From positions 124,001 to 188,000 of the forward strand of contig NZ_JAGIAW010000002.1 of assembly GCF_017744655.1 (NCBI RefSeq): DNA of 64,000 nucleotides, written 5' to 3'. The notes beneath the pieces were generated by a model. It did no database searches. It was not told where the DNA came from and saw nothing but the letters and a program-made list of their open reading frames with translations. Of this stretch, positions 1 through 64,000 are shown one piece after another. The position numbers and the translations under genes are program-made. How positions within the stretch are numbered: the stretch's first letter is position 1; each line of letters begins with the position of its first letter. The stretch comes from Devosia sp. Lineage in GTDB: Bacteria; Pseudomonadota; Alphaproteobacteria; Rhizobiales; Devosiaceae.

Positions 1-1
1 C

Positions 2-46
2 ACCAACAGCCAGCACCCCGATCACGACACGGACAAATGGCCATGA
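2..46 (+). CDS. C-terminal tail of an upstream GFA-like protein (partial)
   Basis: The first 45 bases read in frame as TNSQHPDHDTDKWP followed by TGA at 44-46. The end of the next gene reads TSHQHPDHDTATWPPK, so the two tails are clearly related. I infer that a second glutathione-dependent formaldehyde-activating (GFA/CENP-V) paralogue lies immediately upstream and that the window cuts it off. Its stop overlaps the ATG at 43 as ATGA, which implies translational coupling. The rest of the gene is not visible, so the family call rests on this tail alone. Confidence 0.6.
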   Translation, partial: TNSQHPDHDTDKWP

Positions 47-525
47 GCACCGTCCTGCTCACCGGCGGCTGCCAATGCGGCGCTGTGCGCTACGCACTCG
101 ACCAGCAGCCCTTCAATGTCCACGTCTGCCATTGCCGCATGTGCCAGAAAGCCGTCGGCGGCCCATTCGCCGTTATCTGCCCGGTGATGAAGACCGCCTT
201 CCGCGTCACGCGCGGCACCATCAGCTATTTTCATAGCTCCGATGTCGCGCGCCGCGGTTTCTGCGCCGCCTGCGGCACGCCGCTGCTCTTCGAATATCCC
301 GAAGGCCAGGATCTCGGCGTACTCGTCGGCACCCTCGACGAGCCCGATCGCGCTCCACCTGAAAACCAGTACGGCAATGAAAGCCGGGTCGCCTGGTACG
401 GGAATTTGCTGTCCGTTCCCGGCGATCGTCCAACCTATGCCGACAATCCCGAAATGCTGCATCGCATCAGCAGCACCAGTCACCAGCATCCCGACCACGA
501 CACGGCCACCTGGCCCCCCAAGTAA
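43..525 (+). CDS. GFA (CENP-V/glutathione-dependent formaldehyde-activating) domain protein
   Basis: A 160-residue Zn-binding protein of the GFA fold. Its Cys ligands are visible as CQCGAVRY near the N-terminus, CHCRMCQKAVGG around residues 30-40 and FCAACGTPL around 75. The founding family member binds glutathione-formaldehyde adducts, but most GFA proteins have no proven substrate, so only the fold is assigned. An in-frame ATG also exists at 37. I prefer 43 because it overlaps the stop of the upstream paralogue as ATGA. cimA begins 21 bases after the stop and may be cotranscribed. Confidence 0.85.
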   Translation: MSTVLLTGGCQCGAVRYALDQQPFNVHVCHCRMCQKAVGGPFAVICPVMKTAFRVTRGTISYFHSSDVARRGFCAACGTPLLFEYPEGQDLGVLVGTLDEPDRAPPENQYGNESRVAWYGNLLSVPGDRPTYADNPEMLHRISSTSHQHPDHDTATWPPK

Positions 526-546
526 CTCGACTAGCAGGCCCCCAAA

Positions 547-2190
547 ATGTCCCGAGACCGCCTCTATCTTTTCGACACGACCCTGCGCGACGGCGCGCAG
601 ACGGCCGGCGTAGAATTCTCGCTCGAGGACAAGATCGCCATTATTGATCTCCTGGAGGAACTGGGCGTCGACTACATCGAAGGCGGCTATCCCGGTGCCA
701 ATCCGGTCGACACCGCCTTTTTCGAGAAGAAGCGCACCAAGAACGCCACCTTCACCGCCTTCGGCATGACCAAGCGGGCAGGGCGCTCCGCCGCCAACGA
801 TCCCGGCGTCCAGGGCCTCGTCAATTCCGCCGCCGCCGCCACCTGCTTCGTTGCGAAAGCCTGGGACTACCAGGTCGAACTCGCTTTGAGCTCCACCACC
901 GACGAGCACCTCGAAGGCCTCGCCGACACGGTCCGCACTGCCGCATCAGCCGGCAAGGAAGTGCTCATCGACCTCGAACACTTCTTCGACGGCTTCAAAG
1001 CCAATCCCGAATACGCCCTATCCTGCGTCACGACGGCCCTCGAAGCCGGTGCCCGCTGGGTCGTCCTCTGCGACACCAATGGCGGCACCATGCCCTCCGA
1101 AGTCCGCACCATCATCGGCACAGTCCTCAAGTTCGCCCCCGGCGAAAGGCTCGGCATCCACCCCCATGACGATACCGGCCAGGCCGTCGCCAATGCACTT
1201 GCCGCCGTTGAAACCGGCGTTCGCCAGATCCAGGGCACGCTCAATGGCCTCGGCGAGCGCTGCGGCAATGCCAATCTCGTCACCCTGATCCCGACGCTGG
1301 TCCTCAAACCCTACTATGCCGAGCGCTTCGAAACCGGCATCACGCCCGAAAAGCTCGAACGTCTGACCCACATCTCCCGCGCCTTCGACGATCGCCTCAA
1401 CCGCGCCCCCGCGCGCCAGGCCCCCTATGTCGGCGCCGCCGCCTTCGCCACCAAAGCCGGCATCCATGCCTCGGCCCTGCTCAAGGATTTTTCGACCTAT
1501 GAGCACGTTCCGCCCGAAAGCGTCGGCAATGAACGTGCCATCATGGTCTCTCAGCAGGCCGGCAAGTCGAACCTGCTCACCGCTTTGGCCCGCCACGATA
1601 TCGTGCTCGAAAAGGACGATCCCCGCCTCGAAAAGCTGCTGTCCACGGTCAAGGAGCGCGAGGCCCAAGGTTATTCCTATGACGGCGCGGATGCCTCCTT
1701 CGCCGTCCTCGCCCGCTCCGTCCTCGGCACGCTCCCGAGCTTCTTCGATGTCGAGCACTACCGCGCCATGGTCGAGCGCCGCCACAATGCGCAGGGCGAA
1801 GAGATCACCGTCACCGAAGCCGTGGTAAAAGTCCGCGTCGATGGCCAATTGCTGATGTCCGTCGCCGAAGGCAATGGCCCCGTCAACGCCCTCGATCAGG
1901 CCTTGCGAAAAGATCTCGGCATTTATTCCGCGCGCATCGAAGACCTGGAGCTGGTCGATTTCAAGGTCCGTATCCTGGACGGCGGCACGGGCGCGGTCAC
2001 CCGTGTACTGGTTGAAAGCCGGGACGGCACTGGCGAGCGGTGGAGCACCATCGGCGTCTCGTCCAATATCATTGATGCGTCCTTTGAAGCTCTGTATGAA
2101 TCAATCACATACAAGCTGTTGAAGACTGAAGCGGTGCAGTCGTCCTCAGTATTGGCGACTGCGCGGCCAGCTCAAAAGGCGACTGGCTGA
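547..2190 (+). CDS. cimA: (R)-citramalate synthase
   Basis: A 547-residue enzyme of the LeuA/CimA family that condenses acetyl-CoA with pyruvate to citramalate, the threonine-independent route to 2-oxobutyrate and isoleucine. The HMGL-like barrel begins with LFDTTLRDGAQTAGV (residues 8-22). It carries GIHPHDDTGQAVANA near residue 203 and the metal-binding GTLNGLGERCGNANL near 228. The C-terminal part (about 400-530) is the LeuA-type allosteric dimer domain. Length and the DTTLRDG-AQT signature fit CimA rather than 2-isopropylmalate or homocitrate synthase. No other branched-chain genes are adjacent. The LysM gene follows after 20 bases. Confidence 0.92.
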   Translation: MSRDRLYLFDTTLRDGAQTAGVEFSLEDKIAIIDLLEELGVDYIEGGYPGANPVDTAFFEKKRTKNATFTAFGMTKRAGRSAANDPGVQGLVNSAAAATCFVAKAWDYQVELALSSTTDEHLEGLADTVRTAASAGKEVLIDLEHFFDGFKANPEYALSCVTTALEAGARWVVLCDTNGGTMPSEVRTIIGTVLKFAPGERLGIHPHDDTGQAVANALAAVETGVRQIQGTLNGLGERCGNANLVTLIPTLVLKPYYAERFETGITPEKLERLTHISRAFDDRLNRAPARQAPYVGAAAFATKAGIHASALLKDFSTYEHVPPESVGNERAIMVSQQAGKSNLLTALARHDIVLEKDDPRLEKLLSTVKEREAQGYSYDGADASFAVLARSVLGTLPSFFDVEHYRAMVERRHNAQGEEITVTEAVVKVRVDGQLLMSVAEGNGPVNALDQALRKDLGIYSARIEDLELVDFKVRILDGGTGAVTRVLVESRDGTGERWSTIGVSSNIIDASFEALYESITYKLLKTEAVQSSSVLATARPAQKATG

Positions 2191-2210
2191 CAACCGTCCG
2201 GGAGGACAAA

Positions 2211-4124
2211 CTGGCCGAAACTGCTCCGAAACGACCTCTCGCCCTCACCATCGGGGCAGTTGCCGTCACCCTGCTCGTCATTGCCGGCGTTTTTGTCGCC
2301 CCGACCGCGGTAAACTGCTTCAACAGCCCCGATGGCATGGGCCAGTGCATCAGGGGCAAATTGTCGGATGCCGGGCTCTTCCCCAAGGCGCCGGTCGAAG
2401 CCGTGGCCGAGACGCCGGCTACCGAGCCGGCTGCCCCCGCAGAGCCTGAAACTGAGCTCACCGCGCCGGCCCTCGACGTTACGCCGCCGGCCGACGTTCC
2501 GGAAAATCTCGTCGCCGCCAGCTTCGGCCTGCTGCGCGCCGAGCCCGATGGCTCCGTTGTCATCGCCGGTAGCGGCCGCCCGGGCAGCGAAATCGAAGTC
2601 TATTCCGACGAAACCCTCCTCGGTTCGACCACCGTCGAAAGCACAGGTGATTGGGTCTTTGTGCCCGAGCAACCCCTACCGGCAGGCGGCGTTGAAATCA
2701 CCCTGGCCGAACGCGGCAAGGAGGGCAGGGCGGCCCAGTCCTTCGTCGTCGTCGTCAATGAAGACAAGTCCACCCAGCCGCTGGTCGTCGCCAGCGCTCC
2801 CGGCCAGGCCAGCGAAGTCCTGCAGGGCCTGACCCGCACCGACGCGCCCGCCGCACCGACTGCTGTCGCTACGGCCGAACCGGCAACGCCCATCCCGGCC
2901 GATCCAGCGCCTGTTGCGGTCGCTGCTGCGCCCGCCACGGCTCCCGCCGCGCCTGCCATTACCCCGGCTGCACCCGCAGCCCCGGCGACAACGCCTGCGC
3001 CGCCCGCCTCAACACCTGCCGAGACGCAAGTCGCACAGGCTCCTGCTGCGCCCGAAGCGCCTGCGCCGGCCCCGGAAACACCTGCTCCGGCCGCTGCTGC
3101 AACGCCCCCAGCCACACCGGCACCTGCTCCGGCAGCAACCCCTGCGCCTGCAACAACTCCCGCGCCAGCCGCTACCCCCGAAGCAGCTCCAACAGCCCTA
3201 GCAACCGCGCTCGAACCGGCCACTCCTGCCGCTCCCCCCGTGACGCCGGCGGCTCCTGCCACGCCCAACCCCGTTCCGGGCGCCCCTGCCGCCCAGCTCG
3301 CCGAGATTCCGCCGACCATCGATGCCATCGAAATAGAAGGCGACCGCACCTTCTTTGCCGGCGCTGGTCCCGAAGGCGGCATTGTGCGTCTCTATGTCGA
3401 TGACACCTTCATCGCCGATGCCACCATCGAAGGCGGCCGCTGGCTTGTCGAAGGCGGCGACGTTCTCGACGCCCCCAGCCAGCGCGTCCGCGCCGACTTG
3501 CTCGCCGCCGGCTCGCCTGACGTGATCGCCCGCGCCGAGGTCGACTTCGTCGTCGACATGCCCGCAACGGCGACCGAGCCCGCAACGGCCGTCGCCAGTG
3601 CCGACGTGCCGCCGGCGCCTGCACCCGCACCTGTCGCGGCAACAACACCGACCCCGACTACCCAGCCCGCAGCCCCAACTGCCGAGCCTGCCACCCCTGC
3701 CGCTCCCGCGACAGCACAAACAGCGCCCGTCGCGGCTGCGCCGACCCAACCGGCCGCTACCCCGGCTCCTGCTGCCGCAACCACGCCTACGGCATCAGCT
3801 CCAGCAACAGCCGCTCCAGAAACCGCGGCGCCGGCAACTCCCGCTCCCGAGGCGCCGGCCACCCCGGTCGCTGTGGCGGAAGCGCCGCAGCCGGTAGCCG
3901 AACCTGCCGTGCCTACCATGGTCGCGGTATCAGTCGGCTCGCCCGATGCCCAGCGTTTCGCCTCGGGCAAGGCCATCATCCGCCGTGGCGACAATCTCTG
4001 GACTATCGCTCGCCGCGTCTATGGCGAAGGCATCAAGTATACGACCATCTACGATGCCAATACCGGCCAGATCCGCGATCCCGATCGCATCTATCCCGGC
4101 CAGGTTTTCAGCCTGCCCCAATAG
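2211..4124 (+). CDS. Membrane-anchored Pro/Ala-rich protein with Ig-like segments and C-terminal LysM
   Basis: A 637-residue envelope protein if translation begins at CTG 2211. The frame is open upstream of the first ATG (2337) and encodes LAETAPKRPLALTIG, then a hydrophobic stretch ending VIAGVFVAPTAV, which is a convincing signal anchor. The ATG start would lose it. A strong GGGAGG lies at 2200-2205, five bases before the CTG. After the anchor come Ig-like beta segments (about 96-187 and 365-452), two long Pro/Ala/Thr linkers (about 205-360 and 455-575) and a LysM domain (583-637, IRRGDNLWTIARRVYG). A peptidoglycan-binding role at the envelope is inferred from LysM. The function is otherwise unknown. 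Confidence 0.8.
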   Translation: MAETAPKRPLALTIGAVAVTLLVIAGVFVAPTAVNCFNSPDGMGQCIRGKLSDAGLFPKAPVEAVAETPATEPAAPAEPETELTAPALDVTPPADVPENLVAASFGLLRAEPDGSVVIAGSGRPGSEIEVYSDETLLGSTTVESTGDWVFVPEQPLPAGGVEITLAERGKEGRAAQSFVVVVNEDKSTQPLVVASAPGQASEVLQGLTRTDAPAAPTAVATAEPATPIPADPAPVAVAAAPATAPAAPAITPAAPAAPATTPAPPASTPAETQVAQAPAAPEAPAPAPETPAPAAAATPPATPAPAPAATPAPATTPAPAATPEAAPTALATALEPATPAAPPVTPAAPATPNPVPGAPAAQLAEIPPTIDAIEIEGDRTFFAGAGPEGGIVRLYVDDTFIADATIEGGRWLVEGGDVLDAPSQRVRADLLAAGSPDVIARAEVDFVVDMPATATEPATAVASADVPPAPAPAPVAATTPTPTTQPAAPTAEPATPAAPATAQTAPVAAAPTQPAATPAPAAATTPTASAPATAAPETAAPATPAPEAPATPVAVAEAPQPVAEPAVPTMVAVSVGSPDAQRFASGKAIIRRGDNLWTIARRVYGEGIKYTTIYDANTGQIRDPDRIYPGQVFSLPQ

Positions 4125-4137
4125 GTCTACTGACACG

Positions 4138-4167
4138 AAATGGCGCGCCCTGGCGCCATTTCTCTTT
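4138..4167 (+). terminator. Intrinsic terminator after the LysM gene
   Basis: A perfect 9-bp stem, AAATGGCGC (4138-4146) and GCGCCATTT (4153-4161), with a six-base loop, followed by CTCTTT. It lies 13 bases after the LysM stop codon. Confidence 0.7.
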
Positions 4168-4207
4168 CCGTGACCCGGTAGACCAAAGTTTGCTTATGAT
4201 CCTCGAT

Positions 4208-4267
4208 TGTCACCCCGGCGAAGGCCGGGGCCTATCCTGAGAGATCCCGGCCTTCGCCGGGATGACA
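4208..4267. repeat. Dispersed palindromic repeat, family 1
   Basis: Inverted arms: TGTCACCCCGGCGAAGG with its GC-rich continuation, and the complementary CCTTCGCCGGGATGACA. Related copies recur in many intergenic gaps of this window. An ORF reading through it into the ArsR gene is not real coding. Confidence 0.85.
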
Positions 4268-4374
4268 GCCGGCAAGGGCTGTGCTTTATGCCCCAAAACC
4301 ATCCCCGGGGATTGACCTTGCGGTCAATCCTCACCATGTTCATCGCAATTCACCGATTAATTCGGCCGGCCCCC

Positions 4375-4695
4375 ATGCAAGACGACGACATCGCCAACAT
4401 CATGCGAGCCCTGGGTCATCCAGTTCGGCTCAATATCCTGCGGTTCCTCGCGAGCCAGCAGCAGCGCGAATGCTGCTGCGGTGATGTCACTGAATCTTTG
4501 CCCCTCGCCCAGTCCACCGTCTCCCAGCATATCAAGGTGCTGCTCGACGCCGGCCTGATCGAGCGCAAGCCTCATGGTACGCGTAATCGCTACATGATCC
4601 GGCATGACCGGCTCGCCGAAATCGGAACCGCCTTTGGAGGCCTGCTCACAGGCCTCAACTTCCAAGCGCCCCACAAGGAAGCGGAACCGGCCTAA
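4375..4695 (+). CDS. ArsR-family winged-helix transcriptional regulator
   Basis: A 106-residue HTH protein starting MQDDDIANIMRALGHPVRLN, with the recognition helix in LAQSTVSQHIKVLLDAGLI and a wing in GTRNRYMIRHDRL. It has three adjacent Cys in RECCCGDV, near the position where metal-sensing ArsR proteins carry CVC. Metal or redox sensing is possible but not shown. The reading frame is open further upstream, but that part crosses the palindromic repeat, so I chose ATG 4375. Its stop TAA shares a base with the ATG of the Atm1-like exporter (TAATG), so the two are coupled and the regulator probably controls the exporter. Confidence 0.85.
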   Translation: MQDDDIANIMRALGHPVRLNILRFLASQQQRECCCGDVTESLPLAQSTVSQHIKVLLDAGLIERKPHGTRNRYMIRHDRLAEIGTAFGGLLTGLNFQAPHKEAEPA

Positions 4696-6590
4696 TGGCT
4701 CAAAACAGCACTGAAAAGAAGCCGTCCGTTAGCGCGGACGAAGGCTCTGTATTCTCTACCGTTCGCAATCTCTGGCCCTATATGTGGCCCGAAGGCCGGC
4801 CCGACCTGCGCATGCAGGTGGTCCTCGCCCTCGGCGCTCTGGTCTTGAGCAAAGTCGCGACCACCCTTATTCCTTTTGCCTATAAGGGCATCATCGACAG
4901 CCTCGATGGCACCGATGCCGATAGCCAGCTCATCCTCGGCCTCGCCATCCCCGTCGTGCTTGTTATCGCCTATGTGCTCGGCAACGTCCTCGATGCCGCC
5001 TTCCAGCAGTTGCGCGATGTGCTTTTTGCCGGCGTCGGCCAGCATGCCGTTCGAAAACTGGCGCTCGAAACCTTCCACCACGTCCATCGCCTGTCGCTGC
5101 GCTTCCACCTGGCGCGCCGCACCGGCGGCCTTTCCCGCGTCATCGAGCGCGGCACCAAGGGCATCGAAACGGTCGTCCGCTTCGCTATGCTCAACATCGT
5201 GCCGACCATCATCGAATTCATCGTCGTCGCCGTCATCTTCGTCTGGCTCTTCGGGGTCAGCTATGTCGGCGTCCTAGTGGTGATGATCTGGGCCTATCTC
5301 TGGTTCACCATCAAGGCGTCCAACTGGCGCATCGCCATCCGCCGGGACATGAACGATTCTGACACGGATGCGAACGGCAAGGCCATCGACAGCCTGCTCA
5401 ACTACGAGACGGTCAAATACTTCGCTAATGAGAAGATGGAAGCCGAGCGCTATGATCGCTCCATGGCGAGCTATGAAAAGTCCGCCATCCGCATCTGGAC
5501 CTCGCTGGGCTGGCTTAACTTCGGCCAGGCCGTCATCTTCTATGGCGGCTTCCTTGTCATCTCCATCATGGCCGTTCTCGGCGTCATGGCTGGTCGTCTG
5601 ACACTGGGCGACTTTGTCCTCCTCAATACCTTCCTGATGCAGGTCTATCGCCCGCTCAATTTCATCGGCTTTGTTTATCGCGAACTTCGCCAGGGCCTCA
5701 CCGACATCGAGGAGATGTTCAAGCTCCTCGATCAGGACCCTGAAATCGAGGACAAGCCCGACGCCAAGCCCCTCGCCGTCACCGGCCCGGTCATCCGCTT
5801 CGATGATGTCACCTTCCACTACGATGCCGATCGCCCGATCTTGAAGGGCGTCAGCTTCGAAGTGCCGGCCGGCAAGACCGTCGCCATCGTCGGCCCCACC
5901 GGTGCCGGCAAGTCGACCATTTCGCGCCTGCTCTACCGCTTCTACGACGTCACTGGCGGCCGTATCACCATCGATGGGCAGGACCTGCGCGATGTGACGC
6001 AGGAAAGCCTGCGTTCCACCATCGGCATGGTCCCGCAGGATACGGTGCTGTTCAACGACACCATCGGCTACAACATCGAATATGGCCGCCCGGGCGCCTC
6101 TCTGGACGAAGTCCACCAGGCCGCCCAGATGGCCCAGGTCGGCAGTTTCATCGAAGCCCTGCCCAAGGGCTACGACACACCGGTCGGCGAACGCGGTCTG
6201 AAACTCTCGGGCGGCGAAAAGCAGCGCGTTGCTATCGCCCGCACGATTTTGAAGGCCCCGTCGATCCTCATCCTCGATGAGGCGACTTCCGCCCTCGATA
6301 CCAAGACCGAGCGTGACATCCAGGCTGCCCTCGACGTCGTCTCGCGCAACCGTACCACCGTCGTCATCGCCCACCGTCTCTCGACGGTGATCAATGCCGA
6401 CGAAATCCTGGTGCTGCGCGAAGGCCTCGTCGCCGAACGCGGCAACCACGCCGCGCTCCTCGCCCAGAACGGCCTCTACGCCCAGATGTGGAGCCGCCAG
6501 CGCGAAGCCACCGAGGCCGAAGAAGCTCTGGCCCTCGCCCAGGAAGACCCCGACGGCTTCGTCAAGCGTGGCGCTCCTGCAGCGGAGTAA
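4695..6590 (+). CDS. Atm1-type ABC exporter (half-transporter, fused TMD-NBD)
   Basis: A 631-residue inner-membrane half-transporter. The N-terminal half (about 25-330) is the six-helix type I exporter domain and contains the Atm1-typical RTGGLSRVIERGTKGIE. The nucleotide-binding domain has Walker A GPTGAGKST (about 400), signature LSGGEKQR (about 505) and Walker B ILILDEATSALD (about 522-533). Atm1 relatives export glutathione-linked sulfur or iron-sulfur precursors and, in bacteria, metal-glutathione conjugates. The ArsR-type regulator coupled upstream would fit a metal or thiol stress role. It must homodimerise to work. Confidence 0.9.
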   Translation: MAQNSTEKKPSVSADEGSVFSTVRNLWPYMWPEGRPDLRMQVVLALGALVLSKVATTLIPFAYKGIIDSLDGTDADSQLILGLAIPVVLVIAYVLGNVLDAAFQQLRDVLFAGVGQHAVRKLALETFHHVHRLSLRFHLARRTGGLSRVIERGTKGIETVVRFAMLNIVPTIIEFIVVAVIFVWLFGVSYVGVLVVMIWAYLWFTIKASNWRIAIRRDMNDSDTDANGKAIDSLLNYETVKYFANEKMEAERYDRSMASYEKSAIRIWTSLGWLNFGQAVIFYGGFLVISIMAVLGVMAGRLTLGDFVLLNTFLMQVYRPLNFIGFVYRELRQGLTDIEEMFKLLDQDPEIEDKPDAKPLAVTGPVIRFDDVTFHYDADRPILKGVSFEVPAGKTVAIVGPTGAGKSTISRLLYRFYDVTGGRITIDGQDLRDVTQESLRSTIGMVPQDTVLFNDTIGYNIEYGRPGASLDEVHQAAQMAQVGSFIEALPKGYDTPVGERGLKLSGGEKQRVAIARTILKAPSILILDEATSALDTKTERDIQAALDVVSRNRTTVVIAHRLSTVINADEILVLREGLVAERGNHAALLAQNGLYAQMWSRQREATEAEEALALAQEDPDGFVKRGAPAAE

Positions 6591-6637
6591 GGGAAGGCGC
6601 TGTCCCAGGGCGGCGCCTCAACTTCTCCCACACTCGG

Positions 6638-6672
6638 TGTCATCCCCGCGAAAGCGGAGATCTCCGTTTGGT
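6638..6672. repeat. Dispersed palindromic repeat, family 1 (half copy)
   Basis: TGTCATCCCCGCGAAAGCGG followed by AGATCTCCGTTT. This is one arm of the family, without the mirrored arm, between the exporter and the GNAT gene. Confidence 0.7.
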
Positions 6673-6714
6673 GCGGACTTGCATTGTTAGGGCAGCGCCC
6701 CCTAACCTCCGTTC

Positions 6715-7191
6715 ATGCCCACCATCACCCTCGTAAGCGCTCGCCCCGACCAAAAGCCGGTCATCGCCAACCTGATCCAGCTCTACCTCCACGACATGAC
6801 CGAGTTCATGCCGTTCCCGGTCGGTGTCGACGGCCGCTACGCCTACGATTTCCTCGACCGCTTCTGGCGCTTTCCCTATCTCATCATGTCCGACGATGAG
6901 ATCGCCGGCTTCGCCCCCGTCATCGACGAATGCCCGCTCACCGGCCGCGCGCCCTGCTGGTTCATGGCCGAATTCTTCGTGCTGAAAGCCCACCGGGGCA
7001 GGGGCCTCGCCCGCGCCGCCGTCCAGCAGGCTCTACAGGCCCACCCCGGTCAATGGCACATCGCCGTCCCCCACGCCAACCGCCCCGCGCAGACCTTCTG
7101 GTCCGAAATCCTCGCGCCTCAAAACCCCACAAGCCGCGACATCCATTTCGACGGTGACGACTGGCGGCTGCGTGAGTTTGTGACCGGCTAA
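6715..7191 (+). CDS. GNAT-family N-acetyltransferase
   Basis: A 158-residue single-domain acetyltransferase. Strand beta4 and the acetyl-CoA loop are seen in WFMAEFFVLKAHRGRGLARAAVQQAL, where HRGRGLAR is the Q/RxxGxG/A pyrophosphate-binding motif. The start MPTITLVSARPDQKPVIANL is typical. The substrate cannot be told from sequence. It is a single gene that ends head-on against the RND operon, with a bidirectional terminator between. Confidence 0.85.
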   Translation: MPTITLVSARPDQKPVIANLIQLYLHDMTEFMPFPVGVDGRYAYDFLDRFWRFPYLIMSDDEIAGFAPVIDECPLTGRAPCWFMAEFFVLKAHRGRGLARAAVQQALQAHPGQWHIAVPHANRPAQTFWSEILAPQNPTSRDIHFDGDDWRLREFVTG

Positions 7192-7197
7192 CCCCGA

Positions 7198-7230
7198 TGT
7201 CACTCCCGCGAAAGCGGGAACCCCTGTTTC
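7198..7230. repeat. Dispersed palindromic repeat, family 1 (half copy)
   Basis: TGTCACTCCCGCGAAAGCGG followed by GAACCCCTGTTTC directly after the GNAT stop. Confidence 0.7.
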
Positions 7231-7241
7231 CTCTATCAAAC

Positions 7242-7271
7242 AAAAAGGCCCGCATCGCTGCGGGCCTTTTT
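7242..7271. terminator. Bidirectional intrinsic terminator
   Basis: A perfect 12-bp stem, AAAAAGGCCCGC (7242-7253) and GCGGGCCTTTTT (7260-7271), with loop ATCGCT. The A and T runs serve both directions, between the converging GNAT and RND genes. Confidence 0.9.
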
Positions 7272-7291
7272 CATTCACATCTCGGTCCAGA

Positions 7292-10200
7292 TCACTCCGC
7301 CGCGTCGCGACGGTCGTGCTTGTCCTTGTCGCCGAGCCCGGCGTCCTTGCTCACCACATAGCGCTTCTCGCCATCAGCATCGTCGGGCACTTCCACGGCT
7401 ACGCCGTCAAAGCCGGCCGGAGCCGCAGTGGTTTTGCCGCGGAAGGGGCTCGCCATCCACTGACCGAGGCTCGCAAAGTTCGCGCCCACCCACTTGATCT
7501 GCTTCCACATCACGCTCGGCGCGGTGATCATCACCGGCACCATGATCAGCGTCAGCAGGGTCGAGAAGAACAGGCCCGAAACCAGAGCTGCCGAAAGGTG
7601 GATGAACCACGAGCCGGCAAGGCCACCGATGACGATTTCACGGCGGATGAAGTCGAACTCGACATTCGCCCACATCGGGATAACGCCCAGCGCCGTGAGG
7701 AACGCCGTCAGCAGCACCGGCCGCACACGCTGGCTGACCGTCAGCAGCATGGCCTTCACAGGCTCGACGTGCTGGTGGCGGTTATAGTCATTGTAGGTGT
7801 CGATCAGCACGATGCCGTTCTTCACCACAATGCCCGCCAGCGCCACGATGCCGAGACCGGTCATGATCGCCGAGAAGCTCATCCCGGTGACCAGCATGCC
7901 CAAAAGCACGCCTGCCACCGACATGACCACCGTCGAGAGCGTCACCATCACCTGGTAGAAGCTGTTATATTCGAGCAGCAGAATGAAGAAGATCAGGGCC
8001 ATGGCCATGCCCATCGCCGAAACGATGAAGGCATTGGCGTCGCCCATCTGCTCTTCCGCGCCACCGAAAGCGACATTGACGCTTTCGGGGAAGTTCTGCT
8101 CGCCGATCCACTTCTGCAGTTCCGCCACCTTGTCGGCGGCATAGACGCCTTCCGGCAGGTTCGTAAGACCTGCGGCCACGTTCATCACGTAAACCTGGTT
8201 GCGGCGCTCGATATTGGCAACCTTCGGCACGGCCTTGCGATCGATGAAGTTCGAAACCGGGATCATGCCGTTCTGGGTGGCGATGCGCATGGAGTCGAGC
8301 GCGTCGAAGGTGCGCTCTTCCTTGGGCAGGCGAACGCGGATGTCGAGTTCGTCGCCGGTTTCCCCGTCGCGATAAGTGCCCAGCTTCACGCCATTGGTGA
8401 TGAGCTGCACATAGGGCACGAGTTCACGCACGCCGATGCCATACTTGCCCGCCTCGGCCCGATCGACAGTGATCTGCCAGTCGATACCGGGGGAGGGGCG
8501 GCCGTCTTCGGCGTCGACCACTTCCGGCCAGGTGGAGAGATGATCGCGAATAGCGGCAACCACAGGCACCAGGTCGTCGTAGTTCTTGCTCTCGACTCGC
8601 ATGTTCAGGTCCTTGCCCGCCGGCGGACCATTTTCCGCCGCCAGCACCTGGATATCGAGGCCGGCAATATTGTCGACGCGGCTGCGGATGTCGGCAAAGA
8701 TCTTTTCGGCCGGCACGCGATGGTTCCAGTTGACGAGCTGCAGCTGGAAATTGCCGATCGTGTCAGGCGGCATGGTGCCAAAGGCGCCGGTCGTGCCGAA
8801 TTGCATGATCACGTCCTGGATGCCGTTGACCTGCAGGATCTGGTCTTCGACCTCGATCAGCATGTCGCGGACTTCCTCGGGCGAATAATTGCCCTGGCCC
8901 ACGACGGCCACCGTCGCATATTCCGGTTCCGAAGCCGGGAAGGCTTCCGACCCGGTCGGGTTGGTCGCATAGGTGACGAAGATCGCCACGATGATACCAA
9001 AACCCACCGCGAGCGTCGGCAGGGGCCAGGAGATCAGCTTCTCCATGGTCCGCACGTAGAAACCGGTCAGGCCCGTGACCTTCTTGGGGTCGAACTTGTC
9101 CGGATACATGACGATATCGGCCTTGGCCTTTTCCTTCTCGTCCACATGGGTCGAGGCGATCACCGAGCCGATAACCGGCATGAAGATCAGAGCGGAAATG
9201 AACGAGGCGATCATGACGATGATCACGATCATCGGCAGGTAGCTCATGAACTTGCCGATAATGCCCGGCCAGAACAGCAGCGGAATGAAGGCGCCGAGTG
9301 TGGTCGCGGTAGCACCCACCACCGGCACGAACATTTTGCGCATCGCCATGATGAAGGCTTCGCGCTTGGGTACGCCTTCTTGCAGCTTTCGTTCGGCATA
9401 TTCGACGACCACCACAGGGTCGTCGACGAGCACGCCCACCGCGATCACGAGCCCGAACATCACCATCATGTTGATGGTCATGCCCAGCATTTCCGCGACG
9501 AGGAAGGCCATCATGAACGATAGCGGGATCGAAAGGCCGATCATCAGTGCGGGGCGCAGGCCCAGCGTTGCGATACAGGTGATCAGCACCAGCGCCACGG
9601 CCGTCAGAACCGCGGCTTCAAGCGAGCGGAAAAGGCTGGTCGTGGTATCGGCCTGGTCGAGGAAGACCGAGTAACTCACCCCGCTCGGCCAGGATTTGGC
9701 GAGTTCTTCCGTCGTCGCGCGAACCTGGTTCGATACGTCGATGATATTGGTGCCGAGCTTCTTGGAAACGCCCAGAATCTGGGCCGGAGACCCGTTCACC
9801 TGGGTATATTCGGTAGCGTCGGCCAGCGTACGGGTGATCGTTGCGACATCGCCGAAGGTAACGACAGTATTGCCATCGGTCTTGATGGGCAGGGCGTAGA
9901 CGTCCTGCGCATTGCTGATCAGGCCGGGAACTTCGATGTTGAACGAGCCCTGTCCGGTGTTCAGCGTACCGCCGGGCACAACCATGTTGTTGCGCGAAAG
10001 CGCATCCAGCAGCTGGCTGGCGCTCAGGCCATAGGCTTCAAGACGCAGGAGGTCGATGCGGACTTCGAGCTGTTCCTTGCGCGAACCCGAGAGCTTCACT
10101 TCACGCACATCGCCCAGGGCTTCGAGCGCGTCTTGCAGTTCTTCGGCGCGGCGGGTCAGTTCCTTTTCAGGCGCGGTACCATAGATGGCGACCGACATGA

Positions 10201-10615
10201 TCGGGCCGATAAAGTCGATTTCGCTGACCGTCGGGTCATCGGCATCGGCAGGCAGCTTTGCCTTGATCGCGTCCATCTTGGCACGCGTATCCTGAAGGGC
10301 CTTGTCCTTGTCGGTATTGATGTCGAATTCGAGGATCACCGACGCGTGGCCGGTGGTCGAGGTCGACGAAATGTTTTGCAAGCCCGGCAGGTTGGCGAGT
10401 TCTTCTTCCGCGGGCTTGGCGAGCAGGTTTTCCGCGTCGCGCGGCGATACGCCCGTCTGGCTGATGGAGACGTAAAGGTAGGGAACGTCGATGGCCGGGA
10501 AACTCTCCTTGGGCATGGAGAGATAGGCCGCCGTACCAGCCGTCAGGACGATCACCATGACGGTGAGGACGACCCTGGGCATCCTCAGGATTTTTTCGAT
10601 GAAGTCGAGCATCAA
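7292..10615 (-). CDS. RND-family efflux permease
   Basis: An 1,107-residue inner-membrane proton-driven pump. It has the RND layout: TM1 near residues 13-33, a large porter loop, TM2-6 (about 335-490) with the proton-relay pair in GVLVDDPVVVVEYAERK (about 405), then a second porter loop and TM7-12 ending near residue 1,060. The sequence resembles the HAE1-like pumps that have only an adaptor nearby. No outer-membrane TolC-type gene is present, so it presumably uses one encoded elsewhere. It starts 8 bases after the adaptor gene. The substrate is unknown. Confidence 0.9.
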   Translation of the reverse strand: MMLDFIEKILRMPRVVLTVMVIVLTAGTAAYLSMPKESFPAIDVPYLYVSISQTGVSPRDAENLLAKPAEEELANLPGLQNISSTSTTGHASVILEFDINTDKDKALQDTRAKMDAIKAKLPADADDPTVSEIDFIGPIMSVAIYGTAPEKELTRRAEELQDALEALGDVREVKLSGSRKEQLEVRIDLLRLEAYGLSASQLLDALSRNNMVVPGGTLNTGQGSFNIEVPGLISNAQDVYALPIKTDGNTVVTFGDVATITRTLADATEYTQVNGSPAQILGVSKKLGTNIIDVSNQVRATTEELAKSWPSGVSYSVFLDQADTTTSLFRSLEAAVLTAVALVLITCIATLGLRPALMIGLSIPLSFMMAFLVAEMLGMTINMMVMFGLVIAVGVLVDDPVVVVEYAERKLQEGVPKREAFIMAMRKMFVPVVGATATTLGAFIPLLFWPGIIGKFMSYLPMIVIIVMIASFISALIFMPVIGSVIASTHVDEKEKAKADIVMYPDKFDPKKVTGLTGFYVRTMEKLISWPLPTLAVGFGIIVAIFVTYATNPTGSEAFPASEPEYATVAVVGQGNYSPEEVRDMLIEVEDQILQVNGIQDVIMQFGTTGAFGTMPPDTIGNFQLQLVNWNHRVPAEKIFADIRSRVDNIAGLDIQVLAAENGPPAGKDLNMRVESKNYDDLVPVVAAIRDHLSTWPEVVDAEDGRPSPGIDWQITVDRAEAGKYGIGVRELVPYVQLITNGVKLGTYRDGETGDELDIRVRLPKEERTFDALDSMRIATQNGMIPVSNFIDRKAVPKVANIERRNQVYVMNVAAGLTNLPEGVYAADKVAELQKWIGEQNFPESVNVAFGGAEEQMGDANAFIVSAMGMAMALIFFILLLEYNSFYQVMVTLSTVVMSVAGVLLGMLVTGMSFSAIMTGLGIVALAGIVVKNGIVLIDTYNDYNRHQHVEPVKAMLLTVSQRVRPVLLTAFLTALGVIPMWANVEFDFIRREIVIGGLAGSWFIHLSAALVSGLFFSTLLTLIMVPVMITAPSVMWKQIKWVGANFASLGQWMASPFRGKTTAAPAGFDGVAVEVPDDADGEKRYVVSKDAGLGDKDKHDRRDAAE

Positions 10616-10623
10616 ACTCGTCC

Positions 10624-11889
10624 TTAGCTGGCTACGGTTTCAGTGGAAGCAGTCGCGGGGCTGGCCTTCACGGCCTGTCCGGCAGTCACACCTTCCTGGC
10701 CGACCGTGATCACTTCGGTCACCGCGGGCAGGCCCGTCACCCAGACGCCCTGGCGGGTGTCGCTGACGATGGTCACTTCGTGGAACGCCACGACACCGTT
10801 TTCGACGGTCCGCACGCCGAGGGTGCCTTCGTCATCGAGCGTCAGCACCGACTGCGGCAGCAGATGGCCCGGCGCCGCGCCGAGATTGACCACGGCTTCG
10901 GCGGTCACGCCGTCCTTGATGGCAAAATCAGCATTCGGGATTTCGATTTCCACCGGGAAGGCGCGGGTCGCATTGTCGGCCTGCGAGGCGATATAGGTCA
11001 CCTTGCCTTCGACGGCCTGACCCGTAACGGTCTTGATCGAAGCAACGAGGCCGAGCTTGGCAAGGCCGATATGCTTTTCCGGAACCATGCCGGCAAAGAT
11101 CATCGGGTCGAGCTGTACGATAGTGGCGCAGGGGCCGCCGGCATTCAGCATCGAACCGGCAAGGGCCACCGGGTCCTGCACGAGGCCGGCCACCTTTGCG
11201 GTGATTTCGGTGCGATCGAGTTCGGCCTTGGCATTGTCGAGACCGGCTGCAGCCTGGCTCACGCCGGCCTTGGCTTGGGCAAGGGCCACGTCGGCAGTGT
11301 TCGCAGTGTTGGCAGCGGCAAGGCCCTTTTCGCGCAGGCCTGCATTGGTGTCGAAATTGAGCTGGGCCTGGGCGAGGGCCGCGTTGGCCTGGTCAACTGC
11401 AGCTTCCGCCTGGGCGACGGCGGCAACGCGCGTACCCTGGTCGAGCGTGCAAAGGAGGTCACCCACTTCCACGCGCTGGCCCTTGGTCACATGCACGGTG
11501 TCCACAGTTCCGGCGGTTTCGGCGACAGCGGTTACGGTTGCCTTGGCCTGGGTGCGACCGCGCAGCGGCACTTCCACCGGCATGGGCTGGGCGGTGAAGG
11601 TCTGGGTTCGCACGTCCGGCAGCGGGGCATTGGAACCGGTCGTGGCTTCATTGCGTTGTGCAATGGTCAGGGCTGGATCAGTCTCGGGCGCATGGTGTTC
11701 CGCCAGCACGCCGGCATCTGCCATCGCATTGTGGATAGGACCATGCTCTTCGCCCTCGATGACGGAGATGATTGGCTTTTCACCATTGCCGGGACCGTTA
11801 CCCCCCTGCACGAGGGTACCGGTAGCAAGCCAGGCACCTGCTCCAAGCAGGATCAGTAGCGCCAGGCCATAGGAAAACAATGCACGCAT
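10624..11889 (-). CDS. RND periplasmic adaptor (HlyD/AcrA-like membrane fusion protein)
   Basis: A 421-residue protein with an N-terminal membrane anchor (residues 5-27, FSYGLALLILLGAGAWLATG). A flexible acidic stretch follows, then a barrel-lipoyl-coiled-coil core: VPLRGRTQAKATVTAVAET, HVTKGQRVEVGDLLCTLD, and an Ala/Gln-rich hairpin around 160-235. It bridges the RND pump to an outer-membrane channel. It sits between the PadR regulator (16-base gap) and the pump (8-base gap), so the three form one operon. Confidence 0.9.
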   Translation of the reverse strand: MRALFSYGLALLILLGAGAWLATGTLVQGGNGPGNGEKPIISVIEGEEHGPIHNAMADAGVLAEHHAPETDPALTIAQRNEATTGSNAPLPDVRTQTFTAQPMPVEVPLRGRTQAKATVTAVAETAGTVDTVHVTKGQRVEVGDLLCTLDQGTRVAAVAQAEAAVDQANAALAQAQLNFDTNAGLREKGLAAANTANTADVALAQAKAGVSQAAAGLDNAKAELDRTEITAKVAGLVQDPVALAGSMLNAGGPCATIVQLDPMIFAGMVPEKHIGLAKLGLVASIKTVTGQAVEGKVTYIASQADNATRAFPVEIEIPNADFAIKDGVTAEAVVNLGAAPGHLLPQSVLTLDDEGTLGVRTVENGVVAFHEVTIVSDTRQGVWVTGLPAVTEVITVGQEGVTAGQAVKASPATASTETVAS

Positions 11890-11905
11890 AGAATATCAGC
11901 CCCTT

Positions 11906-12454
11906 TTATTCCGCAGCGTCCTTGCGCTCGTCGGCTCGCGATAAGTTGATCAGTTCGTGCATATGGGTACGCAGATACTTCTCTGCAACGCCCAAAACTT
12001 CACGACCGTAATTGAGAACCCAACAATCTGCCGGGCTGCATTCGTGTTCGGACCGCACCTGGTCCAGTTGCTGCCGCTCCGCGGTCAGCCGGTCGAGGTG
12101 TTCTTTCACCCGTCCAGCGACCAGATCATGCGGCAGGATGCTGACAAATCGTGCCAGCAGGAGAAACGGACTGCGGAAAACGTCCTCGCCCAGCGGCGCC
12201 GACAGTTCCTCGGCAAAAGCCTCGCGGCCCGCATCGGTGATGGCATAGACCTTTCGTGCCGGCTTGCCGTCCTGCGGCACCGTGCGGCTGGTTACGAGGC
12301 CATCGTCTTCGAGCTTGGCGAGCGCGGGATAGATCGAGCCAAAACTGGCTTCCACGAAATAGGCAAACTCGCCCTCGGTGCACATGCGACGGATGTCATA
12401 ACCCGTCGCCTCACCCTCATAGAGCACCGATAGACACAGCGTCCGCACGTTCAT
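11906..12454 (-). CDS. PadR-family transcriptional regulator
   Basis: A 182-residue winged-helix repressor. The PadR N-terminal domain is MNVRTLCLSVLYEGEATGYDIRRM, with the helix in EASFGSIYPALAKLEDDGLVTS and the wing in GKPARKVYAITDAGREAF. The C-terminal half is the helical dimerisation or effector segment. An in-frame ATG lies 7 codons further upstream, within ATGCCGGGAGGATTATG. I take the GGGAGGA there as the ribosome-binding site and start at 12454. PadR proteins commonly repress a linked drug-efflux operon, which fits its place ahead of the adaptor and pump. Confidence 0.88.
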   Translation of the reverse strand: MNVRTLCLSVLYEGEATGYDIRRMCTEGEFAYFVEASFGSIYPALAKLEDDGLVTSRTVPQDGKPARKVYAITDAGREAFAEELSAPLGEDVFRSPFLLLARFVSILPHDLVAGRVKEHLDRLTAERQQLDQVRSEHECSPADCWVLNYGREVLGVAEKYLRTHMHELINLSRADERKDAAE

Positions 12455-12486
12455 CAAGCATAATCCTCCCGGCACTATGCCGGTTC

Positions 12487-12509
12487 GATATATGCCGGGG
12501 CTATATATC
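12487..12509. promoter_or_regulatory. Candidate PadR operator
   Basis: A perfect inverted repeat, GATATAT (12487-12493) and ATATATC (12503-12509), separated by nine bases and centred 44 bases upstream of the PadR start. PadR family members often bind AT-rich dyads in their own promoter. Binding here is an inference. Confidence 0.5.
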
Positions 12510-12629
12510 TACAACCCCTCCAGCACAAGATTTACGGGGGTGGTGATCGTGCAGATCAGTTAAGCGTCTGTTGCATGTCGCATCACGTCCCCATGCGCGA
12601 AATCTATGGGAAAGCACATTGCAGCAGCA

Positions 12630-13460
12630 TTACGCGAGGAGTTCGCGCATTTCTCTTGCCGCCAATTGCGCTAATTCGAGGCTTGCTGCAGCCACAAAAT
12701 AGGGGTTGAGGAAGCTTAGTTCGTTTTTCCCATAGCGCATCGGGGCGCCGTCCAGTGTTACCACGGCTCCCCCCGCCGCTTCCAGTACCGCCTGGCCCGC
12801 CGCGGTGTCCCATTCGCAAGTTGGGGTAAAGCGCGGGTAAAGCTGCGCATCGCCGCGCGCCAGCAAACAGAATTTCAGCGACGAGCCCACCGACACATCG
12901 CTTTCGACATCGAGTGTCTGGCAGAGCTTTTCCAGCGCCTCATGGCCGTGCGAGCGGCTGGCAACGATCCGTAGGCGCGCCAACCAGCCCACTCTGGTTT
13001 CACGCTTCTCGGTGACGACGCCATCGACCACACGCCCGGTCCAGGCGCCATTGGCATCGCCAACGAAAATTTCGCCAGTCACCGGCGCCAGCACCACGCC
13101 CATGGTCGGCCTGCCATGTTCCACGAGCCCGATATTGACGGTGAATTCGCCATTGCGCTTGATGAATTCCTTGGTGCCATCGAGCGGATCAACGATGAAA
13201 TAGCGCTCGCCCAGCACCGGCACGATCCCCGCGGCAACGCTTTCCTCGCCCAGCACCGGCAGCCCGGTTTGTTTGAGATGCCCGATAATCACTTCTTCGG
13301 CCGCCGCATCCGCCTCGGTCACCGGCGACCCGTCCGATTTCGCCACGGCATGGATCGGCCGCGCATAGACATCGAGGATCACAGCCGCCGCCGCGATCGC
13401 AGCTTCCACTGCAAGATCGGTAATATCACGCGGAGCAACGAGAACAGAACTATCGGTCAT
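12630..13460 (-). CDS. cysQ: 3'(2'),5'-bisphosphate nucleotidase
   Basis: A 276-residue inositol-monophosphatase-fold enzyme that removes the 3' phosphate of PAP/PAPS in sulfate assimilation. Metal-site motifs are SDGSPVTEADAAAEE (about 43), GEESVAAG (about 72), the IMPase signature FIVDPLDGTKEFIKRNGEFTV (about 89-109) and the C-terminal CEWDTAAGQAVLEAAGG (about 215). DGTKEF and the overall length are typical of CysQ rather than SuhB. No sulfate-reduction genes are adjacent. Confidence 0.88.
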   Translation of the reverse strand: MTDSSVLVAPRDITDLAVEAAIAAAAVILDVYARPIHAVAKSDGSPVTEADAAAEEVIIGHLKQTGLPVLGEESVAAGIVPVLGERYFIVDPLDGTKEFIKRNGEFTVNIGLVEHGRPTMGVVLAPVTGEIFVGDANGAWTGRVVDGVVTEKRETRVGWLARLRIVASRSHGHEALEKLCQTLDVESDVSVGSSLKFCLLARGDAQLYPRFTPTCEWDTAAGQAVLEAAGGAVVTLDGAPMRYGKNELSFLNPYFVAAASLELAQLAAREMRELLA

Positions 13461-13543
13461 TTGGCCGGCTTTTAGGAAGAAGTCAGGGCGTCTTTACGCC
13501 TGTCTCCCTCTTCTGACAATCAATCGAATTGTCGGTTTCATCG

Positions 13544-13583
13544 TCTCCCTCCCCCTTGTGGGGAGGGATCAAGGGTGGGGGTT
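13544..13583. repeat. Dispersed repeat, family 3 (CCCTCCCCCTTGTGGGGAGGG type)
   Basis: A short hairpin CTCCCTCCCCCTTGTGGGGA followed by GGGATCAAGGGTGGGGGTT, just downstream of the converging side of the SDR gene. Similar C-rich and G-rich units lie near 15830, 27760, 34100 and 46970. Confidence 0.6.
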
Positions 13584-13605
13584 CGGCAATCGCCGGATGA
13601 TTGCC

Positions 13606-14391
13606 CTATCGCAACAACCCCTGTCCCCCATCGATCCAGATCGGCGTCCCCGTAATATGCCGCGACGCATCCGACACCAGAAACAGCACGACCTCGGCCA
13701 CATCCCCAGCCTTCCCCGGCTTGCCTCCGCTGATAGGAATGTCGCCGTTCGGAAAGCTCACCGGTATCTCGGTCTTCTCCATCCCGCGCTTTTCGGTGTT
13801 CTCGCCAATTTGGCTCTCGATCGACCCCGGACACACCGCATTCACTCTGATCCCGCGCGGCCCTAGTTCCAGCGCCAATTGCTGCGCCATCGCAACCTGC
13901 GCCGCCTTGGTCGCCGAATAGGCTGACGCTCCCGGCGTAGTAAACGTCCGCGTCCCATTGATCGACGAGATGATCACCACAGCCCCGCCACCCGCCGCCT
14001 CCAGCCGCGGCACCGCATGATGCAGCGTCAGATAGGTCCCGCGCAGATTGACCGTGATGGTCTTATCCCATTCCTCCGGCGTAATCTCCTCGATCGGCGC
14101 CCAGACCCCGTTGATCCCCGCATTGGCCACGACGATGTCGAGTTTCCCGAACCGCTCGACCACCAGCGCAATAGCCCGCGCCATATCCTTGTCGTCCGAA
14201 ATATCCGCCGTGATGCTGATCGCCGTGCCACCCAAACCCTCGATCTCCGCCGCCACAGCGTCAACCTCCGCCTTGGTCCGGCTCAACACCGCCACATTGG
14301 CGCCCTCCCGCGCCAGGAGCAGCGCCGTGGCCTTGCCGATGCCAGATCCGGCCCCGGTCACCAATGCGGTTCTGTTCGAAAGGGTCTGCAT
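13606..14391 (-). CDS. Short-chain dehydrogenase/reductase (SDR)
   Basis: A 261-residue classical SDR oxidoreductase. It shows the cofactor motif TGAGSGIG (residues 13-20), NAG (about 92), catalytic Ser in IISSING and the YSATK pair. The C-terminal DGGQGLLR resembles the DGG ending of many such enzymes. The frame stays open far upstream, but an ideal AAGGAGG (14397-14403) precedes ATG 14391, giving the normal SDR length. The substrate is unknown. The AGE-family gene upstream suggests sugar or polyol chemistry, but this is weak evidence. Confidence 0.88.
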   Translation of the reverse strand: MQTLSNRTALVTGAGSGIGKATALLLAREGANVAVLSRTKAEVDAVAAEIEGLGGTAISITADISDDKDMARAIALVVERFGKLDIVVANAGINGVWAPIEEITPEEWDKTITVNLRGTYLTLHHAVPRLEAAGGGAVVIISSINGTRTFTTPGASAYSATKAAQVAMAQQLALELGPRGIRVNAVCPGSIESQIGENTEKRGMEKTEIPVSFPNGDIPISGGKPGKAGDVAEVVLFLVSDASRHITGTPIWIDGGQGLLR

Positions 14392-14474
14392 CCACGCCTC
14401 CTTGTATGGAGGCACAACGCAAAGGGCGGCGCAGGGTTGTCCCACGCAGCCCGATTTCTTGAACCGACCAGAGT

Positions 14475-15734
14475 TTAGCGGATGGTGTGGTCTTGCTCGA
14501 TGATCGCATGCGTGAGGCTGCCGGTCGCCGGATAGAGCGGGATCAGGCAGGCCTGCAGCGCGTGATAAATATCCGGCTTGCCGACAAACAGCTTCGAAGC
14601 CGGCGTCAGGTCCTCTTCCAGTTCGCTCAGCCAGCCGCCGCGCGCGTGGTCGATCACATGGTTCTCGGCATAGTCCCAGAGCTTGCGATACCAGACCTGG
14701 AAATAGGCGTCGTTGTCGTGGGCATTGATGTAAGCAGCCGCTCCGATTGCTTCGGCCACCGGCCACCACAGCTTTTCGCGCATGGCCGGCTCGTCGTTCC
14801 AGTCGAGCGTATAGAAAAAGCCGCCATGCACCTTGTCCCAGCCGAGCTCGATCGCGCGCTGGAAGAGGTTCCGCGCCGCATCGGTCATCCACGAATGCTG
14901 CTTCTGCCCCAAAACCCAGAGCTGATAGAGCAGGCGCGACCATTCGAGCCAATGCCCCGGCGTCGTGCCCGAAGGACGGAACATCTCGTTGGGGTGGCGA
15001 TAGTTCTTGTCGACCACCCAATACTCGTCAAAATGCTCCGCCACGCGATGATTGAGCTTCACCGCATTCTTGCGAATGATCAGCTCGGCAATGCGCTCAG
15101 CCTTCTTGAGATAGGCCTGGTTCCCCGTCGCCTCATAAGCCGCCATCAGCGCCTCGGTGAGGTGCATATTGGAATTCTGGCCGCGATAGCCGCGCACCTC
15201 GGTCCAGTCAGCGCTGAATTCTTCGCGCACCGCCCCGACACTGTCGTCCCAGAACCGCTTTTCGATCACCTCGGTCGCATCGGCAATCACCTTGTCGGCC
15301 AAGGGATGTCCCACGAGCTTGGCGCTCGACCCGGCCAGCAGCACGAAAGCATGCCCATAAGCCTGCTTGGCCCCATCCGTGACGCCATTGTCATCGAGCG
15401 ACCAGACATAGCCGCCGCGCTTCTCGTCGCGATGCTTGTTCCAGAGATAGTTCATGCCATGGTCGATGATCTCGTCCGATCCCGGCCGCCCGATCAGGCT
15501 CCCCACTACGGCGCAATGGATCATGCGCGTCGTCACATGGATCTGCCGGACCGCATTGTCCTCCCCGAGCGGCATGCCCTCGTCATCGAGCTCAAAGAAC
15601 CCGCCCTTGGGATTGATCGAGGCCGCTTCGAAAAAGTCGAAGAGATCATTGGCCTGCCGCATCAGATACTGGCGGTGAAAAGGGCGCTTCTGCCAGGGGC
15701 TGGCATTGGTCTTGGGCAGAGAATTGTCGCTCAT
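14475..15734 (-). CDS. AGE-family epimerase/isomerase (N-acylglucosamine 2-epimerase fold)
   Basis: A 419-residue (alpha/alpha)6-barrel protein of the N-acylglucosamine 2-epimerase superfamily, which includes cellobiose 2-epimerase and mannose/sulfoquinovose isomerases. Conserved features are RMIHCAVVGSLIGRPG, the NSNMHLTEALMAAYEATG segment, RPSGTTPGHWLEWSRLL and EKLWWPVAEAIGA. NMHLTEA and PGHWLEW carry the His/Glu/Trp residues of the sugar pocket. I cannot separate mannose isomerase from epimerase activity. The SDR gene follows on the same strand after 83 bases. Confidence 0.82.
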   Translation of the reverse strand: MSDNSLPKTNASPWQKRPFHRQYLMRQANDLFDFFEAASINPKGGFFELDDEGMPLGEDNAVRQIHVTTRMIHCAVVGSLIGRPGSDEIIDHGMNYLWNKHRDEKRGGYVWSLDDNGVTDGAKQAYGHAFVLLAGSSAKLVGHPLADKVIADATEVIEKRFWDDSVGAVREEFSADWTEVRGYRGQNSNMHLTEALMAAYEATGNQAYLKKAERIAELIIRKNAVKLNHRVAEHFDEYWVVDKNYRHPNEMFRPSGTTPGHWLEWSRLLYQLWVLGQKQHSWMTDAARNLFQRAIELGWDKVHGGFFYTLDWNDEPAMREKLWWPVAEAIGAAAYINAHDNDAYFQVWYRKLWDYAENHVIDHARGGWLSELEEDLTPASKLFVGKPDIYHALQACLIPLYPATGSLTHAIIEQDHTIR

Positions 15735-15823
15735 CTTGGCTCCCGTCCGGCGTTAGAATGCCGGACCTCAAGAAGCTTCTAGCCGCACTTTCGCAACGTT
15801 GCAATTTTTCCAGCGCCCACCGG

Positions 15824-15893
15824 CCCCTCCCTCGCCCCTTGAGGGAGAGGGACAGACTTTTCGCGTTCAGCGAAAATCCAGGGTGAGGGGCTT
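15824..15893. repeat. Dispersed repeat, family 3 (long copy)
   Basis: It reads CCTCGCCCCTTGAGGGAGAG, then GGACAGACTTTTCGCGTTC, AGCGAAAATCCAGGGTGAGG. A near-identical unit occurs at 27756-27822, so this is a repeat and not regulatory sequence of the flanking genes. It lies in the 277-base gap between the AGE-family gene and fbp. Confidence 0.8.
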
Positions 15894-15910
15894 CGAGGCG
15901 TCCCGCAGGG

Positions 15911-15935
15911 CAAATCATGCCAGTGGCATGATTTG
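15911..15935. repeat. Perfect hairpin between AGE-family gene and fbp
   Basis: Arms CAAATCATGCC and GGCATGATTTG, 11 bp, with loop AGT. It has no T-run, so it is not a standard terminator. It may be part of the adjacent repeat cluster or a protein-binding site. Confidence 0.6.
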
Positions 15936-16011
15936 AGCCAAGAAGGCCGCGAGAGCTATGCTCGAGTGGCATCCTCCGCAGAGGCGCTTACAATTGGAAC
16001 GCGAGCCGGAT

Positions 16012-16959
16012 TCACCCCTTCGCGTACCATGTCTCCACCCGCCGCACTTCCTCAGCCGATCCCAAAATCACCGGCACCCTCTGATGAATCCCCGTCGGCT
16101 CCACATCCAAAATCCCCTGCCGTCCGGTCGTCGAAAGCCCACCGGCCCCCTCGATCAGCCAGGCCATCGGGTTCGCCTCATAAAGCAGCCGCAACCGACC
16201 GCCCTTGCTCACCGTCTCGCTATCGAGCGGATAGAGAAAAATCCCGCCCCGCATCAGAATGCGCAGGATATCGGCCACCATCGAACCCACCCAGCGCATA
16301 TTGTAGCGCTTGCCGGCAGGCCCGGTTTCCCCGGCAACACTTTCCTTCACATAGCCCAGCGTCGCCGCGTCCCAAAACCGCTCGCGCGCCGTATTGATCG
16401 CAAACTCGCCCGTGGTTTCCGGCACCTTTGCCGCCACAACCACCTGCACCCATTCACCCTTGTCATCGAGCGTGAACACCGAAACCGCTCCCGCAATCCG
16501 GAGCACGAGGCTCGTCGCCGGCCCATAGGCAACAAACCCGGCCGCCCGCTGCGCGCGCCCCTTCTGCAAGAGCCCGCCCGCACTCGGCAGCACCGAAAAA
16601 ATCGTGCCCACGGTGACGTTCACATCGAGATTGGAAGACCCGTCCAGCGGATCGGTCGCAACAATGAACGCGCCCTGGTTCTCGAACTGAACAGCATCAT
16701 CCAGCTCTTCCGAAATCAGCACAGAAACCGCGGTATTCGCCTGCAGATGCTTCAGCACCACGTCATTGGAAATGACATCAAGCGCCTTCTGCGCCTCGCC
16801 CTGCACATTGGTGTGCCCCGCCAACCCCGTCTGCCCGGCAATCGGCGCCACCCGCAACACGTCTGCAAGCTCCGCCGAAGCCCCCGCCATGCTCACCACC
16901 ACACTCCGCAGCGCGGTATCATCGGTCTCGGCAGTAAGCCATTGGGCAAGCGTGGTCAT
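16012..16959 (-). CDS. fbp: Class I fructose-1,6-bisphosphatase
   Basis: A 315-residue gluconeogenic and pentose-cycle phosphatase. It shows the FBPase active-site segment FIVATDPLDGSSNLDVNVTVGTIF (about 106-129), the LISEELDD metal ligand region (about 80) and the C-terminal GRQGILDVEPTGIHQRVPVILGS. The start MTTLAQWLT is preceded by AAGGAG. An ATG eight codons further upstream lacks a better site. It sits upstream of the AGE-family gene across a repeat-filled gap, so cotranscription is uncertain. Confidence 0.92.
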   Translation of the reverse strand: MTTLAQWLTAETDDTALRSVVVSMAGASAELADVLRVAPIAGQTGLAGHTNVQGEAQKALDVISNDVVLKHLQANTAVSVLISEELDDAVQFENQGAFIVATDPLDGSSNLDVNVTVGTIFSVLPSAGGLLQKGRAQRAAGFVAYGPATSLVLRIAGAVSVFTLDDKGEWVQVVVAAKVPETTGEFAINTARERFWDAATLGYVKESVAGETGPAGKRYNMRWVGSMVADILRILMRGGIFLYPLDSETVSKGGRLRLLYEANPMAWLIEGAGGLSTTGRQGILDVEPTGIHQRVPVILGSAEEVRRVETWYAKG

Positions 16960-17041
16960 GGGCAACTCCTTGTTGCCCGCCACTGTCGCGATTGAGGCCG
17001 GCGGGACAAGACCGACTTTGGTTTAGGGCAGGGGAGAGGGC

Positions 17042-20000
17042 CTACCCCTCCCGCGCCAAATCCGCCAAGAGACCTGCCGCCACGCTGAGCCGCGACACCG
17101 TCGCCGCCCCGCCTGTCAGCTCAGTGACGGCCTTCACGGTCCGCGCGATCCCGGCCTCATGCTGCCCCTGCCAGGCGCCAATATCGCCCGCCTTCAACAC
17201 GTCCGCCGTCAGGTCGCGCAATGCACGCATCAGATTGGCCAGCGCCCGGTCGAGCGCCATGCGATCAAACCGATCATCGAGCGCGATATTCCGCCCTTCC
17301 TCGACAATGCGGAAGAGATCGAACTGACCCGCCGCCCCGAAGAAAGCCTGCGCCGCCGCCTCGATGGAAACCCCGGCGCGTTCCGCCACCAGCACGATAT
17401 CGCTAGCATTGCCGATGACAGGCAATTCCCCGATCCGCTGCGCCAGTTCCGCGTCGACGCCATGAGCCACAAGCTCCGCAATCCGCCCCGAAAGTGCGTC
17501 CCGCTCCTTGTCCGACAACAGGCTCACACCCGCGCCGCGCAGCGTTTCGACGCCCGCCTTGTGCCGGTCCACCAGCGCTGCCACATCGCTCGCCCCGACA
17601 TTGCCATTGCGCAGGAACCACAGCGCCTCGCGATAGAGCAGGGCTTCCACCTGCGCATAAAGCGAGAGCTGCACCGCCCCTGGCACCTTGTTGTCGAGCG
17701 CGTCGATCCCCGCATAAAGCCCGGTCAGACCATAGATATCGCGCACTGCCGCATAGGCGAGCGCCACTTCCCCGGCACTGGCGCTGGTCGCCGCCATCAG
17801 TTCGGAAACGAAGGCCGGCCCGCCGCGATTGATCATCGCATTGGCCAGAACCGTCGCGATCACTTCACGCTTCAGCCGATGACCTTCCACGGCCGCCGGA
17901 TAAGCCTCATGCAGCTTTTGTGGGAAATACCGGAAAAGCTCGCCCGCAAGATAGGCTGTGTCGATGGCCCGCCCCGCAACGAGATCGTCGAACAGCGACA
18001 GCTTTGCATAGGCAAGGATGACAGCCAGTTCCGGCCGCGTCAGCCCCTTGCCCTGCGCTGCCCGCGCATCGAGCGCGGCATCGCTGGGCAAAAATTCCAC
18101 GGCGCGATCCAGCCGCCCGCGCTCTTCAAGCCCTTCAATGAGCACGCGATGATCCGGCAGTTCCGAAGTCCCGGCCCGCTCTGCCAGCGACAGCGCCAGC
18201 CCCTGTAGATAATTGTTCCGCAGGCACAAAGCCGCGACTTCATCAGTCATGCTGGCAAGAAACGCAACGCGCGCTTCTTCATCCAGCACTCCCGCTGCTA
18301 CCACTGGCGCCAGCGCGATCTTGATATTGACCTCGAGGTCCGAAGAATTGACGCCAGCCGAATTGTCGATGGCGTCTGTATTGATCCGCCCACCCTTCAG
18401 CGCATAGGCAATGCGCCCGCGCTGGGTCACACCGAGATTAGCGCCTTCGCCCACCACCTTGGCGCGCACCTCGGCGGCCGTGACACGGATCGCATCATTG
18501 GCGCGATCGCCCACCGAAGCGTCGTCTTCCTCCGCCGCCTTGATATAGGTGCCGATACCGCCAAACCATAAGAGGTCCACCTGCGCCGACAAAATGGCGC
18601 GCATCACCTCGTTCGGCGTCGCGCTAACCTTCTTCAGCCCCAGCACCGCCTGCATTTCATCGCTCAAGGGAATGACCTTGAGGCTGCGCGAAAACACCCC
18701 GCCGCCCGCCGAAATCAGGCTCTTGTCATAATCCTGCCAGCTCGAACGGGGCAGGGCAAAAAGCCGCCGTCGCTCGGCCAGACTCACCGCCGCATCCGGC
18801 GTCGGATCGATGAAGATATCGCGGTGGTCAAACGCCGCCACAAGCCGGATCTCCGGGCTCAACAACATGCCGTTGCCGAACACGTCGCCGCTCATGTCGC
18901 CCACGCCGGCAACGGTAAACGGCTCCGCCTGGATATTGCGATCCATCTCGCGGAAATGCCGTTTTACGGCTTCCCAGCCGCCGCGCGCGGTAATGGCCAT
19001 CTTCTTGTGGTCATAGCCGACCGAGCCGCCCGAAGCGAAAGCATCGCCCAGCCAGAAGCCGCGCGAGATGGCAATGGCATTGGCCGTGTCCGAAAAACTC
19101 GCGGTGCCCTTGTCCGCCGCCACCACGAGATAGGGATCATCCCCATCCCGCCGCATCGTATCGGTCGGCGGCACCACCTCGCCATTGATGAGATTATCGG
19201 TCACATCCAGCAGCGAGCCGATGAAGATCTTGTAGCTCTCGGTGCCTTCCGCCATGAACGCATCGCGCGGCATCCCGGCCACGAGCCGCTTGGGCACAAA
19301 ACCACCCTTGGCTCCCACCGGCACGATCACCGCGTTCTTGACCTGTTGCGCCTTCACCAGCCCCAGAACTTCCGTGCGGAAATCCTCCGGCCGGTCCGAC
19401 CAGCGCAGGCCTCCGCGCGCAATGGCGCCGAAGCGCAGGTGAATACCCTCAACCCGCGGCGAATAGACCGAAATCTCGCGATAGGGCCGGGGCGCCACCA
19501 TGCCTTCCACCTTGGCGCTATCATACTTGATCGCCAAAGCCGGCCGCCGCTGCCCGTTCCCATCCCGCTGGAACGAATTGGTCCGCAACGACGCATCGAC
19601 CAGATTAAGGAACCGCCGGATGATCGTGTCTTCATCGAGCGAAGCCGTCGCCTCCAACTGCGCCGCAATAGTGTCCCGCGCCGCCGCCTCGGCCATGCCG
19701 CGGCTTTCGAGTTTTGGGTCATGCAGCGCCGCAAACAGCGTCACCAGCGCCTTGGCCGCCTCCGCCTGCGTCACCAGCACCTGCGCAATATAGCGCTGCG
19801 AATAGGAAATCCCGATCTGCCGGAGATAGCGCGAGAACGAGCGCAACAGCGCCGCATCGGTCCAGTCGAGCCCGGCCAGCGTCACCAGCGTATTGAGTTG
19901 ATCGCTCTCCGCCGCCCCGGCCCACACGGCCAAGAGGCCCGCCTCGATCGCCCCGCCCCGCGTCGCCACATCCAGCTCCGCTCCATTGCTCGGCGCCAAA

Positions 20001-21721
20001 ACCATGTCGTGGATAAACCGTTCCACCCCGTCGCGCGGCACCAGCGTATAAGTGCGCTCGTCGATCACGTTGAACCCAAAATGCTCGAGCATGGGCACGC
20101 GGTCGCTCAGCGGAATAGCCCCGCCCTTGGCATAAAACTTCAGCCCCAGCGCACCCTCGGCGCCCTGCCGCGCCCGCAGCTTCAGCGCAATCCCGCCCTC
20201 GGTGACTCCGCGCAACACCGCAATATCGCCCAGCGCATCCTCGGCCGAATTTCGCGACTGATAGGCCTGCGAAAACGCGGATCGATAGTCGCTGATCTCC
20301 GCCGGATCGGGCGCCGCCTTCTGCAGCAGGTCCGAAAAATCCTGCGTCAGCGCTTCGACGCGACTCTCCAGTTCCGTCCGGCTCGGATTGGGCGTCACGC
20401 CCCCCAGCCGCCCGATGATCACATGCAGCCGAACGAGATCGCCTTCGGGGAAATTCGGATAATAAGCCGAAACGCGCCCGTCATAGACCTCGGCGAGATA
20501 GCGGGTGATCCGCGCCCGCACATCGCCGTCATAGCGATCGCGCGGCACGAAAACCAGGATCGAAACAAAATTGTCGAACCGGTCGATACGGGGAAGTACC
20601 CGCACGCGCGGCCGATCATAAAGCGCCGCAATCGCCTCGGAAAACTCGGCCAAGAGCCCGGTATCGATCTGGAACATCTCGTCGCGCGGATAAGAATCGA
20701 GCGCACTCAGCAGCGCCCGCCCGGCATGCCCAAGCGGATCAAGCCCGCTCTTGCGCATCACCTCGGCCACCTTGCGCCTGATAACAGGCACATCGGTATG
20801 CGGCGTCGCCAAGGCTTGCGCGGTAAAGAGGCCCACCACGCGCAACTCCCCGCGCACATTGCCCGCGGCGTCGTAAAGCTTCACCCCGACATAATCGAGA
20901 TGCACGCGCCGATGCACACGCGCCCGCACATTGGCCTTGGTCACCAGCAGCGGTTCGCTGGTCTTGAGGAAAGCCACCAGCTCCGGCGTACTGTCCACAT
21001 AGGCCTGGCCCGTCCGCAGAACCTTCAGTCCTGCATCGCGCAAGATGCCGAGCCCGGTCTCGCCCTCCGGCACCAGCATCTCGTCCTCCAGCCGATATTC
21101 GCGCATGCCGAGGAACGTAAAATTATGCTCGGTCAGCCAGTCAAGAAAGCGCACGGGCTCGTCGCGTAGCGCCGGTTTCAGCCCATCGAGCCCAGCCATT
21201 GCCCCCCGCAAGCGGTCGAGCATGGCCCGCCAGTCGTTCACGGCATTCGCCACTTCGGCCAGCGTCTCGGCGATTTCTATCCGCAGCGCCTCGCGGTCGG
21301 CCACCGGCTCACTATGGATATGCAGCACGCTGATCGCTGCGCCACCATTGTCGGTGACCTGCCCCTGGTTCACCCGCACGACCGGATGAGAGAAAAGGCG
21401 GATAGCCCCGCCCATCGCGCGCAGCGCCGCGAGCGTTGAATCGACGATAAAGGGCATGTCGGGTGAAATGACATCGATCACCAGCGCATCGCCCGCCTTG
21501 GCCGGCGGGGTCAGCAGAATGCGCGTATCGCTAAGGGAGCCGGCAAATAGCGCCTTGTGGCTGGCTTCGAGCGCGGCCAGCAGAACCTCGGGCTTCTGGC
21601 GCGCCAGATCATCGGGATCGGTCGCCTTGATCGCTTCGATCAGGAAGCGCTCGAGGCTCGCATTGCCCTTCGCCAAAGCCGATGCAGCCTCGATAAAAGC
21701 CCAGCTCCGTTCGTCCGTCAT
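17042..21721 (-). CDS. NAD-specific glutamate dehydrogenase, large (about 180-kDa class)
   Basis: A 1,559-residue enzyme converting glutamate to 2-oxoglutarate and ammonia. It has the long N-terminal ACT-like regulatory part typical of the large class and a catalytic core in the C-terminal half. Visible landmarks are DMPFIVDSTLAALRAMG, the substrate region IARGGLRWSDRPEDFRTEVLGLVKAQQVKNAVIVPVGAKGGF and nucleotide-binding segments following DTANAIA. The length fits alphaproteobacterial NAD-GDH. It is monocistronic with fbp following in the same direction. It usually feeds amino-acid carbon into the TCA cycle. Confidence 0.95.
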   Translation of the reverse strand: MTDERSWAFIEAASALAKGNASLERFLIEAIKATDPDDLARQKPEVLLAALEASHKALFAGSLSDTRILLTPPAKAGDALVIDVISPDMPFIVDSTLAALRAMGGAIRLFSHPVVRVNQGQVTDNGGAAISVLHIHSEPVADREALRIEIAETLAEVANAVNDWRAMLDRLRGAMAGLDGLKPALRDEPVRFLDWLTEHNFTFLGMREYRLEDEMLVPEGETGLGILRDAGLKVLRTGQAYVDSTPELVAFLKTSEPLLVTKANVRARVHRRVHLDYVGVKLYDAAGNVRGELRVVGLFTAQALATPHTDVPVIRRKVAEVMRKSGLDPLGHAGRALLSALDSYPRDEMFQIDTGLLAEFSEAIAALYDRPRVRVLPRIDRFDNFVSILVFVPRDRYDGDVRARITRYLAEVYDGRVSAYYPNFPEGDLVRLHVIIGRLGGVTPNPSRTELESRVEALTQDFSDLLQKAAPDPAEISDYRSAFSQAYQSRNSAEDALGDIAVLRGVTEGGIALKLRARQGAEGALGLKFYAKGGAIPLSDRVPMLEHFGFNVIDERTYTLVPRDGVERFIHDMVLAPSNGAELDVATRGGAIEAGLLAVWAGAAESDQLNTLVTLAGLDWTDAALLRSFSRYLRQIGISYSQRYIAQVLVTQAEAAKALVTLFAALHDPKLESRGMAEAAARDTIAAQLEATASLDEDTIIRRFLNLVDASLRTNSFQRDGNGQRRPALAIKYDSAKVEGMVAPRPYREISVYSPRVEGIHLRFGAIARGGLRWSDRPEDFRTEVLGLVKAQQVKNAVIVPVGAKGGFVPKRLVAGMPRDAFMAEGTESYKIFIGSLLDVTDNLINGEVVPPTDTMRRDGDDPYLVVAADKGTASFSDTANAIAISRGFWLGDAFASGGSVGYDHKKMAITARGGWEAVKRHFREMDRNIQAEPFTVAGVGDMSGDVFGNGMLLSPEIRLVAAFDHRDIFIDPTPDAAVSLAERRRLFALPRSSWQDYDKSLISAGGGVFSRSLKVIPLSDEMQAVLGLKKVSATPNEVMRAILSAQVDLLWFGGIGTYIKAAEEDDASVGDRANDAIRVTAAEVRAKVVGEGANLGVTQRGRIAYALKGGRINTDAIDNSAGVNSSDLEVNIKIALAPVVAAGVLDEEARVAFLASMTDEVAALCLRNNYLQGLALSLAERAGTSELPDHRVLIEGLEERGRLDRAVEFLPSDAALDARAAQGKGLTRPELAVILAYAKLSLFDDLVAGRAIDTAYLAGELFRYFPQKLHEAYPAAVEGHRLKREVIATVLANAMINRGGPAFVSELMAATSASAGEVALAYAAVRDIYGLTGLYAGIDALDNKVPGAVQLSLYAQVEALLYREALWFLRNGNVGASDVAALVDRHKAGVETLRGAGVSLLSDKERDALSGRIAELVAHGVDAELAQRIGELPVIGNASDIVLVAERAGVSIEAAAQAFFGAAGQFDLFRIVEEGRNIALDDRFDRMALDRALANLMRALRDLTADVLKAGDIGAWQGQHEAGIARTVKAVTELTGGAATVSRLSVAAGLLADLAREG

Positions 21722-22011
21722 ATACCGCCCCCCTTAGAGCGCTTTCGGTCGGTCCGGGCGCTGCTTCGTGCCGAAGCCAGACGCCGGTTGCCGAAGTGAT
21801 TTGCCCTGCACTCTATCAGGCCTGCCCGGCCTGTCTGCCCTTCCTAAGTTTCATGCCCCAATGACCGAACAGCAGTGTGACGACCGAAAAATTTCACAAA
21901 ACTGCCACATTCGGGCAAAGCGTTTCCGACTCGTGCCAGCCTGCGCAGCGTTTACCTCTTGTTAATCTCGATTGATCTGGTAGTCTTTGAGGGTACTGCG
22001 ATGAGGCCCCC
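21722..22011. other. Non-coding gap upstream of NAD-GDH
   Basis: About 290 bases that should carry the leftward promoter of NAD-GDH and whatever drives the small ORF at 22012. A TTAGAGCGCTTTCGG stretch lies at 21735. I see no convincing operator, terminator or RNA structure. Confidence 0.4.
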
Positions 22012-22110
22012 ATGCCCAACGTCTATCTGATGGTTTCCTACGCGGCATTGGCCGCAGCCCTGATCTTGGGCTTCGTGGTCACCGCCCACGGGATGCCGCT
22101 ATTTCTCTAA
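22012..22110 (+). CDS. Possible 32-residue single-pass membrane microprotein
   Basis: ATG 22012 to TAA 22110 encodes a 32-residue peptide: MPNVYLMVSY followed by a hydrophobic run AALAAALILGFVVTA and a short HGMPLFL tail, the shape of a one-helix membrane protein. Third codon positions are mostly G or C, as in real genes here. A GAGG lies at 22003-22006, six bases upstream of the ATG. No family is recognised and chance cannot be excluded. Confidence 0.4.
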   Translation: MPNVYLMVSYAALAAALILGFVVTAHGMPLFL

Positions 22111-22153
22111 AATAGTCCGGGCGCAAAGCCTGGCTCCAATAGGCCGACCGGTC

Positions 22154-22432
22154 CTAGTGCACGCTGACGGGCGTGACGGGGTTCGCCGGCCCTTCGCCGA
22201 TTTTCGGCCCTTCCCAGAACACCACATAAAGCAGCTCTTCGCCGCGCGCGTCGGTGATTTCGATAGTCCGTGGCGCCCGCGTCTCGCCGCCTTCGCCAGC
22301 CAGCTTGTCGATGATCGCCTTGCCGATCTCGGCGGCCTGCTGCTCGGCGGCGTCGAGGTCTGCCAATTCGCTGCCCGCTTCGTCGCGGACCAGTTCTTCA
22401 TCGGTGCGGTAGTGAAAAAAATAACGCGGCAC
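22154..22432 (-). CDS. DUF6894-like small protein
   Basis: A 92-residue protein reading PRYFFHYRTDEELVRDEAGS followed by ELADLDAAEQQAAEIG, the hallmark of a family abundant in Hyphomicrobiales with no known function. The family normally begins MPRYFFH. Here the initiator is GTG 22432, preceded at five bases by a perfect AGGAGG (22438-22443). An upstream ATG in the same frame would add 49 residues that look unrelated. Confidence 0.8.
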   Translation of the reverse strand: MPRYFFHYRTDEELVRDEAGSELADLDAAEQQAAEIGKAIIDKLAGEGGETRAPRTIEITDARGEELLYVVFWEGPKIGEGPANPVTPVSVH

Positions 22433-22536
22433 ATCTGCCTCCTGGACGCTTGGCAAACTCAGGTCTTCCGGCCGCGGTTGCCCCATCCAGACTGAATCAG
22501 GAAAACGATTGCAGTGTGGCACCAAAGCTTGCCGCC

Positions 22537-22572
22537 CGAAAGTGGTTGCCGGTTTCTGGACAAAAGACACGC
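22537..22572. repeat. Recurrent intergenic motif (GAAAGTGGTTGCCGGTTT type)
   Basis: GAAAGTGGTTGCCGGTTTCT followed by GGACAAAAGACACGC. A related unit lies at 26741-26774. The same type of motif is, from memory, widespread between genes in Hyphomicrobiales. Its role is unknown to me. Confidence 0.55.
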
Positions 22573-22588
22573 TCAACAATGCGTCGTG

Positions 22589-23128
22589 TCAGTCGATGCC
22601 AGAAAGCGCGTGATAGCCATGGCGCTGCCAGAGCAGGGGGCGCCGCTCCTCATAAGAATCCGACTCGATGATCGCCCCGGCAAACAGCACATGCGTCCCC
22701 GTTTCAATCGAGCCGATCACTTCGCAATCGATCGCCGTCACCGCCCCTTTCAGCAGTGGCTGCCCCGACGGCCAGCGCGACCATTGGCCAAGATCGAACC
22801 GCGCGTCATGCGGCACCTTGCCGGCAAAGGCATCGGCAATCTCGATCTGGTCTTCCGCCAGCACCGCCATGGAAAATCCACCCGTCTTGGCGATGAAATC
22901 GGCCAGCCGGCTGACAATGTCGATTGAAACCAAGACGGACGGCGGATTGGCTGAAAGCGACAATACGGCTGTCACCGTCCGCCCCACCATCTCGTCGCCC
23001 CGCCGCGCCGTCACCACGGACACGCTGGAAGCCACAGACGACATGGCGGCACGAAACTCCGAGGTATTCACCACAGGGTTCCGGGTCGGGCGCAGCGCCA
23101 TGGTGTCCGGCATTTCAAAATCAGCCAT
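22589..23128 (-). CDS. Flavin reductase domain protein (FMN-binding split barrel)
   Basis: A 179-residue protein of the flavin reductase/HpaC class, which supplies reduced flavin to two-component monooxygenases. Core segments are FRAAMSSVASSVSVVTARRG, VGRTVTAVLSLSANPPSVLVSID and the barrel strand IDCEVIGSIETGTHVLFAGAI, ending with an HGYHAL-type tail. The start is uncertain: MADFEMPD (23128) is chosen for normal family length, while the frame is open to 23236. No monooxygenase is adjacent. The flavin monooxygenases at 48-64 kb would need such a partner, but that link is speculative. Confidence 0.8.
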   Translation of the reverse strand: MADFEMPDTMALRPTRNPVVNTSEFRAAMSSVASSVSVVTARRGDEMVGRTVTAVLSLSANPPSVLVSIDIVSRLADFIAKTGGFSMAVLAEDQIEIADAFAGKVPHDARFDLGQWSRWPSGQPLLKGAVTAIDCEVIGSIETGTHVLFAGAIIESDSYEERRPLLWQRHGYHALSGID

Positions 23129-23304
23129 TACGCTACTCAAGGACGCATCCACCTTGGCACGCGCTGCGCGCCGGGCGAACTGCTGAAAGTCAATAATCAC
23201 GCAATCCGGTCGCAAGGCGCAATCCATCCACCGCATCGCATTTCAGAAATCGGAGAGAACATAGGGCGACGTGCCGCCACCTGCATGACACCGCACCTCC
23301 AACC

Positions 23305-23400
23305 GTCGTCATTGCCGGGCTTGTCCCGGCAATGCGTCTCGGGGAGCCGCCATCCCTACGGATGGCGTGGACCATCGGGACAAGCCCGGTGGTGACGACC
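23305..23400. repeat. Dispersed palindromic repeat, family 2
   Basis: GTCGTCATTGCCGGGCTTGT followed by CCCGGCAA, then a mirrored GGGACAAGCCCGGTGGTGAC at the right end. It occupies most of the 304-base gap between the flavin reductase start and the sodB stop. Nothing else was seen there. Close copies lie at 25761-25838 and 46843-46921. Confidence 0.85.
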
Positions 23401-23432
23401 GTCAGTGTGTGCGGTGGCCTATCACTCCAGCC

Positions 23433-24035
23433 TCAGCCCAAATTCGCCTCGGCAAACTCATAGTTCGCCAGCTTGTCCAAAAAGTTCGTCACATAGTCCG
23501 GACGACGATTGCGGAAATCGACATAGTAGGAGTGCTCCCACACATCGAGACCCAGCAGCACCTTGCCTTCGCCAGTAGCGATCGGGTTCGAACCATTCGG
23601 CGTCTTCGTAGCCTTCAGCTTGCCGTCATTGCCCAGCACCAGCCAAGCCCAGCCCGAACCAAACTGCGTCGTCGCCGCGGTTTTGAACGCGTCCTTGAAC
23701 GCATCAACCGAACCAAAGTCCTCGACGATCTTGGCTTCTAGTTTCCCCGGCAGCTTGCCACCCGTCGGCGTCAGCGCGTTCCAAAAGTGAATGTGGTTCC
23801 AGTGCTGCCCAGCATTGTTGAACACCGGCGCGAGGTCGGCCTTGTCCTTGGCAAACAGCACGATCTCTTCAAGGCTCTTGCCCTGCAGGTCCGCGTTCTT
23901 CTCAACAAAACCGTTCAGCGCCGTCACATAGGCCTGGTGGTGCTTGCCGTGGTGCAGCTCCAGCGTCTCTTGGCTCATGCCGGCACCAGCCAGCGCATTG
24001 GTGGAATAGGGCAGGGTAGGGAGTTCAAAGGCCAT
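23433..24035 (-). CDS. sodB: Superoxide dismutase [Fe/Mn family]
   Basis: A 200-residue cytoplasmic dismutase that converts superoxide to H2O2 and O2. Metal ligands are His in LELHHGKHHQAYV, His in NNAGQHWNHIHFWNAL, and the Asp and His of LGLDVWEHSYYVDFRN. The TTQFGSGWAWLVL stretch, with Gln upstream of the GSGWAW, suggests the Fe-type. It is transcribed away from the SufR-like regulator at 24120 across an 84-base gap, so the two may share control. Confidence 0.95.
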   Translation of the reverse strand: MAFELPTLPYSTNALAGAGMSQETLELHHGKHHQAYVTALNGFVEKNADLQGKSLEEIVLFAKDKADLAPVFNNAGQHWNHIHFWNALTPTGGKLPGKLEAKIVEDFGSVDAFKDAFKTAATTQFGSGWAWLVLGNDGKLKATKTPNGSNPIATGEGKVLLGLDVWEHSYYVDFRNRRPDYVTNFLDKLANYEFAEANLG

Positions 24036-24108
24036 TTCGGGGCTCCTTCAAAAGCGCTTCCGAGAACCAGAAACGCGACCGGCTTGCCATTGTTGGCCAT
24101 CCGGAGTA

Positions 24109-24169
24109 TTTTCCAAGCAATGACTTTGAAAACCCATTCCACGAATATGTCAAGTTCGGACTTGGAAAA
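24109..24169. promoter_or_regulatory. Inverted repeat around the start of the SufR-like gene
   Basis: TTTTCCAAG (24109-24117) is exactly mirrored by CTTGGAAAA (24161-24169), 43 bases apart. A compact dyad CAAGT-TCGG-ACTTG lies at the right arm. It could be an autoregulatory site or a leader hairpin. If translation starts at the inner ATG 24147, the left arm would be in the leader. Confidence 0.35.
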
Positions 24170-24815
24170 TTACGCCTGGTCGCCGCGGAGCCCCGGCGAG
24201 CGGGTGCTCATGGCTCTGAAAATGCGCAATGGCCTCTCCTCGTCCGCCATCGGCGAACAGTTGGGGATCACCGGCGAAGCTGCGCGCCAACAATTGCTGC
24301 GCCTCGCGCAGGACGGCCTCGTCACCTCCGAGAACATCTCCGCCGGCGTCGGCCGCCCCACTCAAGCCTGGTCGCTCACGGCGGCTGCGCAGTCGCGCTT
24401 CCCAGACACGCACGCGGCGCTCACCGTCCAACTCCTTGACCTCATCGGCTCGACCCTCGGTGAAGGCGCGCTCGACACCATCATCACCGCCCGCGAAACC
24501 CTCACCCGCGAAGCCTATGAGGGCGCCGTATCGGACAAGTCGGACCTGAAAGACCGCGTCGCCGCCCTCGTCGATCTGCGCAGCCGCGAAGGCTACATGG
24601 CAGATTGGAACGAACAGCCCGACGGCTCGCTGCTTCTCGTCGAAAACCACTGTCCCATCTGCGCTGCGGCCACTGCATGCCAGGGCTTCTGCCGCGCCGA
24701 GCTGGAAGTCTTCCGCGCCGTCCTCGGCCCCGATGTAAATGTCGAGCGCGAAGACCATATCGTCAGTGGCGGCCGCCGCTGCTCCTATCGCATTACCCCC
24801 GAGTCCGCCTCATGA
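24120..24815 (+). CDS. SufR-like winged-helix regulator with C-terminal Cys cluster
   Basis: A 231-residue regulator. The N-terminal half is an ArsR/DeoR-like HTH (ERVLMALKMRNGLSSSAIGEQLG, then GEAARQQLLRLAQDGLV). The C-terminal part has HCPICAAATACQGFCRAELE (about 177-196) and a final Cys in GGRRCSYRI, the pattern of SufR-type iron-sulfur sensors. I infer an Fe-S cofactor. The frame is open upstream to 23787; ATG 24120 or 24147 is the real start. It ends ATGA with the truncated hemoglobin and lies divergent from sodB, which suggests a sensor of oxidative or nitrosative stress. Confidence 0.82.
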   Translation: MTLKTHSTNMSSSDLENYAWSPRSPGERVLMALKMRNGLSSSAIGEQLGITGEAARQQLLRLAQDGLVTSENISAGVGRPTQAWSLTAAAQSRFPDTHAALTVQLLDLIGSTLGEGALDTIITARETLTREAYEGAVSDKSDLKDRVAALVDLRSREGYMADWNEQPDGSLLLVENHCPICAAATACQGFCRAELEVFRAVLGPDVNVEREDHIVSGGRRCSYRITPESAS

Positions 24816-25303
24816 CCGAACCCCGCCCCCCCGTCGGCACGCGCCTCACCCGCATTGGCTGGGAAACCCCCGAAGGCCTCGACGAAGCCCTCATCCAACA
24901 GGTCGTCAACGAATTCTACGCCGCCGCCCGCCAGGACGCCGTCATCGGCCCGGTTTTCAATCGTGTCATCCCCGAAGCCGATTGGCCGGCCCACCTCGCC
25001 ACCATCGCCGATTTCTGGAGCTCCATGCTGCTCGGCACCGGCAAATACGGTGGCCGTCCCATGCCAAAACACATGGCCATTCCCGAGCTTGAAGACGCCC
25101 ACTTCATGCGCTGGCTGCGCCTCTTCCGCGAGACCGTGACGCGCCTCTGCGCGCCAGAAATCGCCGAAATCTTCATCGAGCGCTCCGAACGCATCGGCAA
25201 TTCCTTCCGCATGAACATCGCCATGCGCCGCGGCAACGACATCACCACCATGGGCCCGCTCAAACGCGAACCGCCCGCCGTCTGGAAGCCGGATAATTCC
25301 TGA
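24812..25303 (+). CDS. Group III truncated hemoglobin
   Basis: A 163-residue 2-over-2 globin. Typical group III landmarks are ALIQQVVNEFYAAARQDAVIGPVFN (helix B/C region), DWPAHLATIADFWSSMLLGTGKYGGRPMPKH (E helix and the long loop) and the proximal His region in ELEDAHFMRWLRLF. Family members bind heme and are linked to NO or O2 chemistry. Translation is coupled to the SufR-like regulator through ATGA at 24812, so this gene is the regulator's most likely target. A longer reading frame upstream overlaps the regulator and is not used. Confidence 0.9.
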   Translation: MTEPRPPVGTRLTRIGWETPEGLDEALIQQVVNEFYAAARQDAVIGPVFNRVIPEADWPAHLATIADFWSSMLLGTGKYGGRPMPKHMAIPELEDAHFMRWLRLFRETVTRLCAPEIAEIFIERSERIGNSFRMNIAMRRGNDITTMGPLKREPPAVWKPDNS

Positions 25304-25348
25304 TCTCAAATCCCGGCGGATCGTCACCGGCCCCTGCCTAAAACTCGA

Positions 25349-25420
25349 TTGTCACCCCGGCGAAGGCCGGGGCTCATCTTGATATCCGTGGATGGGTCCT
25401 GGCCTGCGCCTGGGTGACAG
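25349..25420. repeat. Dispersed palindromic repeat, family 1
   Basis: TTGTCACCCCGGCGAAGGCC followed by GGGG, ending in a partial mirror CTGGGTGACAG. Nearly the same left arm occurs at 4208. It lies in the gap after the globin gene. Confidence 0.8.
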
Positions 25421-25510
25421 TCCGTGGTTCTCTAACCACCCGCCAACACACCCCCCTGACGACACCCAAGTTTCGGCGTATCCTTCCCCAAAAGGGAAGG
25501 AGTATCTGTC

Positions 25511-25732
25511 ATGGCAACATTGGTCCGGCTGACCCAGGAACAGATCGAGCGATTGCTCGACGACGCCGACGACATGGAACGCGCCCTCAAGGACATGCAC
25601 GAGGAGCTGATCACCCTCGGCGTCCCCAACGACACCGCCACCCGCTTCAGCAAACTCCACGACCGCTTCAGCGGCTGGATCGGCTTCCTCCGCCGCCAAC
25701 GCGAACTCGGCTCTGAGCCGCCAGCGCAGTAG
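25511..25732 (+). CDS. Small conserved-looking hypothetical protein
   Basis: A 73-residue, highly charged helical protein (MATLVRLTQEQIERLLDDAD at the N-terminus) with acidic first helix and an aromatic GWIGFLRRQRELG end. A strong AAGGGAAGGAG precedes the ATG by eight bases, and codon use matches neighbours, so it is probably real. I do not recognise a family. It stands alone between two repeats. Confidence 0.65.
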   Translation: MATLVRLTQEQIERLLDDADDMERALKDMHEELITLGVPNDTATRFSKLHDRFSGWIGFLRRQRELGSEPPAQ

Positions 25733-25760
25733 CGCCTACGAACACAAGGCTATCCCCGCC

Positions 25761-25838
25761 GTCGTCATTGCCGGGCTTGTCCCGGCAATCCATCTCGCCC
25801 CCGCATGGGGCTACCGGGGCAAGCCCGGTGGTGACGAG
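25761..25838. repeat. Dispersed palindromic repeat, family 2
   Basis: GTCGTCATTGCCGGGCTTGT to GGCAAGCCCGGTGGTGACGA, almost the same as 46843-46921, between two converging genes. Confidence 0.85.
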
Positions 25839-25865
25839 CGACAAATAGACGTCGCTAAACCCCAC

Positions 25866-26672
25866 CTAATCATCCAACCCCTCCAAAAACTCCAGCACCA
25901 CCCCATTGAACAGCGCCGGCCACTGCACCGGCGCAAAGTGGCTCACGCCGGCCATCTCGACATACCGCCCCCCCGGCACAGTCTCGGCGATATATCGCGC
26001 ATGCTCGGCCCGAATGAACTCATCCCGCTCCGCCTGCGCCACCGTCACCGGCACCTCAATCTTCCTCAAATCCTCCGCCAAATAATCCGGTTGGCTCCCT
26101 TGCATCACCTGCAGTTTTGCACTCATCTCGTCGAACCGCTCCGGATGCGGTGACAGCGCCGCATAATCCTTCTGATGCCGCGCCAAACACTTCCCGATCG
26201 TGTCGGTAAACTCAAACGGCAGCGTCCCACTCGGATCGACATTGCAGGCAAAGAAAAACACCCCGGCCACGCGCTCCGGCGCCGCCTTGGCCATGGCAAG
26301 GCCCGTACAAGCCCCATCGCTCCACCCGACGACGGCCACGCTGTCGACCTCCAGCCGATCCAGCACCGCAAAGGCATCCTCGGCAAATTGGCCATAGGAA
26401 AACGCCCCGCCATCCCAAGAACTGCGCCCGTGCCCCCGACTATCGATCACCACGACGCGATAACCCGCCTCGATCAGCGCCGGCACTTGAAAGCCAAAAT
26501 TGTTGGAATTCCCCATGCCGCCATGCAGCAAAAGCACCGCGGGCCCCTCGCCAAAACTGGCGAACCACACGCGCGCACCGTCGCGCTCCAGCGTCTCGCC
26601 CCCTGCCGGCAGGGCAGGGGGACCGTTCTGTGCAAAAAGGTCGAGGCCGTCGTCCTGGAAAGTGTTTTCCAT
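25866..26672 (-). CDS. Alpha/beta-hydrolase
   Basis: A 268-residue hydrolase. It shows the oxyanion motif LLHGGMGNS, the nucleophile elbow GWSDGA (Ser), the acid residue in QAERDEFIRAEHARYI and catalytic His in MAGVSHFAPVQWP. The order and spacing are those of esterases, lipases and haloperoxidase-like enzymes. The substrate is unknown. Two ATGs (26675, 26672) follow GGAGGG; I use the inner one for spacing. The GH43-like gene starts upstream on the same strand, so it may be the last gene of the arabinoside locus. Confidence 0.82.
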   Translation of the reverse strand: MENTFQDDGLDLFAQNGPPALPAGGETLERDGARVWFASFGEGPAVLLLHGGMGNSNNFGFQVPALIEAGYRVVVIDSRGHGRSSWDGGAFSYGQFAEDAFAVLDRLEVDSVAVVGWSDGACTGLAMAKAAPERVAGVFFFACNVDPSGTLPFEFTDTIGKCLARHQKDYAALSPHPERFDEMSAKLQVMQGSQPDYLAEDLRKIEVPVTVAQAERDEFIRAEHARYIAETVPGGRYVEMAGVSHFAPVQWPALFNGVVLEFLEGLDD

Positions 26673-26740
26673 CATGTCCCTCCATCTGTGACACCGCCGC
26701 GACGAGTGCACAAAACAGCTTTCGACTAACGCGTGTCTCC

Positions 26741-26774
26741 TGAAAGTAGTGACCGGTTCAGGACAAAGACATGC
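26741..26774. repeat. Recurrent intergenic motif (GAAAGTAGTGACCGGTT type)
   Basis: TGAAAGTAGTGACCGGTTCA then GGACAAAGACATGC. It matches the unit at 22537-22572 with two single-base gaps. Confidence 0.55.
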
Positions 26775-26791
26775 GCTTTATCGGAGAGACT

Positions 26792-27733
26792 TTATCGCAG
26801 AAGCGGCAGGTCTACCGGAATATCGCGTTCGAGCACCAGCACGCCGTCCTGCACGGTCAGCCGCCCATGATGGATCACCGTCGCCCGCGACCGCGCATCC
26901 GGCGGCCCTTCCTTGTGCCCCAGCTCGTCCCATTCGGGATGTGTGAAGTAGTAGAGCGCCCCATGATCGCCGACCACGACCACCTGAGCATGGCGCATGA
27001 ACTTGCGATCCAGCGCATCCGCACCCGGCTCACCGCCGACAATCCCCTGTCGCACCCAGTTCTTCGTATCGTCTGAGCGATAAACGGCCTGGCCCCGCCA
27101 TTCATCGACGATCAGCCAGTAAAACCCGCCGAGCCGAAATACATTCGGTCCCTCATGCGGCGGCGCATCCGGCGATCCCGGCAGCACCAGCCCTTCGAGT
27201 TTCCAGTCGAACATATCCGTGCTGGTCGCGCTCCAGGTGCTCGATCCCTGGCCCTCGTCCTTGTACCACATGCGCCAAAGCCCATCCGGGCTTTTGAAAA
27301 CGCAGGCATCGATGCAGTTCGTGCTCGACAGCGTCAGCGGCCCCACCCGCGTCCAGTTTTCGAGATCATCGCTGACAAAATGCGTGATCGTCCGCGGCAC
27401 TTTCCAATGCGTCGGCACCCCGGTGATATAGCTGAGGAACATGTGATACCGCCCCTCGGCAAAGATCACCTCCGGCGCCCAATGGGTATTGAGCCCAAGA
27501 TCCCCCGGCGCATCGAGCCCCTTTACGGTGTCCCGATAGTGCCAGCTCGCCCCATCATCGGTCGAAACCGCGATTCCAATCGGCGATCCGTGGATCCACG
27601 AAAACCCCTCGCCCCCGGCCGCAGCCCGGCGATTGGTATAAAACATCCACCACTCATTGGTGCCTTCCCGCCGGATCACCGTCGGATCGGCCGCCCCATC
27701 CTCGATGGGATCACGAAAGATCGGCGCGCTCAT
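26792..27733 (-). CDS. GH43-like five-bladed beta-propeller protein
   Basis: A 313-residue protein without a signal peptide, so it is cytoplasmic. It reads as a glycosidase-type propeller: FRDPIEDGAADPTVIRREG (Asp near the start), WWMFYTNRRA, GLNTHWAPEVIFAEGRYHMFLSYI, then DACVFKSPDGLWRMWYKDEG, GPNVFRLGGFYWLIVDEWRG. The repeated D-P and W/Y-M/F-F-Y patterns and E residues fit GH43/GH130-like enzymes. The exact family and sugar are not certain. It sits downstream of the peptide-type importer and near GH51, which suggests trimming of imported arabinosides. Confidence 0.7.
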   Translation of the reverse strand: MSAPIFRDPIEDGAADPTVIRREGTNEWWMFYTNRRAAAGGEGFSWIHGSPIGIAVSTDDGASWHYRDTVKGLDAPGDLGLNTHWAPEVIFAEGRYHMFLSYITGVPTHWKVPRTITHFVSDDLENWTRVGPLTLSSTNCIDACVFKSPDGLWRMWYKDEGQGSSTWSATSTDMFDWKLEGLVLPGSPDAPPHEGPNVFRLGGFYWLIVDEWRGQAVYRSDDTKNWVRQGIVGGEPGADALDRKFMRHAQVVVVGDHGALYYFTHPEWDELGHKEGPPDARSRATVIHHGRLTVQDGVLVLERDIPVDLPLLR

Positions 27734-27755
27734 AATCTCTCCACTCGCTCGGTTT

Positions 27756-27822
27756 TCCCCTCGCCCCTTGCGGGAGAGGGACAGACTTTTCGCGTTCAGC
27801 GAAAAGTCAGGGTGAGGGGTTC
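27756..27822. repeat. Dispersed repeat, family 3 (long copy)
   Basis: CCCCTCGCCCCTTGCGGGAG, then AGGGACAGACTTTTCGCGTT, CAGCGAAAAGTCAGGGTGAG. It is nearly identical to 15824-15893. It fills the gap between the transporter ATPase and the GH43-like gene. Confidence 0.85.
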
Positions 27823-27850
27823 TCTCCTCCGCAGGGTGCTGCTGGTGGGC

Positions 27851-28771
27851 CTAAACGCCCGCGTAAACCCGCACTTCCCGCCCATCGGGCTTGGTCACAA
27901 GCTTCCCCGCCTGTCCCACCAGATCGCCCGCCGCCTTCACCATCTCCGGATCGGTCGCGAGCTTCCCGTCCCCTGCATCGTCGGTAGACAGCACCGAAGC
28001 CTTCAGCAGCTTCGAATAGGGATGCTGCGGATTATCCAGCACCGTCCGCGCATCGCCCATCTCAACAATCCGCCCGCGCTGCATGATGATCAGCCGGTTG
28101 GAAATGTAATAGGCCGTCGCCAGGTCATGCGTGATGTAGATGACCGACACCTTCAGGTCATCCCGCAGGCTCTTGAGCAGGTTGACGATGCTCATCCGCA
28201 GCGATGCGTCCACCATCGACACCGGCTCGTCGGCAATCAGCAGCGGCGGATTGGGGATCAGCGCCCGCGCAATGGCGCAGCGCTGCAATTGCCCGCCGCT
28301 CATCTCATGCGGAAACCGCCCGCGAACCTCTTTAAGGCTCAACCCCACCTTCTGCAGCGCCTCGTCCATGGCCCGGTCGATCGCCGCCCTGTCCGAAGTC
28401 TGCAAAAACCGCCGCGCCGTGCTTTCGAGATACCGCTCGACTTTCTTCAGCGGATTGAACGCCTCAAACGGGTTCTGAAACACCGGCTGCACCTGGCTCA
28501 TGAAAGCCAGTTTTTCCGCCCGCCCGCCATACCGCGATACCCTCTTCCCGCGAAACAGGATTTCTCCCTCGCTCGGGTCTTCCAGCCCCAAAATCATCCG
28601 CGCCAGCGTCGTCTTGCCCGACCCGCTCTCCCCGATAATTGTGAAAATCTCGGGGTTCTCCGCCGAGAGCGAAAAACTCGCATCCATCACCGCATCAACG
28701 GTCTTCCGCCCAAAGATCCCGCCCATGGTGAAACGCTTGGATACGTCGCGCACATCGAGAAGCGTCGTCAT
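27851..28771 (-). CDS. Peptide/oligosaccharide-type ABC transporter ATPase (DppF-like)
   Basis: A 306-residue ATPase: Walker A IIGESGSGKTTLAR (about 46), signature EMSGGQLQRCAIARAL, Walker B LLIADEPVSMVDASLR and a Dpp/Opp-type C-terminus (NPQHPYSKLLKASV). The frame is open upstream, but ATG 28771 overlaps the stop of the preceding ATPase as ATGA. It forms the second ATPase of a five-gene importer with the genes up to 33832. Confidence 0.9.
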   Translation of the reverse strand: MTTLLDVRDVSKRFTMGGIFGRKTVDAVMDASFSLSAENPEIFTIIGESGSGKTTLARMILGLEDPSEGEILFRGKRVSRYGGRAEKLAFMSQVQPVFQNPFEAFNPLKKVERYLESTARRFLQTSDRAAIDRAMDEALQKVGLSLKEVRGRFPHEMSGGQLQRCAIARALIPNPPLLIADEPVSMVDASLRMSIVNLLKSLRDDLKVSVIYITHDLATAYYISNRLIIMQRGRIVEMGDARTVLDNPQHPYSKLLKASVLSTDDAGDGKLATDPEMVKAAGDLVGQAGKLVTKPDGREVRVYAGV

Positions 28772-29796
28772 GCCATCACTCCCGATGGTGCACTGGCCCC
28801 AACCAGCGGTTTCACGTCCTGCCAGCGCCAGCAGGCAGTCCGATGGTCCGGTCCCACCTGTTCCATCGGCGGCACGTCCTGGCGGCATTTATCCACGGCC
28901 AAGGGGCAACGCGGATGGAACCGGCACCCCTGCGGTGGATCAGCCAGGTTCGGCGGCCGCCCTTCGAGCGCCGGTCGCTGCTTCACGTCGCCAATGCGCG
29001 GCAAGCTCGCCACCAGATGCGCCGTATAGGGATGCTTGGGCGCAAAAAACATGTCCCGCGTCGGCCCCTCTTCGACAAGCCGCCCCGCATAAATAATGCC
29101 CACCCGGTCAGCCACATTCGCATGCACGCTCATGTCATGCGTCACGAACACCACGGCCGCGTTCATCTCCTTCTGGATGTCGCGGATAAGGCTCAGCACC
29201 TCTTTCTGCACCACCACGTCGAGCGCCGTCGTCGGCTCGTCGGCAATGATGAATTCGGGATGGCACACCGTCGCGAGCCCGATGGTCACGCGCTGCCGCA
29301 TGCCCCCAGACAGTTCATGCGGATAGGCCTTCAACACATCCGGCGGCAGCTTCAACCGTGCCAGATGCGCAATCACCCGGTCTTCAAATGCCTTGCCCGT
29401 CAGCCCCATCGGCCGCGAGGCGAAATCATGAAAGGTCCGTCCGATGCGCCGCACCGGGTTAAGCACGCTCATCGAGCCCTGCATGATGTAGCTCAGGTGC
29501 TTCCAGCGCACCGCCTCGATCTGCTTGGGCGTCGCGGTGGCGACATCGATCGGCCCATTCTTGAAATCGAACTTGACCGATCCTTCGACCACCTTCAGCG
29601 GTGGCCTGATCGCGGCGGCCAGCACCTTGATGAAGCTGGTCTTGCCCGAAGAACTTTCCCCGGCAATACCATAGACCTCGCCCTTGCGCACGGTCATGGT
29701 GATCCCGTCGACCGCCCGAACCTCCCGGCTCACGCCAAAGTAGTTCATCTGGTAATAGGCCTTCAGGCCTTCGACTTTAACGATATCCTCAGCCAT
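28768..29796 (-). CDS. Peptide/oligosaccharide-type ABC transporter ATPase (DppD-like)
   Basis: A 342-residue ATPase with Walker A AGESSSGKTSFIK, signature ELSGGMRQRVTIGLA and Walker B FIIADEPTTALDVV. The C-terminal oligopeptide-transporter domain contains the Cys-rich PPQGCRFHPRCPLAVDKCRQ, which in Dpp/Opp ATPases can carry an iron-sulfur cluster. It pairs with the ATPase downstream. It starts 4 bases after the permease gene. Confidence 0.9.
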   Translation of the reverse strand: MAEDIVKVEGLKAYYQMNYFGVSREVRAVDGITMTVRKGEVYGIAGESSSGKTSFIKVLAAAIRPPLKVVEGSVKFDFKNGPIDVATATPKQIEAVRWKHLSYIMQGSMSVLNPVRRIGRTFHDFASRPMGLTGKAFEDRVIAHLARLKLPPDVLKAYPHELSGGMRQRVTIGLATVCHPEFIIADEPTTALDVVVQKEVLSLIRDIQKEMNAAVVFVTHDMSVHANVADRVGIIYAGRLVEEGPTRDMFFAPKHPYTAHLVASLPRIGDVKQRPALEGRPPNLADPPQGCRFHPRCPLAVDKCRQDVPPMEQVGPDHRTACWRWQDVKPLVGASAPSGVMA

Positions 29797-29800
29797 GGCC

Positions 29801-30658
29801 TCAAGCCCCCATGCGGCGCAGGCGGCTGCGCGGGTCGATATATTCGTTCATGCTGACAGCCAGCAGGAACAGCCCCAGGAAGGTCATGACGATCAGGATC
29901 ACCGGTATGACGATCCACCACCACACCCCGACGACCATCGCCGAGTGCGAATTGGCCCAGTAGAGAACGGTGCCGATGGTGGGATTGTTGATATTGGTGA
30001 AGCCAAGCACAGCCAGCGTCACCTCCATGCCGATCGACCAAAGCATGTTGTTCATGAAGGTCGAAAACACGATCGGCATCACATAGGGCAGGTGCTCTTC
30101 AAGCAGCACTTTTCGCGTGCTCATCCCGGCAAACACGGCATGCCGCGTAAATTCGCGATGCTTCAGCCCCAGCGCCACCGAGCGGATCAGGCGGGCGTCA
30201 AACGGCCAGCCGAAACAGGCCAGGATCAGCGCCATGGTAAAGCTGTCCATGTTGTTGCGCAGCACGAAGTAGAACAGCACCAGGATCGGGAAAATCGGCA
30301 CGGCGACGAAAATGTCGTTGATGAACATCAACACCCGGTCGACCCAGCCGCCGAGATAGCCGGCCGCCAGCCCCACCGTGATGGAGATGATGCGGCTCAG
30401 CACGGCGACGGTAATGCCGAAGATCAGGCTGTTCTTGAACGCCGCCGAAAGCTGCCAGAACAGCTCCTGCCCGCGCGAATTGGTGCCGAACCAATACTGC
30501 GCCGAGGGCGGCTGGTCGGGAATGGCCATGTAGATCATGCTCGGATCGACTGGCGAAAAGAACGACAGCGATGCGAAGATCACCATGATGCCGACGAGCA
30601 CCAGCCCGATGGCGAATTCCACATTGTAGCGGATGAGGTCGCGAAAAACGGCGAACAT
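29801..30658 (-). CDS. ABC transporter permease (DppC-like)
   Basis: A 285-residue inner-membrane protein. The N-terminal anchor FAIGLVLVGIMVIFASLSFF is followed by a periplasmic stretch (QYWFGTNSRGQELFWQL) and a five-helix core with the EAA-like loop (ARLIRSVALGLKHREFTRHAVFAGMSTRKVLLEEHLP). It starts at ATG 30658, right after the stop of the partner permease. The open frame upstream of that overlaps the partner and is ignored. Confidence 0.88.
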   Translation of the reverse strand: MFAVFRDLIRYNVEFAIGLVLVGIMVIFASLSFFSPVDPSMIYMAIPDQPPSAQYWFGTNSRGQELFWQLSAAFKNSLIFGITVAVLSRIISITVGLAAGYLGGWVDRVLMFINDIFVAVPIFPILVLFYFVLRNNMDSFTMALILACFGWPFDARLIRSVALGLKHREFTRHAVFAGMSTRKVLLEEHLPYVMPIVFSTFMNNMLWSIGMEVTLAVLGFTNINNPTIGTVLYWANSHSAMVVGVWWWIVIPVILIVMTFLGLFLLAVSMNEYIDPRSRLRRMGA

Positions 30659-30662
30659 GGCT

Positions 30663-31667
30663 CTACTCCGCCCGAACGCGCGGATCGAGCAGCGGGTGCA
30701 GCAAGTCCACGATGAAGATTGCGAAGGCCACGGCCGTGATCGACACGGTGCAGACGGCGAGGACGGTCGAATAGTCGCCGGCATTCACCGCATCGACGAG
30801 GAGCGAGCCCATGCCGGGATAGTTGAACACCTGCTCGGTGATGATCGTGCCCGAGAAGACACCGCCTATGACCATGGCGAGCGCCGTCACCTGCGGCACC
30901 AGCGCATTGCGCATCACATAGGCGCCCACGATGGTGTCGCGCTTGACCCCGGCGAGTTCCGCGTAGGTGACATAGTCCTCGGTGACGATGTTGGAAACGA
31001 GCGCCCGCATGCCGATGAACCAGCCACCGAGACCCACCAGCACCAGCGACAGCGCCGGCAGCAGCGAGTGCTGTAGCACCGAGAGAATGAAGGGCATGGT
31101 CCAGCCCGGCCGCACATCCATCCCGAAACCGCCCGAAATCGGCAGCACCGGCCAGAGGAAGCCGAAGATGATCAGGATGATGAAGGCGACGATGTAATAG
31201 GGGATCGGCTGCAGGCCCATGGTCACGATACCAAAGGCCTTGAAGAAGCGGTTGTTCTGGAAGTACCCGGCAAGGCCACCCATCAGGTTGCCGATGATGA
31301 AAGTGATGACGGTTGAGGTCAGCAACAGGCCCAGCGTCCAGGGCATGCCGCGCATCACCAGTTCCATGGCGGGGGTAGGGAAGGCCATAAGCGACGCCCC
31401 GAGGTCACCCTGCAGCAGTCGCGTCCAGAAGTTGAAATACTGGGTCAGCATCGGCTGCCCAGTCCCGAACATCGCCGTCAGCGCCTCGCGCGTCGAAGCA
31501 ATGGCTTCAGGCGACAGGTTCGATCTGGCCGAAAGTCGCCCCAACACCTGTTCCACAGGGTCGATGGGCGAAAGATACGTCACGAGAAACATGGCCGAAA
31601 CGCCGAAGAATATCACCGCCAACATCAGCAGCGCGCGCTTCGCCACGAAATAGAAATAACCTTGCAT
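30663..31667 (-). CDS. ABC transporter permease (DppB-like)
   Basis: A 334-residue permease with an N-terminal helix (ALLMLAVIFFGVSAMFLVTYL), the long periplasmic first loop typical of DppB, and the EAA-like loop VTYAELAGVKRDTIVGAYVMRNALVPQ. It is the first membrane gene after the binding protein, separated by a 236-base gap containing a repeat. Together with 29801-30658 it forms the membrane channel. Confidence 0.88.
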   Translation of the reverse strand: MQGYFYFVAKRALLMLAVIFFGVSAMFLVTYLSPIDPVEQVLGRLSARSNLSPEAIASTREALTAMFGTGQPMLTQYFNFWTRLLQGDLGASLMAFPTPAMELVMRGMPWTLGLLLTSTVITFIIGNLMGGLAGYFQNNRFFKAFGIVTMGLQPIPYYIVAFIILIIFGFLWPVLPISGGFGMDVRPGWTMPFILSVLQHSLLPALSLVLVGLGGWFIGMRALVSNIVTEDYVTYAELAGVKRDTIVGAYVMRNALVPQVTALAMVIGGVFSGTIITEQVFNYPGMGSLLVDAVNAGDYSTVLAVCTVSITAVAFAIFIVDLLHPLLDPRVRAE

Positions 31668-31748
31668 ACGGACTCCTCACCGTCCTTGCCTATCCGGTGG
31701 GGCCCAGCCTTCGGCCGATGGGGCGCCGAAGCAGTCTCCTCCACTGCA

Positions 31749-31772
31749 TGTCACCCCGGCGCAGGCCGGGGC
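31749..31772. repeat. Dispersed palindromic repeat, family 1 (short copy)
   Basis: TGTCACCCCGGCGCAGGCCG followed by GGGC, in the gap between binding protein and permease. Such hairpins can stabilise the upstream mRNA, which would fit a highly expressed binding protein. Confidence 0.65.
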
Positions 31773-31903
31773 CCAGCTCCCACCCAGTCGGGCGGGGTGG
31801 TCTATTTGTCCCGGGACTGACCACGGGAGAAAACTCATGAGGAGCGCAGTCACCCGCGCCCCTCAGAGTGGTCCGGCTTTCGCCGGGCCACCAGGGAGGA
31901 CGC

Positions 31904-33832
31904 TTACGCCCCTGCGACAGGCGTAATCTGGGTGAAGATGTACCGACCGTTCGACCAGTTGGTCACCGGGTTGGCATAGTTGTTTTCCGCGTTCGGCCAG
32001 CCGGTCCAGTACTTGTTCGACTGGATGGAGAACACGTTGTAGGCCATGATCGGAATATTCGGCATTTCTTCGAGATGCAATTTCACGAAGTCGTGGCCGT
32101 ATTCGATGCCCTTGGGGTCGTTGAAGTCGATACCGCGGATCTTCTCGATGATTTCGTCGAGACGCGGATCCTTCCAGCGCATCCAGTTGCGATCCGGCTG
32201 GCTGGCACCCGGCTCGGCGACATAGGCCGAGTGGTAGCTGTCCATGAAGAACGACAGGTCGGGGTGACCGCCCCAGGTTTCCACGGCCCAGGCAATATTG
32301 CACTCGTAATTGCCCACGCGCTGGCGGCCCCAGGTGTCGGCGTCGACTTCGGCCTGTGCGCCGATCCCGTTCTGGGCCCAGGTCTGCGCAATGATCACGC
32401 CAAGACGGTTGACCACGCCTTCCTGTGGCACCATCACCGAGAAGGTGAAAGGCGTGCCATCAGGCTGCATCCACTGGTTGCCGTTCTTGGTGAAGCCGGC
32501 GGCCGTCAGCAGTTCTTCCGCTGCCGGAATATTCTGCTTCCACCAGCCATAGCCAAAGGCATTGCGCACCGCGGTTTCGTCGGTTGGCACGGCATCGCCG
32601 AACTGGCCGCGCACCATGTCTGCGATCTGCATGCCGACATTTGGATCGTAGGGCTTCACCTTGCTGGTGCCCGTATCGATCTCGTAGTTGATCATGAAGT
32701 CCTGCAGCGGCGCATGGTAGTCACGCGGATGCGTACCGGTCGGCGGCACCGAGATGGCGGACAGCGTTGCCGCACCGCGATAGGACGCCATCGACATGGC
32801 GCGTGCATCGAGCATCAGCGCCAGAGCCCAGCGGACGCGCTTGTCCTGGAATTTCGGGTTCTGGTGGTTGAAGATCGCCATCACCAGCGTCGGATCGGGA
32901 TGGGCATAGGGGAAGCCTGGGAACCAGCCCTGGATCTGCGGATCCTGCTGCACCACCGAGAATGTGCCTTCCGGCGTCAGGTCGTGCACCATGTCGAGAT
33001 TGCCGTTGCGGATCTCGATCAGGCGGTTATCGGTCGAAATGTTGTTGCGGTAGATGACATATTTCGGCTTCGGCTCGGCAATCATGCCCATGGCCGTGCG
33101 CTGCCAGTCTTCGCGCTTTTCCCAGATGTACCAGGTGCCGTTCGGATCGAACGAATGCAGCGTGTAGGGCCCGATGGAGACCGGCGGGTTCGCGTCGTAG
33201 CTGAGAATGTCTTCGACGCCCTCGTAAACATGCTTCGGCATGATCCAGGCGGCGGTCCAGCGCACCGAGAACAGCGTATGGAAACGCGAATTGGGTTTCT
33301 TGAGCTTGAAGTGGACCGTGTACTTGTCCGGTGCGGTGACTTCTTCGACCTGGTTGGAGAAGGCGCCATTATAGGGCGTGCCGGGCGTTGCGGCCTGCTT
33401 CTGAACTGTGAAGACCACGTCGTCGGCGGTGAATTCGACGTCGTCGCTCCAGTAGATGCCCTGTTTGAGCTTCACGGTCATTTCCGAGAAGTCTTCATTG
33501 TACTGCCAGAGATCGTCGGCCAGCGAATTATAGACCGCGTTCTCGCTCGCGCCTTCGACGCCAGCATCGGGATCGATGAACCACAGCGTGTCCGTCGTCA
33601 GGTTGTGCAGGCCGTTGGAAGTGCCATTGCCCGCGCCCACGGCCCACAGGTTGAACCATGCCGGGTTGCGGATGATCCCTTCGGGATTGTGCACGATAAC
33701 CGTTTCATTGCGCGGAAACTGCGTCAGGTCCGGGGCGCTGCCCTCGGCATCCTGAGCAAAGGCCAGGCCCTTGCCGGCGGCCATAAGGGCGCCCAGCGCC
33801 GTCGTCCCGATAAGGAAACTACGTCTATCCAT
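31904..33832 (-). CDS. ABC transporter substrate-binding protein (peptide-type, family 5)
   Basis: A 642-residue periplasmic binding protein. The N-terminus MDRRSFLIGTTALGALMAAG, then KGLAFAQ, is a Tat-like signal (RRSFL). The SBP family 5 core includes KLKQGIYWSDDVEFTADDVVFT. GGGAGGA precedes the ATG 33832, while an ATG inside that site is not used. The neighbouring GH51 and GH43-like genes suggest arabino-oligosaccharides rather than peptides, but this is inferred from context only. Its promoter carries two TGATACAAA boxes. Confidence 0.9.
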   Translation of the reverse strand: MDRRSFLIGTTALGALMAAGKGLAFAQDAEGSAPDLTQFPRNETVIVHNPEGIIRNPAWFNLWAVGAGNGTSNGLHNLTTDTLWFIDPDAGVEGASENAVYNSLADDLWQYNEDFSEMTVKLKQGIYWSDDVEFTADDVVFTVQKQAATPGTPYNGAFSNQVEEVTAPDKYTVHFKLKKPNSRFHTLFSVRWTAAWIMPKHVYEGVEDILSYDANPPVSIGPYTLHSFDPNGTWYIWEKREDWQRTAMGMIAEPKPKYVIYRNNISTDNRLIEIRNGNLDMVHDLTPEGTFSVVQQDPQIQGWFPGFPYAHPDPTLVMAIFNHQNPKFQDKRVRWALALMLDARAMSMASYRGAATLSAISVPPTGTHPRDYHAPLQDFMINYEIDTGTSKVKPYDPNVGMQIADMVRGQFGDAVPTDETAVRNAFGYGWWKQNIPAAEELLTAAGFTKNGNQWMQPDGTPFTFSVMVPQEGVVNRLGVIIAQTWAQNGIGAQAEVDADTWGRQRVGNYECNIAWAVETWGGHPDLSFFMDSYHSAYVAEPGASQPDRNWMRWKDPRLDEIIEKIRGIDFNDPKGIEYGHDFVKLHLEEMPNIPIMAYNVFSIQSNKYWTGWPNAENNYANPVTNWSNGRYIFTQITPVAGA

Positions 33833-33941
33833 TCTGTATCCTCCCATGGGCGAAATGCCTCCCGCATTTCGCTTCTCGGCACCCTCCAGCGCCGTTATAA
33901 GTCATACTTAACTGAGGGGTAGGCGATGTCAATCACTTGCG

Positions 33942-33970
33942 TGATACAAATCGGATAACATGATACAAAA
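33942..33970 (-). promoter_or_regulatory. Tandem TGATACAAA boxes upstream of the importer operon
   Basis: TGATACAAATC begins at 33942 and TGATACAAAA at 33961, 19 bases apart on one face of the DNA, about 110 bases ahead of the binding-protein start. The same word occurs as a palindrome upstream of the GH51 gene (35683-35696). I infer a common operator. The cognate regulator is not proven. Confidence 0.5.
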
Positions 33971-33976
33971 ATAAGA

Positions 33977-34002
33977 GAGGCACATCGTTGCCGATGTGCC
34001 TC
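33977..34002 (-). terminator. Intrinsic terminator downstream of the GH51 gene
   Basis: A perfect 11-bp stem, GAGGCACATCG (33977-33987) and CGATGTGCCTC (33992-34002), with loop TTGC. Read leftward it is followed by TCTTATTTTTG. It lies about 140 bases beyond the GH51 stop and would insulate the importer promoter. Confidence 0.7.
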
Positions 34003-34095
34003 ATTTTCACCGTTGGGAGACGGTGAACGTTAACAGTCTGCGAGCCAAGTCGTCGCACTTGGCCGTGCTCAGTGTTGGCACAATCACGGTCCCTT

Positions 34096-34130
34096 TACCT
34101 CCCTTGATGGGGGAGGGCGGGAGGGGCCAA
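34096..34130. repeat. Dispersed repeat, family 3 (short copy)
   Basis: TACCTCCCTTGATGGGGGAG then GGCGGGAGG, just beyond the GH51 stop codon. Similar to the unit at 46967. Confidence 0.5.
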
Positions 34131-34143
34131 CCAGCGCGAAGCT

Positions 34144-35655
34144 TTAGAGCTTCACCCGCACCATCTGATAGGAATACGGCGGCAGGTTTACCGAGAGCTT
34201 CCCGCCCTCGATCTTGGCGCCTTCACCCTTCCTCGGCTTCACTTCATCCTGATTCTTGGCCGTGTTGACGGCCTTGAGGTTCGGATGCGTCATCACCTGA
34301 TGGTCGATAACGGTGCCGCCGGCAAAGCCCTGCAGGCTCACTTCCGTCTCGATGCTTTCGCTGGTGTGGCGATTGACGAGGAAGAAGCTCAGCGTGCCGT
34401 CTTCTTCATTGTGCACGCCTGAAACGTCGACATAGGCCGTATCCTTGGCGTGGGTCGTTTCATAGCCAGGCGAATTGGTGACGAGCTGCAGCGCCGTGCC
34501 GCGACCAAACACCGAAGCGAAGAAGTACGGGTAGTAGATAGTCTGAGCCCAGGCAGGCCCGCCCTTTTCGGTCATGATCGGCGCAATGACGTTCACGAGC
34601 TGCGCAATACAGGCGATCTTCACCACATCCGAGCGACGGATGAAGGTGTTGAGGATCAGCCCCACCATCAGCACGTCTTCAAAGTTGTAAATATCTTCGA
34701 GCAGACCCGGCGCATGCGGCCAGCCGCCATTGCCATCGAGGATCTCGCGATCCTTCTTGTTCGAATGGTACCAGACGTTCCATTCGTCGAAGGAAATATA
34801 GACGTCCTTCTTGGAGCGCTTCTTGTGCTTCACCTGCTTGATGGTCGAAGCCACGGTTTCGATATAGCGATCGAGCTTCTCGCTCAGTCCCAGATAATTG
34901 GGCGTATTGTCGTCGCGATTGGCGAAATACATGTGGAGGCTGATATGATCGACGTGATCATAGGTGTGCTCGAGCACGATGCGCTCCCAGTCGGGGAAGC
35001 TCGGCATGTCCGAATGCGATGAGCCGCACACGATCAGTTCGAGGTTCTTGTCGAACATGCGCATGGCGCGCGCCGTATTGGCGGCCAACTTGCCATATTC
35101 GTCGGCGTCCTTGTGGCCGACCTGCCATGGGCCGTCCATCTCGTTGCCGAGACACCACATTTTGACGTTCCAGGGTTCCTTGCGACCATTCTTGATGCGC
35201 AGGTCCGACCAGTAGGAACCGCCGGGATGATTGACATATTCGAGGAAGTTGCGCGCCTCGTCGACGCCGCGCGAACCAAGGTTCACAGCGAGCATCATCT
35301 CGGTGCCAACGGTAGCGCACCAGTCGGCAAATTCGTGCACGCCAACGGCATTGCTTTCCGACGTGTGCCATGCGAGATCGAGACGAACCGGGCGCTCCTC
35401 ACGCGGTCCGACGCCATCTTCCCAGTTATAGGCGGAAACAAAGTTACCCCCGGGGTAGCGCACTACGGGTACATTGAGATCCTTCACCAGCTTGGCGACA
35501 TCGCCACGCATGCCGTCCTTATCGGCCGTCGGGTGGTCGGGCTCGTAAATGCCCTCATAAATGGCGCGGCCGAGGTGCTCGAGAAATGCCCCATAGACAC
35601 GATCATCAATTTTGGAGATCGTGTAATCCTTATTCGCAACGACAGACGCCTTCAC
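34144..35655 (-). CDS. GH51 alpha-L-arabinofuranosidase (intracellular)
   Basis: A 503-residue exo-acting arabinofuranosidase. Starting at GTG 35655, the acid/base Glu is E172 in WCLGNEMDGPW and the nucleophile is E291 in YISFDEWNVWYHS. From memory these are three residues from the E175/E294 pair of the Geobacillus enzyme. Other family segments are GAFLEHLGRAIYEGIY and RYPGGNFVSAYNWEDGVGP. There is no signal peptide, so it acts on imported oligosaccharides. GGGAGG precedes two GTGs; the second gives the family start MKASV. The upstream open frame is non-coding. Confidence 0.93.
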   Translation of the reverse strand: MKASVVANKDYTISKIDDRVYGAFLEHLGRAIYEGIYEPDHPTADKDGMRGDVAKLVKDLNVPVVRYPGGNFVSAYNWEDGVGPREERPVRLDLAWHTSESNAVGVHEFADWCATVGTEMMLAVNLGSRGVDEARNFLEYVNHPGGSYWSDLRIKNGRKEPWNVKMWCLGNEMDGPWQVGHKDADEYGKLAANTARAMRMFDKNLELIVCGSSHSDMPSFPDWERIVLEHTYDHVDHISLHMYFANRDDNTPNYLGLSEKLDRYIETVASTIKQVKHKKRSKKDVYISFDEWNVWYHSNKKDREILDGNGGWPHAPGLLEDIYNFEDVLMVGLILNTFIRRSDVVKIACIAQLVNVIAPIMTEKGGPAWAQTIYYPYFFASVFGRGTALQLVTNSPGYETTHAKDTAYVDVSGVHNEEDGTLSFFLVNRHTSESIETEVSLQGFAGGTVIDHQVMTHPNLKAVNTAKNQDEVKPRKGEGAKIEGGKLSVNLPPYSYQMVRVKL

Positions 35656-35682
35656 CACGCCCCTCCCATACAATCTGTTTTT

Positions 35683-35696
35683 CTGATTTGTATCAG
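35683..35696 (-). promoter_or_regulatory. TGATACAAAT palindrome upstream of GH51
   Basis: CTGATTTGTATCAG has 5-bp inverted arms CTGAT/ATCAG. Its complement contains TGATACAAATC, exactly the box found twice before the importer operon. It sits 28 bases upstream of the GTG start, over the likely promoter or leader. Confidence 0.5.
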
Positions 35697-35800
35697 TAAA
35701 TCGGTTGTACAGGACGAAGCTCGCCCTGTGAAGCCGCTCGGCGCACTTTTGTATGATTTTTGAAACGGGTCGTTTAAGCGGCGCACCCAACCTTAGGCGA

Positions 35801-35838
35801 CCGCCATTACCGGCTCGTCCCGGCAATCCATCTCTCCA
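35801..35838. repeat. Dispersed palindromic repeat, family 2 (degenerate)
   Basis: CCGCCATTACCGGCTCGTCC then CGGCAATCCATCTCTCCA: the left half of the family with mismatches. Confidence 0.5.
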
Positions 35839-35867
35839 CGACCGCCGCTCCAGCAGCCCACCTACGG

Positions 35868-35938
35868 TGTCATTCCCGCGAAAGCGGGAATCCCCGTTCG
35901 TCAACCGTGGCCTGAGATTCCCGCTTTCGCGGGAATAC
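35868..35938. repeat. Dispersed palindromic repeat, family 1 (full copy)
   Basis: TGTCATTCCCGCGAAAGCGG then GAA, mirrored by TTCCCGCTTTCGCGGGAA. It is next to the stop of the ArsR-type regulator gene. Confidence 0.85.
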
Positions 35939-35949
35939 GCAGCGTGAAA

Positions 35950-36879
35950 CTACCTAGCCGTCTGCAACCGCATAATAATATCCTGGTCGTAGTTCCCAAA
36001 ACCACGCCCAAAGATATTGATCCCCCCCGGATGCTTGGCATCCGGCTTCACCGCAATCCGCAACCGGATCGAGTGGTGATTGGAGAGATCGAGGTCCACC
36101 AGCGACACCGGCGAAATCTTCACCCCATCCACATAGGTGCCTTCATCGGTCACCCGCCAGCTCTTGAGCTTGCCATACTGGCTGCCCTTGAGCTTCCACC
36201 AGTCCGGCGTATAGACCCCGCGCTTGTCGCCAAAATCGCCCGGCGACGTCCACGTCCCGATCTCCGTCCCATTGACCGATAGCGTGATATCGCTCGGCCA
36301 ATCCGCCGATGTCCCCGGCACTTCCGAACTCAATTCCAGCGCAAATTCAAGCACTTCAATGGTGTTTTGCGCCAGCTTGGCATTGTTGGGAAACTGATAT
36401 TCGAGGAACCCACGCGTAAACCAGATCAGCCCCGCCTTCATCCGGTCGGGCTCAAGATAAGTTTCCGGCACGTCTAGCAGCCCGATAATCCCCTCGGTCG
36501 AACACAGCCCACACGGCGCCGAAACCTCGCAGCTGGTGTAGAGCCCCAGCGGCATCGCCACCTCGATCGAGTTCGACTTGAGCGGGGTCATGTCCTCCTT
36601 GAACATCACCAGCACTTCGTCAAACGTCGAATGGCAGATCTTCTGATTGCCCTTCCGCGCCTTCTGCGTCTCCGTCCGGATCAGCCCAGCCGTCTCCAAA
36701 ATCTGGATATTGGTCGAAACCGTCGACTGCGGCAGGTCCAGCTTGTCGGCAATGTCATTGCCATTGAGCGGCCCCTCCACATGCAGCAGCTTCAGAATGC
36801 GCACCCGGATCGGCGAGGCCAAACCCTTCAGAACCTCGATATCCTCTTCGGGATCGACGACCAGAAAATTGCGGCTCAT
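35950..36879 (-). CDS. ArsR-type regulator with large C-terminal beta-rich sensor domain
   Basis: A 309-residue one-component regulator, about three times the usual ArsR length. Residues 10-95 are winged helix (LASPIRVRILKLLHVEGPLN, then LPQSTVSTNIQILETAGLI). A middle segment has a Cys trio, SCEVSAPCGLCS. The C-terminal 160 residues look like a beta-sandwich (SDITLSVNGTEIGTWTSPGD, WWKLKGSQYGKLKSWRVTDEGTYVDG), ending GRGFGNYDQDIIMRLQ. Regulators of this build are found beside arabinose-type sugar genes; I infer sugar sensing. It lies directly upstream of the GH51 gene on the same strand and has its own dyad at 36900. Confidence 0.8.
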   Translation of the reverse strand: MSRNFLVVDPEEDIEVLKGLASPIRVRILKLLHVEGPLNGNDIADKLDLPQSTVSTNIQILETAGLIRTETQKARKGNQKICHSTFDEVLVMFKEDMTPLKSNSIEVAMPLGLYTSCEVSAPCGLCSTEGIIGLLDVPETYLEPDRMKAGLIWFTRGFLEYQFPNNAKLAQNTIEVLEFALELSSEVPGTSADWPSDITLSVNGTEIGTWTSPGDFGDKRGVYTPDWWKLKGSQYGKLKSWRVTDEGTYVDGVKISPVSLVDLDLSNHHSIRLRIAVKPDAKHPGGINIFGRGFGNYDQDIIMRLQTAR

Positions 36880-36899
36880 GAGAGGTTAGGCTTTCAGAT

Positions 36900-36920
36900 G
36901 ATGGACAGTAATTGTCTATC
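36900..36920. promoter_or_regulatory. Candidate autoregulatory operator of the ArsR-type regulator
   Basis: GATGGACA (36900-36907), five bases, TGTCTATC (36913-36920): a 7-of-8 inverted repeat, 20 bases upstream of the start codon. The spacing fits an ArsR-type dimer. It differs from the TGATACAAAT boxes. Confidence 0.45.
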
Positions 36921-37054
36921 AAAAAAGCTGAACCAATCAAGCGTGCTGCAATAATTTCGTCACAAAGGTCCTAAGGCTTTGGGGTTTCAGTCTATCAGAA
37001 ACGCCGAAACACAATGATCTCGCTCTCAAGCGCGTTGTCATTCCAAAACCACGG

Positions 37055-37079
37055 TGTCATCCCCGCGAAAGCGGGGAGG
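37055..37079. repeat. Dispersed palindromic repeat, family 1 (half copy)
   Basis: TGTCATCCCCGCGAAAGCGG then GGAGG, abutting the transposase remnant. Confidence 0.7.
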
Positions 37080-37690
37080 TGGATTCTCGTTTGAAGTGCA
37101 ACACTTGATTTGAGAATGACTTCGGCTGGTGTTTTCCAGCCGAGGCAGCGTCTAGGTGTATTGTTATAGACTGCAATGAGACTGGTGAGGACGGTTTCGT
37201 CGATTTTGGCGAGATCGGTCTTTCGTGGCAGAAAGCGTCGCATGCGCCCGATGGCATTCTCGATGCCGCCCTTCTGCCATGGGCATGGGGATCGCAGAAG
37301 TAAGTAGCGAGGCCGAGCGGGTTGAGCTCGTGGTGCCGGGCGAACTCGGTGCCATTGTCGAAGGTCAGGGTTTGGCGCAGAAGCGGCGGCAGGGGTTCGA
37401 GAACTGCCCTGATCGTCTCGGCCACCGGTCCTGCATGCTTTGAGGCCAGCCGGGTGCCGACCAGGATGCGGCTCATGCGCTCATGCAGCATCAGGAAGTT
37501 CTGGCCAGAGCGGGAGAAGGCCATCAGGTCTGCCTCCCAGTGCCTCGGCACGGTGCGCAGAGCCGCTTCGATGGGCCTTTGGTCAAGGCCAGGCCGATGG
37601 CTCATATGCAAGGCCGGACTGCCGCCCTTGCCTGGGCGGCGGCCACGCTGGGCCCATGACGCCGTCTCCGGCCGATCCTGGGGGATAGAT
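37075..37690 (-). pseudogene. IS30-family transposase remnant (frameshifted, truncated)
   Basis: Read leftward, the frames give RGRRPGKGGSPALHMSHRP, GHWEADLM-like RHWEADLMAFSRSGQ, LTFDNGTEFARHHEL and TYFCDPHA, then after a frame change GGIENAIGRMRRFLPRKTDLA and YNNTPRRCLGWKTPAEV. These are the DDE core segments of IS30 transposases. A missing base in the CATGCCCATGG stretch near 37280 breaks the frame. A second shift near 37118 moves the tail to VLHFKREST. The N-terminal HTH part is absent beyond about 37690, where a stop appears. It cannot be active. Confidence 0.85.
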
Positions 37691-38009
37691 CCCGCCTAGA
37701 TACCGATACTGTGCCGACGAGGGGTGCATTCTGTCAGCTCGATTTCGCCCGGCTCCCGCAGTTTGTCGGATTTAGCATTTAATATCAACGTTCTAGACAG
37801 GCATTTCTTCCATACAAGAGTCGGCACTGCCTTTGACTTTGACCGATAACGCGCTAGATTGAACCCAACTGGATATTGCCGGGATACACAGCACCCTCCC
37901 TTCAATCGCAGTGTCATTCCCGTGAAAGCGGGAACCTCCGTTTCGCAACGCGGATTCCCGCTTTCACGGGAATGACACTGGGGATGGATTGGCCTCAGGA
38001 GACAGACCC
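37691..38009. other. Intergenic gap with reduced GC and one repeat
   Basis: The stretch 37700-37900 is less GC-rich than the surroundings and may be the rest of DNA brought in with the IS30 remnant. A 73-codon leftward frame in it shows no recognisable protein. The right part is the repeat at 37911. The acuI promoter must lie here, but I cannot point to it. Confidence 0.4.
37911..37979. repeat. Dispersed palindromic repeat, family 1 (perfect copy)
   Basis: GTGTCATTCCCGTGAAAGCG then GGAA, mirrored base for base by TTCCCGCTTTCACGGG then AATGACAC. The arms are 24 bp and both carry the same T variant (CGTGAAAG/CTTTCACG), a compensated pair. Confidence 0.9.
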
Positions 38010-39002
38010 ATGAGCTTTCGTGCCCTTGTAACTCAGAAGGCCGAGGACGGTAGCGTCACCAATGCGGTCGAGACGCTCGACGATTCTCGCCTGCCCGAAG
38101 GCAATGTCATTGTCGACATCGATTGGGCCGACCTCAACTACAAGGATGGCCTGTGCCTGACGGGGCAGGGCGGTCTCGTCCGCACCTTTCCCCATGTCGC
38201 CGGCATCGATTTTGCCGGCACGGTTCGCGATAGTTCCGATGGCCGCTACCGCGCCGGCGATCCCGTCGTGCTCACCGGCTGGCGCGTCGGCGAAACCCAT
38301 TGGGGCGGCTTTTCCGAGCGCGCCCGCGTCAATGGCGACTGGCTCGTCCCCCTGCCAAAAGGCCTCACCACCCGCGATACTATGGTCGTCGGCACTGCCG
38401 GCCTCACCGCCATGCTCGCCATCATGCGCTTGGAATCCGAAGGCCTCACCCCGTCATCGGGCGAAGTGCTCGTCACCGGAGCTTCGGGCGGGGTAGGCTC
38501 GATCGCCATCGCGCTCCTTGCACGCCTCGGCTATTCCGGTGTGGCCCTCTCTGGCCGTCCCGAAAACTCGGCCGCGCTCACCGCCCTCGGCGCCACCCGC
38601 ATCCTCGATCGCGCCGAATTTCTGGCCGATGCCGACAAGCCGCTCGAGCCCGCCCGCTGGGCCGGCGTCATCGATTGCGTCGGCGGCAATGTGCTCGGCA
38701 AAGTGCTGAAACAGGTCAAATATGGCGGCTCCGTCGCCGCCCTCGGCAATACTGCCGGCATTGCCCTTGCGACCAATGTCCTGCCTTTCCTGCTGCGCGG
38801 CGTAAACCTCCTCGGCATAGACAGCGTCATGCAGCCCTATGAAAAGCGCATCGCCGCCTGGCAGCGCGTGGCCGAACTCTTCGATATCAGCGCCTATGGC
38901 GCGCTGGTGGAAGAAATCGGCCTCGAAGCCCTTCCGGCGGCGGCAAACCGCATTCTCAAGGGCGAAGTGCGGGGCAGGGTGCTGGTCCGCCCGCGGGAGT
39001 AA
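38010..39002 (+). CDS. acuI: Acrylyl-CoA reductase (NADPH), MDR superfamily
   Basis: A 330-residue zinc-free quinone-oxidoreductase-like reductase of the YhdH/AcuI type, which reduces acryloyl-CoA to propionyl-CoA and protects against this electrophile. Family marks are VIVDIDWADLNYKDGLCLTG, PHVAGIDFAGTV, GWRVGETHWGGFSERARV, TGASGGVGSIAIALLARLG, and NVLPFLLRGVNLLGIDSV near the end. CAGGAGA precedes ATG 38010; an ATG seven codons upstream is not used. It is a single gene. Confidence 0.88.
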   Translation: MSFRALVTQKAEDGSVTNAVETLDDSRLPEGNVIVDIDWADLNYKDGLCLTGQGGLVRTFPHVAGIDFAGTVRDSSDGRYRAGDPVVLTGWRVGETHWGGFSERARVNGDWLVPLPKGLTTRDTMVVGTAGLTAMLAIMRLESEGLTPSSGEVLVTGASGGVGSIAIALLARLGYSGVALSGRPENSAALTALGATRILDRAEFLADADKPLEPARWAGVIDCVGGNVLGKVLKQVKYGGSVAALGNTAGIALATNVLPFLLRGVNLLGIDSVMQPYEKRIAAWQRVAELFDISAYGALVEEIGLEALPAAANRILKGEVRGRVLVRPRE

Positions 39003-39029
39003 CCCGTCTCGAACCAAATCCACCCGCCA

Positions 39030-39062
39030 TCGTCACCACCGGGCCTGTCCCGGTGGTCCATG
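39030..39062. repeat. Dispersed palindromic repeat, family 2 (variant)
   Basis: CGTCACCACCGGGCCTGTCC then CGGTGGTCC forms a short hairpin. It lies in the 312-base gap between acuI and the LacI gene; the rest of that gap shows no other feature apart from the expected lacI promoter. Confidence 0.55.
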
Positions 39063-39314
39063 CCGCCCCGGACGGGATTGTCGGGACGGGCTGGCAATAC
39101 CCCAGCTAAAGGTAGTGCTTGCGTTGAGTATGTCCTCCCACCCACCGTGCTGCCCTCGGATCAAACCGGAGGGCAGCATCGCGTAGATAAAATCGCCACG
39201 GATGAACCGAACGGGCGAAGCAAACAGTCCCACCGACGAAGCGGGACATGCTCACATTCGCGCCGCGAACAGCCCGTTGACCGCCAGCCTTTCGCGGCTG
39301 TAGCTTCCGCCCTC

Positions 39315-40298
39315 ATGGTCACTCTCAAGGAAATCGCAGCGGCAGTAGGCGTTTCAAGCGCCACGGTGTCGCGTGTGCTCAACTACGACACGACGCTGTC
39401 GATCTCCAACCGCAAGCGCCAGGCCATCATCGAGACGGCCGAAAAGCTCAATTATGCGACACCGCGCAATCGCAATCGCGCCAATGTCCAGGGCCTTACC
39501 AAGCTCGCTCTGGTGCATTTTCTGCGCCCCGAGCAGGAACTGGTCGATCCCTATTACGTCGCCCTGCGCCTTGGCATCGAAAGCCGCTGCGCCGCGCTCA
39601 AGATCGAAACGGTAAAAGTTTACCACACCGACGCCAAGCCCGATGCCGGCATGCTGCAAAGCGCCTCGGGGGTCATCGCCATCGGTCGTCACGACGAAGA
39701 CGAGATCGAGTGGCTGCAGCGCCACGCCAAGCAGCTCGTCTTTGCCGACCATGCTCCACCCGACGACCAGATCGATTCCGTCCAGGCGGACCTCCGCCTC
39801 GCCATGGAAAAACTGCTGCAATCCCTGGCAAATCTGGGCTATCGCCGCATTGCCTATATCGGCTGGGGCGATCGCCGCGCCCAGGCTTTCGTGCAGTGGA
39901 TGACCAAGGCCGGCTGGTTCGACGACCGCATGTTCCGCTCGGGCGACAATACCGAGCAGGGCGGCTATCGTCTGACCAAGGAAATTTTCAGTGAAAAGCG
40001 CCCGCCCGACGCCATCATCACCTTCAACGATTCCATGGCCATCGGCGCCTATCGCGCCATTCACGAAATGGGCCTCACCATTCCCGGCGATGTCGGCGTC
40101 GCCAGCTTCAACGACATTTCCGTCGCCCAATTTCTCAATCCACCCCTCACAACGGTGCATCTTCCGGCCGAGGAAATCGGCGAAGGGGCGGTGGAATTGC
40201 TGCTCGAACGCGTCGGTGGCCGTGAACTCGCCAAGCAGATCACCCTGGCGTCCAAGCTCGTCTGGCGTGGCAGTACCCGCCAACCTCTTGAAAAATAA
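39315..40298 (+). CDS. LacI/GalR-family transcriptional regulator
   Basis: A 327-residue repressor with N-terminal HTH MVTLKEIAAAVGVSSATVSR, hinge region, and a periplasmic-binding-protein-like sensor domain ending with PPLTTVHLPAEEIGEGAVELLLERVGG. The subtype resembles galactoside regulators (LNYDTTLSISNRKRQAIIETAEKLNY). It precedes and presumably controls the sugar importer and GH2 beta-galactosidase. Two GTAAA-NN-TTTAC dyads, one inside its own gene and one just after its stop, are candidate operators. Confidence 0.9.
   Translation: MVTLKEIAAAVGVSSATVSRVLNYDTTLSISNRKRQAIIETAEKLNYATPRNRNRANVQGLTKLALVHFLRPEQELVDPYYVALRLGIESRCAALKIETVKVYHTDAKPDAGMLQSASGVIAIGRHDEDEIEWLQRHAKQLVFADHAPPDDQIDSVQADLRLAMEKLLQSLANLGYRRIAYIGWGDRRAQAFVQWMTKAGWFDDRMFRSGDNTEQGGYRLTKEIFSEKRPPDAIITFNDSMAIGAYRAIHEMGLTIPGDVGVASFNDISVAQFLNPPLTTVHLPAEEIGEGAVELLLERVGGRELAKQITLASKLVWRGSTRQPLEK
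39611..39624. promoter_or_regulatory. Intragenic LacI-type operator candidate
   Basis: GGTAAAAGTTTACC: 6-bp arms GGTAAA/TTTACC around two bases, inside the LacI coding sequence. It matches the core of the dyad at 40301. Confidence 0.4.
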
Positions 40299-40300
40299 CG

Positions 40301-40316
40301 CAGTAAAAATTTACTG
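40301..40316. promoter_or_regulatory. LacI-type operator candidate before the sugar importer
   Basis: CAGTAAAAATTTACTG: perfect 7-bp arms CAGTAAA/TTTACTG with a two-base centre, 80 bases upstream of the binding-protein start. It fits a dimeric LacI-family repressor and is the best candidate operator of the 40.4-46.8 kb operon. Confidence 0.6.
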
Positions 40317-40396
40317 AAATTATTGCGTGCCGCGATTTATGCGGTTAAGGTTCTGCCTACGGGTGAAGAGGAAACACCCGCTAGGGAGGAATTGCA

Positions 40397-41671
40397 ATGA
40401 CCCGTTTGTCCACGGGCTGGAAGCGCGCGGCCGCCGTCGCGCTGGCCAGCGTCAGCATGTTCAGCGTTACCGCCGCTTCGGCCGTCGAAATCACCGTCTG
40501 GTGCTGGGACCCCAACTTCAATGGCGCCACCATGAAGGAAGCGGCCGAGCGCTACGCCGCGCTGCATCCTGACGTGACCGTCAATATCGTCGACTTCGCC
40601 AAGGCCGATCTTGAAACCAAGCTTCAGGCCCAGCTCGCTTCGGGCACCACCGATGGTCTGCCCGACATCGTCCTGATCGAAGACTACGGCGCCCAGAAAT
40701 ATCTGCAGTCGTTCCCCGGCGCTTTCGAGCCGCTCAACAGCGCCGTCGATTATTCGGGCTTTGCGCCCTACAAGGTCGAACTCGCCACCGTCAACGGCCA
40801 GACCTATTCGTTGCCCTTCGACTCCGGCGTCACCGGCTATTTCTACCGCTCCGACCTTCTGGGCGAAGCCGGTTTCACCGCCGCCGACCTCCAGGACATC
40901 ACCTGGGACAAGCTGATCGAAATCGGCAAGACCGTGAAGGAAAAGACCGGTGGCATCCTGCTGCCGATCGATCCCAACGATGCCGGCTGGCTCCGCATCA
41001 TGATGCAGTCGGCCGGCTCCTGGTACTTCAATGCCGATGGCAGCGTGCATATCGCTGACAACCCGGTCCTCAAGGCCTCCATGGAGACCTACCAGCGCCT
41101 GATGGCTGCCGGCATTTCCAAGCCCGTCTCGGGCTGGACCGAATATACCGGCTCGTTCACCTCGGGTGACACCCTCTCGACCTTCACCGGCGTGTGGATG
41201 GTCGGCACGATCAAGGCCAACGCTGATCAGTCCGGTAAGTGGGCCATCGCCCCGCTCCCGGCTCTCGATGGTGTCGAAGGCGCGACCAATGCCTCCAACC
41301 TCGGCGGCTCCAGCTGGTACGTGCTCTCTTCCTCGGCCGAAAAGGCTGAAGCTGTCGATTTCCTCGCTGAAATCTGGGGCAAGGACGTCGATTTCTACCA
41401 GAAGATTCTCGTCAACCAGGGCGCTCTCGGCTCGCTCCTCGCTGCCCGCGAAGGCGACGCCTACAAGGCCAGCGACGATTTCTTCGGCGGCACCCCCGTT
41501 TGGCAGAACTTCTCCGATTGGCTCGGCAAGATTCCGGCCGTGAACTACGGCATCTTCACCAACGAAGCCGACGCTGCTGTCGCCGCCCAGATCCCGAACA
41601 TCACCTCGGGTGGCAATATCGACGAGATCATCGCCGCCATCGACGCCCAGGTCCGCCAGCAGGTCCAGTAA
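40397..41671 (+). CDS. Sugar ABC transporter substrate-binding protein (CUT1, family 1)
   Basis: A 424-residue periplasmic protein. The Sec signal MTRLSTGWKRAAAVALASVS ends near ASA (residue 28), and the mature protein starts VEITVWCWDPNFNG. The mature part is SBP family 1 (GTTDGLPDIVLIEDYGAQKY, TYSLPFDSGVTGYFYRSDLL). A strong GGGAGGA lies nine bases before the ATG. It delivers an oligosaccharide, probably a galactoside given the GH2 enzyme in the operon. Confidence 0.92.
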   Translation: MTRLSTGWKRAAAVALASVSMFSVTAASAVEITVWCWDPNFNGATMKEAAERYAALHPDVTVNIVDFAKADLETKLQAQLASGTTDGLPDIVLIEDYGAQKYLQSFPGAFEPLNSAVDYSGFAPYKVELATVNGQTYSLPFDSGVTGYFYRSDLLGEAGFTAADLQDITWDKLIEIGKTVKEKTGGILLPIDPNDAGWLRIMMQSAGSWYFNADGSVHIADNPVLKASMETYQRLMAAGISKPVSGWTEYTGSFTSGDTLSTFTGVWMVGTIKANADQSGKWAIAPLPALDGVEGATNASNLGGSSWYVLSSSAEKAEAVDFLAEIWGKDVDFYQKILVNQGALGSLLAAREGDAYKASDDFFGGTPVWQNFSDWLGKIPAVNYGIFTNEADAAVAAQIPNITSGGNIDEIIAAIDAQVRQQVQ

Positions 41672-41716
41672 AACCGTCATGTCGGGTCCGCACCTGAGGT
41701 GCGGACCCTATCCCGG

Positions 41717-41782
41717 TGTCATCCCCGCGAAAGCGGGGACCCCTGTTTCACAACGGAGGTTCCCGCTTTCGCGGGAATGACA
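41717..41782. repeat. Dispersed palindromic repeat, family 1 (full copy)
   Basis: TGTCATCCCCGCGAAAGCGG then GGA, mirrored by TTCCCGCTTTCGCGGGAATG then ACA. It sits between binding protein and permease, as in the 31.7-kb operon, where it could help set a higher level of binding protein mRNA. Confidence 0.85.
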
Positions 41783-41822
41783 TCGGGGTTGGCAGGCAGT
41801 GGTGACAACAACGGAGAATAGC

Positions 41823-42713
41823 GTGGCGCAATCGGGTCTCGCGCGAAACGAGCAGGTAAGCGGTTGGCTTTTTGTCATGCCCGCCTTGGTGCTGCTCGGC
41901 GTCTTCATGATCTATCCGATCCTGTGGTCGCTCTGGATGAGTTTTCAGGTCGGCCGCGGCATGGCCTTCAGCTTCGGCGGCTTCGCCAACATCGTGCGGC
42001 TGACGCAGGATCCGGTCTTCATCCGGGCGCTCACCAATACGCTGACCTTCCTTGCCATCCAGGTCCCCATCATGCTGGTCCTGGCACTGCTCTTCGCCAA
42101 TGCGCTCAACGACAGCAAGCTCTGGGGCAAGGGCCTCTTCCGCACCGCCATCTTCCTGCCCTGCGTCACCTCGCTCGTCGCCTATTCCGTCGTCTTCCGC
42201 TCGATGTTCGCCGCCGATGGCGTGATCAACCAGTTCCTGCTCTTCACGCACATCATCTCGGACCCCATCCCCTGGATGGCCGATCCCTTCTGGTCGAAAG
42301 TCGTGATCATCAGTGCCATCACCTGGCGCTGGACCGGCTACAACATGATCTTCTATCTCGCCGCCATGCAGAATATCGACCGCTCGATCTACGAAGCGGC
42401 CAAGATCGACGGCGTCCCCGCCTGGGCTCGCTTCTGGTACATCACCGTACCCATGCTCAAGCCCGTGATCCTCTTTACGACGGTGATCTCGACCATCGGC
42501 ACGCTGCAGCTCTTCGATGAGCCAAACCTGATCCCCTCGACCCCCGGCGCCCCCTCGGATTCGACGCTCACCCTGTCGCTCTACATCTACAACCTCAGCT
42601 TCAAGTTCATGCCCAGCTTCGGCTACGCGGCGACCGTATCCTACGTCATCGTCGTCATGGTCGGTATCCTGACCCTGATCCAGTTCCTGGCCGCAAGAGA
42701 GCGCCGCACATGA
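41823..42713 (+). CDS. Sugar ABC transporter permease (MalF-like)
   Basis: A 296-residue membrane protein with six helices (first: GWLFVMPALVLLGVFMIYPILWSLWM) and the EAA loop SIYEAAKIDGVPAWARFWYITVPMLKP. Two GTG starts are possible, 41799 and 41823. I prefer 41823 because GGAG lies six bases ahead. It pairs with the next permease, whose ATG overlaps its stop. Confidence 0.9.
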   Translation: MAQSGLARNEQVSGWLFVMPALVLLGVFMIYPILWSLWMSFQVGRGMAFSFGGFANIVRLTQDPVFIRALTNTLTFLAIQVPIMLVLALLFANALNDSKLWGKGLFRTAIFLPCVTSLVAYSVVFRSMFAADGVINQFLLFTHIISDPIPWMADPFWSKVVIISAITWRWTGYNMIFYLAAMQNIDRSIYEAAKIDGVPAWARFWYITVPMLKPVILFTTVISTIGTLQLFDEPNLIPSTPGAPSDSTLTLSLYIYNLSFKFMPSFGYAATVSYVIVVMVGILTLIQFLAARERRT

Positions 42714-43528
42714 GCAACCCTCTCGCCCTTATCGGCCGCATTGCCACCTATCTGCTGCTGACCGTCGCGGCCTTTGTGTCGGTCTTTCCCTTCCTCTGGA
42801 TGGTGATCGGCGCGACCAATCTTTCCGCCGATATCATCCGCGGCAAGGTCACCCCCGGCGGCGCGCTGTTGCAGAACATTTCGGTGTTCTTCAGTTCCGT
42901 CGATATGCCGCGGATTCTGTTCAATTCGTTCCTGATCGCCGGCCTCGGCACGGCGCTGACCCTCTTGGTCTCCTCGCTCGCCGGCTATGGCTTCGAAATG
43001 TTCCGCAGCAAGGTCCGCGAAAAGATTTTCGCCGGGCTTCTCCTGATGCTCTCCATCCCTTTCGCCGCCCTCATGATCCCGCTCTTCATCATGATGGCCA
43101 ACTTCAAGATGATAAACACCTACCAGGCGATCCTGCTGCCGACTGTCGCCTCGATCTTCATCATCTTCTATTTCCGCCAGGCAACGAAGGCCTTCCCCCA
43201 TGAGCTGCGCGATGCCGCCCGCATCGATGGCCTGAAGGAGTGGCAGATCTTCCTCTATGTCTACATGCCGGTGATGCGCTCGACCTACGCGGCCGCCACC
43301 ATCATTGTCTTCATGGCCAACTGGAACAATTACCTCTGGCCGCTCATCGTCCTGCAGACCAATGAGATGAAGACGCTCACCCTTGTCGTGGCCGGTCTCA
43401 CCTCCGCCTACACGCCCGATTTCGGCGTCATCATGGTCGGTGCGATCTTCGCCACCCTTCCCACCCTCATCATTTTCTTCCTGCTCCAGCGTCGCTTCGT
43501 CGAAGGCATGCTGGGCGCCGTTAAGTAG
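42710..43528 (+). CDS. Sugar ABC transporter permease (MalG-like)
   Basis: A 272-residue six-helix permease. The first helix is YLLLTVAAFVSVFPFLWMVIGA and the EAA loop is HELRDAARIDGLKEWQIFLYVYMPVMRS. It overlaps the MalF-like gene by four bases (ATGA) and the GH2 gene starts nine bases after it. CUT1 importers of this kind carry di- to oligosaccharides. Confidence 0.92.
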   Translation: MSNPLALIGRIATYLLLTVAAFVSVFPFLWMVIGATNLSADIIRGKVTPGGALLQNISVFFSSVDMPRILFNSFLIAGLGTALTLLVSSLAGYGFEMFRSKVREKIFAGLLLMLSIPFAALMIPLFIMMANFKMINTYQAILLPTVASIFIIFYFRQATKAFPHELRDAARIDGLKEWQIFLYVYMPVMRSTYAAATIIVFMANWNNYLWPLIVLQTNEMKTLTLVVAGLTSAYTPDFGVIMVGAIFATLPTLIIFFLLQRRFVEGMLGAVK

Positions 43529-43537
43529 AACCTAACT

Positions 43538-45739
43538 ATGCGTCCTCTGATCGATTTCAATTCTGGCTGGCTCTTCGAAGGCAAGGACACCGTCCGTCTG
43601 CCGCACAATGCGGTGGACCTGCCGTTCTCCTATTTTGACGAGAAGGCCTATCAGCGCGAATTCACCTACGAAAAGCGCTTCGCCGCTGACGCAGGCTGGC
43701 AGGGCAAGGAAGTCTCCGTCGTCTTCGATGGCGCCATGGCCAATTCCCGCGTCTATCTCAACGGCGAGGAAATTGCTGCGCATAAGGACGGCTACACCCC
43801 CTTCGAAGGCCGCTTCACCGGCCGCGTGAAATCAGGCGAAAATGTCCTGAAAGTCGTCATCGACGGCAGCGAAAACCCCGCCATCCCGCCCTTCGGCGGC
43901 CAGATCGACTATCTCACCTATGCCGGCCTCTACCGCGAAGCCTGGCTGCGCGTGACATCGAGCATCTTCGTCGGCAACGGTAAGATCGAAACTCCCAACG
44001 TGCTGGCCGACAAGAAGTCCGTCCGCGCCCGCATCGATCTCAGTAATCCGCAAAACCTGCCGCTCTCCGGCACCCTGGTAGCGACCCTCAAGGACGCTTC
44101 GGGCAACACCGTTGCCACCACTGACGCCGCCATCTCCGGCGCCTCGGTCGACATCGCCTTCAACGATCTCGCCGGCATCACCCTCTGGGACATCAAGACC
44201 CCGGCGCTCTATACGCTCGAAGTCACCATCGACACAGCGTCCGGCCAGGACACGGCAAGCTTCCGCTTCGGCTTCCGCAGCGCCGAATTCACCGCCGATG
44301 GTTTCAAGCTCAACGGCAAGCTCTTGAAGCTCCGCGGCCTCAATCGCCACCAGTCCTTCCCCTATTCCGGCTACGCCATGGGCAAGTCGGCCCAGGTGCA
44401 GGACGCCGAAATCCTGAAGCACCAGCTGCACCTCAACATGGTGCGCACCTCGCACTATCCGCAGAGCCACTATTTCCTCGATCGCTGCGACGAACTCGGC
44501 CTGCTTGTGTTCGAAGAAATCCCCGGCTGGCAGCATATCGGCCCGCTGGAGTGGCAGGACGAGTCGGTCGAAAACGTCCGCCGCATGATCACCCGCGATT
44601 GGAACCACCCTTCCATCGTCATCTGGGGCGTTCGCATCAACGAAAGCCAGGACAGCCACGACTTCTACGTCCGCACCAACAAGCTGGCCCGCGAACTCGA
44701 CAGCACCCGCCAGACCGGCGGCGTCCGCTACATCACCGATAGCGAACTGCTCGAAGACGTCTACACCATGAACGACTTCATCCTCGGCAACGAGGAATGG
44801 GGCGGCAATCGCCCGCGCACCCCGCTGCGCCCGCAGCAGGAAGTCACGGGTCTCGACCGCATCGTGCCCTATATGATCACCGAATATGGTGGGCACATGT
44901 ACCCCACCAAAAGCTACGATCAGGAGCAGCGCCAGGCCGAACACGTTCGCCGCCACCTCGACGTGATGAACGCCGCCTATGGCGATCCGCAAATTGCCGG
45001 CTGCATCGGCTGGTGCGCTTTCGACTATAATACCCATAAGGACTTTGGCTCGGGCGACCGCCTCTGCCACCACGGCGTCATGGACATGTTCCGCGAGCCC
45101 AAATTCGCCGCCTATGCCTATGCCAGCCAGTGCGAGCCCGAGGAAGAAATCATCCTCAAGCCCGTCACCTTCTGGGCCCGCGGCGAACGCAACATCGGCG
45201 GCGTGCTGCCGTTGATGATCCTCACTAATTGCGACGAGGTCGAGCTGACCTATGGCAACAACGCGCCCAAGCGTTTCCGCCCCGACCGCGAAGCCTTCCC
45301 CCATCTCCCCCACGCGCCCGTCGTCATCAAGCGCGAACACCTGACCGACGAAGAACTCGGCCTCTGGGGCATGTCCTGGGAAGACGCAGTTATCACCGGC
45401 TACATCAATGGCCAGGTGGCCAAGACGGTAAAGTTCATCTCCGACCCGATCGCGACCGAACTTCAGGTCACGCCCGACCATACCGAACTCGGTGCCGAAG
45501 GCGACACGGTGCGGGTCATCGTCCGGGCGCTCGATCAGTCGGGCACGAAGCTCCCCTTCTTCCCCGAACCGGTCTCCATCGAAGTATCGGGTCCCGCCAC
45601 CCGCCTTGGCCCCGGCCTCGTGCCGCTGCGCGCCGGCTCGACCGGCTTCTGGCTGCGCACCACCGGCAAGGGCCCGATCACGGTCACCGTCACCAATGAG
45701 CGGCTCGGCCGCACCGTCACCACTCTCACCGCCGTCTGA
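43538..45739 (+). CDS. GH2 beta-galactosidase-like glycosidase
   Basis: A 733-residue retaining glycosidase, shorter than LacZ (1,024). It has the sugar-binding jelly roll (RLPHNAVDLPFSYFDEKAYQ), Ig-like domain, and barrel with acid/base E369 in GVRINESQDS and nucleophile E449 in MITEYGGHM. GLNRHQSFPYSGYAM and MVRTSHYPQSHYFLDRCDELGLLVFEEIPGW are standard GH2 barrel segments. An Ig-like C-terminal domain (DUF4982-type position) follows. There is no signal peptide, so it acts on imported sugar. Activity could also be glucuronidase or another beta-glycosidase. Confidence 0.9.
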   Translation: MRPLIDFNSGWLFEGKDTVRLPHNAVDLPFSYFDEKAYQREFTYEKRFAADAGWQGKEVSVVFDGAMANSRVYLNGEEIAAHKDGYTPFEGRFTGRVKSGENVLKVVIDGSENPAIPPFGGQIDYLTYAGLYREAWLRVTSSIFVGNGKIETPNVLADKKSVRARIDLSNPQNLPLSGTLVATLKDASGNTVATTDAAISGASVDIAFNDLAGITLWDIKTPALYTLEVTIDTASGQDTASFRFGFRSAEFTADGFKLNGKLLKLRGLNRHQSFPYSGYAMGKSAQVQDAEILKHQLHLNMVRTSHYPQSHYFLDRCDELGLLVFEEIPGWQHIGPLEWQDESVENVRRMITRDWNHPSIVIWGVRINESQDSHDFYVRTNKLARELDSTRQTGGVRYITDSELLEDVYTMNDFILGNEEWGGNRPRTPLRPQQEVTGLDRIVPYMITEYGGHMYPTKSYDQEQRQAEHVRRHLDVMNAAYGDPQIAGCIGWCAFDYNTHKDFGSGDRLCHHGVMDMFREPKFAAYAYASQCEPEEEIILKPVTFWARGERNIGGVLPLMILTNCDEVELTYGNNAPKRFRPDREAFPHLPHAPVVIKREHLTDEELGLWGMSWEDAVITGYINGQVAKTVKFISDPIATELQVTPDHTELGAEGDTVRVIVRALDQSGTKLPFFPEPVSIEVSGPATRLGPGLVPLRAGSTGFWLRTTGKGPITVTVTNERLGRTVTTLTAV

Positions 45740-45748
45740 GGATTACCA

Positions 45749-46807
45749 ATGTCCGGTCTCAAACTCCGAAATGTGAAGAAGTCTTTTGGCGCGGTGGATG
45801 TCATCAAGGGCGTCGATCTCGACATCGAAGACAAGCAGTTCGTGGTTTTCGTCGGTCCCTCGGGCTGCGGCAAGTCTACCCTCCTGCGCATGATCGCCGG
45901 CCTTGAACAGATCTCCTCGGGTGATCTGTTCATCGGCGACAAGCGCATGAACGACATCGATCCCGCCCATCGCGGCATCGCCATGGTGTTTCAGTCCTAC
46001 GCGCTCTATCCGCATATGACGGTGCGCGAAAACATGGGCTTTGCCCTAAAGTTCGCCGGCCGCCCCAAGGACGAAATCGCCAGGCGCGTCGACGAGGCCG
46101 CCCGCATTCTCGAACTCGGCAAGCTTCTCGACCGCAAGCCCGGCCAGCTCTCAGGCGGCCAGCGCCAGCGCGTCGCCATCGGCCGCGCCATCGTGCGCCA
46201 CCCCGATGTGTTCCTCTTCGATGAGCCGCTCTCCAATCTCGATGCGGAACTGCGCGTCCACATGCGCATCGAAATCGCGCGGCTCCACAAGGAACTGAAC
46301 ACCACCATCATCTACGTCACCCACGACCAGGTCGAAGCCATGACCCTGGCCGACAAGATCGTGGTCCTGCGCGATGGCATTATCGAACAGGCCGGCTCGC
46401 CGCTCGAACTCTATGACGATCCCAACAATCTCTTCGTCGCCGGCTTCATCGGTTCGCCCAAAATGAACCTCCTCACCGGCACCGTCGAAGCCGGCGGCAT
46501 CCGCCTTGCCGATTTCCCCAACGACCTGATCCCATCGCCCATTGCCATCCCGGCCGGCACCGCCGTCACCGTCGGCATCCGCCCCGAGCATTTCGACCCC
46601 ACCGGTACGGCTGCCCTCGATACGTCAGTCGAAATCATCGAGCACCTCGGCGGGGAAACCTACGCCTATGCCCGCGGCACCGGCTCCAACCTCCTCACCA
46701 TCGCCACCGACAACAACCGCACATTGAAAACCGGCGACCGCTACCAGGCCAGGTTCAACCCGGCCTCGCTGCTCGTCTTCGGCCGGGACGGCAAGCGCCT
46801 GCGCTAA
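45749..46807 (+). CDS. Sugar ABC transporter ATPase (MsmK/UgpC-like)
   Basis: A 352-residue ATPase: Walker [19 protein letters not shown], signature [16 protein letters not shown], Walker [17 protein letters not shown], and a C-terminal OB/TOBE regulatory domain with GIRPEHFDP. It completes the importer of binding protein, two permeases and ATPase. Its place after the GH2 gene, with a nine-base gap, puts all five genes in one operon. Confidence 0.93.
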
Positions 46808-46842
46808 CGACGTCCCGCACCACACGCCATTCCTTCCATTCC

Positions 46843-46921
46843 ATCGTCATTGCCGGGCTTGTCCCGGCAATCCATCTCGCCTCCGCATGGACCACCGGGA
46901 CAAGCCCGGTGGTGACGATCG
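46843..46921. repeat. Dispersed palindromic repeat, family 2
   Basis: ATCGTCATTGCCGGGCTTGT then CCCGGCAATCC, mirrored by CCGGGACAAGCCCGGTGGTG then ACGAT. It is in the 301-base gap downstream of the sugar operon. Confidence 0.85.
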
Positions 46922-46966
46922 TCGAGAGCAGAGAGGCACCCTGATCCATTCCCAAACTCGATACGC

Positions 46967-47000
46967 ACCTCCCCCTTGATGGGGAAGGATGGGAGGGGGT
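46967..47000. repeat. Dispersed repeat, family 3 (short copy)
   Basis: CACCTCCCCCTTGATGGGGA then AGGATGGGAGGG, of the same type as 34096-34130. Confidence 0.55.
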
Positions 47001-47042
47001 GGCCGGCTGTGCCACTACGCACCCCTTGCATCCCACCCCACA

Positions 47043-47079
47043 CCGCTTTAATATGACGAAACTAATCATATTAAAGCGG
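47043..47079. promoter_or_regulatory. Long perfect palindrome upstream of the siderophore-interacting gene pair
   Basis: CCGCTTTAATATGA (47043-47056) and TCATATTAAAGCGG (47066-47079) are exact complements, 14 bp, around nine bases. It ends 29 bases before the ATG at 47109, so it overlaps the promoter or leader. The AT-rich centre suits a repressor operator. An iron-responsive regulator would fit the neighbours, but the sequence matches no box I know. Confidence 0.6.
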
Positions 47080-47108
47080 GCGGCGCTCTGGCCATGCCCG
47101 GAGCCGCC

Positions 47109-47423
47109 ATGCACCAAAATGCCGACGCCGCCGCCGACCGCGACAATGCGGATATTCTCCACCAGCGCGTGCTGACCCTCTTCTGCGAAGCGCTGGAAGT
47201 GAACCAGGCTCAGCCCATGGACGTGCTCGAAACGCTCGCCACGGCTCTTGGCAAGGTCTACCGCGAAGTCGCCGATTCCCACCTGCCGCCGCGCAACTGC
47301 GTTTGCGGCTGGGAGCCCGCCGAATATTCCGACGTCCACGCCCTGCAATTCGCCTTGGCCCGCGCCGCGCTGTCGGGCAATCGCTCTTCGTTCGCCCTCT
47401 CTTCCGTCATCGGCCACGCCTGA
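47109..47423 (+). CDS. Small hypothetical protein linked to a siderophore-interacting protein
   Basis: A 104-residue soluble protein, mainly helical, starting MHQNADAAADRDNADILHQR with a Cys pair in RNCVCGWEP. I do not recognise its family. GGAG precedes ATG 47109 by five bases; an in-frame ATG at 47094 is less well placed. The siderophore-interacting gene starts two bases after its stop, so they are translated together and the protein may serve in iron acquisition. Confidence 0.7.
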   Translation: MHQNADAAADRDNADILHQRVLTLFCEALEVNQAQPMDVLETLATALGKVYREVADSHLPPRNCVCGWEPAEYSDVHALQFALARAALSGNRSSFALSSVIGHA

Positions 47424-47425
47424 AT

Positions 47426-48331
47426 ATGTCCCACACACGTCCCTATCGTATTTTCAACGCAGCCCTCGCGCGCTCCGAAGACGTCACCCCGCACCTGCGC
47501 CGCATCACCTTCTCTGGTCCGGAAATCCGGGAAATGACTACTTGGGCTCCCGACCAGCGCATCAAGATTTTCTTCCCCACCGACGATGGCCGCGTGCCCG
47601 ACATGCCGGATGCCGAGGACTGGTACGCCACCTACAAATCCGTCCCGGTCGCCGAGCGCGTTCCCATGCGCACCTACACCATCCGCAACCTCCGCGCCGA
47701 TGAGGCCGAAGTGGACGTAGAATTCGTCCTCCACGGCGAAAACGGTCCCGCCTCGCGCTGGGCCACCCATGCCAAGCCGGGCGACAAGGTGCAAATCTCC
47801 GCCCCCAATCGCCGCTCCGAAAGGATCGGCGGTGGTTTTGAGTGGAAGCCGCCCGCCGACCCGCGCCACGTCCTCCTCATGGCCGACGAAACCGCCGTCC
47901 CCGCCCTCGCCGGTATCCTCGAAGAACTCGCCGCGCGCAAAAGCCCGCCGCCCTGCGAAGTCTTCGCCGAAGTCGCCGACCGCGCCGACGCTCTGGCCCT
48001 CCCAACCTGGCCCGGTCTCGTGGTCAACTGGCTCATCCGCCACGAAGAGGGCGACTCGCGCCCCGGCAACCTCCTCGTCGACGCCGTCGAGCGCGCCAAA
48101 CTCCCCGCCGCCAATGCCGAAGAGACCAGTGTCGAGCTCGAAAACATCGACATCGACAGGAATGTCCCCTGGGAGTTGGCCAAGGCCACCGAAGGCGCCT
48201 TCTACGCCTGGATCGCCGGCGAGTCCGAAGCGATCATGTCCATCCGTCGCCTCCTCATCAAGGAGCGCGGCATCGACCGGAGCCTCCTTAACCTGATGGG
48301 CTATTGGCGCTTCGGCAAGGTCTACGAGTAG
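47426..48331 (+). CDS. Siderophore-interacting protein (FAD-dependent ferric reductase)
   Basis: A 301-residue cytoplasmic flavoprotein of the SIP/ViuB family, which reduces ferric siderophores with NAD(P)H. The FAD domain is seen in HLRRITFSGPEIREMTTW, the FAD-binding RTYTIRNLRADEAEVDVEFVLHG and GPASRWATHAKPGDKVQI. The NAD(P)H domain has LLMADETAVPALAGILEEL. The C-terminal YAWIAGESEAIMSIRRLLIKERGIDRSLLNLMGYWRFG is family-typical. No siderophore receptor is in the window. Confidence 0.9.
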   Translation: MSHTRPYRIFNAALARSEDVTPHLRRITFSGPEIREMTTWAPDQRIKIFFPTDDGRVPDMPDAEDWYATYKSVPVAERVPMRTYTIRNLRADEAEVDVEFVLHGENGPASRWATHAKPGDKVQISAPNRRSERIGGGFEWKPPADPRHVLLMADETAVPALAGILEELAARKSPPPCEVFAEVADRADALALPTWPGLVVNWLIRHEEGDSRPGNLLVDAVERAKLPAANAEETSVELENIDIDRNVPWELAKATEGAFYAWIAGESEAIMSIRRLLIKERGIDRSLLNLMGYWRFGKVYE

Positions 48332-48464
48332 GCTAACAGCTTTTTCGCATTAAGCGGCCAAATGCGACACTCGAAGGGAACAGTCTGCCAACCGAATGGG
48401 GGCGGAATGCCGCGTGTTGGCGATTGGCCTCTTGTTAAGAAGATTGATCGACTTTATCTACCAA

Positions 48465-48485
48465 CTGCGCGAAATTTTCGCGCAG
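48465..48485. promoter_or_regulatory. Palindrome just upstream of the Rrf2-type regulator
   Basis: Arms CTGCGCGAAA and TTTCGCGCAG, 10 bp each, around a single T. It ends 22 bases before the Rrf2 start at 48508. It could be an autoregulatory operator or a leader hairpin. Confidence 0.55.
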
Positions 48486-48507
48486 CGTGAAGGATGGTCG
48501 GTTCGCA

Positions 48508-48954
48508 ATGCTCACCAACAAGGGCAAATACGGTTTGAAGGCTCTGGGCCACCTCTCCGGTGTGAAACCGGGCGATCTGGCCATGGTCGGCGACATCGCC
48601 GCGACCAATAACATCCCCAAAAAATTCCTCGACGCCATCCTCTCCGAGCTGCGCAATGCCGGCTTCGTCTACTCCCGCAAGGGCAAGTACGGCGGCTACT
48701 ATCTTGCTCGTCCGCCTGAAGAAATCATGATCGGCCACGTCGTTCGCGTGCTCGACGGGCCGCTGGCGCCGATCCCCTGCGCCAGCAAAACCCGCTACCA
48801 GCCCTGCGCCGATTGCGACATCGAAACCTGCCGCGTCCGCAAGCTGATGTTCGAGGTCCGCAACGCCATCGCCGAAGTCCTCGACAAAACCAGCCTAGCA
48901 GACATGCAGGCCGGCGGCGGCGTCGAGAGCATCAGCAACGACCTCGTCGCCTAG
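48508..48954 (+). CDS. Rrf2-family transcriptional regulator
   Basis: A 148-residue winged-helix regulator: MLTNKGKYGLKALGHLSG, then NNIPKKFLDAILSELRNAGFVYSRKGKYGGYYLARPPEEI. The C-terminal part has four Cys, in PCASKTRYQPCADCDIETCR, placed as in Rrf2 members with Fe-S clusters or redox sensing. ATG 48508 gives the normal Rrf2 start; ATG 48487 would add seven residues. It converges on the flavin-monooxygenase gene with a shared CTAG at the stops. Rrf2 proteins often control sulfur metabolism, so it is a candidate regulator of the organosulfur cluster. Confidence 0.88.
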   Translation: MLTNKGKYGLKALGHLSGVKPGDLAMVGDIAATNNIPKKFLDAILSELRNAGFVYSRKGKYGGYYLARPPEEIMIGHVVRVLDGPLAPIPCASKTRYQPCADCDIETCRVRKLMFEVRNAIAEVLDKTSLADMQAGGGVESISNDLVA

Positions 48955-50258
48955 TCAGGATAGGGCAGGCCATAGCGGTCCCTGATCGTTTTGCCTTCAT
49001 ATTCAGTAGGATAGACACCGCGATCCTGCAGGATCGGCACGACCTGCTCGACGAATTCCTCGATATCATCCGGTGCCCGCGGCGGCTGATAGGTATAGCC
49101 ATCCACCGTCCCATCGGCCCAAAGGTCGATGATCTGGTCAGCCACTTCTTCGGCCGTCCCAAGCACAAGCCGATGGTGTCCCTCTGAGCGCCGAACGACC
49201 TCACGCGCCGTCAGCTTTTCATGCGCCAGCAAGTCGGAAAGCCCAAGTCCCATGCCGACGGCCATGAGCCGGTTCGGATCTGGAATAAAGCGTTGGGGAT
49301 CAAGCACTTCATCGGGGTTGAAGGTGTCTGCATCGAGCCCGTTTTCTTCGATGAAGCGCTTGATGAGCCCATCTTCCGAGCCCGCGCCGCTGAACAGCTC
49401 ATGCTTGCGCAAAGCCTCCTCCCGCGTCTCGCCGACAATGGCGACAAGACCCGGAACGATGCGGATTTCCGAAGTGTCGCGGCCGACTTCCCTCGCGCGA
49501 TCAAAGACTTTCTTGCGGAAAGCCTGCCCCGCTTCGCGCGAGAGAATGTTGCAATAAATGATCTCGCCATGCCGCGCCGCGAGGTCGATCCCGCCTTCCG
49601 AAGCGCCGGCTTGTGCGATCACCGGATGCCCCTGCGGTCCCCGCGGCACATTGAGCGGACCCTTTACCGAAAAATGGTCGCCGACATGGTCGATGGCCTG
49701 GGCCTGGCTGGCATCCCAGAACCGCTCGGGCGGCACGTCGCCCGCGCGCCGCGGGTCCCAGCTCGCCCAGAGTTTTTTTGCCACATCCAGAAATTCGCGC
49801 GCTTTGGCATAGCGCACATCGCGCGACGGCAACGGCTCGCTGCCAAAATTGGCGGCAACCCCGGGATTGAACGAAGAGACCACGTTGATGATCAGCCGGC
49901 CGGCCGAAATGATATCGGTCGACTGCGTCCGTCGCGCCAGATTGTAGGGCGAATTATAGGTCGATGACATGGTCGTAACGAAGCCGATGTCAGGCACCTG
50001 CGCTGCCAATGCCGTCACCAGGATCAGCGGATCGATCGTGTGAAACGGCCGGCTGTTCGGGTCCGTCATCAGCGCCGGATGGTCGGAGAAAAAAACCGAG
50101 TCAAAGAGCCCGCGATGGGCCAGTTGGGTGAGGCGCAGATAGTATGCGGGGTCGGTGATTTCCTCGCGCGTCCCGGTGCGATATTTCCAGCCTGCGCCAA
50201 GATATCCGGTCGTGTTGATGCCGACATTGAGATTGAGCCGACGCTTGTAAGTGGTCAT
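48951..50258 (-). CDS. DszA/NtaA-family flavin-dependent monooxygenase (LLM class)
   Basis: A 435-residue bacterial-luciferase-like protein. It shows the NtaA/SnaA/DszA pattern: YYLRLTQLAHRGLFDSVFFSDHPAL, IDPLILVTALAAQVPDIGFVTTMSSTYNSPYNLARR, then STDIISAGRLIINVVSSFNPGVAANFG and RYAKAREFLDVAKKLWASWDP. These enzymes use FMNH2 to open C-S or C-N bonds; DszA cleaves dibenzothiophene sulfone to a sulfinate. It is the last gene of the leftward operon that also encodes the DszB-like and DszC-like proteins, and starts 22 bases after the small Rossmann gene. The substrate is unknown. Confidence 0.9.
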   Translation of the reverse strand: MTTYKRRLNLNVGINTTGYLGAGWKYRTGTREEITDPAYYLRLTQLAHRGLFDSVFFSDHPALMTDPNSRPFHTIDPLILVTALAAQVPDIGFVTTMSSTYNSPYNLARRTQSTDIISAGRLIINVVSSFNPGVAANFGSEPLPSRDVRYAKAREFLDVAKKLWASWDPRRAGDVPPERFWDASQAQAIDHVGDHFSVKGPLNVPRGPQGHPVIAQAGASEGGIDLAARHGEIIYCNILSREAGQAFRKKVFDRAREVGRDTSEIRIVPGLVAIVGETREEALRKHELFSGAGSEDGLIKRFIEENGLDADTFNPDEVLDPQRFIPDPNRLMAVGMGLGLSDLLAHEKLTAREVVRRSEGHHRLVLGTAEEVADQIIDLWADGTVDGYTYQPPRAPDDIEEFVEQVVPILQDRGVYPTEYEGKTIRDRYGLPYPD

Positions 50259-50280
50259 GTCAATTTCCCAAGCAGTCGGC

Positions 50281-50919
50281 TCAATAGGCCGCCGTGAAGC
50301 GGCGACGCACGTAGCGGCCCTGTTCGAGCTCATCGAGAATGGCCACGGCGAAATCGGCCTCAGAAATGCGGCTATTGCCGTCCGGGTCGCGGAGAAGCTG
50401 GTCTTCGCCGAGCCGGAATTTGCCGGTGCGGTCGCCGGCTTTGATCTCGAGCGGCGGCGACACATAGGTCCAGTCGAGATCATATTCGCCCCGCTTGAGG
50501 GCACGCACGATCTCGCGGTTGCGCAGCGTATGGGCCTTGTGGTCGGCGGGGTAAAAGTCGCTGTCGACGACATCGACGCCGGGGCTCGCTTCGAGGCTGC
50601 CAACGCCACCGACAAGGATCAGCCGCTTCACGCCGCCGAGTTTGACGGCTTCGAAGAGCGATTCATGGGCGCGGCGGATGAGTTCGGCGGCCTCGTCGGC
50701 CGAGTATTTCCGCAGGCCGGGGCTATAGGCCGAAATCACTGCATCATGGCCCGAAATGATCCGGGCAACAGCCTCGGTGTCGGCGAGATCCGCCGTGAGC
50801 GTCGTGAGATTGGGTTCAGCTTCGAGCGGGCTCGAATTGGTGACGGCAGTGACGCGAAAACCGCGCGACAGGGCTTCCTTGCGGATATTGCCGGAGGCGC
50901 CGAAGACGACGATGGACAT
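50281..50919 (-). CDS. NAD(P)-binding Rossmann protein (NmrA/SDR-like), shortened cofactor loop
   Basis: A 212-residue atypical SDR: MSIVVFGASGNIRKEALSRG at the N-terminus, then AVISAYSPG, VKRLILVGGVGSLEASPG and YDLDWTYVSPPLEIKAGDRTG. Relatives usually read GATGNIGSRIVxEAL. Here the third Gly and about four residues after NI are missing, so the GxxGxxG loop is incomplete. It may be a reductase with altered cofactor use or a partly degenerate enzyme. It sits within the leftward operon, 21 bases after the FAD monooxygenase gene. Confidence 0.8.
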   Translation of the reverse strand: MSIVVFGASGNIRKEALSRGFRVTAVTNSSPLEAEPNLTTLTADLADTEAVARIISGHDAVISAYSPGLRKYSADEAAELIRRAHESLFEAVKLGGVKRLILVGGVGSLEASPGVDVVDSDFYPADHKAHTLRNREIVRALKRGEYDLDWTYVSPPLEIKAGDRTGKFRLGEDQLLRDPDGNSRISEADFAVAILDELEQGRYVRRRFTAAY

Positions 50920-50940
50920 GGAATGGGGCTTTCTATGGTT

Positions 50941-52188
50941 CTACTCGGCGGCGACGCCCTTGAGGGCGCGGCCGGCGGCGACATTGTTCAGCATGGCGGT
51001 GAGCGAGGAGCGCACGGCCTCGTAGCCGTGCTCGCGCATGGCGTTTTCGTAGTCGTTGAGCGCGGTGAGTATGGGCTTGCCGCGCTTGCGTGACGCCACC
51101 AGTTGCGGCACGAGCAAGCCCGTATCGTAGAGCGCCGTATTGCCGCCCAGCGCGCGGAAATAGGTCATGGCGTGAATGGAATCGCCCAGAAGCGTCACCG
51201 GCCCCGTTTCCCAGACAGCGCCCGGCTGCGAAGAGCGCACTTTCAGAAGAGCAACGGTCGACGGATCGGTGTGGCGGATCAGCTTGAGAATGCGCTCGTC
51301 CCAATGGCCGATCTTTGCCAGCAACACCTCCAACAGCGCCGCACCGTCGAGCGTTTCGAGTACATCGTCCGGCGCAAGCTCGCCTACCTCATAGGCCGTG
51401 TTCCACCAAACGTAGCTGGTTGCGTTGTTGAAGTGGAAACCGGCAATATCTCTATGTGTCGGATCATCCGCGCCAATGACGCCGTGACGGTCGAAGGCCG
51501 AGGGATCAACGCGATGACTGGTGATCATCAGGTTGTGGCCTTCGCTCGGCCGGATATTGGCATTGGTGTCGAGCAGGACGGATTCGATGTCGTGTGCCGC
51601 CGCTGCCTCGAGCGTCATTTTTCCGGCAAGCCGGCGCACGCCTGTGTCGATACTCTTCAGGTCGGGCAGCAATTGCCGCCGCACGGTCGAGCCCGCGCCG
51701 TCAGCGCCGACGAGAATGTTGGAGCGGACGCGCGACCCGTCGGCAAAGTGCGACAGCACTGTACCTTCCGGCTCGATCTCGTAGTGCAGGAACTGCTTGC
51801 CGGTCTGAACCACATCCTCAAGGCCGGAAAGCAGGATTTGCCGCAGGGTGATGCGGCTCACCGACTTTTCGACATGGGTGTCCTCGACTCCGCGGCCCCA
51901 GGCGCTGCTGTCTACGGGAACGAAATTCTCGTCGAGCGCGGTGTTTTCGGTTGGCGCCCGGCCAAGAGTGGCGAGAAATGCTTCAAAGAGATGCGGCGGC
52001 AGATTGGCCTCAAGCGCATCGAGGCCGCGTTGCCTGAGGCGCAGGCGAAAACCCTGCACATAGTCGGCGCGCTCCGCATCGCGTTCGAACACGGCCGCCT
52101 CGATGCCGTTTTTCTTGAGGCCCTGGGCGAGCGCCAGCCCGCCCGGGCCGCCGCCGATAATGGCGATGTCGACAAAGGGAGTGGTCAT
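50941..52188 (-). CDS. FAD-dependent monooxygenase (group A, PHBH fold)
   Basis: A 415-residue flavoprotein hydroxylase. It has the ADP-binding GGGPGGLALAQGLKKNG (about 12-28), GADGAGSTVRRQLL, and the second FAD motif in VTLLGDSIHAMTYFRALGGNTALYDTGLL. Group A enzymes hydroxylate or epoxidise small substrates using NAD(P)H and O2. ATG 52188 overlaps the stop of the upstream DszB-like gene as ATGA, so it is coupled to that gene. Its role in the operon is not known; it could process the product left after sulfur removal. Confidence 0.88.
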   Translation of the reverse strand: MTTPFVDIAIIGGGPGGLALAQGLKKNGIEAAVFERDAERADYVQGFRLRLRQRGLDALEANLPPHLFEAFLATLGRAPTENTALDENFVPVDSSAWGRGVEDTHVEKSVSRITLRQILLSGLEDVVQTGKQFLHYEIEPEGTVLSHFADGSRVRSNILVGADGAGSTVRRQLLPDLKSIDTGVRRLAGKMTLEAAAAHDIESVLLDTNANIRPSEGHNLMITSHRVDPSAFDRHGVIGADDPTHRDIAGFHFNNATSYVWWNTAYEVGELAPDDVLETLDGAALLEVLLAKIGHWDERILKLIRHTDPSTVALLKVRSSQPGAVWETGPVTLLGDSIHAMTYFRALGGNTALYDTGLLVPQLVASRKRGKPILTALNDYENAMREHGYEAVRSSLTAMLNNVAAGRALKGVAAE

Positions 52189-53219
52189 GCGGCCTCGCTG
52201 CGCCTGATGGCGTCGAGCGCGCGTGGATCGATCCAGGCGGCGACGTCGAAGTCGGCGGGAATGAAACCCCATTCGAGGAGGAAATCCTTGAAATGGGAGA
52301 GGGCGTCAATCTGCTCGTCTTCGAGCGTCAGTTTCAGGTGCCGGTGGACATTCGGGCCATTGGCGGCCCAGATCGCTTCTTCGGCGACACTGATTTCGCG
52401 GGCGATGAAGCGCACCGTGTCTTCGGGATGGGTCTCGGCCCAAGCGCCGACGCGATCGACCGTCGCTACCAGTTCAGCCACGAGATCTGGCCGCTCATCG
52501 GCAAATTTCGCGTCGACCGTCAGCGGGCGTGGCGTGCCATTGTTGATGCGGATGCGGGCATCCGGATGGAAGCCGAATTCGGAAACAATGGTTGCGCCGA
52601 TCTGATTGGCCAGCACCAATCCTTCCGCGCCCTTGACGAAGAAGGCATCGATTTCGTCGCGGGCGAGAGCCAGCAATTCCTCGCCATAGGGGTAGCGGCG
52701 CTTGAGGCCGAGGAAGGCCGCATTGCTGATTTCAAGCAAAGCCGTCTCGCGCACATCGAGATAAACGATCTCGACATCCCCAGCGGTCAGTCCCTCGAGC
52801 GATAGCGCTGAGACGATGCCTTTGAGCGCAGTGGCGCGCTGGAAATCGACGATCCCACCAGCTTGCCGTGGCACGCCAACCCTGCGGCCTTTGAGGTCCT
52901 TGGCCGACTTGATGCCGGTCGTCGGCAGGGAGATAACCGCCTGGAACTCATCGGTCGTCGTGATGCCGACGATGCGGGTTTCCCGTCCGCCCGAACGCGC
53001 CCAGATTGGCGGAATATTGCCGCCCTGGCGGAACGACCAATCGAGCGCATGCGTAAAGTGGCTTTGGCGAACAGCCGGGTCTTTGCTGTCGCGGATCGAG
53101 GCGACCGCAACGCTCTGGGCGCCAAAGGCCTCGTCCACCCAACCAAGTTGGGCGGCGATAGAGAGCGGCGTCGGGGCAGGGCAGCGCGTGTACCAGACGG
53201 ATTTGGGTTCTTGGCTCAT
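52185..53219 (-). CDS. DszB-like sulfinate desulfinase candidate (periplasmic-binding fold, no signal), copy A
   Basis: A 344-residue type II binding-protein-fold protein. Automatic tools would call it an ABC substrate-binding protein, but there is no signal peptide: it starts MSQEPKSVWYTRCPAPTPLS. The desulfinase DszB has catalytic C27 in YSNCPVP, H60 and R70 in a TRFGGEIPP run. Here C13 is in WYTRCPAP, H54 in SHFTH and R64 in FRQGGNIPP. The His to Arg spacing is ten residues in both. I infer a cytoplasmic C-S cleaving enzyme. It follows the DszC-like gene by 12 bases and overlaps the FAD monooxygenase gene. Confidence 0.75.
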   Translation of the reverse strand: MSQEPKSVWYTRCPAPTPLSIAAQLGWVDEAFGAQSVAVASIRDSKDPAVRQSHFTHALDWSFRQGGNIPPIWARSGGRETRIVGITTTDEFQAVISLPTTGIKSAKDLKGRRVGVPRQAGGIVDFQRATALKGIVSALSLEGLTAGDVEIVYLDVRETALLEISNAAFLGLKRRYPYGEELLALARDEIDAFFVKGAEGLVLANQIGATIVSEFGFHPDARIRINNGTPRPLTVDAKFADERPDLVAELVATVDRVGAWAETHPEDTVRFIAREISVAEEAIWAANGPNVHRHLKLTLEDEQIDALSHFKDFLLEWGFIPADFDVAAWIDPRALDAIRRSEAA

Positions 53220-53231
53220 CTCAAAAACTCC

Positions 53232-54452
53232 TCAGGCGCTGGCGACGAGGCGCGGACGCGTCGGCGTGCGCACGGCGACTGGCTCCACTGGCTCGTCCTT
53301 GCGGGCGGCATAGCGGGCGAATGCGCCCTTGGCCAAAATGGTGCGGATCATGTTGTTCTGCGGCGCATGGGCCTTGCCCGAAATCGCGTCGCGATGGTGC
53401 CGCTCGAGCGGATGATCGCGGCTGATGCCGGGATTGCCGCCGAGATCGAGGGCTAGCGTCGTCGCCAGAATGGCGTTCTCGATGACCTCGTGCTTGGTCG
53501 CCGCCGAGTCCGAGCCAAAGGGACGACCGGCATCGAAATCCTCGGCGATCGTGCGCAGCAGGCGCCGATTGGTCGCGAGCCAGGCTTCGATCTGGCCAAC
53601 ACCATCCTGAATGCGCGGTACCGTCGAAAGCGGTGCGCCGAGGCTCGCCGGAGCGCGCGTGCTGGTGAAATCCACCAGCCAGTCGCGCGCCGCGCGGGCG
53701 GCGCCGTCATAGATCGAGGGGACGAGAGTAAAATACCAGGCGCCAAGCCGTTCGTCGCGCTTGAGGCCTTCGGTGGCCGGGGCGATATCCAGCACATCTT
53801 CGATATCGATGGCGACGTCATCGAGGATCAGGTCATGGCTATTGGTGGCTCGCATGCCGGTGGCGTTCCAGGTCTTTTCGACGCGGATGCCATCGGCATC
53901 GGTCGGCACCAGGAAGGAGCCGAGGCGCGGTTCCGGCTCGTCGGTGACGGCGAGCACGGAAACCCATTTGAGGAGCGGAATACCCGTCGCATAGGTCTTG
54001 TGGCCGGTGATGCGCCACTGATTGCCCACCTTGCGTGCCACCGTTTCTGGAAGGCTGCCATGCGAGGGCGAACCGACGCGCGGCTCAACCTGTGCGGCAT
54101 TGAGCAGGGCGACACCTTCGCGATTGGCCTTGGTCACGCGCTCGATCAGATGCTGCGGCCACTTGCCCGAGGCGCGGATGCCGTAATGCTGGCTGTAGTG
54201 CATCGCCAGCACCAGAGCGGTGGATGGCTCGCCCTGCGCCACGGCCGAAACCACGGCCAGCGCTTCGGTGAGCCCGCCGCCGAGACCGCCATGCTCGGTT
54301 GCCGTCACGAGGCCGAGCAGGCCTGCCTCGTAGAGGGCGTCGAAATTGGCGAAGGGGAATTCGCCGGTTTCGTCATAATGCCCAGCGGTGAGGGCGAAGC
54401 GTCGGCCGAGATGCTCGGCCTTGGCGATATAGGGGGTGAAGTCGGTGGTCAT
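53232..54452 (-). CDS. DszC/SfnC-like acyl-CoA-dehydrogenase-fold monooxygenase
   Basis: A 406-residue flavoprotein with an acyl-CoA dehydrogenase fold: N-terminal helical domain, beta domain (WRITGHKTYATGIPLLKWVSVLAVTDE, TWNATGMRATNSHDLILDDVAI) and C-terminal helices. Instead of a dehydrogenase C-terminus it ends SRDHPLERHHRDAISGKAHAPQN, the form seen in DszC, SfnC and related FMN monooxygenases that hydroxylate S or aromatic substrates with an external reductase. It stands between the two DszB-like genes (gaps of 12 and 15 bases). A GAGGA lies upstream of ATG 54452. Confidence 0.82.
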   Translation of the reverse strand: MTTDFTPYIAKAEHLGRRFALTAGHYDETGEFPFANFDALYEAGLLGLVTATEHGGLGGGLTEALAVVSAVAQGEPSTALVLAMHYSQHYGIRASGKWPQHLIERVTKANREGVALLNAAQVEPRVGSPSHGSLPETVARKVGNQWRITGHKTYATGIPLLKWVSVLAVTDEPEPRLGSFLVPTDADGIRVEKTWNATGMRATNSHDLILDDVAIDIEDVLDIAPATEGLKRDERLGAWYFTLVPSIYDGAARAARDWLVDFTSTRAPASLGAPLSTVPRIQDGVGQIEAWLATNRRLLRTIAEDFDAGRPFGSDSAATKHEVIENAILATTLALDLGGNPGISRDHPLERHHRDAISGKAHAPQNNMIRTILAKGAFARYAARKDEPVEPVAVRTPTRPRLVASA

Positions 54453-54467
54453 GTCAGTCCTCGGAAA

Positions 54468-55508
54468 TCAGGCGACGGCGCGAATGTCGATGCCGTCCCA
54501 AGGCCGGCGGTCGACCCAGGCGTTGATGTCAAAATCGCGTTCGAGGAAGCCCCACTCGTAGAGGAAGTCCTTGTAGTGACCGATGGCATCGACCAGTTCG
54601 GGCTCAAGGCCGAGCCCCAGATGCTTGTGCAGGTCCGGACCATTGGCAGCGGCCACGATTTCCTCGGAAGCGCCGACTTCGCGGGCGACGAAGCGGCGGA
54701 CATCATCGGGATGCGCCTCGGCCCAGTCGCTGGCGCGATGCAGCGTTTCGATCAGGCGGGCGACGAGGTCCGGCCGGTCTTCGGCCAGGCGCTCGTCCAC
54801 TGTCAGCACGCGCGGTGAGCCGGAATTGATGCGGATTTTCGGATCGGGATGGAAACCGAACTCCACCACGGTATGGGCCGCGATGAGATTGGTGATGGCA
54901 ATGCCGCCGGTTCCCTTCACGTAGATCGCATCAACCTCGCCGCGCAGTAGAGCAGCGACTTCGGCCCCATAGGCCTGGCGATTCCTGAGGCCATAGAGCT
55001 GCGGACCCTCGCGGCCATCGAGTACGGATTCGGTCAGAGGAATATCGACGATCTCGACTTGCTTATGCGTAAGGCCTGCGAGCGACAGGGCCGAAACGAG
55101 GCCCTTGAGCGCGGTTGCAGCCATGAAATCGACGATCCCTGCCGGACGGCGGGCAATGCCGAAGCGGCGACCGACCAAGTCCTTGGTCGTTTTGATGCCA
55201 CTCGTGGGCAGGGTGATGATGGCCTGGAATTCATCTGTCCAGGTGATGCCGACAAGGCGAGTCGGATTGCCTTCCGAGCGTGCGCGGATCGGCGGAACAT
55301 TGCCGCCGTGGCGGAAGGAATAGCTCAGGTGATGGTCGAAGTGGCTCGACCGGATCGCTCTATCCTTGCTGTCTATGATCGAATTGAGCTTCACGCCTTC
55401 CTTGGCAAACGCCTCGTCCAGAAGACCCAGTTGCACCGCGAGACCAACCGGAGTGGGCACGGGGCAGCGCGTGTACCAGATCTCGGAAATCGTATTCTTG
55501 ATCGTCAT
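54468..55508 (-). CDS. DszB-like sulfinate desulfinase candidate (periplasmic-binding fold, no signal), copy B
   Basis: A 346-residue paralogue of copy A, the first gene of the leftward operon. It starts MTIKNTISEIWYTRCPVPTP without signal peptide. DszB-type residues are C15 (TRCPVP), H56 (SSHFDHH) and R66 (SFRHGGNVPP), again ten residues from His to Arg. The two copies share long blocks (DEFQA, LPT-GIK, KDL-GRR, ATALKG-VSALSL). AGGAGAAGAG precedes ATG 55508; the open frame upstream is not used. A true solute-binding role cannot be excluded, but the lack of export argues against it. Confidence 0.75.
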   Translation of the reverse strand: MTIKNTISEIWYTRCPVPTPVGLAVQLGLLDEAFAKEGVKLNSIIDSKDRAIRSSHFDHHLSYSFRHGGNVPPIRARSEGNPTRLVGITWTDEFQAIITLPTSGIKTTKDLVGRRFGIARRPAGIVDFMAATALKGLVSALSLAGLTHKQVEIVDIPLTESVLDGREGPQLYGLRNRQAYGAEVAALLRGEVDAIYVKGTGGIAITNLIAAHTVVEFGFHPDPKIRINSGSPRVLTVDERLAEDRPDLVARLIETLHRASDWAEAHPDDVRRFVAREVGASEEIVAAANGPDLHKHLGLGLEPELVDAIGHYKDFLYEWGFLERDFDINAWVDRRPWDGIDIRAVA

Positions 55509-55625
55509 GCCTCTTCTCCTGTTGGCGAGGGCAGGTTTTTCCAAACCGGCATCCCCAAGCGTTTGTCTGTTTCTGTCGCGCACTGTGATGCGCAAGAAAT
55601 TTGCTTCAATGTCTGATTTTGATCG

Positions 55626-55641
55626 ATTTGTAAGAAACTAG
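55626..55641 (-). promoter_or_regulatory. Leftward promoter box of the DszB-like operon
   Basis: Read leftward: AACTAGTTTCTTACAAAT. CTAG (55641-55638) is five bases ahead of a TACAAA -10-like hexamer. The same box occurs in the divergent and 60.8-kb promoters. Confidence 0.45.
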
Positions 55642-55685
55642 TTCCTGAAATCGCGAAAAGTCAGGATGAATTTGCCAAAGCAGAT

Positions 55686-55717
55686 TTGACAAAGCCTATA
55701 AAACTAGTCAACATAAA
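55686..55717 (+). promoter_or_regulatory. Rightward promoter of the importer operon with AACTAG box
   Basis: TTGACA (55686-55691) is a consensus -35. CATAAA (55712-55717) is a -10-like element. AAAACTAG (55700-55707) lies between them, four bases ahead of the -10. The 299-base gap 55509-55807 is the shared divergent promoter region and contains no gene. Confidence 0.5.
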
Positions 55718-55807
55718 TTTCGCAGGCTGAACCCCGGAGCTGAGCAGTGCTCTTTCCGGATGCCGCAAGGACCCCGTTGCTCCCATCGAGTGAAAGAGAA
55801 AGCGCTC

Positions 55808-56797
55808 ATGTCAGCTCTGCCGCGCATATTGAGGACGCTGCGACGCACGCTCCTTCAGGCCGTGCCCACCGTTCTCGGCATCATCATTCTCAATTTTTTC
55901 CTGCTCCAACTCGCCCCGGGCGATGCTGCTGACGTGATGGCAGGCGAAGCCGGTTCGGCGACGGTCGAAACCATGCAGGCGCTGCGTGAGCGCTTCGGTC
56001 TCGACAATCCGGTGCTGGTGCAGCTCGCCAATTATCTCGGCAATCTCGCTCAGTTCAGCCTCGGCTTCTCGCCACGTTACGGCATGCCGGTGACCGAGCT
56101 GATCGGCCAACGTCTTCCCGGCACGCTGACGCTGATGGCCATGGCTCTGGCTATCGCCATTCTCATCGGCCTGACGCTAGGCTCGCTGATGGCGGCCTTT
56201 TCCGGTCGCCTGCCGGATCGGCTGCTCTCGATCTTCGCGCTGCTCTTTTATTCCGTGCCCGGCTTCTGGATCGGCCTGATGCTGATCGTGCTGTTCTCGG
56301 TGACACTGGGCTGGCTGCCGAGCGGCGGGGCAGGGACCATCGGCTCGTCCTATACCGGCTTTGCCGCCATCATCGACAAGGCGCGCTACATGGTGCTGCC
56401 GGCGACGTCACTCGCGCTATTCTACGTCGCCATTTATGCCCGCCTGACCCGCGCCGCCATGCTCGAAGTCAAGAACCAGGACTTTGTGCGCACTGCCTAT
56501 GCCAAGGGGCTCTCGCCCGCGGTTGTGACCGTCAAGCATGTGCTGCGCAATGCGCTCATCCCCATCACCACCATGGCCGGCATGCATGTCGGCGGCATGC
56601 TCGGCGGCGCCGTGGTGGTGGAGACTGTCTATAGCTGGCCCGGCCTCGGGCGCCTTGCCTTCGAGGCCGTGATGGGCCGCGACTACACAGTTCTTCTGGG
56701 CATCCTGCTACTCTCGTCCATTTTGGTCATTCTCGCCAATGCCATTGTGGACCTTGCGCAGGCCTGGCTCGATCCCCGCATCGGAGAGCAGAAATGA
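55808..56797 (+). CDS. Peptide/glutathione-type ABC permease (DppB/GsiC-like)
   Basis: A 329-residue permease: N-terminal helix TVLGIIILNFFLLQLAPGDA, long first periplasmic loop with QALRERFGLDNPVLVQLANYL, and EAA loop AAMLEVKNQDFVRTAYAKGLSPAVVTVKHVLRNALIP. ATG 55808 has GAGAAAG upstream; the ORF from 55760 is longer but lacks support. It is the first gene of the rightward operon, divergent from the DszB-like operon, with the partner permease overlapping by four bases. Confidence 0.92.
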   Translation: MSALPRILRTLRRTLLQAVPTVLGIIILNFFLLQLAPGDAADVMAGEAGSATVETMQALRERFGLDNPVLVQLANYLGNLAQFSLGFSPRYGMPVTELIGQRLPGTLTLMAMALAIAILIGLTLGSLMAAFSGRLPDRLLSIFALLFYSVPGFWIGLMLIVLFSVTLGWLPSGGAGTIGSSYTGFAAIIDKARYMVLPATSLALFYVAIYARLTRAAMLEVKNQDFVRTAYAKGLSPAVVTVKHVLRNALIPITTMAGMHVGGMLGGAVVVETVYSWPGLGRLAFEAVMGRDYTVLLGILLLSSILVILANAIVDLAQAWLDPRIGEQK

Positions 56798-57786
56798 CGA
56801 CCGAAACCGCCGTCACGCACGCCGCTACGCCCATACAGGCGCGCGCCAGCGCTACCCAGGCCGAAAAGCCGGATACGTCTCAATGGCATAATATCAAGGC
56901 GCCCGATGCCCGCACCACGCGCACGGCATCGGTGTCTGTGCCCGCCGGGCGGCGTGAACTCGCAGCCTTCCTGCGCAATCCCAATGCGCTCTTCGGGTTG
57001 GTTTTCCTGTCCCTGATGGTACTTGTCGCCCTCGTCGCTCCCATCGTTTTTCCCGGCGATCCGCTCGGCATGGTCGGAAAACCCTTCCTCTGGCCGGGCC
57101 AGGACGCCGCCTTCCCGCTCGGAACCGACTCCATGGGTCGTAACGTGCTGGCCGGTCTTTTCCATGGCGCGCGCATCTCGCTCTTTGTCGGCCTGACGGC
57201 AACGGCCCTTGGCCTCGGTGTCGGCATCACCGTCGGCTCGCTGGCCGGTTACTTTGGCGGCTGGGTCGATGATGTGCTCGTCCGCATCATCGAAATCTTC
57301 CAGACCCTTCCTAATTTCGTGCTGCTGGTGGTCCTCGTTGCAATCGCCCAGCCCTCGGCCACTACTGTTTCGGTCGCCATCGCCATCGTCAGTTGGCCCA
57401 TGGTGGCGCGTCTCACCCGCGCCGAGTTCCGCGCCATTCGCGAAAAGGACTATGTGGTCGCCGCCCGCAGTCTCGGCTTCCGCCATCCGCGCATCATTTT
57501 TCGCGAGATTCTGCCCAATGCCCTGCCGCCGCTGATCGTCACCGCCTCGGTCATGGTCGCGACGGCCATCCTGATGGAATCGGCCCTGAGCTTCATGGGC
57601 CTGGGCGATCCCAACGTCGTCAGCTGGGGCTCGATGATCGGCAATGGCCGCGAACTCATCCGCACCGCCTGGTATCTCACCTTCCTGCCGGGCCTTGCCA
57701 TCGTCTTCACCGTGCTCGCCCTCAACCTGATCGGCGACGGTCTCAACGACGCGCTCAACCCGCGCTTTTCGGAGGAACGCTCGTGA
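56794..57786 (+). CDS. Peptide/glutathione-type ABC permease (DppC/GsiD-like)
   Basis: A 330-residue permease with a long N-terminal cytoplasmic tail, first helix LFGLVFLSLMVLVALVAPIVF, then GTDSMGRNVLAGLFHGARISL and EAA loop RLTRAEFRAIREKDYVVAARSLGFRHPRIIFREILPNALPP. It overlaps both neighbours by four bases (ATGA before, GTGA after), so the three transporter genes are tightly coupled. Confidence 0.92.
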   Translation: MTTETAVTHAATPIQARASATQAEKPDTSQWHNIKAPDARTTRTASVSVPAGRRELAAFLRNPNALFGLVFLSLMVLVALVAPIVFPGDPLGMVGKPFLWPGQDAAFPLGTDSMGRNVLAGLFHGARISLFVGLTATALGLGVGITVGSLAGYFGGWVDDVLVRIIEIFQTLPNFVLLVVLVAIAQPSATTVSVAIAIVSWPMVARLTRAEFRAIREKDYVVAARSLGFRHPRIIFREILPNALPPLIVTASVMVATAILMESALSFMGLGDPNVVSWGSMIGNGRELIRTAWYLTFLPGLAIVFTVLALNLIGDGLNDALNPRFSEERS

Positions 57787-59483
57787 GCCCCGCATCCAGC
57801 CGTCTTCTCGAGGTCGAAAACCTCACCGTCCGTTTCGGCTCTGCCGATCCGGTCCGCCACCTGAGCTTTTCTGTCGATCGCGGCGAAACCGTCGCCGTCG
57901 TTGGCGAGTCCGGTTCTGGCAAATCGCTCAGCGCCCTGGCGCTGATGCGTCTCCTGCCGCGCAATGCTGAGGTACCCAATGGCCGGATCACTTTCGAAGG
58001 CACGGACCTCCTAAAGCTTTCCGACCGCGACATTCGCAAGGTGCGTGGGCGGGAGATCGCGATGATCTTCCAGGAGCCAATGACCAGCCTCAATCCGGTC
58101 GCCACTATCGGCAACCAGATCGCCGAGGTGCTGCGCCTCCACGAAAAGCTGAGTAGGAAGGAAGCGCGTGCCCGCGCCATCGAGCTGCTCAACCTCGTGA
58201 AAATCCCCGATGCCGAAAAGCGCGTCGATGATTTCCCGCACCAACTTTCCGGCGGCCAGCGCCAGCGCGTGATGATCGCCATTGCCGTGGCCTGCAAACC
58301 CAAACTTCTTATAGCCGACGAGCCAACGACGGCGCTCGACGCGACCATTCAGGCCCAGATTCTCGAACTGCTCGACGAACTGCGCCGCAAGCTCTCGATG
58401 GGCCTTCTGCTCATCACCCACGATCTTGGCGTCGTCTCGCGCTGGAGCGACCGCGTGGTGGTCATGTATCACGGCGATAAGCTCGAAGAGCTGCCGACGT
58501 CCGAACTCTTCTCGGCAGACCGCCACCCCTATACGCGCGGCCTGGCCCAGGCCTCGATCCGGCTCGAAGACGGTGTGCACCACACCTCGCGCTCGCTTTC
58601 CGAAATCCGCGTGGTAAAGGATCTCGACGGGCAGAACGACTATCAGATCCGCCAGCCGGTCCCGCGCGATCTGCCACCCGTCGCCAATGACGACGAGCCG
58701 ATCCTGCAGGTCGACGGTCTTTCCGTTACCTACCGCACCCGAAATCGCGAAAACCGGGCGCTCGACAAGGCAACACTCACCCTCGCCAAGGGCGAAACTC
58801 TTGGCATTGTGGGTGAATCCGGCAGCGGCAAGTCGACCCTGTCGAAAGCCATCATGCGCCTCGTCAATGCCGAAAGCGGTAGCATCCGCTTTCAGGGCCA
58901 GGACATTACCGGCCTCAGCCCTAATCAGCTTCAGCCGGTTCGCCGCGACCTGCAGATGATTTTCCAGGACCCGTTCGGCTCGCTCAATCCACGAAAATCG
59001 ATCCGCGACATTCTCGAAGCGCCGCTGATCGTTCACGGCGTCCATGACGCCGCAGAACGCCGCCAGCGCATCGCCGAAACCTTTGAGCACGTCCGCCTGC
59101 CGCTTTCAGCCGCCGAACGCTATCCACACGAATTTTCCGGCGGCCAGCGCCAGCGCATCGGCATCGCCCGCGCGCTGATCCTGCGCCCCTCGCTCGTGAT
59201 TTGCGATGAACCGGTTTCGGCGCTCGACGTCTCGATCCAGGCGCAGATTCTCAATCTTCTGGTCGATCTCAAGCGCGACCTTGGCCTCAGCTATCTTTTC
59301 ATCTCGCACGATCTGGCGGTGGTTCAGTACATTTCCGACCGCGTCATCGTGATGAAGGATTCCCGCATTATCGAAGAGAGCGACCACAAGACCATCTGGC
59401 GTCAGCCCAAGACCGACTATACCCGCGCGCTCATCGCCGCGGCGGCCGGCGGCGAAACCCGAAGCAGGGCGCTCGCTTCCTGA
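57783..59483 (+). CDS. Dual-domain peptide/glutathione-type ABC ATPase (GsiA/YejF-like)
   Basis: A 566-residue ATPase with two complete cassettes in one chain. First: [52 protein letters not shown]. Second, from about residue 305: VGESGSGKSTLSKAIM, FSGGQRQRIGIARALI, LVICDEPVSALDVSIQ. This fused form is that of GsiA (glutathione import) and YejF rather than separate DppD and DppF. Start is GTG 57783, overlapping the permease stop as GTGA. The frame stays open upstream inside the permease gene, which is not meaningful. Confidence 0.93.
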   Translation: MSPASSRLLEVENLTVRFGSADPVRHLSFSVDRGETVAVVGESGSGKSLSALALMRLLPRNAEVPNGRITFEGTDLLKLSDRDIRKVRGREIAMIFQEPMTSLNPVATIGNQIAEVLRLHEKLSRKEARARAIELLNLVKIPDAEKRVDDFPHQLSGGQRQRVMIAIAVACKPKLLIADEPTTALDATIQAQILELLDELRRKLSMGLLLITHDLGVVSRWSDRVVVMYHGDKLEELPTSELFSADRHPYTRGLAQASIRLEDGVHHTSRSLSEIRVVKDLDGQNDYQIRQPVPRDLPPVANDDEPILQVDGLSVTYRTRNRENRALDKATLTLAKGETLGIVGESGSGKSTLSKAIMRLVNAESGSIRFQGQDITGLSPNQLQPVRRDLQMIFQDPFGSLNPRKSIRDILEAPLIVHGVHDAAERRQRIAETFEHVRLPLSAAERYPHEFSGGQRQRIGIARALILRPSLVICDEPVSALDVSIQAQILNLLVDLKRDLGLSYLFISHDLAVVQYISDRVIVMKDSRIIEESDHKTIWRQPKTDYTRALIAAAAGGETRSRALAS

Positions 59484-59551
59484 CCTCAATTCCACCTTCA
59501 ATACAAAAGACCATGGTGCCGGCTTCAGGCACCACGAACAGGGAGTTTTCC

Positions 59552-60613
59552 ATGGTCGACTATCGCTATCTTGGCCGCAGCGCGCTGAAAGTGTCACCGA
59601 TCACCTTGGGCACCATGATGTTTGGCAATCAGACGCCGGACGATGTCGCCTTCCGCATCATCGACAAGGCGCACGAGCAGGGTATCAATTTCATCGATAC
59701 CGCCGACGTCTATCACGACGGCAAGTCCGAGCAGACTGTCGGCAAGGGTATCAAGAAGCACCGCGAAGATTGGGTGCTCGCCACTAAGTTCGTCAACTCG
59801 CGCGATCCAAAACCCAACAAGGGCGGCTATTCGCGCAAGTGGGTTTACGAGACCGTCGAGAATTCGCTGCGCAATCTCGACACCGACTATATCGACATCC
59901 TCTATTTCCACCGTGCCGTGTTTGACGCCTCGCTCGAAGAGCCCGTTCGCGCCATTGCCGATCTGATCAAGGCCGGCAAGCTGCGCTATTTCGGCGTGTC
60001 CAACTTCCGCGGCTGGCGCATTGCCGAAGTGGCGCATCTCGCAGACCAGCTCGGCATCGATCGTCCGATCGCCAGCCAGCCGCTCTACAACATCGTCAAT
60101 CGCACGGCCGAAGCCGAACAGCTTCCGGCCGCCGTCGCCAACGGCCTTGGCAATGTGTCCTACAGCCCGCTCGCCCGCGGCGTGCTCACCGGCAAGTACA
60201 ATGTCGGCGAAGCGGCCCCGGCCGATAGTCGCGCCGGCCGCGGCGATAAACGCATGCATGACGTGGAATTCCGCGAGGAATCCATCGAGGTCGCGAAGAA
60301 AGTCGCCGCCCATGCTGCCGCCAAGGGCACGACCGGTGCTGATTTTGCGCTCGCCTGGGTGCTGAACAACCAGCTCATCACCTCGGCCATTGCTGGTCCC
60401 CGTACCGAAGAGCAGTGGGATGGCTACATCCGCGCGCTCGACGTTAAGATTGATGCCGACGATGAAGCCCTCGTGGATAGTCTCGTGGCAACTGGCCATC
60501 CGTCTACGCCTGGTTTCACCGATCCAGGCCACCCGGTCGAAGGCCGCGTGCCCCGGTCGGCCGCCGGCTCCGCACAGATCATTCCGCTGAGCCGCACCCA
60601 GCGCGTTGCCTGA
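59552..60613 (+). CDS. Aldo/keto reductase
   Basis: A 353-residue NADPH-dependent reductase of the AKR barrel fold: MVDYRYLGRSALKVSPITLG, FIDTADVYHDGKSEQTVGKGIKKHREDWVLATKF (catalytic Asp, Tyr and Lys), IDILYFHRAVFDASLEEPVRA (His) and SPLARGVLTGKYN with C-terminal cofactor segment ITSAIAGPRTEEQWD. GGGAG lies upstream of ATG 59552. It lies between the importer and the binding protein, so an aldehyde or ketone in the pathway is the likely substrate, but this is open. Confidence 0.9.
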   Translation: MVDYRYLGRSALKVSPITLGTMMFGNQTPDDVAFRIIDKAHEQGINFIDTADVYHDGKSEQTVGKGIKKHREDWVLATKFVNSRDPKPNKGGYSRKWVYETVENSLRNLDTDYIDILYFHRAVFDASLEEPVRAIADLIKAGKLRYFGVSNFRGWRIAEVAHLADQLGIDRPIASQPLYNIVNRTAEAEQLPAAVANGLGNVSYSPLARGVLTGKYNVGEAAPADSRAGRGDKRMHDVEFREESIEVAKKVAAHAAAKGTTGADFALAWVLNNQLITSAIAGPRTEEQWDGYIRALDVKIDADDEALVDSLVATGHPSTPGFTDPGHPVEGRVPRSAAGSAQIIPLSRTQRVA

Positions 60614-60836
60614 GCGCCATCTGCCAACTTTTTAGGAGGGTCGGCGCTTGCCGGCCCTCGTCGTTTGAGCGGGCACAGAAGCATTTTCTTCCGCAATTCG
60701 CCTGATTTCTTCGCCGATTACCACGCCGATCGGTGCAGCTTGAAACGCACGCGCGAAATTTTTCTTTCTCGACCAAGTGTGGCGCTGAGGGTTTTTCCGC
60801 CCATCGTCTCAGTTCGTAATCCATTATCTCGATAAA

Positions 60837-60854
60837 AAAACTAGACATTATAAA
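60837..60854 (+). promoter_or_regulatory. AACTAG promoter box ahead of the binding-protein gene
   Basis: AAAACTAGACATTATAAA: 14 of 18 bases equal the box at 55700-55717, with CTAG four bases ahead of TATAAA (-10). It lies 78 bases before the binding-protein start. The rest of the 318-base gap 60614-60931 holds only a weak hairpin after the reductase gene (near 60644-60667). Confidence 0.5.
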
Positions 60855-60931
60855 GTTGTCCTGCCTTGCCCGACAGAGGCCCCAGTTTCCACGTCGCTCT
60901 CGAGAGCGGCACGCAACGGTCAGGACCAAAA

Positions 60932-62554
60932 ATGACGACTTCCAAATCTCGTGGCGTGCTCGCCCCAACCCGCCGCGCCTTCCTGCTTTCCACAGCCGCC
61001 TTGGCCGCCGTCTCGACGGTGCCGGGCTTCGCCTTCGCCCAGAACGCGACCCCGACGCCGGGTGGCTCAGTGTCCATTAATATCGGCACCGAACCACCGG
61101 TTCTCGTGCTCATCGCCCACACCGCCGGCGCCGCCTACTATGTCAGCGGCAAGACCACCGAAGGTCTGCTGACCTATGACGAAAATTTTGAGCCGCAGCC
61201 GCTACTTGCCACCTCGTGGGAAGTCGCCGAGGACGGCCTGCGCTACGCGTTCAAGCTGCGCGAAGGCGTGAAGTGGCATGACGGCACCGACTTCACCGCC
61301 GAAGACGTCGCCTTCTCCATCCTTGCCCTCAAGGAACATCACCCCCGCGGCCGCGCCACCTTCGCTTCGGTTGAAGAAGTCAACGTGCTCGGCCCGCACG
61401 GGGTTGAGTTGATCCTTTCGAAGCCCGCACCGTTCCTGCTGACCGCCTTTGCAAGCTTTGAAGCGCCGATTGTGCCGAAGCATCTTTATGAAGGCACGAA
61501 TATCCCGGAGAACCCGCACAATTTCGCGCCGGTCGGTACTGGTCCCTTCACCTTCGTCGAATGGGTACGTGGCAGCCACGTCATTCTCAAGAAGAACGAA
61601 AACTACTGGGGCGAAGGCAAGCCCTATCTCGACCAGCTCATTATTCGCTTCATCGTCGATCCGGCCGCAGCCGTCGCCGCCATTGAATCGGGCGAAGTGC
61701 AGGTTTCGGTTGCCAACGTGCCGCTCACCGATATCGAGCGCCTCAAGGCCAATCCGAACCTCGTCGTCGATACGCGTCCGGCGCCCTATTCGCCGAGCAT
61801 TGCGCGTGCCGAATTCAACCTCGAAAATCCCTACCTCGCCGACGTCAAAGTCCGTCACGCCATCGCGCATGCGATCGACAAGGATTTTATCGTCAACACC
61901 ATCTATCTCGGCTACGCCACCCGTCTCGACGGCCCGGTGAGCCCCGATCTCGCGCGCTTCTACAACCCCGACGTGCCGAAATACGACTTTGACCCGGCCA
62001 AGGCCGAAGCGCTGCTCGACGAAGCCGGCTATCCGCGCGGCGCCGATGGCTTCCGCTTCAAGCTCTTCGTCGATCCGACCCAGCCCTCGGGCCCGCCCAA
62101 GCAGACCGGCGAATATTTTGTCCAGGCCCTTGCCAAGGTCGGCATTCAGGTCGAGCTGCGCACGCAGGATTTTGCGACCTTCGTGAAGCGTATCTTCACC
62201 GATCGCGATTTTGACATCGCCATCGAAGGCATGAGCAATCTCTACGACCCGACCGTCGGCATCCAGCGCCTCTACTGGTCGAAGAACTTCAAGGTCGGCC
62301 TGCCGTTCTCCAACGGCTCCAAGTACGAAAACCCGGAAGTCGACCGTCTGCTCGAAACTGCTGCCGTCGAGATCGACCCGGCCAAGCGCCTGCAACTGTT
62401 CAACGATTTCCAGCGCATCGTGGTCGAAGACCTGCCGACGCTCGATATCGTCACGCCCGCCTCGATCACCATTTCCGACAAGCGCGTGCAAAACCTGAAA
62501 CTCGGCGCGGAGCACCTCTGGACCAACGGCGCGGATATCTACCTCGCTTCGTGA
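60932..62554 (+). CDS. ABC substrate-binding protein, peptide-type (family 5), Tat-exported
   Basis: A 540-residue periplasmic binding protein. The N-terminus has TRRAFLLSTAALAAVSTVPG then FAFAQ, a twin-arginine signal with an AQ-N cleavage region. The core shows FKLREGVKWHDGTDFTAEDVAFS, VRHAIAHAIDKDFIVNTIYLG and EAGYPRGADGFRFKLFVD. It should serve the GsiA/GsiC/GsiD-type importer at 55.8-59.5 kb. It has its own AACTAG-box promoter and ends at a strong terminator. Confidence 0.92.
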   Translation: MTTSKSRGVLAPTRRAFLLSTAALAAVSTVPGFAFAQNATPTPGGSVSINIGTEPPVLVLIAHTAGAAYYVSGKTTEGLLTYDENFEPQPLLATSWEVAEDGLRYAFKLREGVKWHDGTDFTAEDVAFSILALKEHHPRGRATFASVEEVNVLGPHGVELILSKPAPFLLTAFASFEAPIVPKHLYEGTNIPENPHNFAPVGTGPFTFVEWVRGSHVILKKNENYWGEGKPYLDQLIIRFIVDPAAAVAAIESGEVQVSVANVPLTDIERLKANPNLVVDTRPAPYSPSIARAEFNLENPYLADVKVRHAIAHAIDKDFIVNTIYLGYATRLDGPVSPDLARFYNPDVPKYDFDPAKAEALLDEAGYPRGADGFRFKLFVDPTQPSGPPKQTGEYFVQALAKVGIQVELRTQDFATFVKRIFTDRDFDIAIEGMSNLYDPTVGIQRLYWSKNFKVGLPFSNGSKYENPEVDRLLETAAVEIDPAKRLQLFNDFQRIVVEDLPTLDIVTPASITISDKRVQNLKLGAEHLWTNGADIYLAS

Positions 62555-62561
62555 TCTTTTG

Positions 62562-62598
62562 GCCTGCCGGATAAGTGTCCGGCAGGCTTATTGTTTTT
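62562..62598 (+). terminator. Intrinsic terminator after the binding-protein gene
   Basis: A perfect 10-bp stem, GCCTGCCGGA (62562-62571) and TCCGGCAGGC (62578-62587), with loop TAAGTG, then TTATTGTTTTT. It lies eight bases after the stop and 16 bases before the next start codon. Confidence 0.88.
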
Positions 62599-62614
62599 AC
62601 ATAAGGGCCTGCCG

Positions 62615-63847
62615 ATGACCGCTGCCGTTCAGAAACTTTCGTCGACCCAAGGTGGCCCCAACCGGGAAGAATTACTTGAGCGAATTCCGGGTCTTGTCGC
62701 CGAAATCGCCAAGGGTGCGGCGCAGAGGGATCTGGATCGCGAACTGCCGTTCGAGGCGTTTCGGCTGTTCCGGGAGTCCGGGCTTGGCGCTTTGCGGGTG
62801 CCGTTGGAACTGGGTGGGCCGGGTGGTTCGGTGCCGGATTATATCGAGTTGATCGCGGCCTTGGGATCGGCAGATTCCAATGTAGCTCATGCACTTAGGT
62901 CGCATTTCAACTATGTCGAGAATCTGGTGCTGAGCGGCGCCGACCAGCGCGATGCGGGGGCTATCGAGCGGGTGCTGGAGGGCAAGCTGTTTGGTGGGGC
63001 ACATACCGAGCAGGGGACGGCGCGGCCGGGTGAGGTGACGACGAAAATCTCAAAGGTTGGAAGCACTTGGCGGCTCAATGGGCGCAAGTGGTATGCGACC
63101 GGAACGGCCTATGCCGACTATGCTTCGTTCAGTGCGGTCAATGAGGCGGGCGAGACGGTTGGTGTGCTGCTACCGGTTGATCGGGAGGGCATAAACATCC
63201 TCGACGATTGGGATGGCATGGGGCAGAAGTTGACCGCGAGTGGCGGCGTAGTGCTTGATAATGTTGAGGTTTTTGAGCACGAGTTTGCGCGCCGAAGTCT
63301 AGAAAATCAGGTCGGTCGGCACTGCTCGACACTGCGGCAATTGCATCTGGCGGCGAGTGCGGCGGGGGCGGTGCGGAACGTCTTGAGCGATGGGATCGAC
63401 TATGTGAGGAAGCAGGCGCGGTCGGCGGCGCATAGTCCGGCAGCGACGGCGCGGGAAGATCATTTCGTTCAACAGGTTATCGGCGAAATCGCGGCCAATT
63501 CGCTGGCGATCGACACGCTGATTGCCGAGGGTGCGAGGGCTTTGCAGCATACCGCAGATACGTTCGCAACGGGTGACGCGGAGGCTATCGAAACGTCACT
63601 TGTTGCTAGCACACTGGTAACGGCGAAAGCCCAATTGGTTATTGGTCAGTTGGGGCCGCGTACAGCTGAGCGCATGTTCGAACTCGGCGGCGGTTCAGCG
63701 ACCTCGCGAAAGTACAATTTCGACCGTCACTGGCGGAACATCCGGACGGTGCTCAACCACAATCCGCTGCTGCACAAGTCGCGCATTGTCGGCGATTACA
63801 TTCTCAATGGGACCACCACGCATCTGAAAGAGGGGAAGGTGTTTTAG
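62615..63847 (+). CDS. DszC-like acyl-CoA-dehydrogenase-fold flavin monooxygenase
   Basis: A 410-residue flavoprotein. The beta domain has TWRLNGRKWYATGTAYADYASF and GMGQKLTASGGVVLDNVEVFEHE. The C-terminus has GGGSATSRKYNFDRHWRNIRTVLNHNPLLHK, which resembles the end of DszC and related FMNH2-using S-monooxygenases (NFDRxWRNxRT). ATG 62615 has AAGGG seven bases upstream. Codon use is richer in GGG, GTG and TTG than in the genes just to the left. It follows a terminator, so its own promoter or read-through must supply it. It belongs functionally with the DszA/B/C-like genes. Confidence 0.85.
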   Translation: MTAAVQKLSSTQGGPNREELLERIPGLVAEIAKGAAQRDLDRELPFEAFRLFRESGLGALRVPLELGGPGGSVPDYIELIAALGSADSNVAHALRSHFNYVENLVLSGADQRDAGAIERVLEGKLFGGAHTEQGTARPGEVTTKISKVGSTWRLNGRKWYATGTAYADYASFSAVNEAGETVGVLLPVDREGINILDDWDGMGQKLTASGGVVLDNVEVFEHEFARRSLENQVGRHCSTLRQLHLAASAAGAVRNVLSDGIDYVRKQARSAAHSPAATAREDHFVQQVIGEIAANSLAIDTLIAEGARALQHTADTFATGDAEAIETSLVASTLVTAKAQLVIGQLGPRTAERMFELGGGSATSRKYNFDRHWRNIRTVLNHNPLLHKSRIVGDYILNGTTTHLKEGKVF

Positions 63848-64000
63848 ATGCCGTCTTCCGATCTGTTTCTCATTACCGGTGCGACCGGCAAACTGGGCCG
63901 GGTGCTGACGCCAAAACTGATCGACGGTGGGCATCGGGTTCGCGTGTTGACGCGACGGCCAGAGGCGGCCAGGGAGCTTTTTGGCGATAAGGTCGAGATA
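63848..64000 (+). CDS. NmrA/atypical-SDR NAD(P)-binding protein (partial, runs off window)
   Basis: The 51 codons visible read MPSSDLFLITGATGKLGRVL, then TPKLIDGGHRVRVLTRRPEAARELFG: a Rossmann start with an intact GATGKLG cofactor loop and the basic R-R typical of NADP use. The ATG directly follows the previous stop (TAGATG), so it is coupled to the DszC-like gene. The rest lies beyond 64000. Confidence 0.85.
   Translation, partial: MPSSDLFLITGATGKLGRVLTPKLIDGGHRVRVLTRRPEAARELFGDKVEI

Follow-up and report, generated by a model that had tools for sequence, protein, structure and literature searches.

A divergent gene cluster in Devosia sp., studied here in a window of 64,000 nucleotides (contig NZ_JAGIAW010000002.1), is probably a system for organosulfur scavenging, a reading that we favour with some reserve and that comprises import, opening of a C-S bond to a sulfinate by flavin monooxygenases and release of sulfite by two DszB-type desulfinases. 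An Opp-type importer would take up the sulfur compound, and an enzyme of the acyl-CoA-dehydrogenase fold (ACAD-fold) together with an NtaA/DmoA-type luciferase-like monooxygenase (LLM) would oxidise it and open the C-S bond. An SfnB-like enzyme and an FAD monooxygenase would perhaps assist the oxidation, and two cytosolic desulfinases would free sulfite, for assimilation or oxidation. DszB is known; what appears new is a rhizobial variant family whose members look like desulfinases and are filed as transporter parts. A literature search returned no measurements of activity, expression or growth for this locus in Devosia.

The leftward operon comprises six ORFs on the minus strand (55508-48951), and the ORF calls agree with the coordinates, gaps of at most 22 bases and single ATGA overlap of the initial annotation. 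In order of transcription, it encodes the predicted DszB-like desulfinase 1 (DszB1; 346 aa, 54468-55508, Pfam label NMT1), the ACAD-fold flavin enzyme (DszC', likely a monooxygenase; 53232-54452), the predicted DszB-like desulfinase 2 (DszB2; 344 aa, 52185-53219), an FAD-dependent monooxygenase of class A type (50941-52188), an NAD(P)H-binding protein (NAD_binding_10/NmrA-like; 50281-50919), which is possibly a flavin reductase, and the NtaA/DmoA-family FMN-dependent LLM (48951-50258). The intergenic gaps are 15, 12, -4, 21 and 22 bases, the -4 being the ATGA overlap between 52185-53219 and 50941-52188. An Rrf2-family regulator on the plus strand (48508-48954) is convergent with this operon. 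All genes listed initially are present, and the list had missed the FAD monooxygenase, the NAD(P)H-binding gene and the regulator. The importer, correctly described as divergent, is encoded on the plus strand by two Dpp/Opp-type permeases (55808-56797, start chosen by hand, and 56794-57786, with an OppC_N domain), a fused double ATPase with an oligopeptide-transporter C-terminal domain (57783-59483, start inferred) and a family-5 solute-binding protein (60932-62554), and an aldo/keto reductase lies among these genes (59552-60613, start inferred). An SfnB/DszC/MsuC-like flavin monooxygenase is encoded at 62615-63847 on the same strand; in the window genome it is followed by an NmrA-like gene and, beyond that, by a MetNIQ-type transporter.

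The case for desulfinases begins with DszB (PDB 2de2), which is the first PDB sequence match of both DszB-like proteins (E 4.9e-14 and 5.3e-12) with an identity to DszB of about 25-27%. DszB1 and DszB2 are 57% identical and have the same site residues. In the alignment Cys15, His56, Arg66 and Gly68-Gly69 of DszB1 correspond to Cys27, His60, Arg70 and Gly72-Gly73 of DszB, and we take His60 and Arg70 to have active-site roles. Cys, His and Arg are kept in 121 of 123 distinct family ORFs above 150 bits (the window's ORFs counted, duplicates removed on the final 250 residues only). None of nine more remote ORFs, which include annotated SsuA, keeps the three residues; two of these nine rows are probably one gene. 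Another alignment has the triad in 111 of its 112 rows, the window genes having entered more than once. Over its full length DszB1 is 95% identical to the protein of Devosia riboflavina and to those of two further Devosia records, and DszB2 has a dN/dS of about 0.06 against a Devosia orthologue.

Fold and phylogeny point the same way. DszB is the best Foldseek match of the modelled DszB1 (54468-55508; E 1e-19), and comparison by VIA gave Z 31.4 against DszB (rmsd 3.4, 318 aligned) and Z 25.1 against the best SsuA (rmsd 3.2, 297 aligned), DszB1 being the one member of the pair covered by the fold comparison. In the tree, computed without the Gordonia terrae BdsA sequence (KC831580), four binding proteins split from DszB and the family with support 100/98. 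The two DszB rows form a pair (100/100) separate from the remaining 28 rows, which come together with support 93/81. DszB1 and DszB2 lie outside the actinobacterial DszB clade and would accordingly not be DszB sensu stricto (EC 3.13.1.3). The initial annotation had made its proposal of two DszB-like proteins depend on a Cys/His/Arg site and on their not clustering with exported binding proteins; the site is present in both, the family groups with DszB in the tree and, for DszB1, in fold, and this part of the proposal is strongly supported. A reverse search with DszB against 72,556 plasmids returned one true dszB (65%) followed mainly by the rhizobial DszB-like family, with no SsuA-annotated feature among the 60 of 81 records listed. 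DszB2 reaches annotated SsuA at 23-24% identity and E about 1e-6, and the DszB-like family and SsuA are therefore distantly related.

The existing labels are the Pfam NMT1 match, an SsuA_fam match under threshold and the name ABC transporter substrate-binding protein in public records, where annotated. These labels would suit SsuA/TauA/NMT1-type binding proteins in a transporter-plus-monooxygenase sulfonate system, which we consider highly improbable and reject on sequence, fold, triad and N-terminus. The Cys motif, read by eye at residues 13-18 of DszB1 and 11-16 of DszB2, is so near the N-terminus that no space is left for a signal peptide, and both proteins are presumably cytosolic. Furthermore, the six-gene operon contains neither permease nor ATPase, the importer already owns a family-5 binding protein, DszB ranks above SsuA by sequence and (DszB1) by fold, and the catalytic triad, near-invariant in the family, is missing from SsuA-annotated rows. 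Homology, site residues, nearest fold (DszB1) and the missing export signal together suggest that DszB1 and DszB2 are of DszB type; they look like sulfite-releasing enzymes, predicted to act on sulfinates.

The partner enzymes resemble the Dsz pathway less closely. Relatives of all three Dsz classes, as claimed initially, are present only at the superfamily level, and DszC and DszA are not the nearest relatives of the oxygenases. The supposed DszC-like protein (53232-54452) is indeed an ACAD-fold flavin enzyme, but it matches the flavin monooxygenase 5z8t with 211 bits, TdsC with 47 and DszC with 35. On the DszC model NF043015 (cut-off 850 bits) it reaches just 40.8 bits, compared with 865.4 for true DszC. 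It carries His-Ala-Pro in place of the His-Asp-Pro of DszC; its C-terminal motif is KAHAPQ, and the His at the DszC position is found in 78 of 79 family rows, in an alignment without acyl-CoA dehydrogenases. Acyl-CoA dehydrogenases have their catalytic Glu in the C-terminal motif. We interpret the enzyme as a likely monooxygenase. The LLM, annotated as DszA/NtaA-type, does belong to the NtaA/DmoA family (TIGR03860, 377.1 bits against a cut-off of 279.7), but by bit scores against solved structures its nearest relative is EDTA monooxygenase (300 bits) and not DszA (5tlc; 200 bits, 33% identity). The second DszC-like gene reported at 62615 is present: its protein (62615-63847) is 28% identical to DszC and closer to it than is 53232-54452. 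The ORF 62591-63847 remains below the cut-offs of the SfnB model TIGR04022 (278.1 against 430.9 bits) and of NF043015 (122.3 against 850 bits).

Related operons were found in many root-associated bacteria, and the locus recurs in rhizobia with the Opp-type importer, the aldo/keto reductase and often the SfnB-like gene. We counted neighbours at 80 loci (80 of 99 relatives), which are mostly Rhizobiaceae and not independent, with self-chosen identity cut-offs of 41-50% and near-full flanks at 67 of them. The importer is represented by its SBP5 protein at 79 loci, by the permeases at 76 and 76 and by the ATPase at 74, the aldo/keto reductase occurs at 73, the ACAD-fold enzyme at 68 and the SfnB-like gene at 57, and an ACAD-fold ORF directly follows the desulfinase ORF at 62. 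An LLM of either type lies within the flanks of 64 loci, the NtaA type at 29 and an SfnG-like type at 48. At the 45% cut-off 16 loci have neither, 15 of which possess the ACAD-fold enzyme; in 14 of the 16 the flank does contain an LLM of lower similarity (24-37% identity), possibly part of the locus. Across the class, relatives occur in at least four of 385 genomes including the window's own, a lower bound because at most five candidates were scored in each of these evenly drawn genomes. Two stretches in viral contigs matched the pattern, neither of them a relative. A Chelatococcus genome likewise carries the locus (L024).

These frequencies bear on the order of the steps. The desulfinases may be real without any 4S order, the ACAD-fold and FAD monooxygenases modifying the carbon skeleton and the sulfinate arriving from elsewhere or by import. 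Such an arrangement, which we regard as rather unlikely though worth serious attention, would explain why the steadiest partners of the desulfinases are the importer (at least 74 of 80) and the ACAD-fold enzyme, why neither LLM type is universal, and why the ACAD-fold enzyme is nearer 5z8t than DszC. On the other hand, some LLM is within reach at most loci, even among those left after the 45% cut-off. A 4S-type step order in the Devosia locus is plausible, the oxygenases presumably acting before the desulfinases on an aromatic or alkenyl substrate. The presence of two desulfinases would be most simply explained, at a guess, by two isomeric products of ring opening or by two different substrates.

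The frequent SfnB-like and SfnG-like genes could also indicate that the locus serves alkyl sulfones, sulfinates and sulfonates, such as dimethyl sulfone and methanesulfinate, through SfnB-like and LLM enzymes, with the desulfinases as a side branch. The NmrA-like gene and MetNIQ-type transporter next to the SfnB-like gene would agree with this, as would the use of both dimethyl sulfone and benzothiophene reported for Sinorhizobium sp. KT55 in the available passages (PMC6630823). We nevertheless consider it improbable: the SfnB and SfnG scores are under the curated cut-offs, and DszB chemistry, described in the passages available as an electrophilic aromatic substitution by the Cys27 proton (PMC6100217), is unsuited to saturated alkyl sulfinates.

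Further support for the scavenging locus comes from the divergent intergenic region, which holds a conserved 26-bp pseudo-palindrome, TTGAC-N16-GTCAA (55686-55711, minus strand), as the only such site in the 4.4 Mb window genome. Of 13 other locus-bearing genomes, 12 have the element exactly once (13 of 14 with the window genome), and none of six genomes without the locus has it; the reversed-pattern control gave no site in any genome scanned. The pattern was built from the window and nine of the 13 other genomes (ten of 14 in all), seven entering through named loci and two whose contig coordinates match those of loci L013 and L014. Of the four locus genomes outside this alignment (G006, G018 and those of L026 and L083), three have a hit and one has none. 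The element is common to the divergent operons and specific to the locus. The idea of a global sulfur regulon site was rejected because the window genome has this single occurrence and no further one elsewhere. The Rrf2 protein is a candidate regulator; CymR is its best NCBIfam equivalog match, below the cut-off (NF047409, 85.2 against 195 bits).

In S. meliloti expression of the orthologous operons SMa2085-2077 and SMa2087-2101 is specifically raised in a strain with a pSymB deletion (PMC5940162), and a sequence search of the deleted interval revealed the components of a sulfate-type transporter, namely its binding protein, a pair of permeases and the ATPase. The deletion spans 234 kb, with many other genes lost too, and by chance alone one of eleven deletions would contain the sulfate transporter. 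One conceivable cause of derepression, that the deletion removes a second Rrf2 repressor gene carried on pSymB, is unsupported, because the best tblastn match of the window Rrf2 protein in the interval has E 0.26; other regulators within the interval may still be responsible. A Mo-sulfite-oxidase-family gene adjoins the LLM gene in S. meliloti, by position SMa2103, which is taurine-induced according to data not shown (PMC3511301). We infer from these links that the locus is controlled by sulfur limitation.

Most descriptions of DszB come from petroleum desulfurizers. If the proteins are desulfinases, desulfination of aromatic or alkenyl sulfinates would be a natural route of sulfur nutrition in root-nodule and soil bacteria, encoded on symbiotic plasmids, pSymA of S. 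meliloti for example, and masked by a wrong automatic label, for which xCPxP, His and ArgxGGN provide a relabelling rule. They would also be new candidates for biodesulfurization, in which DszB is described as slow in the passages available (PMC12168087, PMC4839641). S. meliloti SMa2077-SMa2101 offers a genetically tractable host for the locus, and reporter fusions to SMa2085 and SMa2087 are already available there (PMC5940162). For Sinorhizobium sp. KT55 benzothiophene desulfurization was reported in 2001, and the literature passages found name no genes for it; the locus offers a candidate answer, and the genes behind this activity could be those of one of its versions. More tentatively, and with less confidence than in the scavenging function itself, we suggest a large unrecognised DszB-type clade in plant-associated alphaproteobacteria and some betaproteobacteria which, with its importer, monooxygenases and private operator, may form a second, independent 4S-like branch for an aromatic sulfur compound of soil or plants. 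Proteomics of Chelatococcus on DBT is no evidence for this clade, as the peptides match classical Dsz of other genera in the passages seen (PMC4839641). A sulfolane-degrading Rhodoferax was likewise set aside as a parallel, its genome having a dszA homologue and no dszB according to the text available (PMC6395730).

Among known systems, SsuA and TauA share with the Devosia proteins the periplasmic-binding-protein type 2 fold, a distant homology and the current annotation, but they are exported, their fold score is lower and the SsuA rows examined have no catalytic triad. The 62615-63847 protein belongs to the neighbourhood of SfnB, MsuC and TdsC (278 bits to SfnB), yet below the SfnB equivalog cut-off. 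With DszB (2'-hydroxybiphenyl-2-sulfinate desulfinase; PDB 2de2, 2de3) the pair shares the fold over most of its length, the Cys/His/Arg/Gly-Gly site, the absence of an export signal and an operon with flavin monooxygenases. It differs in the two paralogues per operon, the accompanying Opp-type importer and the motif, TRCPxP...GGN in the pair and SNCPVP...GGE in DszB. The 4S dszABC genes of Rhodococcus, Gordonia and Mycobacterium similarly unite a desulfinase, an NtaA/DmoA-subfamily LLM and an ACAD-fold enzyme in one operon, whereas the Devosia ACAD-fold enzyme and LLM are nearer other families than DszC and DszA, the gene order is B-C'-B-FADmo-NAD(P)-LLM instead of the A-B-C of dszABC (seen in L114), and extra genes and an importer are present. 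A further parallel is bdsABC of Gordonia terrae C-6, from an actinobacterial host, which in the passages available likewise combines a desulfinase, an FMNH2 monooxygenase and an alkanesulfonate-type monooxygenase, has ABC transporter genes of neighbouring numbers and a reported low homology to Dsz, and in extracts of E. coli turns benzothiophene into o-hydroxystyrene (PMC3868597).

The leftward operon (55508 to 48951, minus strand) comprises six genes: putative desulfinase 1 (54468-55508), an ACAD-fold enzyme (53232-54452), putative desulfinase 2 (52185-53219), an FAD monooxygenase (50941-52188), an NAD(P)H-binding protein (50281-50919) and a luciferase-type monooxygenase (LLM, 48951-50258). 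ORF coordinates and domain calls bear out the arrangement proposed in the initial annotation, with intergenic gaps of 12 to 22 bases, a single ATGA overlap and a divergent importer. The divergent side carries two Opp/Dpp-type permeases and a fused double ATPase and, further on, an aldo/keto reductase, a family-5 binding protein and an SfnB/DszC-like gene (62615-63847, plus strand); the 3' end of an Rrf2 regulator gene (48508-48954, plus strand) converges on the LLM gene. An NmrA-like gene and a MetNIQ-type transporter directly follow the SfnB-like gene just past the window edge (G000:C7:187848-191761 of the same genome), a possible extension of the sulfur locus. On the plus strand at 41799-46807, the genes of an ABC importer lie with one for a glycoside hydrolase family 2 protein of 733 aa; this group apparently has no link to the sulfur locus.

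The gene set is real, conserved and mislabelled in the annotation. Pfam labels both desulfinases NMT1, and their NCBIfam matches to SsuA are sub-threshold. In PDB sequence searches DszB is the top match of both (E 4.9e-14 for desulfinase 1, 5.3e-12 for desulfinase 2), against E 0.04 for the best SsuA. The AlphaFold model of desulfinase 1 (mean pLDDT 89.5) likewise has DszB as its best Foldseek match (E 1e-19), and it aligns to DszB with Z 31.4 (3.4 A, 318 residues) and to the best SsuA with Z 25.1 (3.2 A, 297 residues). Cys15, His56 and Arg66 of desulfinase 1 are the equivalents of DszB Cys27, His60 and Arg70. DszB thus leads SsuA by sequence for both proteins and by fold for desulfinase 1, and with the Cys/His/Arg site present the DszB-like label stands for both. 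We interpret this as placing both proteins by sequence, and desulfinase 1 also by predicted fold, in the wider DszB family.

A reverse search of 72,556 plasmid records with DszB found one true dszB (65%), followed mainly by rhizobial members of the desulfinase family (25-30%); none of the 60 matches listed, out of 81, was an SsuA-annotated feature. Desulfinase 2 as query reaches annotated SsuA at 23-24% (E about 1e-6), and its own family scores far higher. The tree separates four binding proteins from DszB and the desulfinase family (support 100/98) and pairs the two DszB rows (100/100) apart from the remaining 28 rows, joined at 93/81; its long branches make deep placements uncertain. Low dN/dS against the Devosia orthologues (about 0.04 and 0.06) indicates purifying selection on both copies.

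Of the 112 rows in the first alignment set, 111 keep the Cys/His/Arg site; in the full set, 121 of the 123 distinct ORFs scoring over 150 bits do so, a count that includes those of the window. DszB itself has the site at 121 bits; the other ORFs below 150 bits do not (0/9). One of the two exceptions is a third paralogue in a Devosia MAG (L012:1852-2952, minus strand), with Ser/Tyr/Arg, whose sequence suggests that it is possibly non-catalytic or repurposed. The other, Cys/Asp/Arg, is encoded on a Sphingobium plasmid (L123:13390-14565) and annotated as a monooxygenase; an intact second copy lies nearby, within a sulfur island of ssu genes and an arylsulfatase. Two alphaproteobacterial genomes (L106-L107 and L108-L109) each hold three DszB-like genes in about 20 kb, accompanied by several LLM monooxygenases.

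The initial annotation saw relatives of all three Dsz classes in the operon; judged by the nearest relatives of the oxygenases, this holds at superfamily level, and the assignment is specific for the desulfinases alone. The ACAD-fold enzyme is nearest to 5z8t, titled flavin-containing monooxygenase (211 bits; Z 47.5, rmsd 2.4, 380 aligned), and 5gj7 (210 bits; Z 46.2, rmsd 2.3, 370 aligned), ahead of acyl-CoA dehydrogenases (Z up to 42.5) and the DszC-type enzyme TdsC (Z 40.4). At the His-Asp-Pro of DszC it reads His-Ala-Pro, the His being conserved in 78 of 79 family rows, and its dN/dS against the Devosia orthologue is 0.06. We infer a monooxygenase rather than a dehydrogenase. The SfnB-like gene, named in the initial annotation as a second DszC-like gene, is closer to DszC (28% over 361 residues) than the ACAD-fold enzyme is (23% over 276). 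The LLM scores 377, above the NtaA/DmoA cut-off of 279.7, with EDTA monooxygenase as closest relative; a second member of that family above the cut-off lies elsewhere in the genome (G000:C5:75471-76733). By the DszA and DszC comparisons, the Devosia operon is not a 4S dsz operon.

We kept 80 of 99 related loci and sought neighbours within about 10 kb; the identity cut-offs are our choice, and the loci, mostly from Rhizobiaceae, are not independent. The family-5 binding protein (79/80), permeases (76/80 each), ATPase (74/80), aldo/keto reductase (73/80), ACAD-fold enzyme (68/80) and SfnB-like gene (57/80) are common; the FAD monooxygenase (18/80), second desulfinase (17/80), Rrf2 gene (15/80) and NAD(P)H-binding protein (14/80) are rarer. 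A desulfinase ORF is immediately followed by an ACAD-fold ORF in 62 of the 80. The importer ATPases, one fused gene in Devosia (57783-59483), are two separate ORFs in 66/80. The LLM is SfnG-like in 48/80 and NtaA-type in 29/80; Agrobacterium-type loci have neither at the 45% cut-off, and of the 16 loci lacking both, 14 carry an LLM of lower identity (24-37%) in the flanking region. The full set is the usual one in Devosia, Sinorhizobium/Ensifer, Chelatococcus and several Neorhizobium loci, and most Rhizobium loci have a shorter set with the SfnG-like LLM. Desulfinase 1 is 95% identical over its whole length to proteins of Devosia riboflavina and two more Devosia records. The gene is present in 5 of 37 Devosia genomes, in none of 24 genomes from other families of the order and in at least 4 of 385 genomes class-wide, our own counted. 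The locus is accessory and, in rhizobia, often plasmid-borne.

The divergent region contains TTGAC-N16-GTCAA (55686-55711) within some 33 bp of conserved sequence. Allowing up to 3 mismatches, it is the only such site in the Devosia genome. Among 19 further genomes scanned, it is single-copy in 12 of the 13 carrying the locus and absent from the 6 Devosia genomes without it; the reversed-pattern control gave none in any genome. Nine of the 13 supplied sites to the alignment defining the pattern; of the other four, three have the element, and the fourth, Sphingobium, is a miss with a weaker version in the promoter of its importer. In the loci of Rhizobium, Mesorhizobium, Agrobacterium and Kaistia, too, the top-scoring site falls upstream of the importer, which is not so in the loci scanned from Acetobacter, Variovorax and Comamonas. 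We read the element as a putative locus-specific operator or promoter pair, for which the Rrf2 protein is the local candidate regulator.

The orthologous locus of S. meliloti 1021, assigned by position and divergence, is SMa2085-SMa2077 plus SMa2087-SMa2101; going by sister-strain annotation, the importer side counts five genes for five and the opposite side seven for eight. Both divergent promoters are up specifically in the pSymB 635,940-869,642 deletion (PMC5940162, whose main text does not use the words sulfur, sulfate or sulfonate). Within the deleted interval, two permease genes and an ATPase gene stand in a row with a binding-protein gene; the product of the latter shares 83% identity with a protein near the pSymA locus that the sister-strain annotation calls sulfate-binding. 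Judged by name, the set probably corresponds to SMb21130-21133, and sulfate limitation is reported to induce the binding protein of that group (PMC6421345). Lost sulfate uptake therefore offers an explanation for the derepression, bearing in mind that one of the eleven deletions would contain this transporter by chance and that other genes are removed as well. On pSymA, no permease gene separates the sulfate-type binding protein gene from the ATPase gene beside it (L010:856-3117), and the pSymB set has both permeases (L094, pSymB 769047-772934); the pSymA copy may be incomplete. Adjoining the S. meliloti LLM gene is a Mo sulfite oxidase family gene, SMa2103 by position. It lies near only two of the loci examined, both S. 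meliloti, and is named among taurine-induced sulfite-oxidizing enzymes, data not shown there (PMC3511301). Related loci in Sphingobium and Variovorax lie, respectively, among ssu genes and an arylsulfatase, and among cysteine dioxygenase and cystathionine beta-lyase genes.

In the pathway proposed as most likely, the importer would take up a sulfur compound, flavin-dependent oxidation would follow, the C-S bond would be opened to a sulfinate, and desulfination would release sulfite. The last step alone is specifically supported, by site and modelled fold. DszB is described as working by Cys27 proton attack in an electrophilic aromatic substitution (PMC6100217), so by analogy an aromatic or alkenyl sulfinate would be the likeliest substrate. 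Sinorhizobium sp. KT55 is a benzothiophene desulfurizer, and its use of dimethyl sulfone has been reported (PMC6630823). In Gordonia, two monooxygenases and a desulfinase of low homology, encoded in one operon, convert benzothiophene to o-hydroxystyrene in E. coli extracts, and the induced genes of the same strain include peptide-type ABC transporters (PMC3868597). The Devosia locus likewise features putative desulfinase, monooxygenase and peptide-type ABC transporter genes.
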